The notes beneath the pieces were generated by a model, which saw only the letters and a list, made by a program, of their open reading frames with translations, was not told the DNA's origin and ran no database searches. Shown here one piece after another: positions 1 to 64,000 of a stretch of 64,000 nt of DNA. The position numbers were made by a program, and so were the translations under genes. How positions within the stretch are numbered: position 1 is the stretch's first letter; each line of letters begins with the position of its first letter. The stretch comes from Salminus brasiliensis (Eukaryota; Chordata; Actinopteri; Characiformes; Bryconidae): contig NC_132902.1 of assembly GCF_030463535.1 (NCBI RefSeq), forward strand, positions 28,330,915-28,394,914. Direction: 5' to 3'.

Positions 1-435
1 AGTTCATTTCTGAAATCATGACAGGATTTTCCTCAGGGTCCAGTCCCTGATCAGAGCCCAGCCCTGTGTCGGCGCTGCATGCCGAGTCAGAGTCTGCTCA
101 TATTTTGTGCTGAAATACTGAACTATGATTCACTGGAATGTTTGCATGGATGTTTTACAACACGCCGGCCTGTCAGGCAGGTATGTGTGCCCAAACATCG
201 CCACGTTTCCACACTAAACCCGGCCCACGACACCCGTACAGGTGTGCACCACTCAACACTGTGTGCTTAAATGGGGTGCAGCACTGAACATTTCTATATA
301 CTGTCCGTCCACTGGGCCCGTCTATGCTCGTCCACTGCTGTCCCATGTCCTTACCCATTACTGCAGTGGAGGTTTCACAGGGTTGTACTGTACCAGCTTG
401 TATTAGAATAACGACCATAACTAACATAATCCAAC

Positions 436-505
436 ATGTTAAAACAACGGCCCAGACTGAGCCCAGACTGAGCCCAGACTGAGCCCAGACTGAGCCCAGA
501 CTGAT
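436..505. repeat. 11-bp tandem repeat, about 5 units
   Basis: The unit GCCCAGACTGA is repeated with almost no variation. It lies in ccne1 intron 4. No gene signal is visible in the rest of the first 600 bases. Confidence 0.85.
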
Positions 506-609
506 CAGAGGGATTGTTTACATATTGTAGCCTCTCTCAATCAGCATATAGAGGATAAAGAGAACAATTACCATTCTGTGTGTGTGTGTGTGGGGGTTGG
601 TGTGAAACG

Positions 610-1094
610 CTGGGTTCTAGATAAGCTCCCCCAGTCAGAGCTATTCTACAGTGGAGGTTCTAGATAAGCTCCCCCAGTCAGAGCTATTCTACAGTGGAGG
701 TTCTAGATAAGTTCCCCCAGTCAGAGCTGGAGTTCTACAGTGGAGGTTCTAGATAGCCTCCCCCAGTCAAAGCTGGAGTTCTACAGTGGAGGTTCTAGAT
801 AGCCTCCCCCAGTCAGAGCTGTGGTTCTACAGTGGAGGTTCTAGATAACCTCCCCCAGTCAGAGCTGTGGTTCTACAGTGGAGGTGAAGGGAAGCAGACG
901 TCTGAAGCTCTACTAAAAGCTCCTCACAGAAAGTTCTTCACCTAATGGTGATGAAGACGCTGCCTGATGCCTGAGACACTGTTCTACCAGAGTTCTGAGA
1001 AGAGTTCGGCTCTAGAACCTGCTTTTAGAACCAGATCATTAAAATGGTGGAGGGATACATGCTGCAGGGTGTAGTGCGGCTACAGAAAGTAGTC
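610..1094. repeat. dispersed repeat with internal 55-60-bp VNTR (copy A)
   Basis: About six tandem units built around GGTTCTAGATAAGCTCCC and CAGTCAGAGCTG are followed by a unique tail (about 880-1094) containing ACCTAATGGTGATGAAGACG and CTGCAGGGTGTAGTG. The same tail occurs inverted at 23,061-23,238. The same units plus tail occur at 47,662-47,949. A transposable element carrying its own minisatellite explains the pattern best. The family is not recognised. This copy lies in ccne1 intron 4. Confidence 0.8.
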
Positions 1095-1144
1095 CCTAAA
1101 GAGAACTGCATTAGTTCAGATTCTCTATTCTTCACTATTTTACC

Positions 1145-1179
<35 letters not shown>

Positions 1180-1317
1180 TCCATATAAAACTCAGAAGAC
1201 TCGTGTAGCTGCACTGGTGGGTTTGGATAGGAGAAATTATGGGCTGTAGCTGTGTTGTCATGGCAAGTTTGCAGAAAACCTGAAAACTCAGTAAAAGCAG
1301 TATAAAGAGAGACTCAC

Positions 1318-2458
1318 CACAGGGAAGGCAGAGGAGACGGCCGTGTGGGGGTGACAAAAATATTCCTGGCGGCGTACTGCGTGAATCCCACACTGCTGAC
1401 GGCAACCGGTTCCTCAACCTCATCTGGCGTCGGGATCCGCCTACTCGGGCTTGTGCAAGTCGAACTGGGACTCCAGCAGGTCTGAGCAGGACCAGAGGAA
1501 ACAGGGGGAGAGAAATAAGGAGGGAGTTCCCTAACAGATAAACACAAACCCATTCTCACTGGTAGCAACCAGACTTCAGAACCACACAGACCCGCATTCT
1601 GTTCAACACTGCCTCCAGCTGCAGCGGGACAAACAGAACCACTCAATTCAGGAGGATTTCTAAAGCATGCAGAAATGGTTCTGAGAGTTCTGCACAACGA
1701 AGAGCATCTTTACTGCACTGAGATACGGCCTTAACACACACTCGATTAATACGCACTTGACGGATTTGAAGGGTTCTTAGAGTGCTTCACAGAACACACA
1801 CACACACACATATATATACATATATACACACACACCTTAAATGCTCCACTGTTGTGATAAACAGCCCATTTTAAAGGACAGCAGTTATAAATAATAAATA
1901 TTAGACTGGTATCAAATGACAGTCAAGGAACACCCAACGACCCAATATACAAATTATATGCCAATATACAACAGAACCATTCTAATAATTATGGTTAAAT
2001 GGTTATGGTTCTATATAAGCCACTGCCTTCACTAGAGTACACCCCAGCTACTACAGACAGCGTGAACTCTTATGGGAGTAAAGTTCTATTTTTGGTACTG
2101 ATGAGCCACCAAGTCCCTCCATCGATCAGAAACCATTTAAACGCAGCGATCCATTTAGAAATGACTGGACTGGATATTGGAGCCTACATGAGGGGTCTTT
2201 GCCTTTTAATAACGCCAGAACCCGCCGCGGTTCTACACAGAAAACGAGTTCCTGACTTCAATATAAAACACTACATTCACTGAGGAACCCCTGAGGAACC
2301 CCTGAGGAACCCTACACATCACTCCTCACCTGTGAAGAACACGGCCTCTTTTTGGTCATCTCTGTAACCTCCTCGTCTGGATCCTGCAAATGCTGCATTC
2401 AGAACAAACGGGTTAATACACAGTCTGAGACCGCCAGGATGAGTTATGAAGCACAGAA

Positions 2459-2528
<70 letters not shown>

Positions 2529-2693
2529 CCCACTCACAATAGCAACATCTGCCTTTCTTTTCCTGGAGCGAGCAGCCAGGTTCCTTGGAGCTTCATCTGG
2601 ATCTGGAGTGCCTTTCACTTCTGTGTTTAGCCTGAGGAAGGAGTTCACCCAGTTAGGGTAAGTTAGCTGAGCATGCAGCAAATGCAGAAGCAC

Positions 2694-2753
<60 letters not shown>

Positions 2754-3322
2754 GCTATTGCTAAGCATGCAAACTTCCATCTGCTGCTTCTCCACCATTA
2801 CACTGACCACCATTTGACCATGAAGTTAGAACTCCACACTTACACTTTCTCACTGGGCATTATATCCACGCGCGTGTCTCTCCTGAGTACAGAGAGTCTG
2901 CAAAACACACAGCAAGTTCATTTAGCTGCTTTTCTCCCAACATGTCCTGAGCCCTGCTTCCCTCCCAACCCCCATTCCCAACGAGAAAGGCCACAAAAGT
3001 TCCCCACAAAGCCCCCAAACCCACAAACACACACTCCCCCGTCGAGCCTTTAGGTGATTTATAACATTTACACATAAAGAAAATTCAGGTTTGCTTTGTT
3101 AAAACAGGGGAATGCACGAGCCAGAGGGGAAGAAAATGGCCGAGCAAGAGACAGAAAGAAAGAAACAGGACAGAGAGACTCTCCCAGACTGTCCCAAACT
3201 CTCCCAGACTGTCCCAGACTGTCCCAGACTACAAGCACGCGCTGAAAACACGCATTTCAGCCAATAACCTCTATTAACAGACAGGAAACTCAGCAGTTTG
3301 TGGGATTACTCTCTGAGGGCAT
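1318..3322 (-). CDS. ccne1: cyclin E1, N-terminal exons (partial; continues off the left edge)
   Basis: Cyclin E1 activates CDK2 at the G1/S transition in the nucleus. Coding exons on the minus strand are 3322-3310 (ATG), 2620-2538, 2392-2330 and 1481-1318, and their phases join cleanly (107 codons plus 2 nt). The conceptual protein carries a basic nuclear-localisation stretch RSRKRKADVAI, then HLQDPDEE and IPTPDEVEEPVA, all hallmarks of vertebrate cyclin E N-termini. T71 in IPTPDEVEE matches the N-terminal Fbw7 phosphodegron (human T62 region). The cyclin box and the C-terminal degron lie outside the window. The 13-nt first coding exon is the weakest call: it is chosen because ATG...GAGA|GTAAT supplies the phase needed by the acceptor at 2621. 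An alternative acceptor 11 nt upstream of it would need another start. Exon 2 is bracketed by complementary dinucleotide repeats. Confidence 0.85.
2460..2525. repeat. (AC)n microsatellite, about 33 units
   Basis: A near-perfect AC run on the plus strand, so the ccne1 pre-mRNA reads (GU)n starting about 13 nt after the exon 2 donor. Confidence 0.97.
2695..2751. repeat. (TG)n microsatellite, about 28 units
   Basis: A TG run on the plus strand, so the ccne1 pre-mRNA reads (AC)n about 75 nt upstream of the exon 2 acceptor. It is complementary to the run at 2460-2525. Confidence 0.97.
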
Positions 3323-3880
3323 TGTGTGCACGGGCTCACCCTCACCTCAGACAGACCCTCACTCCAGCTCCAGCTCTCCTGCTCAGCTCAGAGGGCTCTA
3401 GTCCAGGCTGCAGTTCGAGGTTTTCCTGCTCTTCTCTGAATCTCTGCGCCTTTCTGCCTGCCTGCAGCCTCAGCGCGCGCCAACTGCACCCTTATGCCTC
3501 TGCGCTGCGCCTGCGTGCGTCCGGGAGCAGCTGCTGCGCGCGCGCCCCCCCCACACAAACACACGAGCAACAATAAACAAACAAACAAAAACAATAAATA
3601 AACCCTTGTTTACGATACTTGACTGACACTGGCTTGACTTCTGCCGGCGAGCGCGCCTGAGAGTGTGTGTAATATAAAGCGCGCTCACGGTGGAGATTTT
3701 TGCCGGCAAATTGGAGGGGGCGTGCACACCGACGTCACTGTTCACGCGGAAGAGGCGGGGCGAGGGCGATGACGACAGGAGAGAAGGCCAGGGGGTGTAA
3801 CGGAAACGCGGGTGGCGCACGTGGAGAGCAGAGGCAACAGGTAAACAAATCGGATCAAAGAGAGAAAGATTGATCAAAGT
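3323..3880 (-). promoter_or_regulatory. ccne1: GC-rich ccne1 promoter and 5' UTR region
   Basis: This CpG-rich stretch lies directly upstream of the proposed ccne1 ATG. It contains GCGCGC clusters, a GGCGGGGC box near 3754, a CRE-like CGACGTCA at 3730-3737 and a perfect 12-bp palindrome TTTGCCGGCAAA at 3699-3710 that resembles an E2F site. E2F control of cyclin E promoters is established in mammals; its use here is inferred. The transcription start cannot be fixed from sequence. Confidence 0.55.
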
Positions 3881-3883
3881 TTA

Positions 3884-3885
<2 letters not shown>

Positions 3886-3930
<45 letters not shown>
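3886..3930. repeat. (AC)n microsatellite
   Basis: A simple AC repeat between the ccne1 promoter and the Tc1 fragment. Confidence 0.95.
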
Positions 3931-3932
<2 letters not shown>

Positions 3933-4010
3933 ATGCATATTCAATTATGTTAATTTCAGAGTGCTCCACTGGGATGACAAATACAGCCGTGTATATACTG
4001 TACATATTCA

Positions 4011-4340
4011 TACACTGATCAGCCAAAACATTAAAACCACTGGCAGGGAAGGTGAGGAACACTGATGGTCTGGTTCCAGTGGCTCATGTCTATCAGACAG
4101 CAGGTAAACAGTCAGCTCTTGAAGCGGATGAAGGTGTTGAAGCTTTGACAAGAACCGAACTGTGATGTTCTAGACAATGACTGGGACAGAACATCTCCAG
4201 AACATCAGGCAGGTCTTGTGGGGTGTTCCTGATATGCTCCAAGGAAGGACGACTGGTGAACCAGCGTCAGGGTCATGGGCACCTAAGTCTCATTGATGCT
4301 CATGTTCTTCAGACTAGCTCACCGACAAGATCTCACTACG
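4011..4340 (+). mobile_element. 5' fragment of a Tc1-like transposon
   Basis: It begins with a terminal-repeat-like TACACTGATCAGCCAAAACA. It then carries decayed coding sequence resembling the N-terminal paired-type DNA-binding region of fish Tc1 transposases (GRLVNQRQGHGHLSLIDA is readable). There is no DDE domain and the frame is broken, so it is a fossil. It ends without a matching right terminus. Confidence 0.75.
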
Positions 4341-4565
4341 AATGAGAAGCTCTTGTTTCTCCTTTTTATCTGTTCTGATGAGATCTGGAGCTTCTACAGT
4401 AGAACCCTCTCACTGCTGAGAGACGGGGGTTAAAATAATGGGGTTAGGGGCCTGAACCTCTGCAGGGTGTTATATATATATATATATACAGTATAGTGAG
4501 TGTGTGTGTGTGTATAGTATGCTGTATATCCTCTGACTGTGGATCTCTCTATCTCTCAAGGTTCT

Positions 4566-4566
<1 letters not shown>

Positions 4567-4613
<47 letters not shown>
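4567..4613. repeat. (TG)n microsatellite
   Basis: A TG run about 75 bp upstream of the BtpA-family ATG. It therefore lies in the promoter or 5' UTR. Confidence 0.95.
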
Positions 4614-4615
<2 letters not shown>

Positions 4616-4687
4616 AGTATAAAGGTGAGTCGGAGTGTGACCTTTGCCCAGTGTGACCGAGGAGGAGATCACGCCAGAAACAGAAAC

Positions 4688-4762
4688 ATGAAGTTTGCAA
4701 AACTTTTTGGACGTTTGAAGTCAAACGTAATTGGAATGATTCATGTTGGAGCTTTACCTGGT

Positions 4763-4816
<54 letters not shown>

Positions 4817-6469
4817 TATGTTTAGCCTGTTAAAGTAATTCAGCCTGTGTTTGGACTGATTCTTATTGTTATAAATGTATATAAATATTATAAATCTTTG
4901 AGTTTAATACACTACAGTTAGTGTAGTGTTTGTGTTGATGATGATGATGATGATGATGAAGCTGATGTGTGTTTGCAGGCACCCCGCTGAGCAGAGCTCC
5001 TCTCCCTGCCATTATTGAGTCGGCCTGCAGAGAGGCGGAGGAATACAGACAGGCTGGAGTGGTAAAGCACCTTAATGGACATCCAGAGTTCCTGCCAGTG
5101 TGGAACCTGGTTTGAGCCAAACAGAAGCAGTACAGGTGCCAGCTAGGGACATACGTGGAATATGCCCAACAATGGCAGCTTGCCAGGCCCGGGTATCGAA
5201 CCCACAGCCCTGTCACCACTGTAGGCTGAGTGGGTGCGGCTACTACCCTGCCCTGGAGGTCCAAATATGGGCATGATGGCAAATGTAGAAAATGCTTCTG
5301 ATGGCAGTTGGAACTGATGTCCTGTGGGCTGGGACTGCTGGGACTGCTGTGGTTACTGCTATTGTGTCTCAGAGAGGAGTGTTTGTGTTTTCTACAGGAT
5401 GGGCTGATCATTGAGAACATGCATGATGTTCCGTACCTGTTTGACGTTGGTCCAGAGGTGTGTGCGTGTATGACAGCTGTGTGTACTGCAGTAAGACAGC
5501 TCTGTCCATCTCTGCCCATTGGAGTCCAGATCCTGTCCGCTGCTAACCGGCCTGCTCTGGCCACCGCACTGGCCTCAGGTACTCACACACCCACACCAGA
5601 AACAGCATGTTCACCATCCTTTAGCCTAAACGTGGATCTGCATGCACATGGGTCACTAATTATCAGCTCTAATGACTGATTGGAGTTGTGTGCGTTTCTG
5701 ACCTGCAGGGCTTAATTTTATCCGAGCGGAGGGCTTCGTGTTTTCTCACGTCGCTGATGAAGGTCTGCTGAACGCATGTGCTGGAGAACTCCTGCGCTAT
5801 CGCAGAAACATCGGAGCAGAACACATACAGATATTCACCGACATCAAGAAAAAGCACAGGTGAGCTCAGTGTGACGTCTTCAAATGACCGTCAGTTCATA
5901 GTAGCTTCTGATTAGTTCATGGTAGGTGATTAGTCGTTGATAGTGGATATTGAGAATTCTGGATAATTCACAGTGGATACTGAGGCTGAAGTATTGTGTA
6001 TGAGCTGAGTGTGTGCTGTTGCAGTGCCCATGCTGTTACAGCAGATGTTAGCGTAGCTGAAACGGCGCGAGCGGCTGAGTTCTTCCTGTCGGACGGACTG
6101 ATCGTCACAGGTTCGGCCACGGGGGTCCAGGCTGATCCTAAAGAACTTAGAGGTGAGCTGTAAGGTTAATCAGACAGTCAGTCAGTAACCAAACAGCCCT
6201 TTAGGTGGCGCCAGGGGTTTCCCTGAGGGCGAATGGAGGATAAGTGGATGAGGGCTCTAAAACTGGTACTGGCTCGAGTGTGTTTCCCCTGAAACCCTGT
6301 AAGGGACACAAGGTCAGAGTGTGTCTGAGCTGCTTTTGGCTTGGAGGCTGAGGATATTCAGTCCCGTGTGTCTTTCAGCAGAAGGCATCTGACCAGTGCC
6401 CACATGCGCACATACAGTCTGGCACATACACTAATGTTTACTGAGGCCAGCACATTCCCCCAGCTGTCT

Positions 6470-6501
<32 letters not shown>

Positions 6502-7129
6502 GACTTTACTGGTATGTTGACACAGTTAAAGGGTCTGTATCCCACATGTTATACTCTTATACTCCATTTCTACACCAGCTTCCCTTTGTCCCCTACACTC
6601 ACACACACTCCACCTTTACCTCTGATCTGTATGGCCTGGGAAAGATTTACATATTATATTAAACTATTTCATTTAAAAGCAAATTAAATGTAAGGAAAAT
6701 GTAGTTTTTATAAAATGGGCCTTTTAATAACAATGTAAAGAATTTTTTGATAATTGTAATTAATAGTGTTGGATATGCATCATTACAAAGCCTGTCAGCT
6801 GTGTTGTCTGAAATTTCATATAGAAATGTAATGGTTCTAATATTAATTAAAGAAAGTCATAGCTGTGTGGGGCAGAGTAACTTTAATCCAGGGTGGACTG
6901 CCTCACCTGACATTACACTTACTGAAACTGTGCCAACCGACCCCAGTCTGCGGTACCTGATGGAGCAGCACCTTATATAGAGCAGTGATGGAGCGGATGT
7001 GGGCAGATGCTCTATATTCTGCTGTAACACCGTCCCTCCAGCAGCACCTCTCACACTAATATAGACCCGCCATCGCCACCTATTTTTAAATTCTGCTTCC
7101 AGATGGCCTCTGAGCGCCCATAGCTATAA

Positions 7130-7162
<33 letters not shown>

Positions 7163-8229
7163 AAAACATGTCTGAGCCTGGCCCGACCCCAGCCTGCACA
7201 ACACTTCAATGGCCTTGCTCTGAAATTTAGTCGCTTTCATTATAATGAGAAACTGCATCATATTTATCACTTAATCATTATTCTCATAATTCTGAAACAG
7301 TATGATACCAAATTAACTGAAGTAGATAACAAGCCATTATATTAATATAGATGTTTAACTGCAGTCAATCCTAATCATTTATAATCATAATATATATTTA
7401 TATTGTTGGTTGCTTCGTTATTTAAAATATTTGAAATATTTGAACATTGTGCCTGCATGGGGCAGGTTATACATTTCTCTAACATAAGTTTCTTTGCCCG
7501 TTTTAGCTGAAATGGTACACTTTTATTTGCTAATGAGTTGAATGTTTTATAACTAATATAAATGAATTTTGATAAGTGCAGTAAATGAGCTCCAGTAGCT
7601 GCGTGTATTTCTGTGCCACCGGAAACAGTACAGTCCTGTGTGTTTGTGCATTCTGCATGATTCTGATGAACCTGTGAATTCACTGTGTTTTCCTCATCAG
7701 TGCGTCAGATCTCTGTAATAAACTGTCCTGAGTTATCCTACACAGGCTTAAAGTGAGAGTTCAGCAGTAAATCAGATGTACCCTGTAGTACTGTTAGATC
7801 AAACGAGACCGGTTTGGTATCTGAAGGTTGCTTCGTCAGCTTTGCCCTGAAGGCTAAAGTTGAAAACAAGCAATGGAAGCGTATACCCCACCAGTTAGCA
7901 TGGAGATGCCATGTTTTCTGCAGGTAATGATTAGCATGCTGCTAACTGGTGGGTGCTTACTTAATGCCTAATCATTACACACACACAAGAGACAGCAGTG
8001 TCTGTACTGGTCCGTTAAGACCCTCCTTATTTTTACAGAAGTTGCCAAGTCTGTGGAACTCCCTGTTCTGATTGGTTCTGGGGTGACTTACGACAACGTG
8101 GAGCACTACCTGGACGCAAACGCTCTGATCATTGGCTCCCACTTTAAAAAGGACGGCTGCTGGGAGAATGATGTGGATCCAGACAGAGTGATGAGGTTCA
8201 TGGAGAAGATGCATCGACTTCGGAAGTGA
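4688..8229 (+). CDS. BtpA/SgcQ-family TIM-barrel protein, complete
   Basis: Six exons: 4688-4760, 4979-5061, 5398-5578, 5709-5859, 6025-6152 and 8039-8229. All have GT-AG borders and consistent phase, giving 268 residues. The protein shows the BtpA signature GMIHVGALPGTP (residues 16-27), DGLIIENMHDVP (53-64), FIRAEGFVFSHVADEG, DGLIVTGSATG and a C-terminal LIGSGVTYDNV...IIGSHFKKDG. These are phosphate-binding loops of a barrel fold. The family is best known from bacteria and archaea (BtpA was named for photosystem I biogenesis in cyanobacteria); animal members such as worm F13E9.13 have no settled function. The basic N-terminus MKFAKLFGRLKS could be a weak mitochondrial presequence. Intron 1 begins directly with a TG repeat. 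A polyadenylation signal AATAAA lies at 8271-8276. Confidence 0.92.
4767..4813. repeat. (TG)n microsatellite abutting a splice donor
   Basis: The run starts only about 6 nt after the GT of the first BtpA-gene donor at 4761. Confidence 0.95.
5105..5262 (-). mobile_element. degenerate tRNA-derived SINE fragment
   Basis: On the minus strand GGGTTCGATACCC (near 5190-5202) is a good RNA polymerase III B box. It is followed by GCCATTGTTGGGC, the shared body of a fish SINE family that also occurs at 56,540-56,690. It lies in intron 2 of the BtpA-family gene. Confidence 0.6.
6153..8038 (+). other. large intron 5 of the BtpA-family gene
   Basis: Apart from short CA repeats near 6475-6500 and 7131-7156 this 1.9-kb intron shows no exon, RNA or element that I can support. 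Confidence 0.8.
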
Positions 8230-8230
8230 G

Positions 8231-8256
8231 AGTTCTGTTTCATAAGAAACAGAATT
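8231..8256 (+). promoter_or_regulatory. perfect stem-loop just after the stop codon
   Basis: TTCTGTTTC at 8233-8241 pairs perfectly with GAAACAGAA at 8246-8254 across a 4-nt ATAA loop. One G-U and one A-U pair extend the stem, so it begins 2 nt after the TGA. A role in mRNA stability or 3' processing is only a suggestion. Confidence 0.5.
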
Positions 8257-8411
8257 CTGTTCACTTTTATAATAAACAGGTGTGATGTAGTCACTAAACA
8301 TTCATATTAACATCTCAGAATATTTCATTCCAGACCATAAATGGAAACTTAGCAGCAAAAACAGCCTAATTTTGAATTCTTTATTTTTGTGATGTCTACC
8401 TTTGTGATGCA

Positions 8412-8579
8412 TACAGCGGTTTAGCTCCACCCTTTTGACCTACAGCAGTTTAGACCCACCCATTCAGCCCATGGCAGTTTAGCCCCTCCCATTCAGCCTA
8501 CAGCAGTTTAGCCCCACCCATTCAGCCTACAGCAGTTTAGCCCCACCCATTCAGCCCAGAGCAGTTAAGCCCCGCCTGT
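8412..8579. repeat. 30-bp tandem repeat between convergent genes
   Basis: About five and a half units of CAGCAGTTTAGCCCCACCC-ATTCAGCCTA. The array sits exactly between the convergent 3' ends of the BtpA gene (signal at 8271) and the TP53INP-like gene (signal at 8691-8686). Confidence 0.9.
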
Positions 8580-8685
8580 TAATAATAAAAGGCAAATAAA
8601 GAAGAGCATGGGTCCCTGATATCCCTATAAAGTGCTAAATCTGAGAATCTAAGAAGTAAAAAAAAACAACAGTAAGAAAAACATG

Positions 8686-10301
8686 TTTATTTACTTTTTT
8701 TAAAAAGATTTTATCAAATATGTTCTTGGTTACAAAACAACTTTCAGTTCAGTAATATTTACAAAGTCTGTTTACAAATAAAACGCAGGCGCTCTGAAAC
8801 ACCACAGCAGACGAGTCCGCGCAGGTCCAGACTAAACCCAGTAACAGCGCCTGCTTTGGCACTAAATCACAGACTGCTACAAACTGGTGTTTTTTGGTAC
8901 ATCAGTATTTTTACAGCTCACATTTCACTGCTCCTCCGTCTGTAAAACAGCACCTCCTGCTTCAGATTCAGGGTAAACATCTTCTACTGTACTATCACTG
9001 TAACTCGAGCACACACTAGCTACGGCTACTCTAAAAAAAGAACCACAAACACACACACCCTATCCTACTGTTCTGAACAGACGTCCTGTCTGTCTTTATC
9101 TCACAAAAGTGGGATTAACTGATGTCTTCTACTAAACGCTCGCTCGAGGCTGCGTCTGGTCAGGTCTCCAGCATCTAACGGCATCTTTAACAAAGAGGTG
9201 AGAGCGGCAGGGGCGTACACTCGGGCTGCACCAGGCGGACGGGTCGGCCGCACTACAGTACTGCTTTCAACTGACTGACATCACATCCGTTAATCCGAAA
9301 TGTGACATCATCATCGTGGCACTGTGATATACAGTGTATGCCAATTCAAACAAACACACACAGAGCAGACTGTGATTGGTTAGAATTCTCTCAGCACACT
9401 GTAAACAGACACTCTGATTGGTTTATGGGCTCACTGATCTTTAACTAAGGAGGCTGTCTGACTTACAGACTGTAAATATTGAAGTATAAATGAACAAAGC
9501 TAACAAAGGTCATATTTACTGACTGGGTGGACATCTACTGCACCATTACATTAACCCATCCATATCCAAAATGTCCAATTGTCAAGCTGTCTGAGCCTAA
9601 ATATGAAGAAAATATCATATGATGGTGAATAAAAGTATGAAACTCGCATAAAAGCACATCAATTAAAATAGACGATAAGGCGATATTCATCCAAAGTATA
9701 ACTAAACACAATTTCATCCAATCAGATAATGTTAATATGATTAAAAACAGTAATAATGATAACAACCTGTATGTATACTGCACTTTCCATTTTAGTTACG
9801 AAATTAATTAAAGTGCTTTAACGAAAAACATGCATAAAATATTAGATAACATAAAAATAATTAATATAATTAAATAATTAAACTGTTAGACTAAATTTGG
9901 TTAATGGAAATGAATAGGTTAACAAGCAAATGGAAGATATAGAGATCCATCCTACATAAAATCCCTGAAAAATAATGTGTCATCAATAACAATTACTTAC
10001 GGAAATTGGTGCTGATTTTATGTTTAAAAATACTTTTTTTTTTACATATTTCTGATCTAATCTTGTGATGCAGCCCGTGTTTTACTAAACCCTGAATTTA
10101 CCAGGACTCAGTTTCCCAAAAGCACCTCAGTGTTAAGCTGATCTTCACTGAGAGAGAGAGAGAGAGAGAGATGAGTGTGATGCTCGCTCGTCTTTATGCT
10201 GAGATGCTTTGGGGAAACTCAGCCCCGTAACGTTGTCTCACACATCCATGGTCAGTCTGTTCCGAGGTCAGCGTATTCAGTGGCGTCAGGCAGGTGAGGT
10301 G
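8686..10301 (-). other. 3' UTR of the TP53INP-like gene
   Basis: A 1.6-kb non-coding stretch follows the stop codon on the minus strand and reaches an AATAAA signal (plus-strand TTTATT at 8686-8691). A (GA)n run lies at 10,141-10,170. Nothing else coding is visible. Confidence 0.6.
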
Positions 10302-12185
10302 TCAGTAGTTGTAGAGGCGCTGAGTGGGCTGTTTGAACTGGCCGTAGCGGCGGTCAGCCGGAGAGAAGCGTGTGTTGGCAAGGTTCTGCCTGTTGAGGGC
10401 GCTGCGGGTCAGTTTCCTGCGGTCCACGTGAGCTTTGGCCCGCTGCACCGAGAGCAGGATGGGCAGGGGGGAGCCCCAAGCTGCCAAACGCCACGAAACG
10501 TGACGCCTGACCGGCGCAGGCCTGGACACAGGACACAGAAGGTCAGTCAGATCATTAAAGCGATAGTTCAGGCAAAACTCAATTAAACCCAATTAAACCA
10601 CCCCCTCACCCACCACAGCCCTCCCTTACCCCGAATACAGTCCAAAGTATAGGCCAAAACATGTTCAGTGTCTCAAGTTTGCTTCTCTTTGCTTCTTTAG
10701 CACTGGAGCTACAAGGCTAATGTAGCTAACCAGCAACAGCAGGCCAAAATCATCACACACTCGCCTCAAACCATGTGGAGATGTTCAATAATCTCCAATA
10801 GACTTAATTATGTGGTTTCTGACACCCTATGGCTCACTGTTGTCTAGAACGTGGACTAAAGTACAGATTCAAGACGAAAAGGGATCTTTAGGTGCTAGCA
10901 GGGTTCTCCACCAATCTGTAGAACCCTTTAACCAGACAAAGAACCATTCAAGCACACAAACAGTTCTTTACGTAATCAAGAATATACTGTATACAGAACC
11001 GTGCTTAGCTCTGCTCCCTATTTCACTCCATGTTCTAGATAACAGTGTCAGAAATACATGATCAGGTTACTGAACAGGTACACCTGCACAAGCTTTGAGG
11101 AGAGTGTTAGGATTTAGGCATGCAGTTAGCAACATGCTAATTGGTGTACATAGCCTTCCATTAATCGTTAGCTACGCTTGATAAGTAGCTCCAGTGCTAA
11201 AACGAAAGAGGCCAAACTTGAGACACCAAACATGATCGATTCCATTTGGGGTAAAGTGTAGGGAACTGAGCGAATGAGAGTTTTCAGACTATCGCTTTAA
11301 TCACAGTTGTGGAATCAGAAGCTGCTCCTGCTGAGAAACATTTGACTGAAATTCACTTGTGATTTTTATGAAGGATCAGCTGACCTCAGAGAGTCTTCTT
11401 CATCTTCATCTGAAGCCTCCTCCTCCTGCTCCTCCATTCTGCCACGGCGCATCTGGTACACAGACATGCTCGGGTGTTCAATCAGCAGGTTCTCCAGAGG
11501 ATCCTCCTCAACGCGGCCTAGAGAACGGTTCTCTGCACAGGAATCACACATCGACCTATTAAATATCGTTTAACTGAGACTCATTTTCCTACTGCATACA
11601 AAACATCTCAGATGAGCTTCTAAGGGTAAATCATCTAATAAATCATAGGCGAGCTCCTAATGTTCTAACAAGTGTTTTAAGGCCTTTGGTCCAAGTTGCG
11701 TTTGACCGGTTAACGTCCATATCTGACATTTTACTCTTTTTTCTTTGGTCTGAATGATCTCAAACTGATCAAACTATAAGGATCACTGAAATCATTTTAG
11801 TTAAGGTCACATGGTCATTATGGTCACACTGACTTTTGGTAACAAAACAATAGAAAATCCAAATTCTGATTGTAAATATAAGCACTAAAATGACAATTAA
11901 TATTACAAATCACCCCTTAGAAGCCTTTTACAGCCTCTCTTGAGCACGGTGGCGTTATTCACCGAGAGAATGATCTGAGATGGTCAGTTGCTTTCAGGAA
12001 GTTCTGAAATCTGCTGAGGTGATTTCACAGGTGTGTAATCTGACCCCCGTCTCACCGTGTAAGTTAATGATGACCCATTCTCCATCTTCAAACTCAAACA
12101 CCTCCTCAGAGCCTTCGTTCTCCACGCTAACGCCAGCTCCCTCCTCAGCGCTGCCGAGGAGCTGGGCGAAGATTTTGCCGATCAT
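10302..12185 (-). CDS. TP53INP-family autophagy/transcription cofactor-like protein
   Basis: Coding exons 12,185-12,056, 11,532-11,385 and 10,521-10,302 join in phase to a 165-residue protein. TP53INP1/2 proteins shuttle between nucleus and autophagosomes, bind ATG8/LC3 and coactivate transcription. Visible hallmarks are an acidic LIR-type motif EFEDGEWVII (W37, I40), the family signature DPLENLLIEHPSMSVY (54-69) and a C-terminal basic block with NRQNL and the terminal QRLYNY. The N-terminus MIGKIFAQLL replaces the usual MFQRL start. The conserved ESWF-TPPPCF segment of TP53INP1/2 is absent, so the protein is short. Splice acceptor at 12,214 leaves 28 nt of 5' UTR in this exon; a non-coding exon 1 is proposed at about 15,671-15,830. 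Whether it is orthologous to TP53INP2 or a separate paralogue is open. Confidence 0.88.
10522..11384 (-). other. intron 3 of the TP53INP-like gene
   Basis: No repeat, RNA or extra exon is apparent in this 0.86-kb intron. Confidence 0.8.
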
Positions 12186-13075
12186 TTTCAGGTGCTTGTG
12201 TTTCCGATAGCAGTCTGTAAACACAGCAGTACAGAGCTTTTATTACCTATGATACTTATGATCAGATTCACAACAGCCTGAGCCCAGATCAGATGATCAG
12301 TCCAACATGTTGGGTCTCGGATGTGTGCTTCTTCAGTTACAACAGGATGCTAGACTGTATATGTATATGAGAATATATATATATATATGATTTATTTTCC
12401 ACATACATATGTGACAATTACTGTAACCGGTTCCTCCAGCGTTCCTCTGCTCTGTGGAGAAGGTTCTGTTTGTGTTTATAGGCTAAAGTAAGTCCACAGT
12501 ATTCTGAACCACATCCGTCTACCAAACTAGATACATACTTTTTTGATCACAAAGGAAATTTAGCAGCCAGAAGCAGTTACACAATATAGCACAGTAATAT
12601 AATAAATAACTGTACAGCAGAAATGATGCATTTAAACTTAACGGGAGATGAAAGACTGCTGAAAGACTACGCAGTAATAAAGAATGAATCCTGTGTAATG
12701 AGGGTATAAGCAGATAAACGACCACACTGAATAAACATGTGCACATACTGTTATTTAATTACCTAACTAATGCAGATCTGGAGGAGCTCTGAGAGACAGA
12801 CGGGTCTGAGAGACAGACGGGTTTGAACGTGTTTACAGAGATCAGATGAGGCCGTAAAAACGTGTTCATTAGCTAATTTGACTAAAGCATTAGTGTTAGC
12901 ATGTTAGCTCCTGGCTAGCAGGTTGGCTTAGAGCTAACATATTATCCTGTGGCTAGCACAGTAGCTTAGGTTTAATATAATAGCTGCCCCATTAGCTTTA
13001 GGCTAACAATAAGTCATGTCTAGTGTGTTAACATTATCTCGGGCCTAGCACACTGTGCTCAACGTTAATTAGAGC

Positions 13076-13824
13076 AGTAGCTCCTGGCTAGTGTGTTAGC
13101 TTCTGGCTAGAGTGTTAGCTCCTGGCTAGTGTGTTAGCTCCTGGCTAGTGTGTTAGCTCCTGGCTAGAGTGTTAGCTCCTGGCTAGAGTGTTAGCTCGTG
13201 GCTAGAGTGTTAGCTCGTGGCTAGAGTGTTAGCTCGTGGCTAGAGTGTTAGCTCCTGGCTAGAGTGTTAGCTCCTGGCTAGTGTGTTAGCTCCTGGCTAG
13301 AGTGTTAGCTCCTGGCTAGTGTGTTAGCTCCTGGCTAGTGTGTTAGCTCCTGGCTAGAGTGTTAGCTCCTGGCTAGTGTGTTAGCTCCTGGCTAGAGTGT
13401 TAGCTCCTGGCTAGTGTGTTAGCTCCTGGCTAGAGTGTTAGCTCCTGGCTAGTGTGTTAGCTCCTGGCTAGAGTGTTAGCTCCTGGCTAGAGTGTTAGCT
13501 CCTGGCTAGAGTGTTAGCTCGTGGCTAGAGTGTTAGCTCGTGGCTAGAGTGTTAGCTCCTGGCTAGAGTGTTAGCTCGTGGCTAGAGTGTTAGCTCGTGG
13601 CTAGAGTGTTAGCTCGTGGCTAGTGTGTTAGCTCGTGGCTAGTGTGTTAGCTCCTGGCTAGTGTGTTAGCTCCTGGCTAGAGTGTTAGCTCCTGGCTAGT
13701 GTGTTAGCTCCTGGCTAGAGTGTTAGCTCCTGGCTAGTGTGTTAGCTCGTGGCTAGTGTGTTAGCTCCTGGCTAGTGTGTTAGCTCCTGGCTAGTGTGTT
13801 AGCTCCTGGCTAGAGTGTTAGCTC
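13076..13824. repeat. 19-bp minisatellite, about 39 units
   Basis: Units read GTGTTAGCTCCTGGCTAGA with only two variable positions (AGAGTG or AGTGTG; CTCCTGG or CTCGTGG). Diverged precursors of the unit occur just upstream, about 12,895-13,075 (GTTAGCTCCTGGCTAGCAGG). It lies in intron 1 of the TP53INP-like gene. Confidence 0.97.
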
Positions 13825-14706
13825 AGTGTGTTTCTGTGCTTTAATGAAAACAGTGTGCATGTACTGTACTTTTATTTAGGGTTAGAAGCTTAAATATTAT
13901 ATATATAATATAATCTATATATTGTCATTGTATCAAAATTGTGTGATACACAGATTTCCACAGAGTTTCCTTTTGGTAAAGCTGCTGTTATACGTTTTTT
14001 GTTTATACATGACAGTGATTATATATATATATATTAGTGCTGTAATACTTTGACATCAGCTCAGGCTGTTCCTTGCTCAGATGATTGATGGGTGGAACAT
14101 AGCTGTGACGCATCGTGTGTCTGTTACACGTCACAGAGGAAATCAGAGACAGGCTTGCATAAGCTGAAGCGTGAGGCCGGACTGTGCAGTGTGTTAACAT
14201 TTCAGAACAGGGTGGACTCACACGGTCAGGCCTGGGCAGGCCGGACAGGGCGACTCGACCCGGCATCTGTGAGCCTGCAGAGTTTATTTTTAACACTGGA
14301 ATTCAGTTCCTAATTTAGCAGAAATGAATAAATAAGTGACCCCATCATCCATACGGCCACCGACACAAGGTCACCTTATTCTCCCACACCATCAGCTGAC
14401 CATCAGAGAGTTCTGTGTGTGCTTCTCCAATCTGACCGGGGGGATAAATACGGTCTAAACGTGATTAAATGTCAGATCACCATTTCAAAAAGTCTGCCGC
14501 ACACTCTCAGAGGGGAGGACCGCAGCCTGACTGAGCGGTGGGGTGGCACGCAGATGTGCAGCAGCAGCAGCAGCTCACCTGATTTACCATCATTAAGCCC
14601 TGATTTACCACCAAACCAGGTGTTGATCTGAGGAGAACTCTAGATAATACTAGACTCCATACATATATATACCTTTTAATAATAAAATTGTATTAAAATA
14701 ATGAAA

Positions 14707-14749
<43 letters not shown>

Positions 14750-15063
14750 GACTGCTTGAGTCATAAGGGTTTTCCTCATAGCTCGACCCCTCTTGGGACT
14801 GATTTGAGGAAGTCTAGACACAATGAAGCAACATTTTCTAAAGGCTTTTGTGCTCTTGCTGAACCTGATAACCTTTTTAAAGGACTTTACACCCCTGTTT
14901 CACTCAACACTCACACACCAGCTAATAATATAAACCAGCAGGGACTGGGAGAGGACACTAAATACAAACCCAGCAAAACAGGCAGGTAGAGGTGTTAGAG
15001 AGAAGTGTCCAAGACATCTGTATGACTGGAGTTAGATTACTGAGAGATCTGTGTAATCCAGGT
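13825..15063. other. intron sequence, no gene seen
   Basis: This holds short TA runs, a (TTA)n tract at about 14,708-14,750 and no supportable coding exon. Confidence 0.7.
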
Positions 15064-15127
15064 GGCCTGGGGGATTGGGTGGGGTGGGGTACGGTGGGGT
15101 GGGGTACGGTGGGGTGGGGTGGGGGGG
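15064..15127. repeat. G-rich tandem block
   Basis: Repeats of GGGGTGGGGTACGGT give more than eight G-runs of four on the plus strand, which is the template strand of the TP53INP-like gene. The sequence could form G-quadruplexes. Confidence 0.8.
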
Positions 15128-15670
15128 TTGTGTAATATTTCCTCTCTCTGCTTACACACACACTGCATCTAAAGACTAAACGGCTCAGATTACAATAACA
15201 GCAGAGCTGAGGGTCTACATCTCTCACAGGCTGAATGGGATTCACTGTACTGTGTTCATCTGCATGTTGGGCGTGTCGAGTGTTGATCGCCTGGTAGATG
15301 TTTTTTATAGTCATTTATAAATAGAATACACATTATTATCTCATTACACAGTATAATCTGTTCTCTGTTTTGGTGGAAATGCAGTTTACTCATCACACAA
15401 CAACAGAAGACAAAGCAGACTAGACCTGAGTGCAGAGACCCTCACAGACCCTCACAGACCCTCACAGACCCTTCATCTAGGCTTCATCAGCCAGTTATTG
15501 GGTTACAGCTCAGTCTGTAGGGTTCGGGTTGGCTGGTTTATCAGGATTTCTCAGTAAAGCTGAATAACTCAGACTAACAGAGCTTTCCTGCCTCCCCTGT
15601 GGATCAGACCGGACTTCTGGTTAGCTGGTGTTTCTGGGGGCAGGTCAGCGGGTAGGTGCAGTAATCTTAC

Positions 15671-15880
15671 CTGTTCAGTAGTTCGGTAGTTCGGTGGTTC
15701 GGTGGTTCGGTGGTTCGGTGGTTCCGCTGTGTCGGGCTCGGTCCTCCTCTCTCTGCTCGCTTCTTTCTCCGTTTGTTTACCATCGGTTAGCTCCGCCCCT
15801 TTGCGTGACGCCACCGCGTTCCACTTATTTGAATCCACAGCGCCGCCCATGCAGAGGCGCTGCGGCCCCGCCCACTTATG
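15671..15880 (-). promoter_or_regulatory. non-coding exon 1 and promoter of the TP53INP-like gene
   Basis: On the minus strand a consensus donor GAACAG|GTAAGATT ends an exon at 15,671. Upstream are GC boxes (GGGCGGGG, AGGGGCGGAGC) and a CRE-half-like GCGTCACG. The putative 5' UTR contains a short tandem repeat GAACCACC before the donor. The orientation and distance fit exon 1 of the gene whose next exon begins at 12,214. Confidence 0.6.
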
Positions 15881-15895
15881 ACGGGTTTTAAAATG

Positions 15896-16066
15896 TATAT
15901 ATTTATTTATATATTTATTTATGTATTTATTTATATATTTATTTATATATTTATTTATATATTTATTTATGTATTTATTTATATATTTATTTATATATTT
16001 ATTTATATATTTATTTATGTATTTATTTATATATTTATTTATATATTTATTTATGTATTTATTTAT
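15896..16066. repeat. 12-bp AT minisatellite
   Basis: Units TATATTTATTTA and TATGTATTTATT repeat about 14 times. Any reading frame through it is low-complexity artefact. Confidence 0.95.
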
Positions 16067-16740
16067 GTGTTGATTGCAAATATTAAAAGATTTTACAGTC
16101 ACATAAAGCAAATAAAAACATTACAAATACAAAAGTATAAAAATCCTACAATTTAATGATTAATTATTTGATTATCTGATTATATATGATGTTAATGATT
16201 TATGGTAATTGTCAGCCACAGCGAGACTTTATAAGCATTCATATTTGTTCAGGTTACAGGTGGATACAGCTGAGTGGTCCATTATTTTAGTCTTGCATTT
16301 AAAGGGATACTTTTGTAGGAATGTTATATGTTGTTGTTACTGGGCATTTATAATGGTATAATAAAAATAATGAATAAATTGTTTCCACTTATTTACATAG
16401 AAATTGAATACATTCGTTCATAATTTATTGAATATTATTATTGTTATTATTTTGTTTTATAGGCCAGATGGTGCTTTTATTTTATTTATTTGTTATTTTT
16501 TTGCAAAAGACATAAATCTGTAATCTGGGAGTTGATTTTATCACGAAACTTTAAGATATTAATGTTGCAATTTGTATTACAGAAAAAAAGCAACACCACG
16601 GGATATATAAACTATATATATATATAGTTTAATATCGATCCGAGCAGAAAAGACAAGTATTTACTGTACCTGCGCGGAAATGCAGTACATAAAGGAACAA
16701 CGTTTAAATATTTGTTTGTTTGGATATGAAAACATATTTA
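16067..16740. other. AT-rich spacer
   Basis: No coding, RNA or mobile-element signal is visible between the TP53INP-like promoter and the first C19orf12 promoter. Confidence 0.7.
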
Positions 16741-17129
16741 CAGGCTTTTTAAATTAATGGACCGGACCGGTCTACCGTCGGTGGGTCACGCCCCCTGCTG
16801 GTGGAGCGCCGAACTGCCAGCTTCTCAACCAGCTGTTTTTATAAAGTGAACTTTTACCCAGGGGTCTTTGCGCAACAGGGTGTAGCGAGGCTCCCCTGCT
16901 GCTCCCCTGCTGTTCCCCTGCTGTTCCCCTGCTGTTCCCCTGCTGTTCCCCTGCTGCTCCGCGGTGAAGCTCAGAGCTGTGTGTAACTGTAGAGACCGGG
17001 GCTGGAGAGCGGAGGCCGGGGGCTGGAGAGCGGAGGCCGGGGCTGGAGAGCGGAGGCCGGGGCTGGAGAGCGGAGGCCGGGGGCGAAGCTGTGAAGAGAC
17101 CCGATCCTCAGCGCAGTAAGAGGAGGCAG
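16741..17129 (+). promoter_or_regulatory. promoter and non-coding exon 1 of c19orf12-like copy A
   Basis: A GC-rich block ends in a good donor GAGGCAG|GTGAGC at 17,129. It contains an 11-bp repeat (GCTGTTCCCCT, 16,905-16,960) and a 19-20-bp repeat (GGCTGGAGAGCGGAGGCCG, 16,999-17,085). A CTCF-like motif CACGCCCCCTGCTGGTGG (minus) lies at 16,788-16,805. The block aligns loosely with 23,260-23,493, which ends in the same position upstream of copy B, so the promoters were duplicated with the genes. Confidence 0.6.
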
Positions 17130-18134
17130 GTGAGCCCGCAGCTCCGCTGACATTCGAGCTAAAAACGAAACATCAGCAGTTTCCTTCCTGCGCTCTGTTT
17201 AGGATCAGGAGAGCTCAGTTAAACAGTCTAAAGTTTAATAAATGAAGGTTAATGAATAAGCCCATATTCACCCCTATCAGCTGCACTGTACCTCTCTGCT
17301 GTCCCACCTACAGCCACACTGACACTCAGCATCTCAGCCTTTATTTTTGGTTTACGTGTGTTTTCTCTACTTAAACTTAATCTAGTTAATTTGACCAAAA
17401 ACGTTAGATTTTCATAATAAACCACAAAATAAAAGCTTTACAGATGTGCTCAGAGAACATGTGGTCCAGAGAAAATTCTGAATTACACACACTCACACAT
17501 GAAGATACATTTAAATATTCTTGAATAATATCTATCTATGTAAATATATTTAAGCTTTATATTGTATAGCATTACATATTTATATGATAAAATATTAGTA
17601 AATATATGTGCTTTTATTTTGTGCTCAGTTTGCCTTTAGTGTTTAGTGTAATACATTACATTTACAGCTTTTACAGTGTTATACACAGACCTGGGCAGTA
17701 ACTGACTCCATCGACTAGATTACATGTATTTATGTGGTATTTGTGCTGGAGGCTGGGGTTAGGACTCTCTACACACCACTGATAATACATATCTCATTTA
17801 CTTACGCCTTTACAGCAGAGTGTAGTTATTCAGATATAAATGATGAGTGACAGAACCAGCGTTCAGGAGGACTATCTGTAGGAGTCCAGCTTCCTCATCA
17901 GTGTGTATTGCTGTAGGAGCCGGGGTGGGGGTGGATGGTGTACTTTGCCACGGTGGCACAGAAAGCAAAAGTGTTTTATGGTAAACCAAAAACAAAAGCC
18001 TGAGTGAGCTTTCAGTTTCAGAAACGGATCTAAATAAAGCCTGGGACCTGTTTACACCAATGCTCGACAGATCAAAAAAAGACAGTGATACAGACAGCTG
18101 ACAGCTTTATAGAATAATATTAATACCACCAGGC

Positions 18135-18176
<42 letters not shown>
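17130..18176 (+). other. 5' part of intron 1 of c19orf12-like copy A
   Basis: Mostly unique AT-rich sequence. A block near 17,985-18,050 (AACAAAAGCCTGAGTGAGCT) recurs near 22,120, 22,720 and 23,970, evidence of local duplication. Confidence 0.6.
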
Positions 18177-18179
<3 letters not shown>

Positions 18180-19852
18180 TGCTCAAAAACATAAAGGGAA
18201 CACTCAAATAACACATCCTAGATCTGAATGAATGAACATAGTGGTTGGTGTGGCACAACAGATAACACCACCACCTACCACTGAGTTACAACACCATGTG
18301 GGAGACCAGGGTTCGATTCCCAGTCTGGGTGACTATCCTGTGCTACACCAATAAGAGTCCCTGGGCAAGACTCCTAACACTACATTGGCCCACCAGTAAT
18401 ATCAGTAACCTTGTAAGTCGCTCTGGATAAGAGCGTCTGCTAAATGCTGTAAATGTAAATGTAAACATATGAATGTTCTGTACAAAGTTGAATGTGCTGA
18501 CAACAAAATCACACAAAAATCATCAATGGAAATCAAATCTATTAACCAATGGAGGCCTGGATTTGGAGTCACACACAAAATTAAAGAGGAAAAACACACT
18601 ACAGGCTGATCCACCTTTGATCTAATGTCCCTAAAACAAGTCAGAATGAGGCTCAGTATTGTGTGTGGCCTCCACGTGCCTGTATGACCTCCCAACAACG
18701 CCTGGGCATGCTCCTGATGAGGATCTCCTCCCAGACCTGGACTAAAGCATCCGCCAACTCCTGGACAGTCTGTGGTGCAACGTGACGTTGGTGGATGGAG
18801 CGAGACATGATGTCCCAGATGTGCTCAATCGGATTCAGGTCTGGGGAACGGGCGGGACAGTCCATAGCTTCAATGCCTTCATCTTGCAGGAACTGCTGAC
18901 ACAGTCCAGCCACATGAGGTCTAGCATTGCCCTGCTTTCGGAGGAACCCAGGCCCAACCGCACCAGCATATGGTCTCACAAGGGGTCTGAGGATCTCATC
19001 TCGGTACCTAGTGGCAGTCAGGCTACCTCTGGCGAGCACATGGAGGGCTGTGCGGCCCTCCAAAGAAATGCCACCCCACACCATTACTGACCCACTGCCA
19101 AACCATTCATGCTGAAGGATGTTGCAGGCAGCAGATCACTCTCCACGGCGTCTCCAGACTCCGTCACGTCTGTCACATGTGCTCAGTGTGAACCTGCTTT
19201 CCTCTGTGAAGAGCACAGGGCGCCAGTGGCGAATTTGCCAATCCTGGTGTTCTCTGGCAAATGCCAAGCATCCTGCACGGTGTTGGGCTGTGAGCACAAC
19301 GCCCATCTGTGGACGCCGGGCCCTCATACCATCCTCATGGAGTCGGTTTCTAACCGTTTGTGCAGACACATGCACATCTGTGGCCTGCTGGAGGTCATTT
19401 TGCAGGGCTCTGGCAGTGCTCCTCCTGTTCCTCCTTGCACAAAGGCGGAGGTAGCGGTCCTGCTGCTGGGTTGTTGCCCACCTACGGCCTCCTCCACGTC
19501 TTCTGGTGTACTGGCCTGTCTCCTGGTAGGGCCTCCAGCGTCCACATTGATGTGCCATCCTGGATGAGCTGCACTACCTGAGCCACTTGTGCGGGTTGTA
19601 GAGTCCGTCTCATGCCACCACGAGTGTGAAAGCACCACCAACATTCAAAAGTGATCGAAAGCATAGGTACTGAGAAGTGGTCTGTGGTCCCCACCTGCAG
19701 AACCACTCCTTTATTGAGTGTGTCTTGCTAATTGCCAATAATTTCCACCTGTTGTCTATTCCATTTGCACAACAGCATGTGAAACTGATTGTCAATCAGT
19801 GTTGCTTCCTAAGTGGACAGTCTGATTTCACAGAAGTTTGATTTACTTGGAG
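18177..19852 (-). mobile_element. Tc1-like transposon, inactive, with nested SINE
   Basis: The left terminus CTGCTCAAAAACATAAAGGG and the body match a widespread fish Tc1 family. On the minus strand the transposase is readable in pieces: [20 protein letters not shown] at about 19,610, the middle of the protein at 19,558-19,136 and MVWGGISLEGRTALHVLARG onward at 19,084-18,653. A TGA ends the middle piece where an Arg codon is expected, and a deletion near 19,540 shifts the start. Both catalytic Asp positions appear replaced (FTEESRF and KQGNARPH), while the Glu in NPIEHIWD remains. The right terminal repeat is missing. Confidence 0.9.
18241..18463 (+). mobile_element. tRNA-derived SINE nested in the Tc1 element
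   Basis: The head has a B box GGTTCGATTCC near 18,310, and the tail has the L2-type CTGGATAAGAGCGTCTGCTA followed by short TGTAAA repeats. Flanking AACATA copies at 18,235-18,240 and 18,464-18,469 look like a target-site duplication, so it inserted after the Tc1. Confidence 0.85.
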
Positions 19853-19888
19853 AAAAAGAAAACATAGAAATAACTAATAATATTAATA

Positions 19889-19890
<2 letters not shown>

Positions 19891-19937
<47 letters not shown>
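19891..19937. repeat. (TG)n microsatellite next to a splice acceptor
   Basis: It replaces the usual polypyrimidine tract just 6 nt before the GGATCAG acceptor of copy A exon 2 (19,943). Confidence 0.95.
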
Positions 19938-19938
<1 letters not shown>

Positions 19939-19956
19939 ATCAGAAGGCTGTGTGCG

Positions 19957-20540
19957 ATGGCCTACCGGGTAAACGACATCATGAAGTTGTGCTGTGAGGT
20001 GTCTGCAAACCAGCAGATGAAAGCAGCAGTGAAGAATTCTGGGAAAGGAGCAGCGGTGGCTGGGGGCGGAGCGTTTGTGGGAGGGCTGTTAGCCGGACCC
20101 CCAGGGATTGCTGTTGGTAAGAGCAGGTCCTATCAGATGTGATTAGGGGCTGGTGGGGGGGCTGGTGGGGTCTGGGCTGTCTGTCAACCACATTGTAACA
20201 CTCTTAACAGAAACTACATTTGGGGGGACTGACTCTTCTCAGGACCCTAAATCAGCCTGTGTTCTGGTCTGTAGGTGGAGCTCTGGGGGGTCTGCTGGGA
20301 TGCTGGATGACCAGTGGTCAGTTTAAACCGGTTCCTCAGATCATCATGGAGCTGCCCTCCGAGCAGCAGCAGAAGCTGTACTCTGACGTCATGGCAGTTC
20401 TGGGGACACTGGACTGGACGGACGTGGCTCAGCTGATCGCCCTGGTGATGGGAAACGCCACAATGCAGCAGCAGGTCGTAGCCGCCATCCTCAGCTACGT
20501 CACCAAGGAGCTGCGAGCTGAGGTGCGCTACGGAGACTGA
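19957..20540 (+). CDS. C19orf12-like membrane protein, copy A
   Basis: Exons 19,957-20,116 and 20,275-20,540 join in phase to 141 residues. C19orf12 proteins sit in mitochondrial and ER membranes; human mutations cause the iron-accumulation disorder MPAN, and the biochemical role is unsettled. Family features are [10 protein letters not shown] near the start, KMKAAVK-like [13 protein letters not shown], a long glycine-zipper hydrophobic segment (about residues 29-66; [17 protein letters not shown]), then [17 protein letters not shown] and the C-terminal [14 protein letters not shown]. The intron splits the Gly codon of IAVGG. The middle intron is only 158 bp. Acceptor at 19,943 gives a 13-nt leader before the ATG. 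Polyadenylation signals occur near 21,197 and 21,371. Confidence 0.95.
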
Positions 20541-20942
20541 CCACCAGGAGGAGACACACAATCAGTGAGATTAGGTGTAAATTGTAGAAACTCAGTGGTT
20601 TATATCTGAGCTCAGTGCCTTGCTGGTTTATTTATATCATCTCTTTAAACAGGTGTTTTAGAATCTGAATGTTGAAGGACTGCAGGCTGGAGTTTTAGAA
20701 AAGCGAGAGTTCGGCCAAAAATGTCATTCATATTTGATTTCAGATTTGATATGGTGCTAACAGAAGATTAGTGATGCATGACTATATTAGAATACTTCTT
20801 AAGAAGTGAGAACAATACAAGTTTCCTTCTGGAAGAATAACCTTTTAATATGCAAATAACCATTTATTAATTTAAAAGGTTCTTTACTTTGATCTATATT
20901 GATGTAACAGAGGGCGAGAGAGGCGTGTTGTGCTCCAGTGGT

Positions 20943-20973
<31 letters not shown>

Positions 20974-20976
20974 ATG

Positions 20977-21048
<72 letters not shown>

Positions 21049-21400
21049 TACACGTACCGCTACACCTCTTGTGTCTAGACGTGAAAAGGATTACATGATG
21101 TGAGTTAGGTTTTTGGCCGAACCGTCGCTTTAGAGTATTAATTATTACGATTATGTAGCATGAGTTTTACAGTACATGCACTGAGTTTTACAGTCAATAA
21201 AGTAACTTTTATACTCCGCTGGCTTCCACAGCTAATGAATGAGCTATAGATTTTGTAGATGTTTTTAGCAGAATTTTTTATTTTGAACACAATCATTTAA
21301 AAACAAATTAACTCTGTATCCAATCAAAGAGGATTTATATGAAAATATTGTTTGTACCTGAAATAATGAAATAAATGGATCTTAGTCATTTGAGACTTCA
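20541..21400 (+). other. 3' UTR of copy A with (TA)n tract
   Basis: Non-coding sequence includes a TG-TATG-(TA)n compound microsatellite at 20,943-21,045 and AATAAA signals near 21,197 and 21,371. Confidence 0.6.
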
Positions 21401-21832
21401 GTCTTATTTCTTGTGGCATTTTCTGAAAGAGATGATGAGCTAAATTTGAAGACGGGTCGCAGTGCTTTACTATCATGCCCTCTTTCTACACTGAGATAAA
21501 ACCCGCTGTAAAAATAAATTAAAACTAGTATTTACTGTCAGAAAATGACAGTGTTTGTCTATCTAGTCTTTCATTCCTTTAATGAACCATTCTGGCAGAT
21601 TACAGCATATTTGTGTTTTGTTGGAGGCCAGTTTCTAACTTAAAGTATCTGATACATTTATAGTTTATCATTTCTATGGTCCTTTAACTCAGAAAAGTCT
21701 ACATGAGTTTAGGACAGTATGTACTCTATCAATAAATAGTTTTTATGAGTAATACAGATTAATAGCTACAATTCTAAAAGTAATGTTTCTGAAGCTTCTA
21801 GAAGTATTACAGTTAAAGTTTCTGAAGTTAAT

Positions 21833-22274
21833 GTTAAACTTTCTATTTTGACATTGCATACACACACACACACACACACGCATATAGCCTATTAGCAAAT
21901 GTGTGTATACTTGTCTTCTGTTCTCAGATTGTCACTAATGTTGATTTAATAGATATTCTAATTCTGCAATTTACTCTCTAACAGACTGAGGAAACTGTAA
22001 CTCCAGCTTTATGATGGTCTCTCAGTCTGAAAGTGAATTCTATATTCTATATGTGTATTCTATAACACTAGTAGTAGACGGTAAAGTAAAGTGTGCTTTG
22101 GCTCAGGTCCAGTGAAAGTGTATAAACGAAAATAAAACCATGAGTGAGATTTCAGCTCTGAGATCAGACCTGATCAGAGTAAAAGCTGGAACATGTTCCA
22201 CACCTTTGATCTGTTTCATACCTCTGATGTCATCTTTTAATATCAAAGAGACAATAGTTACAGCTGAGTTACAT
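21833..22274. repeat. direct duplication, unit 1
   Basis: About 430 bp are almost identical to 23,611-24,116 (for example GCCTATTAGCAAATGTGTGT through CAGCTGAGTTACAT). Only the embedded dinucleotide tract differs greatly (CA here, a long TA run in unit 2). Confidence 0.92.
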
Positions 22275-22524
22275 ACTGTCTTCATTACATACTGTCTATA
22301 TATATAATAATAATAACAATAATAATAATAATGATGATGATGATGATGAAATGAAGTTTCTGAAGTTAAAGTCTCTAAAGATTAAGTTTCTGAAGTTTTT
22401 ATTTATTTTTATTAAGACAGTATGTAATGAAGACAGTATGTAACTCAGCTGAGTTACATCAATAATAATAATAATAATAATTGATGAAATGATCAAGTTT
22501 CTAAAGTAAAAGTTTCTGAAGTTT

Positions 22525-22555
<31 letters not shown>

Positions 22556-23060
22556 TATTTATTAAAACAGTACTTTGCAAAAGTTTTAAAACTTGTGAAA
22601 AGTGCTGTAAATACAAAAACAGCGTTATAATTAGCCCTGAACAGAATAGTGTGCGTTCCAGGATGTAGGATGGGGTGATGTGTATTTTGGGTCAGTGTTA
22701 GTCCTCCAAGCGTGAAAGATAAAACAAAAGCATGAGTGAGATTTCAGTTTCATAAAAGATCAGACCTGTTCCTGCAGGTTTCTCCTGGAACCTGTTCTGA
22801 ACTGCTGACGTCAGCTCTTTTCTCTGTAGTCTCTGCGTTTCCACTAAACTACACAAACATGTATAACTCTGATGACCTGGTCATGTGACCCCCCTTGTCA
22901 GCAGTGTAACCTAATAAACAGGTAACTCGGTGTGTAATGCAGTGTGTTTGGCAGAGCAAAATTGTATTAAATGGGCTCGGCTTGCTTTATTTTTTAATGT
23001 ATGTATATATTTGATTAAATATAAATATAATAGAACATCTCAACTAATCCAGTTTTCTTT
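22275..23060. other. spacer with partial repeats
   Basis: This holds TAA/TGA trinucleotide tracts and repeated AAGTTTCTGAAGTTTTTATT blocks that also occur at 24,190-24,260. No gene is visible. Confidence 0.6.
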
Positions 23061-23238
23061 ATGGACTACTTTCTGTAGCTGCACTACACCCTGCAGCATG
23101 TATCCCTCCACCATTTTAATGATCTGGTTCTAAAAGCAGGTTCTAGAGCCGAACTCTTCTCAGAACTCTGGTAGAACAGTGTCTCAGGCATCAGGCAGCG
23201 TCTTCATCACCATTAGGTGAAGAACTTTCTGTGAGCTT
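23061..23238 (-). repeat. dispersed VNTR-bearing repeat (copy B, tail only)
   Basis: This is the reverse complement of the tail at 900-1094. It lacks the VNTR units and lies directly upstream of copy B exon 1. Confidence 0.85.
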
Positions 23239-23259
23239 TCTGCCTCCATCATGTTTTAT

Positions 23260-23493
23260 GCAGATGTATAAACTTGTACCCAAGGATCCTTGCACAGGAC
23301 GCAGAGAGGCTGTCCTTAGATTCTCCTACTGTTCTTCTCTTAATCTGTAACAGAACCAGTCATACACGTGTGACTGTCCTATCGTCACTGACAGGAGGGG
23401 TGTAGATCTGAGCTGGAGAGCAGAGAGGACTCAGCATGAGGGTGAAGCTGTGAAGTGAGGATATACGAACATCAGCTGAGAAAGAGAACGCAG
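23260..23493 (+). promoter_or_regulatory. promoter and non-coding exon 1 of c19orf12-like copy B
   Basis: The donor GAACGCAG|GTAAGA ends at 23,493. The preceding GAGCTGGAGAGCAGAG and GGTGAAGCTGTGAAG align with the copy A block, but this copy has lost the high GC content and repeats. Confidence 0.55.
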
Positions 23494-23610
23494 GTAAGAC
23501 CACTACTGTAAGACTCTACTACAGACTACAGCACCAGGCTGGCACTAGATTGCAGAACACCAGTCTGAGCTGAAACAGTGGAAGATATAGAGATTATACA
23601 CACTTGGAAT

Positions 23611-23646
23611 TATTAAACTTCCTATTTTATGACATTGCATATTCAG

Positions 23647-23728
<82 letters not shown>

Positions 23729-24116
23729 CCTATTAGCAAATGTGTGTATACTTGTCTTCTGTTCTCAGATTGTCACTAATGTTGATTTAATAGATATTCT
23801 AATTCTGCAATTTACTCTCTAACAGACTGAGGAAACTGTAACTCCAGCTTTATGATGGTCTCTCAGTCTGAAAGTGAATTCTATATTCTATATGTGTATT
23901 CTATAACACTAGTAGTAGACGGTAAAGTAAAGTGTGCTTTGGCTCAGGTCCAGTGAAAGTGTATAAACGAAAATAAAACCATGAGTGAGATTTCAGCTCT
24001 GAGATCAGACCTGATCAGAGTAAAAGCTGGAACCTGTTCCACACCTTTGATCTGTTTCATACCTCTGATGTCATCTTTTAATATCAAAGAGACAATAGTT
24101 ACAGCTGAGTTACATT
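23611..24116. repeat. direct duplication, unit 2
   Basis: The partner of 21,833-22,274. It includes a (TA)n tract at 23,659-23,728. It lies in intron 1 of copy B. Confidence 0.92.
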
Positions 24117-24128
24117 AATAATAATAAC

Positions 24129-24169
<41 letters not shown>

Positions 24170-24492
24170 TGATGATGATGATGATGAAATGAAGTTTCTG
24201 AAGTTAAAGTTTCTAAAGATTAAGTTTCTGAAGTTTTTATTTATTTATTTATTTTTATTAAGACAGTACTGTGCAGCTGAGTTACAGCTGAGTTATAATG
24301 ACGAAGATGATGAAGATGATGATGATGGTGATGATTATGTTAAATGGGAATAAAGGCACCCAGACACTAGAATCCGATGAGGTCTGAGAGAGTGTGTTGA
24401 CTGACCTGATGAACCCTTTCTAGGAGTGTTTATCATGTAGAGAACAGTGCAGCAGTTATTGATTAGTGTGTGTTGATCAGCAGACTGTGTTG

Positions 24493-24519
24493 ACACACAC
24501 ACACACACACACACACACA
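24493..24519. repeat. (AC)n microsatellite inside a 5' UTR exon
   Basis: Acceptor GATCAG at 24,480 by alignment with copy A puts this CA run inside exon 2, six nt before the ATG at 24,526. Confidence 0.8.
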
Positions 24520-24525
24520 GAGACG

Positions 24526-26471
24526 ATGACCTACAGAATAGATGACATCATGCAGCTGTGCTGTGAGGTGTCAGCGAGCAAGCAGATGAAAGCAGCAGTG
24601 AAGAGCTCGCTGAAAGGAGCGGGGGCGGCTGGAGGTGGAGCATTTGTGGGCGGGCTGTTAGCCGGACCACCGGGGATCGCTGTTGGTAAAAAGGCTTTAT
24701 TAGGTTTTGTCTGTCTGTCTGTGTGTCTGTCTGTCTGTGTGTCTGTCTGTGTGTCTGTGTGTCTGTCTGTGTGTCTGTCTGTCTGTGTGTCTGTATGTGT
24801 GTCTGTCTGTCTGTGTGTCTGTCTGTGTGTCTGTCTGTCTGTGTGTCTGTATGTGTGTCTGTCTGTGTGTCTGTCTGTGTGTGTGTCTGTCTGTGTGTCT
24901 GTGTGTCTGTCTGTGTGTCTGTCTGTCTGTGTGTCTGTATGTGTGTCTGTCTGTCTGTGTGTCTGTATGTGTGTCTGTCTGTGTGTCTGTCTGTATGTGT
25001 GTCTGTCTGTCTGTCTGTATGTGTGTCTGTGTGTCTGTCTGTGTGTCTGTCTGTGTGTCTGTGTGTCTGTCTGTGTGTGTGTCTGTTTGTGTGTGTGTCT
25101 GTGTGTGTGTCTGTCTGTGTGTCTGTCTGTGTGTCTATCTGTCTGTGTGTCTCTGTGTGTCTGTGTGTGTGTCTGTCTGTGTGTCTGTCTGTGTGTCTGT
25201 CTGTGTGTGTGTCTCTGTGTGTGTCTGTGTGTCTGTATGTGTGTCTGTCTGTCTGTGTGTCTGTCTGTGTGTCTGTCTGTGTGTGTGTCTGTCTGTATGT
25301 GTGTCTGTGTGTCTGTGTGTCTGTCTGTGTGTCTGTCTGTGTGTCTGTGTGTCTGTCTGTGTGTCTGTCTGTCTGTGTGTCTGTATGTGTGTCTGTCTGT
25401 CTGTGTGTCTGTATGTGTGTCTGTCTGTGTGTCTGTGTCTGTCTGTATGTGTGTCTGTCTGTGTCTGTCTGTCTGTGTGTCTGTCTGTGTGTCTGTGTGT
25501 CTGTCTGTGTGTGTGTCTGTCTGTGTGTCTGTGTGTCTGTCTGTGTGTGTGTCTGTCTGTGTGTCTGTGTGTCTGTATGTGTGTCTGTCTGTCTGTGTGT
25601 GTGTGTGTGTGTGTCTGTCTGTGTGTGTGTCTGTCTGTGTGTGTGTCTGTGTGTGTGTCTGTCTGTGTGTGTGTCTGTGTGTGTGTCTGTGTGTCTGTAT
25701 GTGTGTCTGTCTGTCTGTGTGTGTGTCTGTGTGTGTGTCTGTCTGTGTGTGTGTCTGTCTGTGTGTGTGTCTGTGTGTCTGTCTTGATTTTTTAACTAAA
25801 ATAATGTCAGGGATGCTTTTAGAGAATTGTGATGAATCTTATGATGCTGCTGAGTTAAATTACACTGTATCACAGACGGCTTCTACACACATTCCTCACC
25901 TCAGCTCCAGTGAAAGGAGCTCTTAATGATTCAGCAGACCAAGAGGTGTTGGTCACTTTCATGCTTCCAGCTTTGCAGGTACAGTTTGGGGACGCCCCTT
26001 CCTGTTCCTACATGGCTGCACACCAGTGCACAAACCAAGGTCCATAAAGACCTGGATGAGTCCGGACATCAACCCGATAGAACAGGGTAGAATAGCGGAG
26101 ACTGTGAACCAGGCCTTCTCGTCCAGCATCAGTGTCTGACCTCACAAATGAGCTTCTGGAAGAACGATTCCCCTGAACACTAAACTCCTGACCCCTGTGG
26201 AAAGACTTTCCAGAAGAGCTGAAGCTGTTCTAGCTGCAGAGGGAGGCCTGATCATATACAACCCTACGAATTACAAATGGGATGTCTCTAAAGGCAGGCG
26301 AGCGAATACTTTTGGTAATATAGTGTATATATTAAATTACATATATTTATTAATAACTATTGTCCCAATTATTTTTGCCCCCAATCCAATCCGACCCTAA
26401 TCCTGACTGTCGGACGGTACCGACCTGTGTTCACAGAAGGGAAAATAAAAACTGCAGGGTTTAATATCGTA

Positions 26472-26519
<48 letters not shown>

Positions 26520-29026
26520 CGTTGTGTGCTGATTACTCCTGTGTGAGACTGAATGAGCTTGGGATTACCCCAACCTTCCCCTCCGTCCTGTCGCCTGCTG
26601 CTGTTTTTCAAAAAGTACCTTAAACATGGTCTTTGTGTTTTGTAGCTTCTTCCAGTGAACAAAACTAAAACGAGCTTCATCTGAGCTGATAAATGTGCTG
26701 ACAAGACTTCTGACGCTCCACCTTTAACAGTGCAGCAGTTACTGGGTCGACTCCAGCAGCAGAACGGAACTGCAGCAGTCTTTAAGGTGGAGCACCGCGT
26801 CCCGGGACGAGGAGCTTTGCGCTGCGCTGTTCACTGTGATGAGCTCATAAATGATCATGTTCAGGGTAGATTCTGAGCTCCTCACTGCGGCAGCTAAGGA
26901 TCATGTCTGGTAACGGTGCCTAGAGGACACCAGAGGGCGCTCTCCTACAACAATACCAGGGATCGAGAGTGGATCCATTAAAAGCTCCTGATCGGCCACT
27001 GATCCTGAGGCAGTGGATCGGTTCGGGACATCCCTATTTATAAAAAATCAAAACTGTGGATATACATTGTATTACTTCATATCCAATTAATAAGATCACA
27101 TAAAATCCCTCAAACAAAACCCAACATCCACATCTCCCCCCGTTTCAGTCAGTTAGTGATGGTGTTGAGTCCAGGTTTACGCAGTAACACTGTGTGAACA
27201 GCAGGGGGCGCTTTGTTTTCTGTGAAGTCCTGCAGCTGGGCTGTGTTTTGAAATTGTTAGAGATTTCTGAACACCTCCACACTGGGGTGATTTATGCGTA
27301 TAGCATCATGCTAATTGGTGGGGTATAGGTTTTCATTATTTGTTAGCTACAGCCATGCCGGAAAGTCTGCACACCCCTTTCACCTTCTCTACGTTTTATT
27401 ACATTACAGACTCATTCTGAAGTAGATTAAGTTCATTTTTTGTCTTAAACATCTACAAACATACGAACACAAACAGGTTTTTAGAAAACATGCAGTTTTA
27501 TTTTACTGAGAAAAACAGGTTCTTTAGGGGCTCCATATCTGTACAGACCCTGAGCCCAATACGAGGTGATGCTCCTTTGGCAGTGATCATGTGGTCTTGG
27601 GAAAGAAGCTACGAGCCTGGCACGCTTGTTTCTGGACATTTTTGCCCGTCGTCTCGGCATATCCTTGCATGCTCTGTCAGGTTGGATGGGGAGCGTTGGT
27701 CCACAGCCATTTTCAGCTCCTTCCACAGGTGTTCAGGTACTCAGGTGTTCAGGTCTGGGCTCAGGCTGGGCCACGCAAGGCCATTCACAGACTTTGTCTG
27801 AAGCCACTCCTTTGTCCTCTTGGCTGTGTGCTGCAGGTTGTCGTCATGTTTAAAGCTAAACCCTTTCCCCAGTCTGAGGTCCTAAGTGCTCTGGAGGGAA
27901 GGGTGTACAGGACTAGTCCTCCGGTCCCGCTGCTGAAAACACCCCACTGTAGGGATGGCATTAGCCAAGTGATGAGCGTGGCTGGTGGCTGGTTTCCTCC
28001 AGACGTGACGCTTGGTTTTCAGGCCAAAACGTTCATCACTCTGGTTTCATCAGACCAGAGCCTCTTGTTTCTCACGGTTGGAGAGGGCCTTTTGGGCCTT
28101 TTGGGAAACTCTGAGCAGGCCATCATGTGCCTTTCACTGAGGAGTTGCTCTGTTTGGCCTCTCAACCATAAAGGCGTTGATCTTCTGTAAGGTTCTCCCG
28201 TCTCCACAAGGATACGCTGAAGCTCTGTCAGAGTGACCCTCGGGTTCCTGCTCACCTCCTTGACCAAGGCCTGCCTCCCCCGATCCCTCAGTCTGGCCGG
28301 GCGGTCAGGACTAGGAGGTCTTGATGACTGATGGTGGCCGCTGTGCTCTTTGGGGTCTGTAAAGCTGCAGCAGTTTTTCTGGACCTTTCTCCAGATCTGT
28401 GCAGATAAGTCCTCAACTGTGGGACCTTATATAAGCAGGTGTTCCCCAATCAGGTCCAATCAGTTGAATTTACCACAGGTGGAGTCCAGTGAAGCTGTAG
28501 AAACATCTTGAGCTGTATCAGAGGAAACCAAAGGCTTTTGGGCGTTATAAAGGGTGTGCAGTCTGGTGTACAGGTGATATTTTACATTTAGATTTTTAAT
28601 AAATGAGCACACCTGTGTGAAGGGGGGGGGGGGGCAGACCTTCCTGCTTGACTGTACATGAGTCTCACGCCTCCGGTGATGAGCTGTGTTTGGGGTAAAG
28701 TGGGAAATGGGGGACTGACTCTTCTCAGGACCCTAAATCAGCCTGTGTTCTGGTCTGTAGGTGGAGCTCTGGGGGGTCTGCTGGGATGCTGGATGACCAG
28801 TGGTCAGTTTAAACCGGTTCCTCAGATCATCATGGAGCTGCCCCCTGAGCAGCAGCAGAAGCTGTACTCTGACGTCATGGCGGTTCTGGGGACACTGGAC
28901 TGGATGGACGTCGGCAAGCTGATCGCGCTGGTAAAGGGAAGCGCTGCGATGCAGCAGCAGGTGGTGGCCGCCATCCATGGCTACGTCACCAAGGAGCTGA
29001 GAGCTGAGGTGCGCTACGAAGACTGA
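24526..29026 (+). CDS. C19orf12-like membrane protein, copy B
   Basis: Exons 24,526-24,685 and 28,761-29,026 join in phase to 141 residues, the same length and splice position as copy A. The start [16 protein letters not shown] and the glycine-zipper [19 protein letters not shown] are conserved. Differences from copy A cluster in the N-terminus and in [20 protein letters not shown]. The last 60 bp of the intron and the first part of exon 3 are nearly identical to copy A. The single intron is 4.07 kb against 158 bp in copy A, because it took in a TGTC array and two Tc1 fossils. Consensus splice sites and an intact frame argue that it is functional. An AATAAA lies near 29,184. Confidence 0.93.
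24709..25784. repeat. 1.1-kb TGTC/TG satellite-like array
   Basis: The array is built only from TGTC, TG and rare TATG modules. It begins 23 bp after the copy B donor at 24,686. Because all modules are even in length and stop-free, all three plus frames stay open; these are not genes. Confidence 0.98.
25900..26327 (+). mobile_element. 3' half of a Tc1-like transposon
   Basis: Sequence around 26,060-26,140 is the decayed coding of the transposase C-terminus (DINPIE then RPSRPASV-like). It ends in a recognisable right terminus GAATACTTTTGGTAATATAG. An internal deletion before TCCGGACATCAACCCG removed part of the catalytic region. It lies in copy B's intron. Confidence 0.85.
26473..26518. repeat. 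(TG)n microsatellite
   Basis: A simple TG run in copy B's intron. Confidence 0.95.
26519..27350. other. intron sequence with CTCF-like motifs
   Basis: No gene is seen. ACACCAGAGGGCGC at 26,927-26,940 and AGCAGGGGGCGCT near 27,200-27,212 resemble the CTCF core. The first sits in a short dispersed repeat also present near 63,600. Confidence 0.5.
27352..28573 (-). mobile_element. Tc1-like transposon fossil
   Basis: The ends GAAAGTCTGCACACCCC and AGGGTGTGCAGTCTGGTG are imperfect inverted repeats. On the minus strand, 28,267-28,019 encodes part of a Tc1 transposase ([20 protein letters not shown], then LWSDETRV with the first catalytic Asp). The rest is shifted or deleted. It lies in copy B's intron, opposite to the gene. 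Confidence 0.88.
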
Positions 29027-30014
29027 CCACCAGGAGGAGACAGTTAATCAATTAGGACATGAGGTCTGAAAAATGGGAGCTTCCTGGTGTGCTGGCTTAT
29101 CTGTATTATCTATTTATACAGCTTCAGAATCTGAACAGTGGAGGACTGCAGGCTGGAGAGTGACCAGTTGGGACAGACCAGGAAATAAAAGCAGTAGTTT
29201 GGTCATTTTTACCTCATGCTCAACAAAAAGCTTCTAAATATCACCAAGACGTCTCTGTAATTTAGACCAATAGCTTTCTGGTGCTATACAGAACCATTAT
29301 AAAAGGTTCTTTAAAACAGTGGTTCTCAAATTAGTCCCTATCTCTAATACTGTTGTCACCATACTGGAACTCAGGCAGTTCATTCATTAGTTGTAGATTG
29401 TAAATGATAAACTATTCATGAAATAAACATAAATACAGGTATTTAAATCCTGCATACAGAAATAATGAATGCATCAGCCATTCCATTCATCTGATCAAAG
29501 CATTTTAATCAATTTATTTGAGCTTAAATATAAAATAAATTAATTAATTAATTAAGGATTTCTTTTCTGCAGCTGTCAATAATTCCTAAATTTCAGTAAA
29601 ATTATTCTGAATCAGGTGAAAGTGGCAACAGCTCTACAAAGCAGCAGGTAATGAGGATGAGGATGTCGTTCCAGTTCTAGATTAAATATGTAAATAAGGT
29701 CTAATCAGTGATGATTTACTAACCTGTAGCTTTTTGACATTTTCTGAATAAATTAAATAAAATAATGAAATATGTTTTGGGGTGTGATTACAGAGATGAG
29801 TTTGTTAGCAACATTAGCGTAGCATCTCCTGTTGTAAACTAAAGAAGCACTCATCAGATACCAAACCGGCCTGGACTGATGGACTGAGTCTGGGCTCAGA
29901 GATCAGTCATGCCACTCTGCTCCTTTAAAGGGTTAAGGGGGTGAAAATCACTGGCTAGGTGTAGTTCACCGTCTGATTTCTGGTGTCAGAGAGATTTTAT
30001 AGTAACTGTGGAAA
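29027..30014. other. copy B 3' UTR and spacer
   Basis: Only a likely 3' UTR to about 29,200 and AT-rich sequence are seen. Confidence 0.6.
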
Positions 30015-30190
30015 CAGTGAGTCACTATCAGCACTGTCTATCAGCAGTGAGGTCTTCACTTGTCGTCAGTGGAGCCTCTTTGTGCTGTCCTCAGCGGCTG
30101 TGACCTGTGGTTTCCTCAGAAGACACGAGGCTCTAGATCACACAGCGTGATCACCCCCCCCCCAAAGAACCATTTATGAGAAACAGAAAG
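30015..30190. repeat. dispersed direct repeat, unit 1
   Basis: About 170 bp match 31,308-31,475 (GTGAGGTCTTCACT, CTCTTTGTGCTGTCCTCAGC, GATCACACAGCGTGATCA). The copies are 1.3 kb apart in the same orientation. The core includes the perfect palindrome TGATCACGCTGTGTGATC-like arms around CACAGCGTG. Confidence 0.85.
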
Positions 30191-30659
30191 CAGGACGTGA
30201 GGCAGAGCTGAGCTGTGGTTGTGATGTCACAAAATGCAGCTCATTTACATACAACTTGCATAAGAACCAGTTCAGCCCACAGCTGCTCCTTCTCCCATTC
30301 ACAGCTGCTCTGCTCCGCCCTTTTACAGCTGCTTTGGGTGAACATATTTACTAACTGACTCAGTATCTGTAGAAATGTCTCAGTGTTCCTGAATGAGTTC
30401 TGTTTCTCTGTAATACACACCCCCCAACCCCACAACCCCCCCCCAACACCCTCCAACACGCCCCCAACACCCCCAACACCCACACAAGCCCTTCTTCAAG
30501 ATTCAGTCAGTGGTTTATTCACTTCCTGCCAGAGTGTGGTGTGTGTATGTGAGAGTGTGTGTGCTGCTCAGCAGGGAGGTCTGTACTGTCACATGTGCTA
30601 GAATTTAAAGACAACCTTGAGTTTACCTGGACTCTAACTATTAATCTTCTATATGCTAC

Positions 30660-30697
<38 letters not shown>

Positions 30698-31307
30698 AAT
30701 AATATGATGATGATGATGATGATGATTATTATTATGACCATCAGTTTATAACCGTCATCATTACTTTCATTATTCTTACCATTGCTACTGTGATTATATC
30801 AGCACACCTGAGCAGAATAAGAAATATATTATGGTTATTAAATATATTATAATAAAATATTATATGGTTTATGTTTTGTTGATCTCGACTGATCCTGGGT
30901 TCATGTGAAGCTGCTCTGCAACATCAGTTGTACAAATAAACACAAATAAATTTAATTTGATTAAAATCGCCATAGAAGTCATGAACTGAGTATTTAAGTC
31001 GTCTTAGTTTTCACAAAGTTCACTGCTTCAGTTTTTATGCTTAAAATATGCAGTCATCATTACACTGCATGAAAAGGGCTCACAGGGAAGTACACTGCCA
31101 CTGAGAAAGCACCTAAACCAACCGTTTATCACATCATCAGGAGCTCAGAGGAGAGAGCTTCAGCTGCAGTAAAGACTGAACCTTCCAAGAGCACCCAAGA
31201 AAATCAAGCTAGCGTCAGGACTGTCCTCTAAAGAGGACGCAGCTACGGGTCGGGTCAGCACCAGAGCAGAGCCTGCTCAGCAGAGGCAGAAGGCAGGTGT
31301 GAAGGCA
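30191..31307. other. spacer
   Basis: Contains a C-rich stretch (30,420-30,480), an (ATT)n/(ATG)n tract near 30,660-30,735 and a degenerate fish-repeat tail near 30,880-30,960. No gene is visible. Confidence 0.6.
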
Positions 31308-31475
31308 TCAGTGAGTCACTATCAGCAGTGAGGTCTTCACTCGTTGTCAGTGGAGCCTCTTTGTGCTGTCCTCAGCGGCTGGTGGTGAGCAGACCTGTGG
31401 TTTCCTCAGAAGACACAAGGCTCTAGATCACACAGCGTGATCACCCCCCAAAGAACCATTTATGATAAACAGAAA
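31308..31475. repeat. dispersed direct repeat, unit 2
   Basis: The partner of 30,015-30,190. Confidence 0.85.
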
Positions 31476-32579
31476 CCAAAGGAGCCAAAAGTATTGAAAT
31501 TCATTCCTCAGCTAGAAGTGAGTGGAGATACTAGGTTTTAAAAGACTTCTATAGAAGCTGAAGCATCACCTGAAGCTTTTTCCTCCAGTAAAAGTGTAAA
31601 GTACTGGTTTCAGAACGACTTCAAGTAGAAAAGTAAAAGTAATGGAAGGAAAACAAAGACTGAAAGCTTAGGCCGCGCCACAGGGGTCTATAGTGCACTA
31701 CCCCCCCCCCCCTCCCCAAAACCCCATTTCTCTAAAAGCCATAATGAGGAGAATGATCTATTAAAATGTTGATGTTAAAAATGTTGGGCTGCACTAGGCT
31801 CCTGTTTCAGCTGCAGATCTGCCCATTGAAAATGAAGCATTTCAGTAATATCAGCTCTATTAAAGGAGCGTCTCTGTGCTCTACTGAGCATCAACATGAG
31901 CTTCATGGAGGAAAATATGAGGAGTCGTTGTCTAGAAGTTCTGTAAAGCTGCAGAAAGTCAGACTTCAGAGGCGTGTGATCAATAAGCTTTATTGGAATG
32001 TAAATGTGGGGCTCAGTCGGGACGTTTCACTGCAGCTCTCTTGAGTCTCTGCCACGGACACAGTCTTCATACTAGACTACAGACGTCTGCTGTGAGCTCG
32101 CTGGAGAGTGACGGGACGTGTGCAGGTGTGATGGATCTCTTATAAACCAATCGGGAGTCAGTAGAGTAACAAAGTATTGGTACTTCATTACTTGACACCT
32201 GATTGATTGAGTTCAATAAATAGGACACGGGGCTCGGCCTAAAGGCAGGAGACGTCACAGAATAACACCGTAATCAGCCCTGCACTGACCTTCAGCACAG
32301 GACTGTAGTGTTTCTGAGGTCTGTGACGTTGGAGTGGATACATTTGAAGGACCATGTAAACGGAAGTGACCTCTCTTCTCTGTGAACCTGTGAAAGCTGT
32401 GATGTAGAGGGTAAACACTGCTAAGGGTTGGCTTTGGGCGTAGAAACATCAAGCACAGACTGACACTCTGCAGGAGGAACAGGGATTGGACTGCAGAAGA
32501 CTGGGTGAAGTTATTTTCCTGCCAGCGAAGCGTCCTGAGACCGCTCATGTGTGCAGTTGCTTCTCAGTGGGTTCACTCA
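31476..32579. other. spacer, no gene seen
   Basis: Short open frames here lack splice context or any recognisable motif. Confidence 0.6.
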
Positions 32580-32943
32580 GATCAACATCCTCCAACAGCA
32601 GCTTCCCCCAATGATCCAGGAGCAGTCTGGAGCTGAGCGAGGCTTTGACCAGCGTGATGGAGCACCATGTCAACACAGCATTGAAATTTAGGTCCATGGC
32701 CAGGAAACTCCCCAGATCTCAATCCCTCAATGCCTTTGGTCAATCCTCAAAAAGAGGCTGATTTCCTGCAGGCCAAGGCGAACTGCAGAAGTTCTAAAGA
32801 AGAAGAGTCAACACTGTAAATATTAAGTCTTTGATTTAGTTCTGATTGTAAATCACATAAACGTGTGACTAAAGGATCTAAAAACGGAGACAGTAAACTC
32901 GTGAAAAACTACATTTGTGTTCGTCTCAAAACTTTTGGTGCTG
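32580..32943 (+). mobile_element. 3' remnant of another Tc1/mariner family
   Basis: GGAAACTCCCCAGATCTCAA and GGTCAATCCTCAA are the decayed coding of the SPDLNP...WSILK part of a fish Tc1 transposase. The copy ends at CTCAAAACTTTTGG, the typical terminus of that family. Heavily mutated. Confidence 0.75.
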
Positions 32944-33094
32944 AATTGGTGAATTAGTGAATTAGTGAATGTGAGAGTTTGTTTGGGGTAAATGCTCTGG
33001 TGTTGTGTAACACGCTGGATTTAAAATTATTGATTTTTCTCTGTTTGTCAAATTTTTAACCCACCTGTTTCTAGCTCCCCCTGGTGCTGGTGAT

Positions 33095-33330
33095 GTTCGT
33101 CTCCTCTGAGACCTGTGGAGTCAGACTCCTCCTCTTTACACGCCGGGTCCCCAGAACCACCCGACCAGCTAACAGACGCCTGTGCTGAACAACATAGCTG
33201 AAGAGTGATGAGGGGAGAGAACGCCATCTACCCACCTGGAGAGTACGGGCAGCTGTGCTCTCTCAGACTCCGGCTGCTGATGGTAAAGCAGCATTGCAAC
33301 CCCGGGACCATAGTGGCAGCGAGCATTTCT
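33095..33330 (-). mobile_element. tRNA-derived SINE, truncated
   Basis: GCTAACAGACGCCTGTGCTG and GCTGTGCTCTCTCAGACTCC are shared with 45,090-45,370. Read on the minus strand the element begins with a decayed tRNA head (CGCTGCCACTATGGTC). Confidence 0.7.
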
Positions 33331-33400
33331 ATTGGTCTATTCATCATGAGATTCTGATACAGTATAAAGAACAACTGCCAGATTCACTTTATAGCAAAAA
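33320..33400. repeat. short dispersed repeat
   Basis: ATTCATCATGAGATTCTGAT and AGTATAAAGAACAACTGCC recur in variant form at 39,970-40,060 and 51,715-51,820. Family not recognised. Confidence 0.65.
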
Positions 33401-34313
33401 TACAAAAATCACAAACCAGCCCTAAAACCAATAATCTAAATCAATAATCAGATCAGTGTCCCTCACAGGTCCAGCCTGTCGCTCGGGCAGGAGGACTGAA
33501 CAGGGTTCTGTGGATCAGAGGGTGTTTTAAGCAGCTGACTTTATTATTTCCAGTGTCCTCTCTTTAAGTGTGTTCAGTGTGTGGGACAGTGTGCTGGAGC
33601 TGATTCACGGCTCTGAGCTGAACGGAATGAAGTGGAGCAGGTTTCTAAACTTAGCCTGCAGAGGAACGCTGACAGAACCAGCACGGCGCTGACGGGACGG
33701 CAGATACAGCAGTCTGATCAGTGAGTGATTGATTGATGGGTTGGGCTTTCTGAAACAATCAGCGATTTGTGTAAGGAAGTAAAACCGTGTGTAAACAGAT
33801 CCAGCGTGGTTCAGTTCAGGTCAGGCCTCGCTGTGAGAACTCGCTAACGATGCTGACTGTAGACGTTTCCAGTGACGAGAGCACTAATACTGTGGCCTTT
33901 CATAAACGTCTTTATTAGTGATTTGATGATACAGAGCAAATATTTTACAAAACATCACATTAGATTATATAATAAATAATACATTGATTCACAGACAGTA
34001 CAGTAAATAAAGTGTGCACAGTACACAGACACTAGTGTTAAATACTTCCAGTGTAAACATCAGATCATCTCTTCCTTCAGTAGAACCGGTTCCTTCATAG
34101 TGAGCAGGTTTGTCTTCTTAGTAACAGGAACAGTACAGGTCAAAGGTCAGGGAGCAGCAACACTATTTTTACAGAGCTAAAGGACAGCAATGTGCTTCTG
34201 AAGACTTCAAAATATCAACATATCAACAACGAGTGTCCAGAAGAGTCCAGAAGGGAGCTTGAGGGCAGCATACACATCACGCCCTTCAGTGATAAGCTCC
34301 ACAGTGGAGGGGT

Positions 34314-34400
34314 GTTTCCCAGGGACCGGCTGCAGAATTGAACCCTAGTCTAGCCCAGGGGAGGACAGTGTTACCCACTAAGCTACACCAACCACCACTA
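34314..34400 (-). mobile_element. tRNA-derived SINE head in the plekhf1 3' UTR
   Basis: On the minus strand TAGCTTAGTGGGTAACACTG is an A-box region and GGGTTCAATTCTG a B box. The tail is missing. It lies in the likely 3' UTR of plekhf1, which ends near an AATAAA (plus-strand TTTATT at 33,911-33,916). Confidence 0.7.
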
Positions 34401-34853
34401 GTCTTTCCACTCACTCATCACCACAACACTGTGTTGGCTCATGGCCAATTTGACTTCAAATATAACATAAATAAAATAAAATAGAAAATACATGTTTTTG
34501 ACTTTGACATGCTGGTTTGGGTTAAAATGTGTCCTTCTGTACTGCAGTGTCCACTTTTCATCTTCTAGACTCATGTTGGTTCTTGCATGCTTTGGATGGA
34601 AGTCGCAGCGCTGGGGATAATTCTCTGTGGTTCGTGTTCAGGAATGCCGTCTGCAGAGTCTGGAGAAGAAGCTTCTTAGGCTGTTGGTCTTTGAACCTAA
34701 ACGGCATTTCATCTTTCCTTGACTCGTCGGCCACTCGCCTGGAGTGTAAAACAGCAAACACTGCAAGCGGCAACCAAAGGGGTCCAAGCACTTTTTCTCT
34801 TCACATGATTCATTCTTTTCCTCTCTAAATGTTCACGCAGCGTCGTTCGCTCT

Positions 34854-35717
34854 CTAAACCCGTGGTGGTTTCGCATGCTCTGGGCGGATGTAGCAGTACT
34901 GAGAGTTATTCTCGAACCACAGAGTTGGTGCACTGCTGGCCACCTGTTGCTCCTCCTCCTCACTGGAGGCTTCGTATTCAGGTGTATCTTCCACAGAGTT
35001 GGTTTTCCAGTCGTTTCCCGCCAGCTTTCTTGTCTGCTGCATGTGCAGACACTCAATCCGCTCCTGACCCTGCAGGTTGGACTTGCAGAGCATGCACACT
35101 CGCACAGGTTTGTCGGAGATGTGTCTGAGCACGGCGCGGGCCTTGGAGCAGGAGTTGCAGACGATGAAGCCGCAGCGTCTGCAGTGGTGTCTGCGGTGGG
35201 TTATGTTAAAGCGATTGGAGCAGCGCATGCAGATCGCCGAGGCGTGGTCTGGAATCCACGTGGCGGCGAAGTCTTTGGTGTGTGGTGTGTTGACCGGAAG
35301 GCCCAGCCGCTGCAGGTGCTGGGTTCTGCAGCTCTCGATGTGCTCCATCCAGGCCAGCTTCTCTTCTGCAGAAGCCGCCGACACGTAGAAGGACTTTCTG
35401 GGTGTCTTTATGAGCCACTGGTTGCACATGTTCAGGCTGTCCTCCAGATCCTCCTGCTCGACCTCCTCCAGGCGGATGATCTGCTGGTTCTTGTGCCAGC
35501 GGCCTGCCATCACGATACTGCCGTACACCAGGATGTCGTTGAAGAGGAAGAAGGCTTTGGGCTGAGGACGGCGCCTGCAAAGCTTCATCAGACGGCCTTC
35601 ACCCACCAGGACCCGCTCTGGCTTCAGCAGAGACTTCCCAGAGGGGCCGAACGAGCTCTCTACCGCCAGGATCCGTTCACGGTTCTCCACAGTAAAGTGT
35701 AGATGATCTGCCATCAT
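34854..35717 (-). CDS. plekhf1: PLEKHF1 (phafin-1), PH and FYVE domain protein, complete
   Basis: A single coding exon of 287 residues. The PH domain (about 36-133) includes VLVGEGRLMKLCRRR and FFLFNDILVYGSIVM. The FYVE domain (about 152-212) shows WIPD (154-157), the phosphoinositide motif RRHHCRRCG (175-183), RVC, and four CxxC pairs (CMRC, CRRC, CNSC, CMLC) for two zinc ions. Phafins bind phosphatidylinositol 3-phosphate on endosomes and lysosomes and act in endocytic traffic, autophagy and lysosome-linked cell death. The acidic C-terminal part (EASSEEEEQQ) is longer and different from the human tail. An acceptor at 35,725 leaves 7 nt of leader before ATG-ATG; the first Met is chosen but the second is equally possible. 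A non-coding exon 1 lies upstream at about 36,365-36,465. Confidence 0.96.
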   Translation of the reverse strand: MMADHLHFTVENRERILAVESSFGPSGKSLLKPERVLVGEGRLMKLCRRRPQPKAFFLFNDILVYGSIVMAGRWHKNQQIIRLEEVEQEDLEDSLNMCNQWLIKTPRKSFYVSAASAEEKLAWMEHIESCRTQHLQRLGLPVNTPHTKDFAATWIPDHASAICMRCSNRFNITHRRHHCRRCGFIVCNSCSKARAVLRHISDKPVRVCMLCKSNLQGQERIECLHMQQTRKLAGNDWKTNSVEDTPEYEASSEEEEQQVASSAPTLWFENNSQYCYIRPEHAKPPRV

Positions 35718-36363
35718 TGAGAATCTGCAGAAGGTTCAGACTGCTGTTTAGCTCCGGCATGTAATCACTGGCATACATCAAATATTTCAAATGAGCATCA
35801 TCTGCTGAGGAAAGCACTGAATTCACCTGATCCTGAAGTGTGTTTTCCCTCTTAATAATAATAAATATACATCTCACTATATCAGCACAGTTTTATATGT
35901 AAATAATGTAAATGTACACCCTTCAGTATAGATACTCCAGTGCATTCCTTTATATACTGTAATTCTACTGCAGCTCTATTGACCCACTTTAAACCCTTCA
36001 AAATAAGTACAGTAGAAATACACAGAACTCTACATTTCTAGTAAATGAAATGTAAATAAATACATACATTAAAGAAAATGTGCTGACTCATATTAGCAGA
36101 ATGTGCCAAAACACGCATTGTTGAACAATGCAAAATATAGGCACAAGAGGCAATCACCGGGGACCAAGCATTTTTAAATTCAAGTTCCCAATTTGAAATT
36201 CACTTAATTATCAAATTAAATTATTGAAAGGTGTTATAATATAATGCATAATAAATAAGAATAGTATAAAATCCTAACACTTGTTGATCTACACTGAACC
36301 TGAACAAACAGCAAATCTTTCAACAGAAGTTATGAATAATATTAAAGTTATTAAAGCTGATAC

Positions 36364-36498
36364 CTGAATTCTGTCGTAAACAGAGAATAGCTGGCGAGTG
36401 AACAAGCTTCAGGTAGGCAGAGTGTTTGTCCAGATCAGAGCTGTAGATTTCTGTGTGTCTGTGTGTGTGTGTAGTGAGTTCGTGAGGAAGCTTTTATA
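36364..36498 (-). promoter_or_regulatory. plekhf1: plekhf1 TATA box and non-coding exon 1
   Basis: On the minus strand TATAAAAG (36,498-36,491) is followed by about 100 nt ending at a consensus donor GAATTCAG|GTATCAG (36,364). The exon start would be near 36,465. Splicing to the acceptor at 35,725 brings in the coding exon. Confidence 0.65.
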
Positions 36499-36959
36499 CA
36501 AGCGGAGAACCTGCCTTTCCTGTCAGAGTGGGGAGTTCCACAAGTTCTCAGAAGAGACTGAGGAACATCACGTCACCTCAGCCAGGGGAATCACAAGCGT
36601 CTGGTTCTTGCCCTTATTAGTTGGCACACTTTTGCAATGATACGAATGATTTCATGAAATTTCATGATTTCACGACTGTGTTTGCAATTTTGTGAGCAAA
36701 GAGTTTGACTGTTAACCTGTAATCTACACACATTAAAGCTCAAGCTCATGAATGTAAACATAAACAGAAGAGTGTCTGTATGCAAATATATGTTTAAAAG
36801 TCACTAGATTATAGATAACACTGTTTTTATCACCACCACTATTAACCATCACTACTCTGACCATCACTGCCATGACTATATTCAGTTATTCTACACCATG
36901 ATTATTAGATTATGATTATGATGGTTTGGTAACTTTTTTTAATCAATAATTTATAAATA
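36499..36959. other. plekhf1 upstream sequence
   Basis: No gene or element is seen. Confidence 0.5.
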
Positions 36960-37160
36960 GTTCTGATCAGAGGAGGATCAGTCGGGTCCCCCTTGTTTCT
37001 CCCAAGGTTTCTTCCTCCAGCTCTGAGGGAGGTTCTCCTGCACTGTCGCCGTTGGGGCTTACTGGGGGTCTTTGATCCTTCATGTCTTATTACTGATTAT
37101 GTAAAGCTGCTTTGTGACGACACCAGTTGTATAAAGCTACACAAATAAATCGACTTGACT
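36960..37160 (+). repeat. dispersed fish repeat with 3' tail
   Basis: TTTCTCCCAAGGTTTCTTCC through GTAAAGCTGCTTTGTGACGA and CACAAATAAATCGACTTGAC is a tail shared by many fish repeats. A shorter decayed copy is at 30,880-30,960. Confidence 0.7.
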
Positions 37161-37440
37161 TTTTACAAATATTCTATTCTTCTGTTTTACAGAACAGTCT
37201 GCTAATGATCCCATATCGTACTACAGCTAAACTGCAGAGCTACTCAAGTGCAGTGACCTCGTTAATGAGAAGATGTGTTATTAGGAAGGCTGAGTAAGCA
37301 GGGTAGGACCTGGAGGAGTGGAGAACAGGTCAGAATGGTCATTGATTTGGCTGAAGGGAGGGCTTCTACAGCAAAAGCAGCACTTTAAATAAAGAGGAAC
37401 GTCTGCAGAGGGATTGCAACACGTGCTGATCACAGGAAGG

Positions 37441-37638
37441 ATGAGCTCAAAACAGGAAGTGCTGTCGAAGTTAAATTACAGGAACAAATTCCTCAGTTTA
37501 CCCAAATATCAGATAAAGCAGGAACAGGCCTCTGCTCCGGCCTCGGCGGATCCAGAAGTGCTGAGTTTAGGAGAGGAAGCGGTGTGCGACCCAGTCCAGC
37601 CTGCAGGGTCACATACAGTCTGTGTGAACATCAGGTGA
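37441..37638 (+). CDS. small open reading frame, unrecognised
   Basis: A 65-codon frame beginning MSSKQEVLSKLNYRNKFLSL, then PKYQIKQEQASAPASADPEV, ends in TGA. The composition is normal, not low-complexity, and codon use is plausible for the region. A TTTAAATAAAG sequence lies about 55 bp upstream of the ATG. I recognise no family, and there is no splice or conservation evidence, so it may be chance or a decayed exon. Confidence 0.25.
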   Translation: MSSKQEVLSKLNYRNKFLSLPKYQIKQEQASAPASADPEVLSLGEEAVCDPVQPAGSHTVCVNIR

Positions 37639-37884
37639 CCACACACAGGACCGGTCACAAGCGTCAAACATCATAACAAACCCACATCCTCTACAGCAGG
37701 GGGGCCGACACCATTTACCTCAGGGGGCCAAAGTGCAGTGTTTATTAAAAACAATTATTATTATATTAAAAAAATAAATGCAAAACTTTTACCTGATAAA
37801 AAAAAATACATTGTAAAAATAAATAAATAAAAATATATATAATTAAAAAATATATAATTATATATATATATAATATATAATATA

Positions 37885-39385
37885 CAGTGGAGGAAATAAG
37901 TATTTGATCCCCCACTGATTTTGAAAGTTTGTACTGAGTTTGTACTGTTTGTAAAGTTTTTACTCTGACAAATAATGAAACAGTCTATGAATTTTATGGC
38001 AGCTTCATTTTAGCAGTGAGAGATGGAATATCAAAAAGAAAATCTAGAAAATGAAATAATATTTAAATAAAAAATAATATCTTGCATTTCATTGAGGAAA
38101 CTAAGTATTTGATCTCCAAAAAACCAAATGTTGACTCCCACAGACCACTGACACACCCTAATCTCAGTGAAGTCCTTACCTGCATGAGAGACACCTGTCC
38201 CAAATTGTCACCTGTGTAAAAGGCCACCTGCCAAGAGACTCAGTGACACTCCAACAGCTCCACCATGGGCAAGACTAAAGAGCTGTCTGAAGAGGTCAGG
38301 GATAAAACTGTTGACCTACACAAGGTTGGAATGGGCTACAGAGCCATAAGTAAGAAGCTGGATGAGAAGGTGACAACTGTTGGTGCAATTATTCAGAAGT
38401 GGAAGAAGTACAACATTACTGAGAAAGGTTCAAAATCAGCCAAGACCTACACAGGAGGAGCTGGTTAATGATCCCAAAGCAGCTGGGACCAAAAAACCCC
38501 ATTGGTAATGCACTGAGACATAATGGTTTACAATCCTGCAGTGCACGCAAGGTTCCTCTGCTCAAGAAGGCTCATGTCCAGACCCACCTCAAGTTCACCA
38601 GTGAACATATTAATGACTCTGAGAGAGACTGGGAGAAGGTGCTGTGGTCAGATGAGACCAAAATTGAGCTCTTTGGCCTCAACTCAACTCGACGTGTTTG
38701 GAGGAAGAAAAATACAGAATATAACCCTAAGAACACCGTCCCCACCGTCAAGCATGGTGGTGGAAGTATTATGTTTTGGGGGTGTTTTTCTTTTAAGGGC
38801 ACAGGCCAACTTCACCGCATCGACGGGAAGATGAACGGGACCATGTATCGCAAAATCCTGGGTGACAACCTCCCTGCCTCTGCCAGGGCACTGAAAATGG
38901 GTCGTGGATGGGTCTTCCAGCACAACGAGCCAAAACACACAGCCAAGGAAACACAGGAGTGGCTCCATAAGAAGCATATCAGGGTCATGGAATGGCCTAG
39001 CCAGTCTCCTGACCTCAATCCCAGAGAAAATCTATGGAGAGAGCTGAAGGATCTGGAGATGGTCTGCAGAGAGGAGTGGGCCAGAATGACTCCTGAAGTG
39101 AACTGTGTGCAAACCTCATAAAAAACTACAAGAAGCGTCTGACTGCTGTGCTCGCCAACAAGGGTTTTGCCACCAAGTATTAAATGATGTTTTACGGGGG
39201 GTCAAATACTTTATTTCCTTCAATGAAATTGAAGTTATTTTTTCTTTCTCATTTCATGTAATTGTCTGTGTTTTTCTTTTGATATTCTGTGTGTCACTGT
39301 TAAAATAAAGCTGGTAAATTATGAGACGTTTCTTTTATTTTTTAACACTTAAGGTCAGTGGGGGGGTCAAATACTTATTTCCGTA
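37885..39385 (+). mobile_element. Tc1-like transposon, nearly full length but inactive
   Basis: Terminal repeats CAGTGGAGGAAATAAGTATT (left) and AAATACTTATTTCCG (right, inverted) are present. The transposase is split into 38,265-38,468 (helix-turn-helix start [20 protein letters not shown]) and 38,468-39,121. A central deletion removes the linker between DNA-binding and catalytic parts. First catalytic Asp is in [12 protein letters not shown]. The second is lost: [11 protein letters not shown] lacks one codon against the usual HDNDPKHTA. The Glu is kept in ENLWRELK. The left flank is an AT-repeat and the right flank a TG-repeat. Confidence 0.93.
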
Positions 39386-39711
39386 TGTGTGTGTGTGTGT
39401 GGGTGTGGCTGTAATTATGTTTCTGTAACTCTGACTAAAAAACAGAGAACCAGGCCAGTTTGGTAAAAGGGTTCTCCAGGAACACGATACACCACACACA
39501 CTCTTTCCTCATTCTCCCTGTGTGTGTGTGTTTACAGCTATTTTGGGTATTTCCCTGTTTGTTTTGGACTGTTATAAAACCGGTCAGCGGTTCCCGTATT
39601 TACTGTAAACCTGTTCTTATTTATTACCAACATTTCCTTCATTCTCCCCTCAGATCAGTTATTACTGCTTTAATGAAATAACGAATGAATGAAACATCAT
39701 TACTGATCAGT

Positions 39712-39915
39712 TTCTGCGCCTGATACACTCGTACCAGCACCACACACTCCACCATGTTAGTGCTGGTCTCAGAGCGGACCACCACTCCAATAATATCTGG
39801 ACAACAGTGGTCCTGCAGTCAGAAACTGACCTCTGATCGGTGGGGGTGGGGGTAGAGGGGGCTGATCAACTGCAGCAACCTGAACACCTGTGTTTCTAAT
39901 AAAGTGGCAGACGAG
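39712..39915 (+). repeat. dispersed fish repeat fragment
   Basis: It contains CTCGTACCAGCACCACACAC and ends GTGTTTCTAATAAAGTGGC, a tail that I associate with a widespread otophysan repeat. No coding capacity. Confidence 0.6.
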
Positions 39916-40641
39916 TGAAGCAGCTGTACAGAAGGAGAAAATCTTTCTGAACTTTCAGTGGACGTCACTGTGGACGTTTCGGAGGATTTCTTTTGGTCCG
40001 TTCATCATGAAATACTGCAGATTCACATTCACACATGGAGAAAAGAGAGAAACAGCAAAAATGGAGATACGGGGTTTGTGTATAACAAACGGAGCTGATT
40101 GTGATGTGCAGTAATAATTAAAGGTCTGAGGGGAAAACCAGTCCCAGATTCATTACTAATTTCTACTGTCAGAAAAGTCTGTGTTTCCCGAAGAGCAAAG
40201 GGACCGCCCTTCACCCGCCCTTCACCCACCCTTTACCCAGAACAGGGAACAGAATTTTACAGTAAAATGCTTATTTCTTTCAGATTTACTAGACCCCCCC
40301 CCACACACACACACAGGTGCTAATCGTTGTGCAGCAGTCCTGAGCAGATGGGAGAATGCACTGATTTATTAAATCTTTATTATAATAACACACGTTTAAC
40401 ACGGCAAGGTAGTCGCATTAACCTAACGTAGCATTAGCTGACCTGGACCTTAACTGCTGCCCATAGGTACCACCAAACAAAGCCCTACTAGAGCAACTCC
40501 CCTGCTAGAGCAAACCATTTATACAGACATGTGTTTAGTAGTAGTGTGAACACGACTTTAAAACACACCATCACACACACTCTGTAATCTGTTATCAGTA
40601 ACACTATCAGTACACTTCAGAAAGTAACTCTCCCAACCCTG

Positions 40642-41150
40642 ACTACTAGTACCACCACTACAGTACTACAATTACTACTACCACCACTACAGTACTACAG
40701 TACTACTACCACCACTACAGTACTACAATTACTACTACCACCACTACAGTACTACAATTACTACTACCACCACTACAGTACTACAGTACTACTACCACCA
40801 CTACAGTACTACAATTACTACTACCACCACTACAGTACTACAATTACTACTACCACCACTACAGTACTACTACCACCACTACAGTACTACAATTACTACT
40901 ACCACCACTACAGTACTACAATTACTACTACCACCACTACAGTACTACAATTACTACTACTACACTACTACAGCCACTGGACTACTTCTACAGTACTACT
41001 GCAATTACACTTCTACAACTACAGTACTACCACTACCACCACCACTACAGTACTACACCAACTACAGTACTACTCCAACTACAACTACAGTACTACCACC
41101 ACCACCACCACCACAGTACTACACCAACTGCAGTACTACTACAGTTGCTG
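40642..41150. repeat. TAC/CAC-rich minisatellite
   Basis: Units built from CTACTACCACCACTACAGTA and CTACAATTA repeat about 14 times, then degrade to trinucleotides. Confidence 0.93.
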
Positions 41151-41190
41151 CTACTACTGAATAAATGATTTCCTCTTCATCTCTACACAG

Positions 41191-42776
41191 CTGTGATTGT
41201 GTAACAGTGTGATTGTAACAGTGTGATTGTAACAGTGTGATTGTGTAACAGTGTGATTGTAACAGTGTGATTGTGTAGCTGTGTGATTGTGTAGCTGTGT
41301 GATTGTAACAGTGTGATTGTGTAGCTGTGTGATTGTGTAGCTGTGTGATTGTAACAGTGTGATTGTGTAACAGTGTGATTGTAACAGTGTGATTGTGTAA
41401 CAGTGTGATTGTGTAGCTGTGTGATTGTGTAGCAGTGTGATTGTGTAACAGTGTGATTGTAACAGTGTGATTGTGTAACAGTGTGATTGTGTAGCTGTGT
41501 GATTGTAACAGTGTGATTGTGTAACAGTGTGATTGTGTAGCTGTGTGATTGTGTAGCTGTGTGATTGTGTAGCTGTGTGATTGTAAGTGTGATTGTGTAG
41601 CTGTGTGATTGTGTAGCTGTGTGATTGTAAGTGTGATTGTGTAGCTGTGTGATTGTAACAGTGTGATTGTGTAGCTGTGTGATTGTGTAGCTGTGTGATT
41701 GTAACAGTGTGATTGTGTAGCTGTGTGATTGTGTAGCTGTGTGATTGTAACAGTGTGATTGTGTAGCTGTGTGATTGTGTAGCTGTGTGATTGTAACAGT
41801 GTGATTGTGTAGCTGTGTGATTGTGTAGCTGTGTGATTGTAACAGTGTGATTGTGTAGCTGTGTGATTGTGTAGCTGTGTGATTGTAACAGTGTGATTGC
41901 GTAGCTGTGTGATTGTAACAGTGTGATTGTGTAACAGTGTGATTGTGTAACAGTGTGATTGTAACAGTGTGATTGTGTAGCTGTGTGATTGTGTAGCTGT
42001 GTGATTGTAACAGTGTGATTGTGTAGCTGTGTGATTGTGTAGCTGTGTGATTGTAACAGTGTGATTGTGTAACAGTGTGATTGTGTAGCTGTGTGATTGT
42101 GTAGCTGTGTGATTGTAACAGTGTGATTGTGTAGCTGTGTGATTGTGTAGCTGTGTGATTGTAACAGTGTGATTGTGTAGCTGTGTGATTGTGTAGCTGT
42201 GTGATTGTAACAGTGTGATTGTGTAGCTGTGTGACTGTGTAGCTGTGTGATTGTGTAGCTGTGTGATTGTAACAGTGTGATTGTGTAGCTGTGTGATTGT
42301 GTAGCTGTGTGATTGTAACAGTGTGATTGTGTAGCTGTGTGATTGTAACAGTGTGATTGTGTAGCTGTGTGACTGTGTAGCTGTGTGATTGTGTAGCTGT
42401 GTGATTGTAACAGTGTGATTGTGTAGCTGTGTGATTGTGTAGCTGTGTGATTGTAACAGTGTGATTGTGTAGCTGTGTGATTGTGTAGCTGTGTGATTGT
42501 AACAGTGTGATTGTAACAGTGTGACTGTGTAGCTGTGTGATTGTGTAGCTGTGTGATTGTAACAGTGTGATTGTGTAGCTGTGTGACTGTGTAGCTGTGT
42601 GATTGTGTAGCTGTGTGATTGTAACAGTGTGATTGTGTAGCTGTGTGACTGTGTAGCTGTGTGATTGTGTAGCTGTGTGATTGTAACAGTGTGATTGTGT
42701 AGCTGTGTGACTGTGTAGCTGTGTGATTGTGTAGCTGTGTGATTGTAACAGTGTGATTGTGTAACAGTGTGATTGT
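41191..42776. repeat. 1.6-kb two-module satellite
   Basis: Modules GTGTGATTGTGTAGCT and GTGTGATTGTAACA (with a GTGTAACA variant) alternate about 100 times, mostly in a recurrent order. The long minus-strand frame across it is an artefact of module length. Confidence 0.98.
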
Positions 42777-44430
42777 TTGAAGCAGTTTTGTGTGTTTGAA
42801 GGTCGGTGGATTTGGTCAGTAGAGGGAGGTGAACGGGTTGAGGAGCTCACTGCTGCATTCCCCTCTCTCAGTTTACCCTGGAAACACAGAGCAGCCAGTT
42901 AAACCGGTCAGGGGTGTCCAAACAGCCCGGAGATCCTCACCCTGCTCACCTTCATAAACAATCAGATCAGCTAAGAGCATCATTCAGACTCCGAAACTGC
43001 ACACGCCACGGGTCTATACACCCATCTAGTACCACTGACCCCCTCTGCACATCCAAAAGTATCCACACCGCCCTTGTGAGGAGAACTTCAGGGTAACTAA
43101 GCGAACAGCTGGATAACCTCTGTAGAAAAGCTCTGACCAATAGAGCAGCCCTGAGCAGATAACACCAGGCAGGTTAGGAGGGCGTGAAGCTCCCCAGCGC
43201 TGAGCTGTAGCGCTCTCTGCTCAGCTTGTTTACTGGAAGGGTTCTCTCTTTAAGAGAACCAGAGTTTCATGGTGTCATAGAAAGCACCTTGACTTTTGAG
43301 CAGGTGCGGCTGTCTCCTCCACCCGATTCAGGGTCGGAACAATGGACTGATTGATTACTAATGTAATCAGCAGTGACTGATCGGTTCAGGGGTAACGTAT
43401 CAGCACTGATCTCCTCTGTGTTTATCAGAGCTGGCAGTGGATGCTGGCTCGGTGTCGTAACACTCGGAGGATCTTGTGTAACTCTTCCAAAACAGCCAAG
43501 CATCAGATTACATACCACAGGTGTTTTTAACCATGAGCTCAGCGACAGACACACACAGCTGACTGGTGTGTTGTTGTGGGTAGGACAGTCTTTGCTGTAG
43601 TTGACTGAGGTTCAATTCCACAACACACCACTCCCCTGTCTCATACATGTAAAACCTGCAGCGAGAGACGCTGAGGGGAAAAGAGAGCAGAGTGATTTTG
43701 GAGCCCCCTTGTGGACAAACCCCAGATATACACATTCTCTGCCATCGCAAACTACTGTTTAACAGAAATTACAGCAAAAACACCAATCAAGAGGTTTACA
43801 GTACAGTACTCTCTGTGTACTCTGTGTCTGGTAGTCTAACACTAGCGCCCCCTTATGGGCAGCAAAACACCTCATATGTCCCAAACCAAAGTCAGAAAAA
43901 CAAAAAAAACAAAAAAAAAAACCATTAACAGACACGATGGTCCTCTTATTGTTCTTTTAATGCACTTGTCCTGTATGTCCACATATTTAAGAAGGTGTTA
44001 GGAGGTGCCACACAAAGTAAAGTTCTTCTTAAATGTTCTAAAACTAAAATGTTCTGTGTACCACAAAGCAGAACATCGACAAAGCCTGGAATACAGGAAA
44101 ACCTTCTAGGTAGAGAAGAGATTCAGCTCACAGAGATAAGAAGTCACTTAGCCAAAAAAAAAAAAAAAGCGAAAACAAAAAAAAACAAAAAAAAAACAAA
44201 CACACTGTCGGCAGAACCGGGAATTATAACAAAGCTTCCTGTGTGCACCAGATCAAGTGTGTATAAACACTTTAACAGAATAAATTACATCACAAAATGA
44301 AGAAAGCCTTTATAGAACACCATCACCCACAACAAGGCCTATATGTCTCGTTCCAGAAGAAATGTGAAGCACAAGGTCCTGTAGCTGCAGACGGCGCTAT
44401 GAGGAAGGTCCAGAAGGAAGAATAGCTCAG
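42777..44430. other. spacer and pop4 3' UTR
   Basis: No gene is seen. CTCF-like motifs on the minus strand lie at 43,701-43,714 (CCACAAGGGGGCTC) and 43,841-43,860. A possible ATTAAA polyadenylation signal for pop4 (minus) lies near 43,956. A-rich tracts occur at 43,895-43,922 and 44,155-44,205. Confidence 0.5.
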
Positions 44431-47400
44431 TTAAAGGTCGATGGTGCCTTTTACTTTGAACTTCTTGGCCGAGCGCTCGCTGGACCGTAGCTCAAACTTA
44501 CTGCCGTAGATGTGTGTGATGAAGTCACCGACCTCCACGCTGAACACACTGTTCCTCTTCGGGATGGCTGGAACACACACAGCGGAGTTTCTGATTAGTC
44601 ACCCTGTCTGAAGAGTGGAGGTCTTACCCGCTCAGCAAAACGGTTCTAGATAGATTCAGCCTTACAGTCATTGCTCAGTACAAGGCAACAGACAGACGGA
44701 TGAAGAAGACTAGAAGGCTAGATAGATAAAGAATGTACATGTTAGTATAAAATCTTCTCTCAACCGTTCTTTTTGTTGTAGATTTGTTTTTTTACAGGAT
44801 AAATATGCAGTGTTTCCATTATACAGCAGTAATGTATTAAGGAATCCAGTGTAATGCAGGAAATAGGACCAAACAAATGGTCAATATACTGATCAGCTCA
44901 TTCTACACCAACCTCTCCGTCTCTTACAATTACCCAGCCTGTGCTCGTTAGGCTAAGATATGTAAATGAGGGGGGGGGGGGGGGTTACAGTGTGTATAAT
45001 ACTCCTTTATTTGTAATTTTCTACACAGTTTGGAAGGTCAATTTCCCTTTTCCTGTTCATGTTAAATACCATCACGTCTGCTCAGACACCGCCTCTTTTC
45101 CAGCTGCCGCTGATGCAGCATTGCTAGGAAGTCGGCGCACTCGGAGGAAACCCAGCTCCCCAGGTCTGATACAACAGCTAACAGACGCCTGCACTGACCA
45201 ACATCACAACCTCAGCATCACACTAGGAGTAAAGTGGGGAGGAAGTGCCATCAGCCCACCCCTGAGAGAGAAAGGCCAGTTGTGCTCTCTCTGACTCCGC
45301 CTGCCGATGGCAAGCAGCATGACCCGGGATTCAGCATGACCCGGGATTCAGCATGACCCGGCGATCCTTGGATAATTTAACACAGTGAACTGTAACTGAT
45401 CCCAGATCAGCATTCTCACTCTGAAGTTTGACAAATATGAGCCAAGATCTATATTTCACAGTAATCCGATCCTTTAATCATTCCAATGAAAAGCACAGTC
45501 TTACTTTTCAGCCGGTCCTCTTTAGTGATGATCTTGAAGACGTGCTTCAGCTCCTGCACGAGGATTCCAGTGGTCCCAACGTAAGACGGACATTTTGATC
45601 GGACCACTGTGGGACAAAATAATTGTTGAGTGAGATCAGTCATCTTTAAATAATCATATTTTAACCCAGTTTGAGCGTTTGAGGGAGCTCCACTGTGAGC
45701 ACTCGTCCTCTGCAGCAGTCCACGCTGTTGGGAGTTGGGTTGGAGCAGAAACGTGGATGGCTCACACCTCTGAGGCTCGCCGCAGCAGAGGACAGTCAGA
45801 TCACACTCGTGTGTCCACTAACCTGATAAAACAGCGCCGTGAAAATCAGCCTTCAGGAGCTTCTGCTGGATGGTCTGTGGGTTGCTGTTGTTTAAAAGAA
45901 GACAAAGGAAACACGTTACAGATCAGACCTACATCCCCGATCTGCACTACGGTCAGAGATCATCACCATCCTCACCTTCCAGGCTTGAGTCCGTTACACA
46001 GATCTGTGATGTACTGCTTCCACAACTCATGCAGAGGCAGGAAAAGTTCATACCTGCAGAATCAGACCACTGTTAGTCCTGAACGAGAGGAAATGCAGTG
46101 AGCAGAGGCTTCACTGCTGCACAGAACGACTGACCTCTGCCACTCTGGTAACTTCAGGCTCCTGCAGATGGCGCTGCATGAGGACGATGGGGCTATAAAT
46201 ACCTGTGGGGTGTGTGAGGGGTTTATAGATTGAGAGGAGTTGGGACAGTGCAGTGAGGGTCTAGTTGGATGTGTGGAAAATGGGTCACAAAGCAGATACA
46301 GTTAATGATTGGCAGCATTTGGGCGTGTTGAAGACCACAGTGTGAAGAAAGGAGCTGAATCTTCAGACATAGGGTAGCATACGGTCATACGGGTCTACCA
46401 GCAGTGGCAGAAACCTGCAGGAGCCTGAAGTTATGACCACCTTAAACATGCAAGGATCACATATACATATACACACACACAGTCTCGTGTAAAAGTTTGA
46501 GCACCCTGATTAAATTACACGTCCAGTGCAAATAGCTCACGCCCTCCACACAGACAATTCTGCACATTCTAAAGTAGATTTATTTAGTGAATAATTAGTG
46601 TTTATTTACTATATTGTGGAAAACAACCTTAAATGTGTATGAGCAAACGTAACTGCATTAGGTTTATTCTATTATTATTATTTATTAATGTGGAGAAAAA
46701 AAATGTCACACTTATGTTGATTTATCCGCTTATTTACACTCTGAACATCAACAAGTCATTGAACCCAAGGTGCTCAAACTTTTGCAGATTTCTGGGATGA
46801 GCACAGGAGGACTGGGTGAGAGGTGGGAGGTCTGATACACACTTCTGATGCTCAGGTTTCAGCTGGAACACTTTCAGCTCCCTGCGTTCTTTAGCGTTCA
46901 GCCCTTTAGCTTTCGTCTTCTTCCCCCTGGCCTTCTTCCGCCCGGCGTACTGCAGCACCACGGCCCGGCGGAGCAGGACGTCTTTGACGGCCTCATCGGT
47001 CAGCTGAGGCAGGCTGCTCTTCAGGAAGGCGCTGGTGAACTTGTCTGCAGCTGTGCCGTGCTGAGACTGAACACAGGACACACACTCAGAGACAAAGCAG
47101 GGCTGCCGTGATCCACTATGACCCAGTTTCTGCCGTCGTGTTCAGACCAGGCTTATACTGGTAACTTTTAAGAGTCATTTGCAATAATCTGTAAATAATA
47201 TTGTTATTGCTTTTTTACTTATTTATATTGTGTTTATAGTGTAAATTATTTATCTACATTTTTTTGTAACGGAGTGTCTTGCTCTCCCTTTCTGCTGACA
47301 CTGAGAATTTCCCCACTGCGGGACTAATAAAGGACTCTCTTATCTTATCTTATAGCATCTTAGTGATTCAGCAAGTTCAGTTTACTGCAGAAACTGCGGC

Positions 47401-48301
47401 ATTAAATGGTTAAAAGAAGGTGATCTGAACAATCCAGGCAGCTTGGCGGTTTGGTTTGCTGTAAAAGGAGGAAATCAGTCACTGAAAGGATCCCTCACCT
47501 GAACTCCTAGAAGTTTACCGTCATCTGGAGGAATTCTGGACAACACCACTTCTGCAGACAAGACAGAGCAACAGCAGAACCTGAGTGTGATTTAGCGTTA
47601 CGTTCTCAGCCTGATGCACAGTTCCCACTCATTCAGGGTGGGGGTTTAGTGCAAAATGCTCGGTTCTAGATAACATTACATTACTCAGTCAGAGCTGGAG
47701 TTCTACAGTGGAGGTTCTAGATAAGCTCCCCCAGTCAGAGCTGGAGTTCTACAGTGGAGGTTCTAGATAAGCTCCCCCAGTCAGAGCTGTGGTTCTACAG
47801 TGGAGGTGAAGGGAAGCAGACGTCTGAAGCTCTAATAAAAGCTCCTTACAGAAAGTTCTTCACCTAATGGTGATGAAGACGCTGCCTGATGCCTGAGACA
47901 CGGTTCTACCAGAGTTCTGAGAAGAGTTCGGCTCTAGAACCTGCTTTTAACCCCCCCTCACCTGAATGGGGTCATCTCTAACTCTGAGCTACACAGAGAC
48001 CCCAAACTCAGTTCCTCTAGAGCAGTAGGAGCCTTGTGTACAGCAGAGTGGGGCATGCAGGTGTAGTGCAGGACTGTCTGTGATCTCACAGGTGAGTTCA
48101 GGTCTCATTACTACTGAAACTAAACCAGTGAAACCAAAACACACATGAATAAACGAGGCGAGGAGGACTGGTTTAGCTGGTCAGTCTCAGATCAGCAGTC
48201 AGGCACAGTAGAAAACGCACAGCGAGCACAGATCACACTACAGTAACACTAAATCTGCTGTATATTATAAATATAATCTTTAACCCGCACTTACTCTCCA
48301 T
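44431..48301 (-). CDS. pop4: POP4, RNase P/MRP subunit p29, complete
   Basis: Seven coding exons on the minus strand: 48,301-48,295, 47,551-47,499, 47,066-46,843, 46,053-45,976, 45,884-45,823, 45,606-45,505 and 44,567-44,431. They give 220 residues, the same length as human POP4. The protein is a core subunit of nuclear RNase P (tRNA 5' maturation) and RNase MRP (rRNA processing). Hallmarks are the basic linker RKKARGKKTKAKGLNAKERR, LPLHELWKQYI, SKCPSYVGTTGILVQELKHV, FKIITKEDRLK and the end KVKGTIDL; the last 100 residues form the Sm-like RNA-binding fold. Exon 1 encodes only ATGGAGA (7 nt). The exon 3 donor AA|GTGTGT is weak but gives the conserved KYELFLPL junction. It shares a divergent promoter with shcbp1. 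Confidence 0.96.
44941..45090. other. pop4 intron 6 with G-tract
   Basis: A run of 14-15 G lies at 44,970-44,984; otherwise nothing distinct is seen. Confidence 0.5.
45090..45370 (-). mobile_element. tRNA-derived SINE, truncated
   Basis: Same family as 33,095-33,330 (GCTAACAGACGCCTGCACTG, TGTGCTCTCTCTGACTCCGC). The 17-bp piece GCATGACCCGGGATTCA, part of the tRNA-like B-box region, is tandemly triplicated at about 45,310-45,360. It lies in pop4 intron 6. Confidence 0.75.
46478..46790. mobile_element. MITE in pop4 intron 3
   Basis: Terminal inverted repeats GTAAAAGTTTGAGCACC (46,489-46,505) and GGTGCTCAAACTTTTGC (46,769-46,785) enclose about 280 bp of non-coding DNA. Size, TA-rich flank and lack of coding suggest a non-autonomous Tc1/mariner-type element. 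Confidence 0.8.
47230..47356 (+). mobile_element. LINE-type 3' tail
   Basis: TGAGAATTTCCCCACTGCGG and ACTAATAAAGGACTC followed by (TTATC)n is the common 3' end of fish non-LTR retrotransposons and their SINE partners. It lies in pop4 intron 2. Confidence 0.7.
47662..47949. repeat. dispersed VNTR-bearing repeat (copy C)
   Basis: Two to three VNTR units followed by the same tail as copy A (ACCTAATGGTGATGAAGACG, GAGTTCGGCTCTAGAACCTG). It lies in pop4 intron 1. Confidence 0.88.
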
Positions 48302-48844
48302 GCTGGAGCCACATGAGCGCTCAGTGCGGAGCGACGAGCGCCGAGCGCCGAGTCAGGGACCAGGCCTGAGCAATCGACCACAGCTTCACTGATTCAGGTA
48401 TTTATCTTTTATTTATCTAGTTAGTTATTAAAGTTTTACGCTTTAATAACTCGTTGAACAGCCAGTGTTTATGGAATATTTGATGAGTTATGGTCTGTAT
48501 AGTTTAGTTAAACACCTTTAATTGATGGTTTAATGTCTTTGATGAGTTTCGGTGTCTGTCCCCTTTAAAAAACGAGTCTTTTTGCTAAACCCCGCCCCTA
48601 CAGGGCGAAGCCGCTCTCTATTGGTGCGCTGTCACCGGACGCCGCTGTCTATTGGTCCGTGCGTGTGCAGGGTGAATTTGAAAGCTGCAGGTTTGGAGCG
48701 GGCAGCGCGGACACTTCCCTCATTTACATATTTATATATAATATTTACATATCCACACTTTACACTTTTATATTCGGTTATAGATTCATACACTTACTGA
48801 GGCGGCTCGACATCCAGAGGGCTGCGATACTGAAGCAGCAGAAG
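48302..48844. promoter_or_regulatory. divergent pop4-shcbp1 promoter with CCAAT-CCAAT-CHR module
   Basis: Only 543 bp separate the two start codons. On the shcbp1 side a GC box (CCCCGCCCC near 48,590) is followed by inverted CCAAT boxes ATTGG at 48,620-48,624 and 48,651-48,655, exactly 31 bp apart, then a CHR-type TTTGAA at 48,677-48,682. Paired CCAAT boxes about 31-33 bp apart upstream of a CHR are the known NF-Y/DREAM-MMB architecture of G2/M genes. SHCBP1 is a proliferation gene, so the match is plausible. Confidence 0.7.
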
Positions 48845-51800
48845 ATGTCTGAGGGCGGTGGAGTGTGTGTGTCTGAGGGCGGGGAGCAGCGGCCGCTGGG
48901 GGATCAACAGCCCGACCAGAGGGAAGCAGAACCGCGGTCCAAAATATTACCGAGAGGTACCAGAACCCACACTCACTGTACTGAATACTGACTTACTGAA
49001 TACTGACTTACTGACTTACTGACTTACTGAATACTGACTTACTGAATACTGACTTACTGACTTACTGAATACTGACTTACTGACTTACTGAATACTGACT
49101 TACTGAATACTGACTTACTGAATACTGACTTACTGACTTACTGAATACTGACTTACTGACTTACTGAATACTGAATACTGACTTACTGAATACTGACTTA
49201 CTGACTTACTGAATACTGACTTACTGACTTACTGAATACTGAATACTGACTTACTGAATACTGACTTACTGACTTACTGAATACTGACTTACTGAATACT
49301 GACTTACTGAATACTGACTTACTGACTTACTGACTTACTGAATACTGACTTACTGACTTACTGAATACTGACTTACTGACTTACTGAATACTGACTTACT
49401 GAATACTGACTTACTGACTGAATACTCACTGACTTACTGAATACTGACTTACTGAATACTGACTTACTGAATACTCACTTACTGACTTACTGAATACTGA
49501 CTTACTGAATACTGACTTACTGAATACTGACTTACTGACTTACTGACTTACTGAATACTGACTTACTGACTTACTGAATACTGACTTACTGACTTACTGA
49601 ATACTGACTTACTGAATACTGACTTACTGACTGAATACTCACTGACTTACTGAATACTGACTTACTGAATACTGACTTACTGAATACTGAATACTGACTT
49701 ACTGAATACTGACTTACTGACTTACTGAATACTGACTTACTGAATACTGACTTACTGACTTACTGAATACTGACTTACTGAATACTGACTTACTGACTTA
49801 CTGAATACTGACTTACTGACTTACTGAATACTGACTTACTGAATACTGACTTACTGACTTACTGAATACTGACTTACTGAATACTGACTTACTGACTTAC
49901 TGAATACTGACTTACTGAATACTGACTTACTGACTTACTGAATACTGACTTACTGAATACTGACTTACTGACTTACTGAATACTGACTTACTGAATACTG
50001 ACTTACTGAATACTGACTTACTGACTTACTGAATACTGACTTACTGACTGAATACTCACTGACTTACTGAATACTGACTTACTGAATACTGACTTACTGA
50101 ATACTGACTTACTGAATACTGAATACTGACTTACTGAATACTGACTTACTGACTTACTGAATACTGACTTACTGAATACTGACTTACTGACTTACTGAAT
50201 ACTGACTTACTGAATACTGACTTACTGACTTACTGAATACTGACTTACTGAATACTGACTTACTGAATACTGACTTACTGAATACTGACTTACTGACTTA
50301 CTGAATACTGACTTACTGAATACTCACTTACTGACTTACTGAATACTGACTTACTGAATACTGAATACTGACTTACTGACTTACTGAATACTGACTTACT
50401 CACTTACTGACTTACTGAATACTCACTTACTGACTTACTGAATACTGACTTACTGAATACTGACTTACTGACTTACTGAATACTGACTTACTGAATACTG
50501 AATACTGACTTACTGACTTACTGAATACTGACTTACTGAATACTGACTTACTGACTTACTGAATACTCACTTACTGACTTACTGAATACTGAATACTGAC
50601 TTACTGACTTACTGAATACTGACTTACTGAATACTGACTTACTGAATACTGACTTACTGACTTACTGAATACTGACTTACTGACTTACTGATTACTGACT
50701 TACTGATTACTGACTTACTGAATACTGACTTACTGACTTACTGAATACTCACTTACTGACTTACTGAATACTCACTTACTGACTTACTGAATACTCACTT
50801 ACTGAATACTCACTTACTGAATACTGACTTACTGACTTACTGAATACTGACTTACTGAATACTGACTTACTGACTGAATACTCACTGACTTACTGAATAC
50901 TGACTTTCTGACCTACTGAATACTCACTGACTTACTGAATACTGACTTACTGAATACTCACTTACTGACTTACTGAATACTTACTGAATACTGACTTACT
51001 GACTTACTGAATACTGACTTACTGACTTACTGAATACTGACTTACTGACTTACTGAATACTGACTTACTGACTTACTGAATACTTACTCACTGAATACTC
51101 ACTGACTTACTGAATACTGACTTACTAAATACCCACTTACTGACTTACTGAATACTCACTGACTTACTGAATACTCACTTACTGAATACTGACTTACTGA
51201 TGTACTGATTTCCTGCAAACCCAGAGTGAGTACCAGCTGTGTTTATAACAGTACCTGTATTAATATGACCCTGTCAGTATAAACACTCAGTAATACTGTA
51301 CTGATTCAGCTCTGCTCTCAGTGTAGCAGCTGATATTAGTTGTTGAGGTCAGGGTGGGGGTCAGGGTGGGGGTCAGGGTGGGGGTCAGGGTGGGGGTCAG
51401 GGTGGGGGGTCATTATCCATATTAACTCAAGCTCACATTAATATTGACTTCATATACTAAAAGTATTAAAACAGCTGAATACGCTACTGCCAGTGAAGTC
51501 ATTAGTCATTAGATCAGATTGATTAGTACCGTGGTTCACCAGCATACAGTAACTTCTCTCTAAAATGTCCCAAGACTTTAACAGCTAAAAGCAGGTGAAT
51601 GGCAATTCTTAACAATGTCCTTATTTAGATATTATTGCTGTCGACGAGGCACAAACCCTGTATCTCAAAGATGACGACTTTACAGGAGGAGGAAAAAGAG
51701 TTTATTCAGAGTCATGTTGGAGAATTTCTATTGATCATTCATCATAAAGTTCTGATACAGTATAAAGAACTACTGCAGGTTCTCATGATGGAGAAAAGAG

Positions 51801-53271
51801 AATACAGTAAAATGAAGAGACTACAGGAATAATGATCTACTGCTAATGTAAACTTACCCTACTAATAAACTCACAGCTGTAAACCTCTGAGAGCAGAGCA
51901 GGGTCGTATCAGTGGGGCTGTTTCTACTGTATACTGATACTGATACAGTAGACTGGGCTTCCAGCAGAGTGTAAAGTAATGCAGTCTTCACACATTAGAT
52001 TACATTCCCGCTCAGTAATCTCAGATAAAGCAGGTTTATTGTCACATTTCTCAGCTTAAAGGTGAGTGAGAAATGAACACAGAGTTAATGTGGATTAATG
52101 AACCTGTGTGATGGAAACCTTCTCTTCATTAGAGCTGTTTCAGAATGAAGAGGGCGACGAAGAAGAAGATGAAGATGATGACGAGGATGATGATGAAGAA
52201 GATGACAGCGGCACAGATGGCCTGTCAAACGATGAAAAGCCGTGCACACATTTACAGCGGGCCGAGCCGTTTGGGAGCGGCGGGCTGCCCCATGTCTTCC
52301 AAACCAACCATCTGGTTTTCTACGAGAGATTCAAAGCGTATCAGGATTACATGCTCGGTAACTCACCTGATACTAACACCCCTTATAGAGCCGTCTCTCC
52401 TGATAATCATCGCTACATCACTGAGCTCGTCCTCTGATTACTGTGTGTTTTTTTTTTTTTTTTGTTTGTTTGTTTTTGTTTTGTTTTGTTTTTTTATGGA
52501 ACCATGCAGATACTTCTGAAGATAATACACTTTACTGGGTAAAAGGAAAAACATGGAAAAAAATCTGAAAAAAACTTGATATTCTTATTAGTAGTAGTCA
52601 AAATAATATTAATAATTAAGGGGATTATGATTATGAACATGCAGTCCTCCACACAGCTGAATGTAGTTCCAGTTCGTTTTAGCTTTAATTTGTAAATAAT
52701 GCATTACCTGTTTTACCTTAAACATTGTGGATATTGCTCTTAAAATTATGAAGAAAATAAATAAACGAATCCTCACCAGTTATTTTTGGAGATGAGCTTG
52801 GTGACAGTCCAGTGTTTGTTAGCCTAGCATCTCCTGTAGTAACTAAAGAAGCTCAGACACTAAACATGACTCAGCTGATCGATTGAATCTGAGCTCTGAT
52901 CAATCGAGATTTGATTTTCACCAAACTGCTCCTTTAACAGGTAGAGAGAGAGAGAGAGCTCAGTATGATGCTCGCTCTACCATTTAATAGCAGTCTTTGT
53001 GGTGAGGTGCTCTTGGGGAACCTGGCCTGGTGAGCGTTCTTCTTCACTGAGGGTTTTTCTGTTTGGTGCAGGTGACTGTAAACCATCCGAGGTGAAGGAT
53101 TTCACTGCTGATTACCTGGAGAAGGTTGTGGAGCCGTGTGATTGGCAGGCGCTGTGGCACACTGACGTGTTTGATGTGCTGGTTGAAGTGAGTAACGCTC
53201 TGCACGCGCTGTCTGGGGAGGGGGGGTGGTTTGAGGACAGAGGAATTGAACATTTTTGCCTCATAAAGTGT

Positions 53272-53325
<54 letters not shown>

Positions 53326-53800
53326 ATATATATAATCATAACAGTAGTTAGAAATGTAATGAAGTCATTTTATTGTAATTCTGTAGTTAACATATACTTG
53401 ATCCTAATTTAGTTTGTGTGTTTTGCCCTGTTTATCTAGAACATTTCAGTGCTAATGGTGGAGTTGTATGTGTACTTTAGTCCATGTTCTAGATATCAGA
53501 CTATTACATTGTCAGAATCATCCACATGATCAAGCACAGGCTTCGAGCTTCCTTTACTTGTTGTAGGTGGTGGACGTTGACTATAAGAATCTGCGAGGGA
53601 AGGTGGAGCTGGTGATGCCGCTGCAGTGTGAGGCGCGAGGCTGTGAGCTCACGGAGGACTCGATGAAGACGTTACTGGAGGCCACGCTAAACAAAGTGCC
53701 CCTGCAGGAGCTCCACGTGGTTTATGACGAGTCTGGAGACTTTGACCAAACGGCTTTGGCTCTGGAGCATCTCAGGTTCAGCTCTCTCTCAGATTATTGC

Positions 53801-53866
<66 letters not shown>

Positions 53867-54009
53867 AGCTAATTTTGTGCACCCTGTGTATGTAGTTCTG
53901 TGTGTGAGTATGGATATGATGGGGATGGATTGATGTTAGAAAAAAGTGGCATTGCACTATTTATTTAGCATTATTGAGTTGTGTGTGTGTTTGTGTGTGT
54001 GTGTATGTG

Positions 54010-54080
<71 letters not shown>

Positions 54081-56422
54081 CAATATTAAAAAATATAGAC
54101 ATTTTCACCAGATTTCTCCAGAAATCAGTAATCCAACATGTCATGGTATTAATAATGCACTCTGTGTGGAAGATTGGAATAAAAGAAGTGATATTGGGCA
54201 GATATCGGCTGCCTCTGGTAGATCAGTCATGGAAAATGTGAGCAGGGAATTTTTGTATCGTTGTACCTGTTTTATTTACCCTACATGAACTTGCATGTCC
54301 TGCGATGAGACTACACATCCATCCCATCCATAATCACTGTAGAGCTGCACAGTGCACCCATTCAGCAGCACTATCACAACGTGTGCATGTGCAGTAGACT
54401 GGGATGGATAGGTATTGGTATTGATGGGTCTAGGTTAGGGCTGCACAGTACGTCATGTCAGCATCATTATCTGATGTGCAGATGCGCAGTAGTCATGTCG
54501 CCGGACGTGCAGTGTCTTATGCAATGTCAAATTATTCTTTTTTTCTGCTCAATACAAAAACTTCACACAGACCTACCAGACCTACCACCCAATATCATTT
54601 ATTCTGCTCCAGTATTGGGTACACAGTGCATTAGTAACATCATGACATGTTGGATTATTGACATCTAGAGCTCCTGTGTGCTGCGTTATTATTTTTTTTA
54701 ATATCGCAATATACATCTCAAAATAAATATTGCCCTATATATAATACAGCCGTAGTGCAGGTATTGATTGGTAGGGACAGACATTGGGATGGTGGATGGG
54801 ATTTGATTATATGATAGAGTGTAGATTGGGAGATACAGTGGGGGAAAAAGTATTTAGTCAGTCACCAGTTGTGCAAGTTCTCCCACTTAAAAAGATGAGA
54901 GAGGCTGTAACTGACATCATAGGTAGACTCAACTATGAGAGACAAAATGAGAAAAACATTCTGAAAATCACATTGTCTGATTTATAAAGAATTTATTTGT
55001 AAATAATGGTGGAAAATAAGTATTTGGTCACCTACAAACAAGCAAGATTTCTGTCTGTCACAGACCTGTAACTTCTTCTTTAAGAGGCTTCTCTGTCCTC
55101 CACTCATTACCTGTATTAATGGCACCTGTTTGAACTGGTTAACAGTATAAAAGACACCTGCCCACAACCTCAAACAGTCCCACTCCAAACTCCACTATGG
55201 TGAAGACCAAAGAGCTGTGGAAGGACACCAGAAACAGACCTGTAGACCTGCACCAGGCTGGAAGACTGAATCTGCAATAGGCAGCAGCTTGGTGTGAAGA
55301 AATCTACTGTGGAGCAATAATCAGAAAATGGGAGACCTACAAGACCACTGCTAATCTCCCTCCATCAGGGGCTCCACGCAAGATCTCAGCCCGTGGGGTC
55401 AAAATGATCACAAGAACGGTGAGCAAAAATCCCAGAACCACACGGGGGGACCTAGTGAATGACCTGCAGAAAGCTGGACCACCGTTACAAAGGCTACCGT
55501 CAGTAACACACTACGCCACCAGGGACTCAGATCCTGCAGTGCCAGACGTGTTCCCCTGCTTAAGCCAGTACATATCCGGCCCGTCTGAAGTTTGCTAGAG
55601 AGCATTTGGATGTTCTGGAAGAGTTTTGGGAGAATGTCTGATGGTCAGATGAAACCAAAGTAGAACTGTTTGGTACAAACACAACTCGCTGTGTTTGGAG
55701 GAGAGTGAATGCTGAGTTGCATCCAAAGAACACCATGAACACCAACTGTGAAGCATGGGGGCGGCAACATCATGCTTTGGGGCTGTTTCTCTGCAAAGGG
55801 ACTAGGACGACTGGTCCGTGTACATGAAAGAATGAATGGGGCCGTGTATTGTGAGATTTTGAGTGCAAACCTCCTTCCATCAGCAAGGGCATTGAAGATG
55901 AAACGTGGCTGGGTCTTTCAGCATGACAATGATCCCAAGCACACTGCCAGGGCAACAAAGGAGTGGCTTCGTAAGAAGCATTTCAAGGTCCTGGAGTGGC
56001 CTGGCCAGTCTCCAGATCTCAACCCCATAGAAAACCTTTGGAGGGAGTTGAAAGTCCGTGTTGCCGCTGACAGCCCCAAAACATCACTGCTCTAGAGGAG
56101 ATCTGCATGGAGGAATGGGCCAACATACCAGCAGCGGTGTGAGCCAACCTTGAGAAGACTTACAGAAAACGATTGACCTCTGTCATTGCCAACAAAGGAT
56201 ATATAACAAAGTATTTAGATGAACTTTTGTTATTGACCAAATACTTATTTTGCTCCATTATTTACAAATAAATTCTTTATAAATCAGACAATGTGATTTT
56301 CAGAATGTTTTTCTCATTTTGTCTCTCATAGTTGAGTCTACCTATGATGTCAATTACAGCCTCTCTCATCTTTTTAAGTGGGAGAACTTGCACAATTGGT
56401 GACAGACTAAATACTTTTTCCC

Positions 56423-56487
<65 letters not shown>

Positions 56488-57010
56488 TGACAAGACAAAG
56501 ACAAGCATTTGTGTTGGACACACACACTAGTGGGCAAAGTGACGGTGAGCATGCATGCCTGGAGCGGTGAGGGTTAAGGGCATTGCTCAGGGGCCCAACA
56601 GTGGCACCTGGCCAAGCCCAGGTAATGAACCCGCAACCCTGTCATCAGCAGCCCAGTGCTGAGCACCACTGCCCCAGTGATACCGATTGTGTGGGTGTTG
56701 TATTGATGGATATCAGTGTAGGTTGGGATGGATGTGATGGGTGCAGGTGTGTATGAATAGCAATAGATTAATATGAATATGATTATAGATGAGGATGGAT
56801 CGGTAAGGTTATTGAGCATGATGGTCTACTTTTAGATGCTTGTCTGTGAAAAGCTTTAATTAAAAACAGTTTTTAATTTTAAAACAACATTCCTGATTGA
56901 TCCAGTGTGAGCGGCCTCAGTTTAGTACAGAAGGATTTGGAGGGGCGGTGCCAGGGCAGAGCAGTTTTATTATTTAAATGAGCATTCATTTACATTAATG
57001 AGTTTCAGGG

Positions 57011-57088
<78 letters not shown>

Positions 57089-57144
57089 TTGCAGTAATAC
57101 ACTGTTTACTGTTCTGCAGGAGCTGCTGTCTCTGCGCTGATCCA

Positions 57145-57175
<31 letters not shown>

Positions 57176-59499
57176 CTCTGTACACCCTGGGGCACCTGCT
57201 GAGGAAGCTGCTTCAGTTGTACAGCATGTCAGATGTGCAGCTCTGTGGGACAGTAATGTTTAGTGACATCCTGAATAGAATCAGCTGAAGTGGTGCTGAA
57301 ATAAATGGGTCACGCCGGCTTTTCAAATGTAAATATTGTGCAGAAATGTTCTCTTATGATTCATTTCTGGCGTATACCTCCATACGCCAGGCACAGCCCG
57401 CTTCACAGCCTGTCAGCATCCCTGTCGTCTTACAGCCCGTCCTTAAAGAGCCTCCAGAAGTTCAGCCTGATTTCTGCATGTGTCCACACTTTAGCAGAGC
57501 GGTGTTCTACAGCGCCTTGCAAAACTATTTAACCCTTTAACCCCTAAAGTCCTCAGATTTCTCTGATTGTATCAGCCTGCATTTTTACCTGGAACCAGTT
57601 TGCTCTTAATTCAGTGACAGCTGTAGGTGTGTTAGGGTGACGCATCGCCGTGTTACACACTCCTGTTTTGTTTCTCTGCAGGTTTTTCTACAAGCACATA
57701 TGGAGGAAGTGGGATGAGGAAGATGAGGATGATGAGTTTGATTACTTTGTTCGCTGTGTGGAGCCTCGCCTCCGACTGTAAGTGTGTGATTTCTCTCTGT
57801 CCAGTGATGTCATCACACCGTTGGGCAGATGTTTACCAAGTCATTTTAATAATATGGTTTTTCAGCTTTGAGGTTCTAGATAATTTAGTTCTAGATCTAT
57901 GACTTGACTGTTTGGCCGGACTGAAGTTAAAGTGGTTCAGTTCTGGTTCCCACATAACTGGAAGAAGTCTAATCATTAGTAGGTATCATTATAGAACTGA
58001 TGTCCAGGAGCCTTATGATGATCTTATTAAATGTTGCAATCATTTAAATCTGCGATGGTATCCTGCTTAATTTAGAGGGAACAGTCACAATATAGTCACA
58101 ACATTAAAAAAAACAGTTGCAATTAGCTTCTTTAAATCATTCAGCCCTGCAGTCCAGTGCCATCACTCTGCTATGTAGCTCCAGCACTCACCAGCAGGTG
58201 TCAGTGTTCATCACAATATTCATTATTCAGTTTATTAACCTCTCTGTTCAATATCTGCCCTTACTCACTTTAATACATCTCTGTTCAGTGGCGTCATCGC
58301 TCGGTCGTGCACTTCTCACTCTCACCACCGGGTGTCAGTGTTGACCAAATGTTTAATCTTCCCACCCACTCCATTCGATATCTGCATCCACCCCAGCCTG
58401 AGGATGGAGGCTGCTCGCTTTATGGATTGCTTCTAAATCTCACCTATAGCGTTTACAACCCTCGATAAAGCTCCGACCCGCAGTCGGGACAGATAAGGCA
58501 GAATTAAGCGCTGAGAGGTTTTGTGCTTTATCATGATTTTGTCGCTCTCTGATTTCATGTTCATTTGTTACCGAAGCAGATGGACACAGTTTTGGCTCCG
58601 CCTGCGGAGTAGTGGAGGTTGTTTAGCTGGTGTGGTGATGGGGTCGGGCTGGGTTGTGCTTGGCTCTAATTTATACTGCACTACAGCGTTCCCCTGCTCC
58701 CTCCTTTACGAGATGCTGTGAAACCGTGGCCGTGGAGGATGTCGGGTGTACACTTACAGACTTCTAAAAAGGACAATCCTTAAAGTACTGCTGTCTCTCT
58801 CCACCGTCTCACACCCACCCCCTCACAAACCGCAGGGATGGAGGCTCGGATTACTCTTAGCTTTTATATTTAAAGTTAAAATGATTATTTTTATTCAATT
58901 ATTAAATTCTTACTACATAACCCTTCTTACCTGGATGGTGCTTCTTAAAGCTACATGCTTTAAAGTGTGAGGGGATAAAAATGAGGTCATCAGTAAGACC
59001 AATGGTTCTTCATAGAACCCAGACCATGCTTAAGTGGGTTCTTTGCTTGGTTAAAGGGTTTTTCAGATTGTTGCAAAACCTTTTGTAGTGGTTTCTGGTT
59101 CTTTATGGCTCTAATAGGGTTCCACTGTTGCTTAGAGCGTAGCTCTCAGATGCACACTCTGCTTAAACCGCGCTGATCACAGATCACAGTAGTTTGATTG
59201 CTAAACAGGTTTCGATAAACAGGGTTCCTCAGGGGCTCTTTAGTAAAACCAGAGGTCCTTTAATGTTTAGAGTGGTGGAAGTTGTTGGTAGCGTGTCTGG
59301 TTCTGAGATAAAGAACCCCTTTTTCAGTGTTCTACAGCTTACCTACCAGTTTAGTTAAGTCATCCTGAAATATTAAAAATATTTTTTATGATAAATTGAA
59401 GTAATAAAGTCTTCAGTGCTGCTGGAAGATCAGGTCAACAACAGTCACTAAATTAAACACAGAGGAGTCCAGTCACCATCCTCATTTTACTCAGTTTAC

Positions 59500-59558
<59 letters not shown>

Positions 59559-59878
59559 TAGATACTATGATATTCTGGAGGACAGAGTGCCGACGGGGCT
59601 GGTGGAGGAGTACCACTCGGTTCTGGAGCGTTGTTCTCAGACGTTCCGGGAGTTTTCCAGCTTGCGGAACGGTCTGAGCAGCGACTCCGAGTCGGAGCTG
59701 GACAATGTGTCTATGGTGGAGGGCCTGCGCATGTACGAGCAGATGGAGGCACTCAAACGCAAACTGCGCATCATCGAGAACCCGCTGCTCAGGTTGGTGT
59801 GTGTGTGGAGATCTGGGGGATTATTCACTCAGTGCAAAATGCTATTTTATAAAGTTCTCTTTGATCCAAGTGCATCTA

Positions 59879-59917
<39 letters not shown>

Positions 59918-60289
59918 TAGTTGTTCCCCCCCTCAGTTTAGTCGTTCCCAGTTCCCTGACTATCTAGAAGGGTAACAGTGGGGGATGAAGGCCTGATCTT
60001 CTCAAACTGCCGTTAACACACCACCACTGGAGCACAACACGCTTGGAGGAGAACACTAACTGCTGATTCTCTTATGTCAGCTTTCAGACGTCTAGACGTC
60101 TAGCATCGCCCACGCTGAGTGAAGGGGTGGGGGGGGTGGGGGACAGTCATACCTACCCAGAGGGCAGTTGGTTAAGGATAGTCTACAGCAGGGCTAAATG
60201 TCTACAAACCGATCCCAGACGTCCTGCCTGATCTCTAAATCTGTCTGAGTGACCGCTGAGATTTGCGGCAGTGTGTGCAGAGCCTTGTT

Positions 60290-60324
<35 letters not shown>

Positions 60325-61423
60325 TCTCGCCCCCCCCCCCCCCCCCCCCCCTCCTTGCAGGTATGTTCTGGGCTACAGGATGAACTGTGGTCAGCAGTCC
60401 TGTAGTGCTAAAGGTGAGCGCCCTGGTGGGGGCAGGGTGGTGCATGTGGTCTCCAGCTCCAGCACCGTCCAGCTGCTCCATGGATTAATGACGGAGAAGC
60501 TCCTCCCACTTTACTCAGGCCGGGAGTATGAGGTGCAGGTATGAAAGCACCCTGCCTCGTTTCTTAGTTTGTCCTCAAACACGGTGTTGATTATTAATAA
60601 TGAGTGTAGGTTGGTGTCTGACGGGGGTTCATTTAGTGTTGTGTTTAAACCCAGAGGGTGTGTTTGAACCACTAGAGGGCAGTGTTGTACTTCAGTACAT
60701 ATATATAATATTATATTATATTATATTATGAGATTTCCTAAAATTGTATTTGAAAATAATGAAAATGGCAGTTTGTCACCTCACCTTATCACCTAATGTC
60801 CTCTCTGGACACCATGCTGCCTAATAACGCCAGGCGTGGGCTAGAGGGGTATAAAGCCCCCCAGCATTGAGGAGCTGTGGAGCAGTGGAAGAACTGTGTT
60901 CTCTGGAGTGATTGTGGAGGAGCTCCATCCAGTACTGAGGATGAGTTGGGGATGATGAGGTGGGGTGGAGATCGTCATCATACAACATCCTAACCTCACT
61001 AACGCTCTTGTTGCTGAATGCAATCAAATTCTCACAGCAGTGCTCTAGTAGAAAGTCATCTTCTCTGGACAGTAGAGACAGTTACTCCAATACTCCTACT
61101 CTAACCAACTCTAATACTTGGTTTCAGGGTAGAGGGGACTGCGGGTCTCGGGGATGATTGACAGGCAGTGTGGACAGTTTCCTCTGTTCTTCCCCCACGA
61201 TTCCATTTAGCTCTTTCGTGCGAACCGTCTGAAAGGCCAGTCCTTCACTCGTCTCTGGTCATAAACACGTAAAGGCTTTATAGCCACCTCCTCAGAGTGT
61301 ATAATTACCCAGTTAAAATCTGCAGCGCTCCAGGCTTCCCTGGTCTGTTCGATCCATCTGTCTTACACTCCGATTGCGTGATGGAAGGTGGAGCTGCCTG
61401 ACGCGAGCACACACAGACAATCT

Positions 61424-61486
<63 letters not shown>

Positions 61487-62274
61487 TAGGTCTGCATGAT
61501 ATGGCCATGGAAAGACAGGCTGAAGCTTCAGCAGGAGAAACTGGGAGCAATTTAACATTTTAGGTTTTTGCAGAATAATTTAAAATCTATTTAAATATGT
61601 TTACTCACGCAGCTCTCGCTGTATGAGTACGCCTCTCTGATGTAGACAGTTTTAGTTTAATAGTGAGGCCCTAATCATAAGGAGAAGTGTGTGTGTATGA
61701 AATCAGTTTTACTAATCTATATATATATATTTATATATAAGAAGAAAAAATAATAAATGGGTAAATAAAAGGAAATGCTCTGATCATGTGACCGTTTTCC
61801 AGAGTAAACACAGGCTTTAGCCTTGAGGAGCAGCCGGGAACGTTGCTGTTCCTCCTTCATAGTGTTTCCTGCAGCTGAGCTTTACAGATGTGTGTTTCAT
61901 GGTACCGGACTTACAGCCATTCTGGAAACAGGGCAATATTGCTCTCAGAACAGCGGGTCCGACACTGCCCTCTAGTGGTTGGGGTTTGAACACAACACTA
62001 AATGAACCACTGTCTGACACCAGTCTTACATCTAACCTATTCATTAATAATCAATACTGTTGATTGAGGATTGATACAGTACTGCAGAACAGAACATCAC
62101 CAGACGCCCAGACAGCGATGTTATCATGCAGCTGTACCGAGCTGTGCAGCGTGCAGTAGACTGTGCTCTCTGTTTACACCAGCGTGCGCATGTGTGTGAA
62201 TGGTCATGTGATCTGTGTTGTTGGGCGGGTCAGTGTGGACGCAGGTGGCTCTGATACAAAGCTGAAATGCACAG

Positions 62275-62331
<57 letters not shown>

Positions 62332-63150
62332 GCAGGATTTGTTTTAGGTTTGTTAAAGTGCTGTTTCTCGCCCGGGCTGCTGTTTGATCTCACTTGTTCT
62401 TTGTGCTGTTATATCCCACAAGGCCGTGTGTGTGAGAAGTGTGTGAGAAGTGTGTGAGAAGTGTGTGAGAAGTGTGTGAGAAGTGTGTGAGAAGTGTGTG
62501 AGAAGTGTGTGAGAAGTGTGTGAGGTGTGCTCGCTCATGCCTGTGCCTGAAGCGTTCCGTTTGCGCGAGTGCATGTCGAGTAAATGTTTGAGAGAAGCTT
62601 TATTTCATTCAGGCTTCTTTTTCCAGCTGAGTGAATATTTCATTATTTTACAGCCTTTTTGATGGTTTTGGGCTGAACTGTTCGATTCTGCAGGATTGTT
62701 CTGAATTTGCAGCGTTTTTAAAGCAGTTCAGTACAAAATCTTTCCCATATAGGGATTAAGTCTAGTCCAGGACTTCATCCCTGTCCAGGAAGCCAGCCAC
62801 ATAAGTCCAAATATTTGTGGACACCCCTTCTAATGAATGCAGTCAGCTGCTTTAAGCTGCACCCATTTCTGACACAGATGTGCAAATGCACACACAGCTT
62901 GTCTAGTCCCTGTAGAGAAGAAGTACTGCCAATAGAATAGGACTCTCTGGAGCAGATCATCATCATGACCCTATTGGCTCCATGCTGCCTAATAATGCCA
63001 GGCGTGGGCTAAAGGGGTATAAAGCCCCCCAGCATTGAGGAGCTGTGGAGCAGTGGAGGAGCTGTGGAATGATGGTGCATCAGTGGTTCTACACACAGAC
63101 TGAGTTTGCCTGGATTTGTGTGATTGCAAGATCAGATTCCTGCAGGGACT

Positions 63151-63231
<81 letters not shown>

Positions 63232-63358
63232 CATCAGTTTCACAGTGACCCGTCAGTAGCAGTCGGTTCCTGTTATGAGGGCGATGTGGTGATTATCTGC
63301 CCAGGTCACTACACCATCACCAACTCCATTAGCATTGCAGACTCCATCCAGGTGGAAG
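48845..63358 (+). CDS. shcbp1: SHCBP1 (SHC SH2-binding protein 1), first eight coding exons; partial, runs off the right edge
   Basis: Exons: 48,845-48,956; 52,133-52,357; 53,072-53,187; 53,567-53,775; 57,682-57,777; 59,562-59,792; 60,361-60,538; 63,238-63,358. All junctions are GT-AG and in phase (429 codons plus 1 nt). SHCBP1 binds SHC1 and centralspindlin partners and acts in growth-factor signalling, cytokinesis and germ-cell proliferation. The fish protein has an acidic stretch ([18 protein letters not shown]), then [73 protein letters not shown] and the start of the right-handed beta-helix region ([27 protein letters not shown]). The remaining beta-helix exons lie beyond the window. Introns are unusually rich in dinucleotide repeats close to splice sites. 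Confidence 0.95.
48981..51200. repeat. 2.2-kb two-module satellite in shcbp1 intron 1
   Basis: The array is written with two modules, CTGACTTA (8 bp) and CTGAATA (7 bp), in irregular order, with rare CTCACTTA, TGATTA and other variants. It starts about 25 bp after the exon 1 donor. Confidence 0.98.
51344..51412. repeat. G-rich 14-15-bp tandem repeat
   Basis: Five units of GGTCAGGGTGGGG on the shcbp1 sense strand; the transcript could form RNA G-quadruplexes. Confidence 0.85.
51700..51830 (+). repeat. short dispersed repeat
   Basis: ATTCATCATAAAGTTCTGAT and AGTATAAAGAACTACTGCAG match 33,320-33,400 and 39,970-40,060. The small open frame across it is not supported as a gene. Confidence 0.65.
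53277..53321. repeat. (TG)n microsatellite in shcbp1 intron 3
   Basis: It lies upstream of exon 4 and is complementary to the CA run downstream of that exon. Confidence 0.95.
53805..53862. repeat. (CA)n microsatellite in shcbp1 intron 4
   Basis: It begins about 30 nt after the exon 4 donor at 53,776. Confidence 0.95.
54014..54079. repeat. (TA)n microsatellite
   Basis: A long TA run preceded by TG. Between here and 54,835 there is no gene or recognised element. Confidence 0.95.
54836..56424 (+). mobile_element. Tc1-like transposon with about 200-bp terminal inverted repeats
   Basis: Left arm 54,836-55,045 and right arm about 56,215-56,424 are inverted copies with only a few mismatches. Each ends in an inner direct repeat (AAAATAAGTATTTGGTCA), the IR/DR layout of Sleeping Beauty-like elements. 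The transposase between them is broken by frameshifts. The last fragment, 55,748-56,095, keeps HDNDPKHTA (second Asp) and [11 protein letters not shown] (Glu). The start is truncated after [20 protein letters not shown]-like coding near 55,197. The right terminal CACTGTA is replaced by a TG repeat. It lies in shcbp1 intron 4. Confidence 0.93.
56427..56480. repeat. (TG)n microsatellite at the Tc1 right end
   Basis: It starts directly at CCCC of the transposon terminus. Confidence 0.95.
56540..56690 (-). mobile_element. tRNA-derived SINE
   Basis: On the minus strand GGGTTGCGGGTTCATTACC-like B-box sequence is followed by GCCACTGTTGGGCCCCTGAG and CAATGCCCTTAACCC. It is the same family as 5,105-5,262. 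Confidence 0.75.
57014..57172. repeat. inverted (GT)n / (AC)n pair
   Basis: (GT)n at 57,014-57,087 and (AC)n at 57,144-57,172 are separated by about 57 bp, so transcript or single-stranded DNA can fold into a long hairpin. It lies in shcbp1 intron 4, about 500 bp before exon 5. Confidence 0.95.
57778..59500 (+). other. shcbp1 intron 5
   Basis: A 1.8-kb intron with no recognised element except the TG run (59,502-59,551) just before the exon 6 acceptor. Confidence 0.7.
59882..60360 (+). other. end of shcbp1 intron 6 with poly-C tract
   Basis: Contains (TTA)n at about 59,882-59,918, (TG)n at 60,293-60,323 and an uninterrupted run of about 21 C (60,330-60,351) acting as the pyrimidine tract before CTCCTTGCAG. 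Confidence 0.9.
60572..60690 (+). repeat. left arm of an inverted repeat with CTCF-like motif
   Basis: About 115 bp from CCTCAAACACGG through CCACTAGAGGGCAGTG match, inverted, 61,960-62,075. See the finding on the foldback pair. Confidence 0.8.
60805..61130 (+). mobile_element. non-autonomous DNA-transposon-like repeat
   Basis: CATGCTGCCTAATAACGCCA and GGGGTATAAAGCCCCCCAGC are shared with 62,795-63,065. This copy keeps more of the right side (to about 61,130); the other keeps more of the left. Confidence 0.75.
61429..61484. repeat. (AC)n microsatellite
   Basis: A simple run in shcbp1 intron 7, between the two inverted-repeat arms. Confidence 0.95.
61960..62075 (-). repeat. right arm of the inverted repeat
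   Basis: The inverted partner of 60,572-60,690, with CACTGCCCTCTAGTGG at 61,963-61,978. Confidence 0.8.
62285..62330. repeat. (AC)n microsatellite
   Basis: A simple run in shcbp1 intron 7. Confidence 0.95.
62425..62525. repeat. 11-bp tandem repeat
   Basis: Nine units of GTGTGTGAGAA. Confidence 0.95.
62795..63065 (+). mobile_element. non-autonomous DNA-transposon-like repeat, second copy
   Basis: It starts ACATAAGTCCAAATATTTGT and GGACACCCC, then shares GCTAAAGGGGTATAAAGCCC with 60,805-61,130. Truncated on the right. Confidence 0.75.
63151..63230. repeat. (GT)n microsatellite abutting the shcbp1 exon 8 acceptor
   Basis: About 40 GT units end only 7 nt (TCATCAG) before exon 8 at 63,238. There is no ordinary pyrimidine tract. 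Confidence 0.97.
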
Positions 63359-64000
63359 GTAGGCACTCTAGTGATGTCACTGTTATGATGCACATTTTCA
63401 GCTTTGATGTGATTTTGATGTGCGGCTGATTAGAAACGTTAACTGTTTCCTCCTGGACTGGAAACTAGATTGAAGGTCCAAATTTGAAGACCTGAGCTCT
63501 AGAACCACAGAGATCAGGTAACGTTCTCATGTTCCACTCTCTAAACTGTACTGTTATCTTCTGAGACTGCTCCTCACTGCTGTGGGCTGGGAATAATGCC
63601 TGTTAATGGTCTCTGAAGGACACCAGAGGGCGCTCTGCTAGTATAACGTAATAGTAATACAAAGGCTCGGTTCTGGATCTGACTGGATCTGGCTTTAAAT
63701 AGCTGATACTCATTAAAATACGCCTGGATCCACCTCAGCCTCAGTCCACTGGATTGGATTAAGAAGTCCTTCTTTAGTAGGATGTATTTCTGATGCTTCT
63801 TGGTTCTGCAGAGAACTCTCTAAACTTTCTGAACAGATTCTATGTACGTTTATTTATTTATTTATTTGTAATTAACTACATGGTAATTGTTTGGGTATCA
63901 CACTGGCAGATTGACTGGGCGTTTATTTCCCTGGAGCGTATTCACCAGCTACTTTGTTTTCTTATTTTAAGACTATTTAATGGGCTCCTGAAGCGGGAGA
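63359..64000 (+). other. shcbp1 intron 8 to window edge
   Basis: No further shcbp1 exon is visible. A short dispersed repeat with ACACCAGAGGGCGCTC lies at 63,620-63,635. Confidence 0.6.

Follow-up and report, generated by a model that had tools for sequence, protein, structure and literature searches.

The window, a stretch of 64,000 nucleotides from contig NC_132902.1 (here C29) of Salminus brasiliensis, carries an intact TP53INP-family gene between ccne1 and plekhf1. This copy is likely to be a third, shortened member of the DOR/TP53INP family of stress and autophagy genes, which belonged to an ancestral CCNE–TP53INP–PLEKHF block and, since the whole-genome duplications early in vertebrate history, has remained beside ccne1 and plekhf1. 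A pre-teleost ohnologue is the best reading because two parallel CCNE–TP53INP–PLEKHF trios are present in one genome, and the copy is probably a leftover of an ancient whole-genome duplication.

Gene model and conserved motifs

The C29 copy lies on the minus strand (10302–12185), and its three exons contain a coding sequence of 498 nt (165 codons plus the stop) for a DOR/TP53INP protein of 165 residues. Both coding introns are GT-AG, the first of phase 1 and the second of phase 2. The features of the gene are listed below, with a slash at each splice point.

15671–15760, minus strand: putative 5′ untranslated exon, placed by its CAG/GTAAGA donor only; upstream limit arbitrary
12186–12214, minus strand: 5′ untranslated part ahead of the start codon, following the acceptor TTTACAG; predicted splice site
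12056–12185, minus strand: coding part of the exon with the start codon (at 12185) and the LIR EDGEWVII; donor CACG/GTGAGA, phase 1
11533–12055, minus strand: intron 1, 523 nt, with no ESWF-TPPPCF remnant above shuffles
11385–11532, minus strand: exon 2, coding, with PLENLLIEHPSMSVY and an acidic run; acceptor GCAG/AG, donor CTGAG/GTCAGC, phase 2
10302–10521, minus strand: exon 3, coding, with the C-terminal QPTQRLYNY and the stop

A 5′ untranslated exon ending at 15671 would explain where the span of the original prediction ends. The DOR profile (Pfam PF14839) matched the protein with 52.9 bits (E 6.1e-14), above the curated whole-protein cut-off of 25 bits, and G+C at codon positions 1, 2 and 3 was 0.65, 0.41 and 0.70, whereas the coding introns had 0.38 and 0.43. 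The predicted LIR of region 1, EDGEWVII (residues 33–40), has the acidic, W-x-x-I/L/V form. The C-terminal half of region 2, the LIEHPSMSVY helix, is kept as PLENLLIEHPSMSVY (residues 55–69), and the protein ends in QPTQRLYNY (residues 157–165), in which Q157, P158 and R161 correspond to the retention motif residues Q212, P213 and R216 of human TP53INP2. The profile match, the exon phases and these three motifs bear out the proposal of a 165-residue TP53INP-family gene between ccne1 and plekhf1. A search of 177635 sequences for relatives of solved structure gave no match at E 10 or below, and no p53 response element was found near the gene, the whole window holding one match (two mismatches, at 7164) against 2.04 expected.

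The N-terminus, which had been described as new, is a diverged family N-terminus. The first coding exon measures 130 nt, compared with 124 nt in each of the two paralogues, it ends in the same phase, and the protein can be aligned to the paralogues, weakly, from the start codon on.

The start of exon 2 and the missing block

The predicted loss of the ESWF-TPPPCF block, the N-terminal half of region 2, held up: the block is absent from the coding sequence, and its best trace in intron 1 scored 12, against a shuffle mean of 10.5 (s.d. 4.5), with 95 of 300 shuffles reaching at least that score. Region 2 is described as conserved in full in all DOR members studied in PMC3314686. Because this half of region 2 is absent, the C29 protein is a divergent homologue and not a typical TP53INP1 or TP53INP2.

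In the gene model, exon 2 of the C29 copy begins at the codon GCA G/AG, and the corresponding codon of tp53inp2 carries a strong internal acceptor-like site. When the Ala-Glu codons are aligned, tp53inp2 reads TTTCACTGCAG/AG internally, the best pyrimidine tract among 11 phase-1 AGs (those of its exon 2 together with its own acceptor), and the C29 copy uses ...CTGTGCAG/AG as the acceptor of exon 2. DOR genes are reported to carry, inside exon 2, a phase-1 splice signal whose use yields a short isoform (PMC3314686), and the reported signal of tp53inp2 would sit at the codon where exon 2 of the C29 copy starts. Counting against this splice reading, the S. brasiliensis tp53inp1 also has an AG at this place, with 14 pyrimidines in 20, although bony-vertebrate Tp53inp1 is said in PMC3314686 to be without such a signal. 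Since its exon 2 starts at the internal acceptor-like codon of tp53inp2, the C29 gene looks fixed as a short isoform; a shift of the exon 2 start to an internal acceptor such as tp53inp2 carries at this codon would have removed the block and fixed the short form.

The tract ahead of the assumed acceptor of the C29 copy is weak, with 11 pyrimidines in 20. Three phase-1 AGs further upstream in intron 1 are richer in pyrimidines but stand ahead of an in-frame stop, and a phase-1 AG 15 nt downstream has an equal pyrimidine count, so that exon 2 may alternatively start 15 nt further in. The weak tract, the lack of AATAAA or ATTAAA within 1 kb downstream of the gene, and the disappearance of one half of region 2, which PMC3314686 reports to be conserved in every member studied, could be taken as signs of a decaying, non-functional copy. 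This is very unlikely, given a frame that is complete across three exons with canonical splice sites, a strong G+C contrast between codon positions, the retained LIR, helix and C-terminus, and an identity to the paralogues of 0.30–0.35, similar to the 0.32–0.36 among the other paralogues.

Genomic setting and origin of the copy

The order on C29 is ccne1, the TP53INP copy and plekhf1, all on the minus strand, and the neighbours within the window are as follows.

1320–2597, minus strand: 5′ coding exons of ccne1, from weak tblastn matches, the remainder lying upstream of the window on C29
19813–29026, plus strand: c19orf12-like copies between the TP53INP copy and plekhf1, one by a Pfam match and the others by eye
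34857–35735, minus strand: plekhf1 open reading frame with PH and FYVE domains

The ccne1 matches lie at 1320–1475 (E 4e-4), 2330–2389 (E 0.18) and 2538–2597 (E 0.3), and the cyclin box was found just upstream of the window (C29:28325614–28328046). The last exon of a c19orf12-like copy (20208–20540) matched Pfam C19orf12. pop4 was placed at 46.7–47.1 kb by eye, and a Pfam search with its 78-residue piece gave no match. In quartet tests with human sequences, the C29 cyclin grouped with human CCNE1 and the C29 PLEKHF with human PLEKHF1, the alternatives having p-AU of about 0.0002 in both cases.

A genome-wide DOR search gave four matches at three loci. Besides the C29 copy, these are C5, where plekhf2 (minus), tp53inp1 (plus) and ccne2 (plus) lie together, and C14, where tp53inp2 has a gamma-glutamyltransferase-like neighbour. 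CCNE and TP53INP point in the same direction in both trios, and the orientation of PLEKHF differs. All three genes have three coding exons with identical intron phases 1 and 2, and these conserved introns rule out a retrocopy. The place of TP53INP1 beside ccne2 and plekhf2 is occupied on C5 by another gene than the C29 copy. In human, CCNE2, TP53INP1 and PLEKHF2 are linked on 8q22, CCNE1 and PLEKHF1 lie on 19q12 and TP53INP2 lies on chromosome 20 (20q11); CCNE1 and PLEKHF1 are not known to have a TP53INP neighbour on 19q12.

The protein tree comprised five sequences (two of them human) and 133–158 sites, and all 15 unrooted topologies were compared under 12 settings. The topology with the C29 copy outside both the tp53inp1 pair and the tp53inp2 pair was the best in all 12. 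It seems highly improbable that the copy is a duplicate of tp53inp2 from the teleost duplication or later, although its C-terminal stretch VQRAKAHVDRRKLTRSALNRQN is by eye closest to the C14 protein and its exon 2 starts at the acceptor-like codon of that gene: pairing with fish tp53inp2 fell 6.1–9.9 log units short of the best topology (in six settings p-AU was under 0.05, the lowest being 0.028, and in the other six it was 0.051–0.115), pairing with human TP53INP2 had p-AU of 0.030–0.109, and the tp53inp2 locus with its own neighbour is on C14.

Pairing with fish tp53inp1 was only 0.2–2.5 log units below the best topology (p-AU 0.20–0.57), and it exceeded pairing with human TP53INP1 (p-AU 0.10–0.29) by 0.001–1.1 log units in all 12 settings. 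Together with PLENLL, which carries the Asn of tp53inp1, this would suit a later, fish-specific and fast-evolving tp53inp1 duplicate that moved into the ccne1–plekhf1 interval. Such an origin is rather unlikely, as a copy with introns would have to be inserted exactly between the paralogues of the two genes that flank tp53inp1, and its orientation relative to cyclin E would also have to match. The five-sequence tree speaks against a pairing with tp53inp2 and stays compatible with a place beside fish tp53inp1. The ohnologue reading itself is supported by the parallel trios on C29 and C5, the position of tp53inp2 on C14 and the grouping of the neighbours with CCNE1 and PLEKHF1, and is left short of certainty by that same compatibility. 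Under the ohnologue reading, the ancestral block would have been duplicated and the C29 copy would have stayed with ccne1 and plekhf1.

A third ohnologue, if true, alters the two-gene history of vertebrate TP53INP. No third vertebrate TP53INP gene was described in the titles or abstract beginnings among the literature matches listed. Zebrafish si:ch211-260e23.9 may be an orthologue of the C29 copy, but no part of the reading rests on it. It is given as a regulated gene in a table row, where its product is not named (PMC9228135). The published account derives two vertebrate TP53INP genes from one duplication (PMC3314686; repeated in PMC12752491). "TP53INP3", in passages of PMC12148195 and PMC8557209, both on human work, looks like a misprint for TP53INP1.

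Predicted function and comparison with TP53INP1 and TP53INP2

Functions of the LIR, NES, NLS/NoLS and C-terminal retention motif are described for TP53INP proteins in PMC3314686 and PMC12752491. By analogy with TP53INP1/2, the C29 protein would bind LC3/GABARAP through W37-V-I-I40 and, under stress, would be held in the cytoplasm by its C-terminal motif. The only R/K-R/K-x-R/K match in the protein is RRGR at 72, with none in the C-terminal part where the nucleolar signal is expected, and basic residues are fewer where TP53INP2 has its nuclear signal. The C29 protein is predicted to be an LIR-bearing autophagy adaptor. For these two reasons it would be less nuclear and nucleolar than TP53INP2, and as a paralogue probably more cytoplasmic and centred on autophagy, with its coactivator activity reduced and no nucleolar role. 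More tentatively, it is conceivable that vertebrates inherited three TP53INP genes, that the third became permanently fixed as the short form, which is optional in TP53INP2, so that the work of an autophagy adaptor was split off from nuclear coactivation, and that it was lost beside cyclin E1 in tetrapods or mammals. A natural paralogue with the LIR, helix and C-terminal motif but without ESWF-TPPPCF offers a ready test of the role of this block, and tp53inp1 and tp53inp2 knockouts in fish may be masked by a copy of this type.

Compared with TP53INP2/DOR (C14 and human), the C29 copy has the same three coding exons in phases 1 and 2, the LIR, the LIEHPSMSVY helix, the C-terminal QPxQR motif and an aligned exon 2 acceptor codon, whereas it lies in another genomic block, shares 48 of 152 aligned residues with the C14 protein, and lacks both the equivalents of human residues 66 to about 80 and the RRSK nucleolar pattern. 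With TP53INP1 (C5 and human) it likewise shares the three coding exons and their phases, as well as LENLLIEHPSMSVY, common to the C5 and C29 proteins, and the YNY end of the human protein, and the neighbours of the two genes are paralogues of each other; yet only 53 of 150 aligned residues are identical to the C5 protein, which has 242 residues against 165, and ESWFITPPPCF is missing from the C29 protein.

Gene model of a third TP53INP-family gene

PMC3314686 gives vertebrates two TP53INP genes, and the single-duplication account is repeated in PMC12752491. No paper on a third vertebrate gene was found among the matches listed from the open-licence literature; such a copy may carry a '-like' name by now in automatically annotated fish genomes. 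A six-frame DOR profile search over the 1.07 Gb genome, in which the window spans C29:28330915-28394914, scored 7/7 candidates and returned four matches at three loci: tp53inp1 on C5 (two exons), tp53inp2 on C14, and the window gene on C29 (hereafter the copy). Since detection works per exon, the genome is credited with at least three DOR loci; neither the C14 nor the C29 gene had its final exon matched.

Coding exons of the copy
12056-12185, minus strand: coding exon 1 (gene model with GT-AG introns)
11385-11532, minus strand: coding exon 2 (gene model)
10302-10521, minus strand: coding exon 3 (gene model)

These three exons, separated by GT-AG introns in phases 1 and 2, encode an unbroken protein of 165 residues. 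Pfam DOR (PF14839) covers its residues 50-143 at 52.9 bits (cut-off 25); the sole further family listed scored under its own cut-off. The C5 and C14 genes, modelled by hand from splice sites (242 and 315 aa), share the copy's coding exon number and intron phases, and the first-exon coding part measures 124, 124 and 130 nt in the C5, C14 and window genes. G+C by codon position is 0.65/0.41/0.70 in the copy versus 0.38 and 0.43 in its coding introns. Judged by profile and gene structure, the copy is a homologue, failing one feature reported for all members studied. A 5' untranslated exon is predicted from a minus-strand donor (CAG/GTAAGA) at 15671 together with an acceptor site at 12214, and the putative 5' intron holds a minisatellite at 13078-13824 (39 copies of a 19-bp unit at 96%, TAGCTCCTGGCTAGAGTGT). 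Neither AATAAA nor ATTAAA was found on the minus strand of 9301-10302, 1 kb past the stop codon. The C14 tp53inp2 gene (C14:2876544-2880588) has a long exon 2 of 553 nt, and its protein ends in CQRSFCH versus human CQRQFNY; the C-terminal motif is therefore altered in tp53inp2 of this fish.

Neighbouring genes and the age of the copy

C29 carries, in order, ccne1 (minus), a BtpA-like gene (plus), the copy (minus), c19orf12-like copies (plus) and plekhf1 (minus), with a shcbp1-like gene also present; ccne1 straddles the window edge, its cyclin box lying upstream.

Neighbours of the copy in the window
2538-2597, 2330-2389 and 1320-1475, minus strand: ccne1 5' exons, weak but ordered matches (E 0.3, 0.18 and 4e-4)
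4700-8229, plus strand: BtpA-like gene lying between ccne1 and the copy (Pfam match of 36.9 bits over a 61-residue piece)
20208-20540 and 28652-29026, plus strand: two very similar c19orf12-like last exons (by eye)

Human 19q12 is not known to carry a BtpA-like gene. Similar c19orf12-like first exons were seen by eye at about 19.9 and 24.5 kb, and the pair looks like a tandem duplication. Inside this cluster lies a 1.1 kb array of about 89 copies of TGTGTGTCTGTC (24708-25784), and this repeat makes up the long open frames seen on either strand of the array. Open frames at 18653-19573, 38423-39118 and 55281-56092 appear by eye Tc1/mariner transposase-like.

The C5 order, plekhf2 (minus), tp53inp1 (plus) and ccne2 (plus), is that of human 8q22, and the gamma-glutamyltransferase-like exon about 18 kb from C14 tp53inp2 is compatible with GGT7, which lies near human TP53INP2. 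Both the C29 and C5 blocks hold a TP53INP gene between CCNE and PLEKHF, with identical relative CCNE/TP53INP orientation; the PLEKHF orientation differs. With human sequences added, the cyclin quartet (179 sites) paired C29 with CCNE1 and C5 with CCNE2, alternatives being 37 log units worse (p-AU 0.0002), and the PLEKHF quartet paired C29 with PLEKHF1 and C5 with PLEKHF2 (25 log units, p-AU 0.0002). Because each neighbour pairs with its own human counterpart, the quartets place the split of the two blocks before the fish-human divergence.

All 15 unrooted topologies of the three fish and two human TP53INP proteins were compared under 12 settings (three alignments, two column filters, two models). 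The best topology in 12/12 held a tp53inp1 pair, a tp53inp2 pair and the copy apart (p-AU 0.69-0.94). Joining the copy to fish tp53inp2 was 6.1-9.9 log units worse (p-AU 0.028-0.115, below 0.05 in 6/12 settings), and p-AU was 0.030-0.109 with human TP53INP2. Its pairing with fish tp53inp1 lay 0.2-2.5 log units behind the best (p-AU 0.20-0.57) and was not rejected; it slightly outscored, by 0.001-1.1 log units in 12/12 settings, the pairing with human TP53INP1 (p-AU 0.10-0.29). The age of the copy is beyond the reach of the protein tree alone, and synteny bears the argument for an ohnologue probably left from the early vertebrate whole-genome duplications; a later duplicate of tp53inp1 seems improbable on that ground.

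Exon 2 start and the missing ESWF-TPPPCF block

According to PMC3314686, DOR genes contain within exon 2 a phase-1 splice signal that gives a short isoform, and this signal is lacking from bony-vertebrate Tp53inp1 genes. Phase-1 AGs were counted over exon 2 of C14 tp53inp2 together with the acceptor of that exon; the top pyrimidine tract of the 11 (17/20) precedes TTTCACTGCAG/AG, within Phe-Thr-Ala/Glu, where the ESWF-TPPPCF block ends. The simplest account of the missing block is that the copy would now always splice at this putative short-isoform acceptor and that the skipped coding stretch then decayed, because its exon 2 start (TGTGCAG/AG) matches that site in Ala/Glu codon position and phase, in-frame reading upstream hits a TAA at 11572-11570, and the one further AG along that stretch lies in another phase. 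A block scan of the 523-nt intron gave a best match no better than shuffles (95/300); the same scan recovered the block at score 95 in both paralogues. As caveats, C5 tp53inp1 likewise has an AG at this place, and the assumed acceptor has a weak pyrimidine tract (11/20). An alternative phase-1 AG 15 nt further in, with equally many pyrimidines, would start the exon at 11517 and drop five more residues, leaving the argument unchanged.

Protein features and predicted function

The copy keeps Glu57, the LIEHPSMSVY helix and an acidic LIR with W37 and I40; the residues corresponding to these two, W35/I38, are important for binding LC3/GABARAP according to PMC12752491. It also keeps Q157, P158 and R161 of the C-terminal nine-residue motif, which the same paper describes as required for cytoplasmic retention of TP53INP1/2 in starvation. 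It has neither ESWF-TPPPCF nor, towards its C-terminus, the nucleolar pattern R/K-R/K-x-R/K. The Asp98 counterpart is Asn in the copy, like TP53INP1, and the region aligned with the TP53INP2 import signal carries five basic residues versus seven, as counted by eye. From these features, the copy would probably serve as an adaptor in autophagy and have a weaker role in the nucleus.
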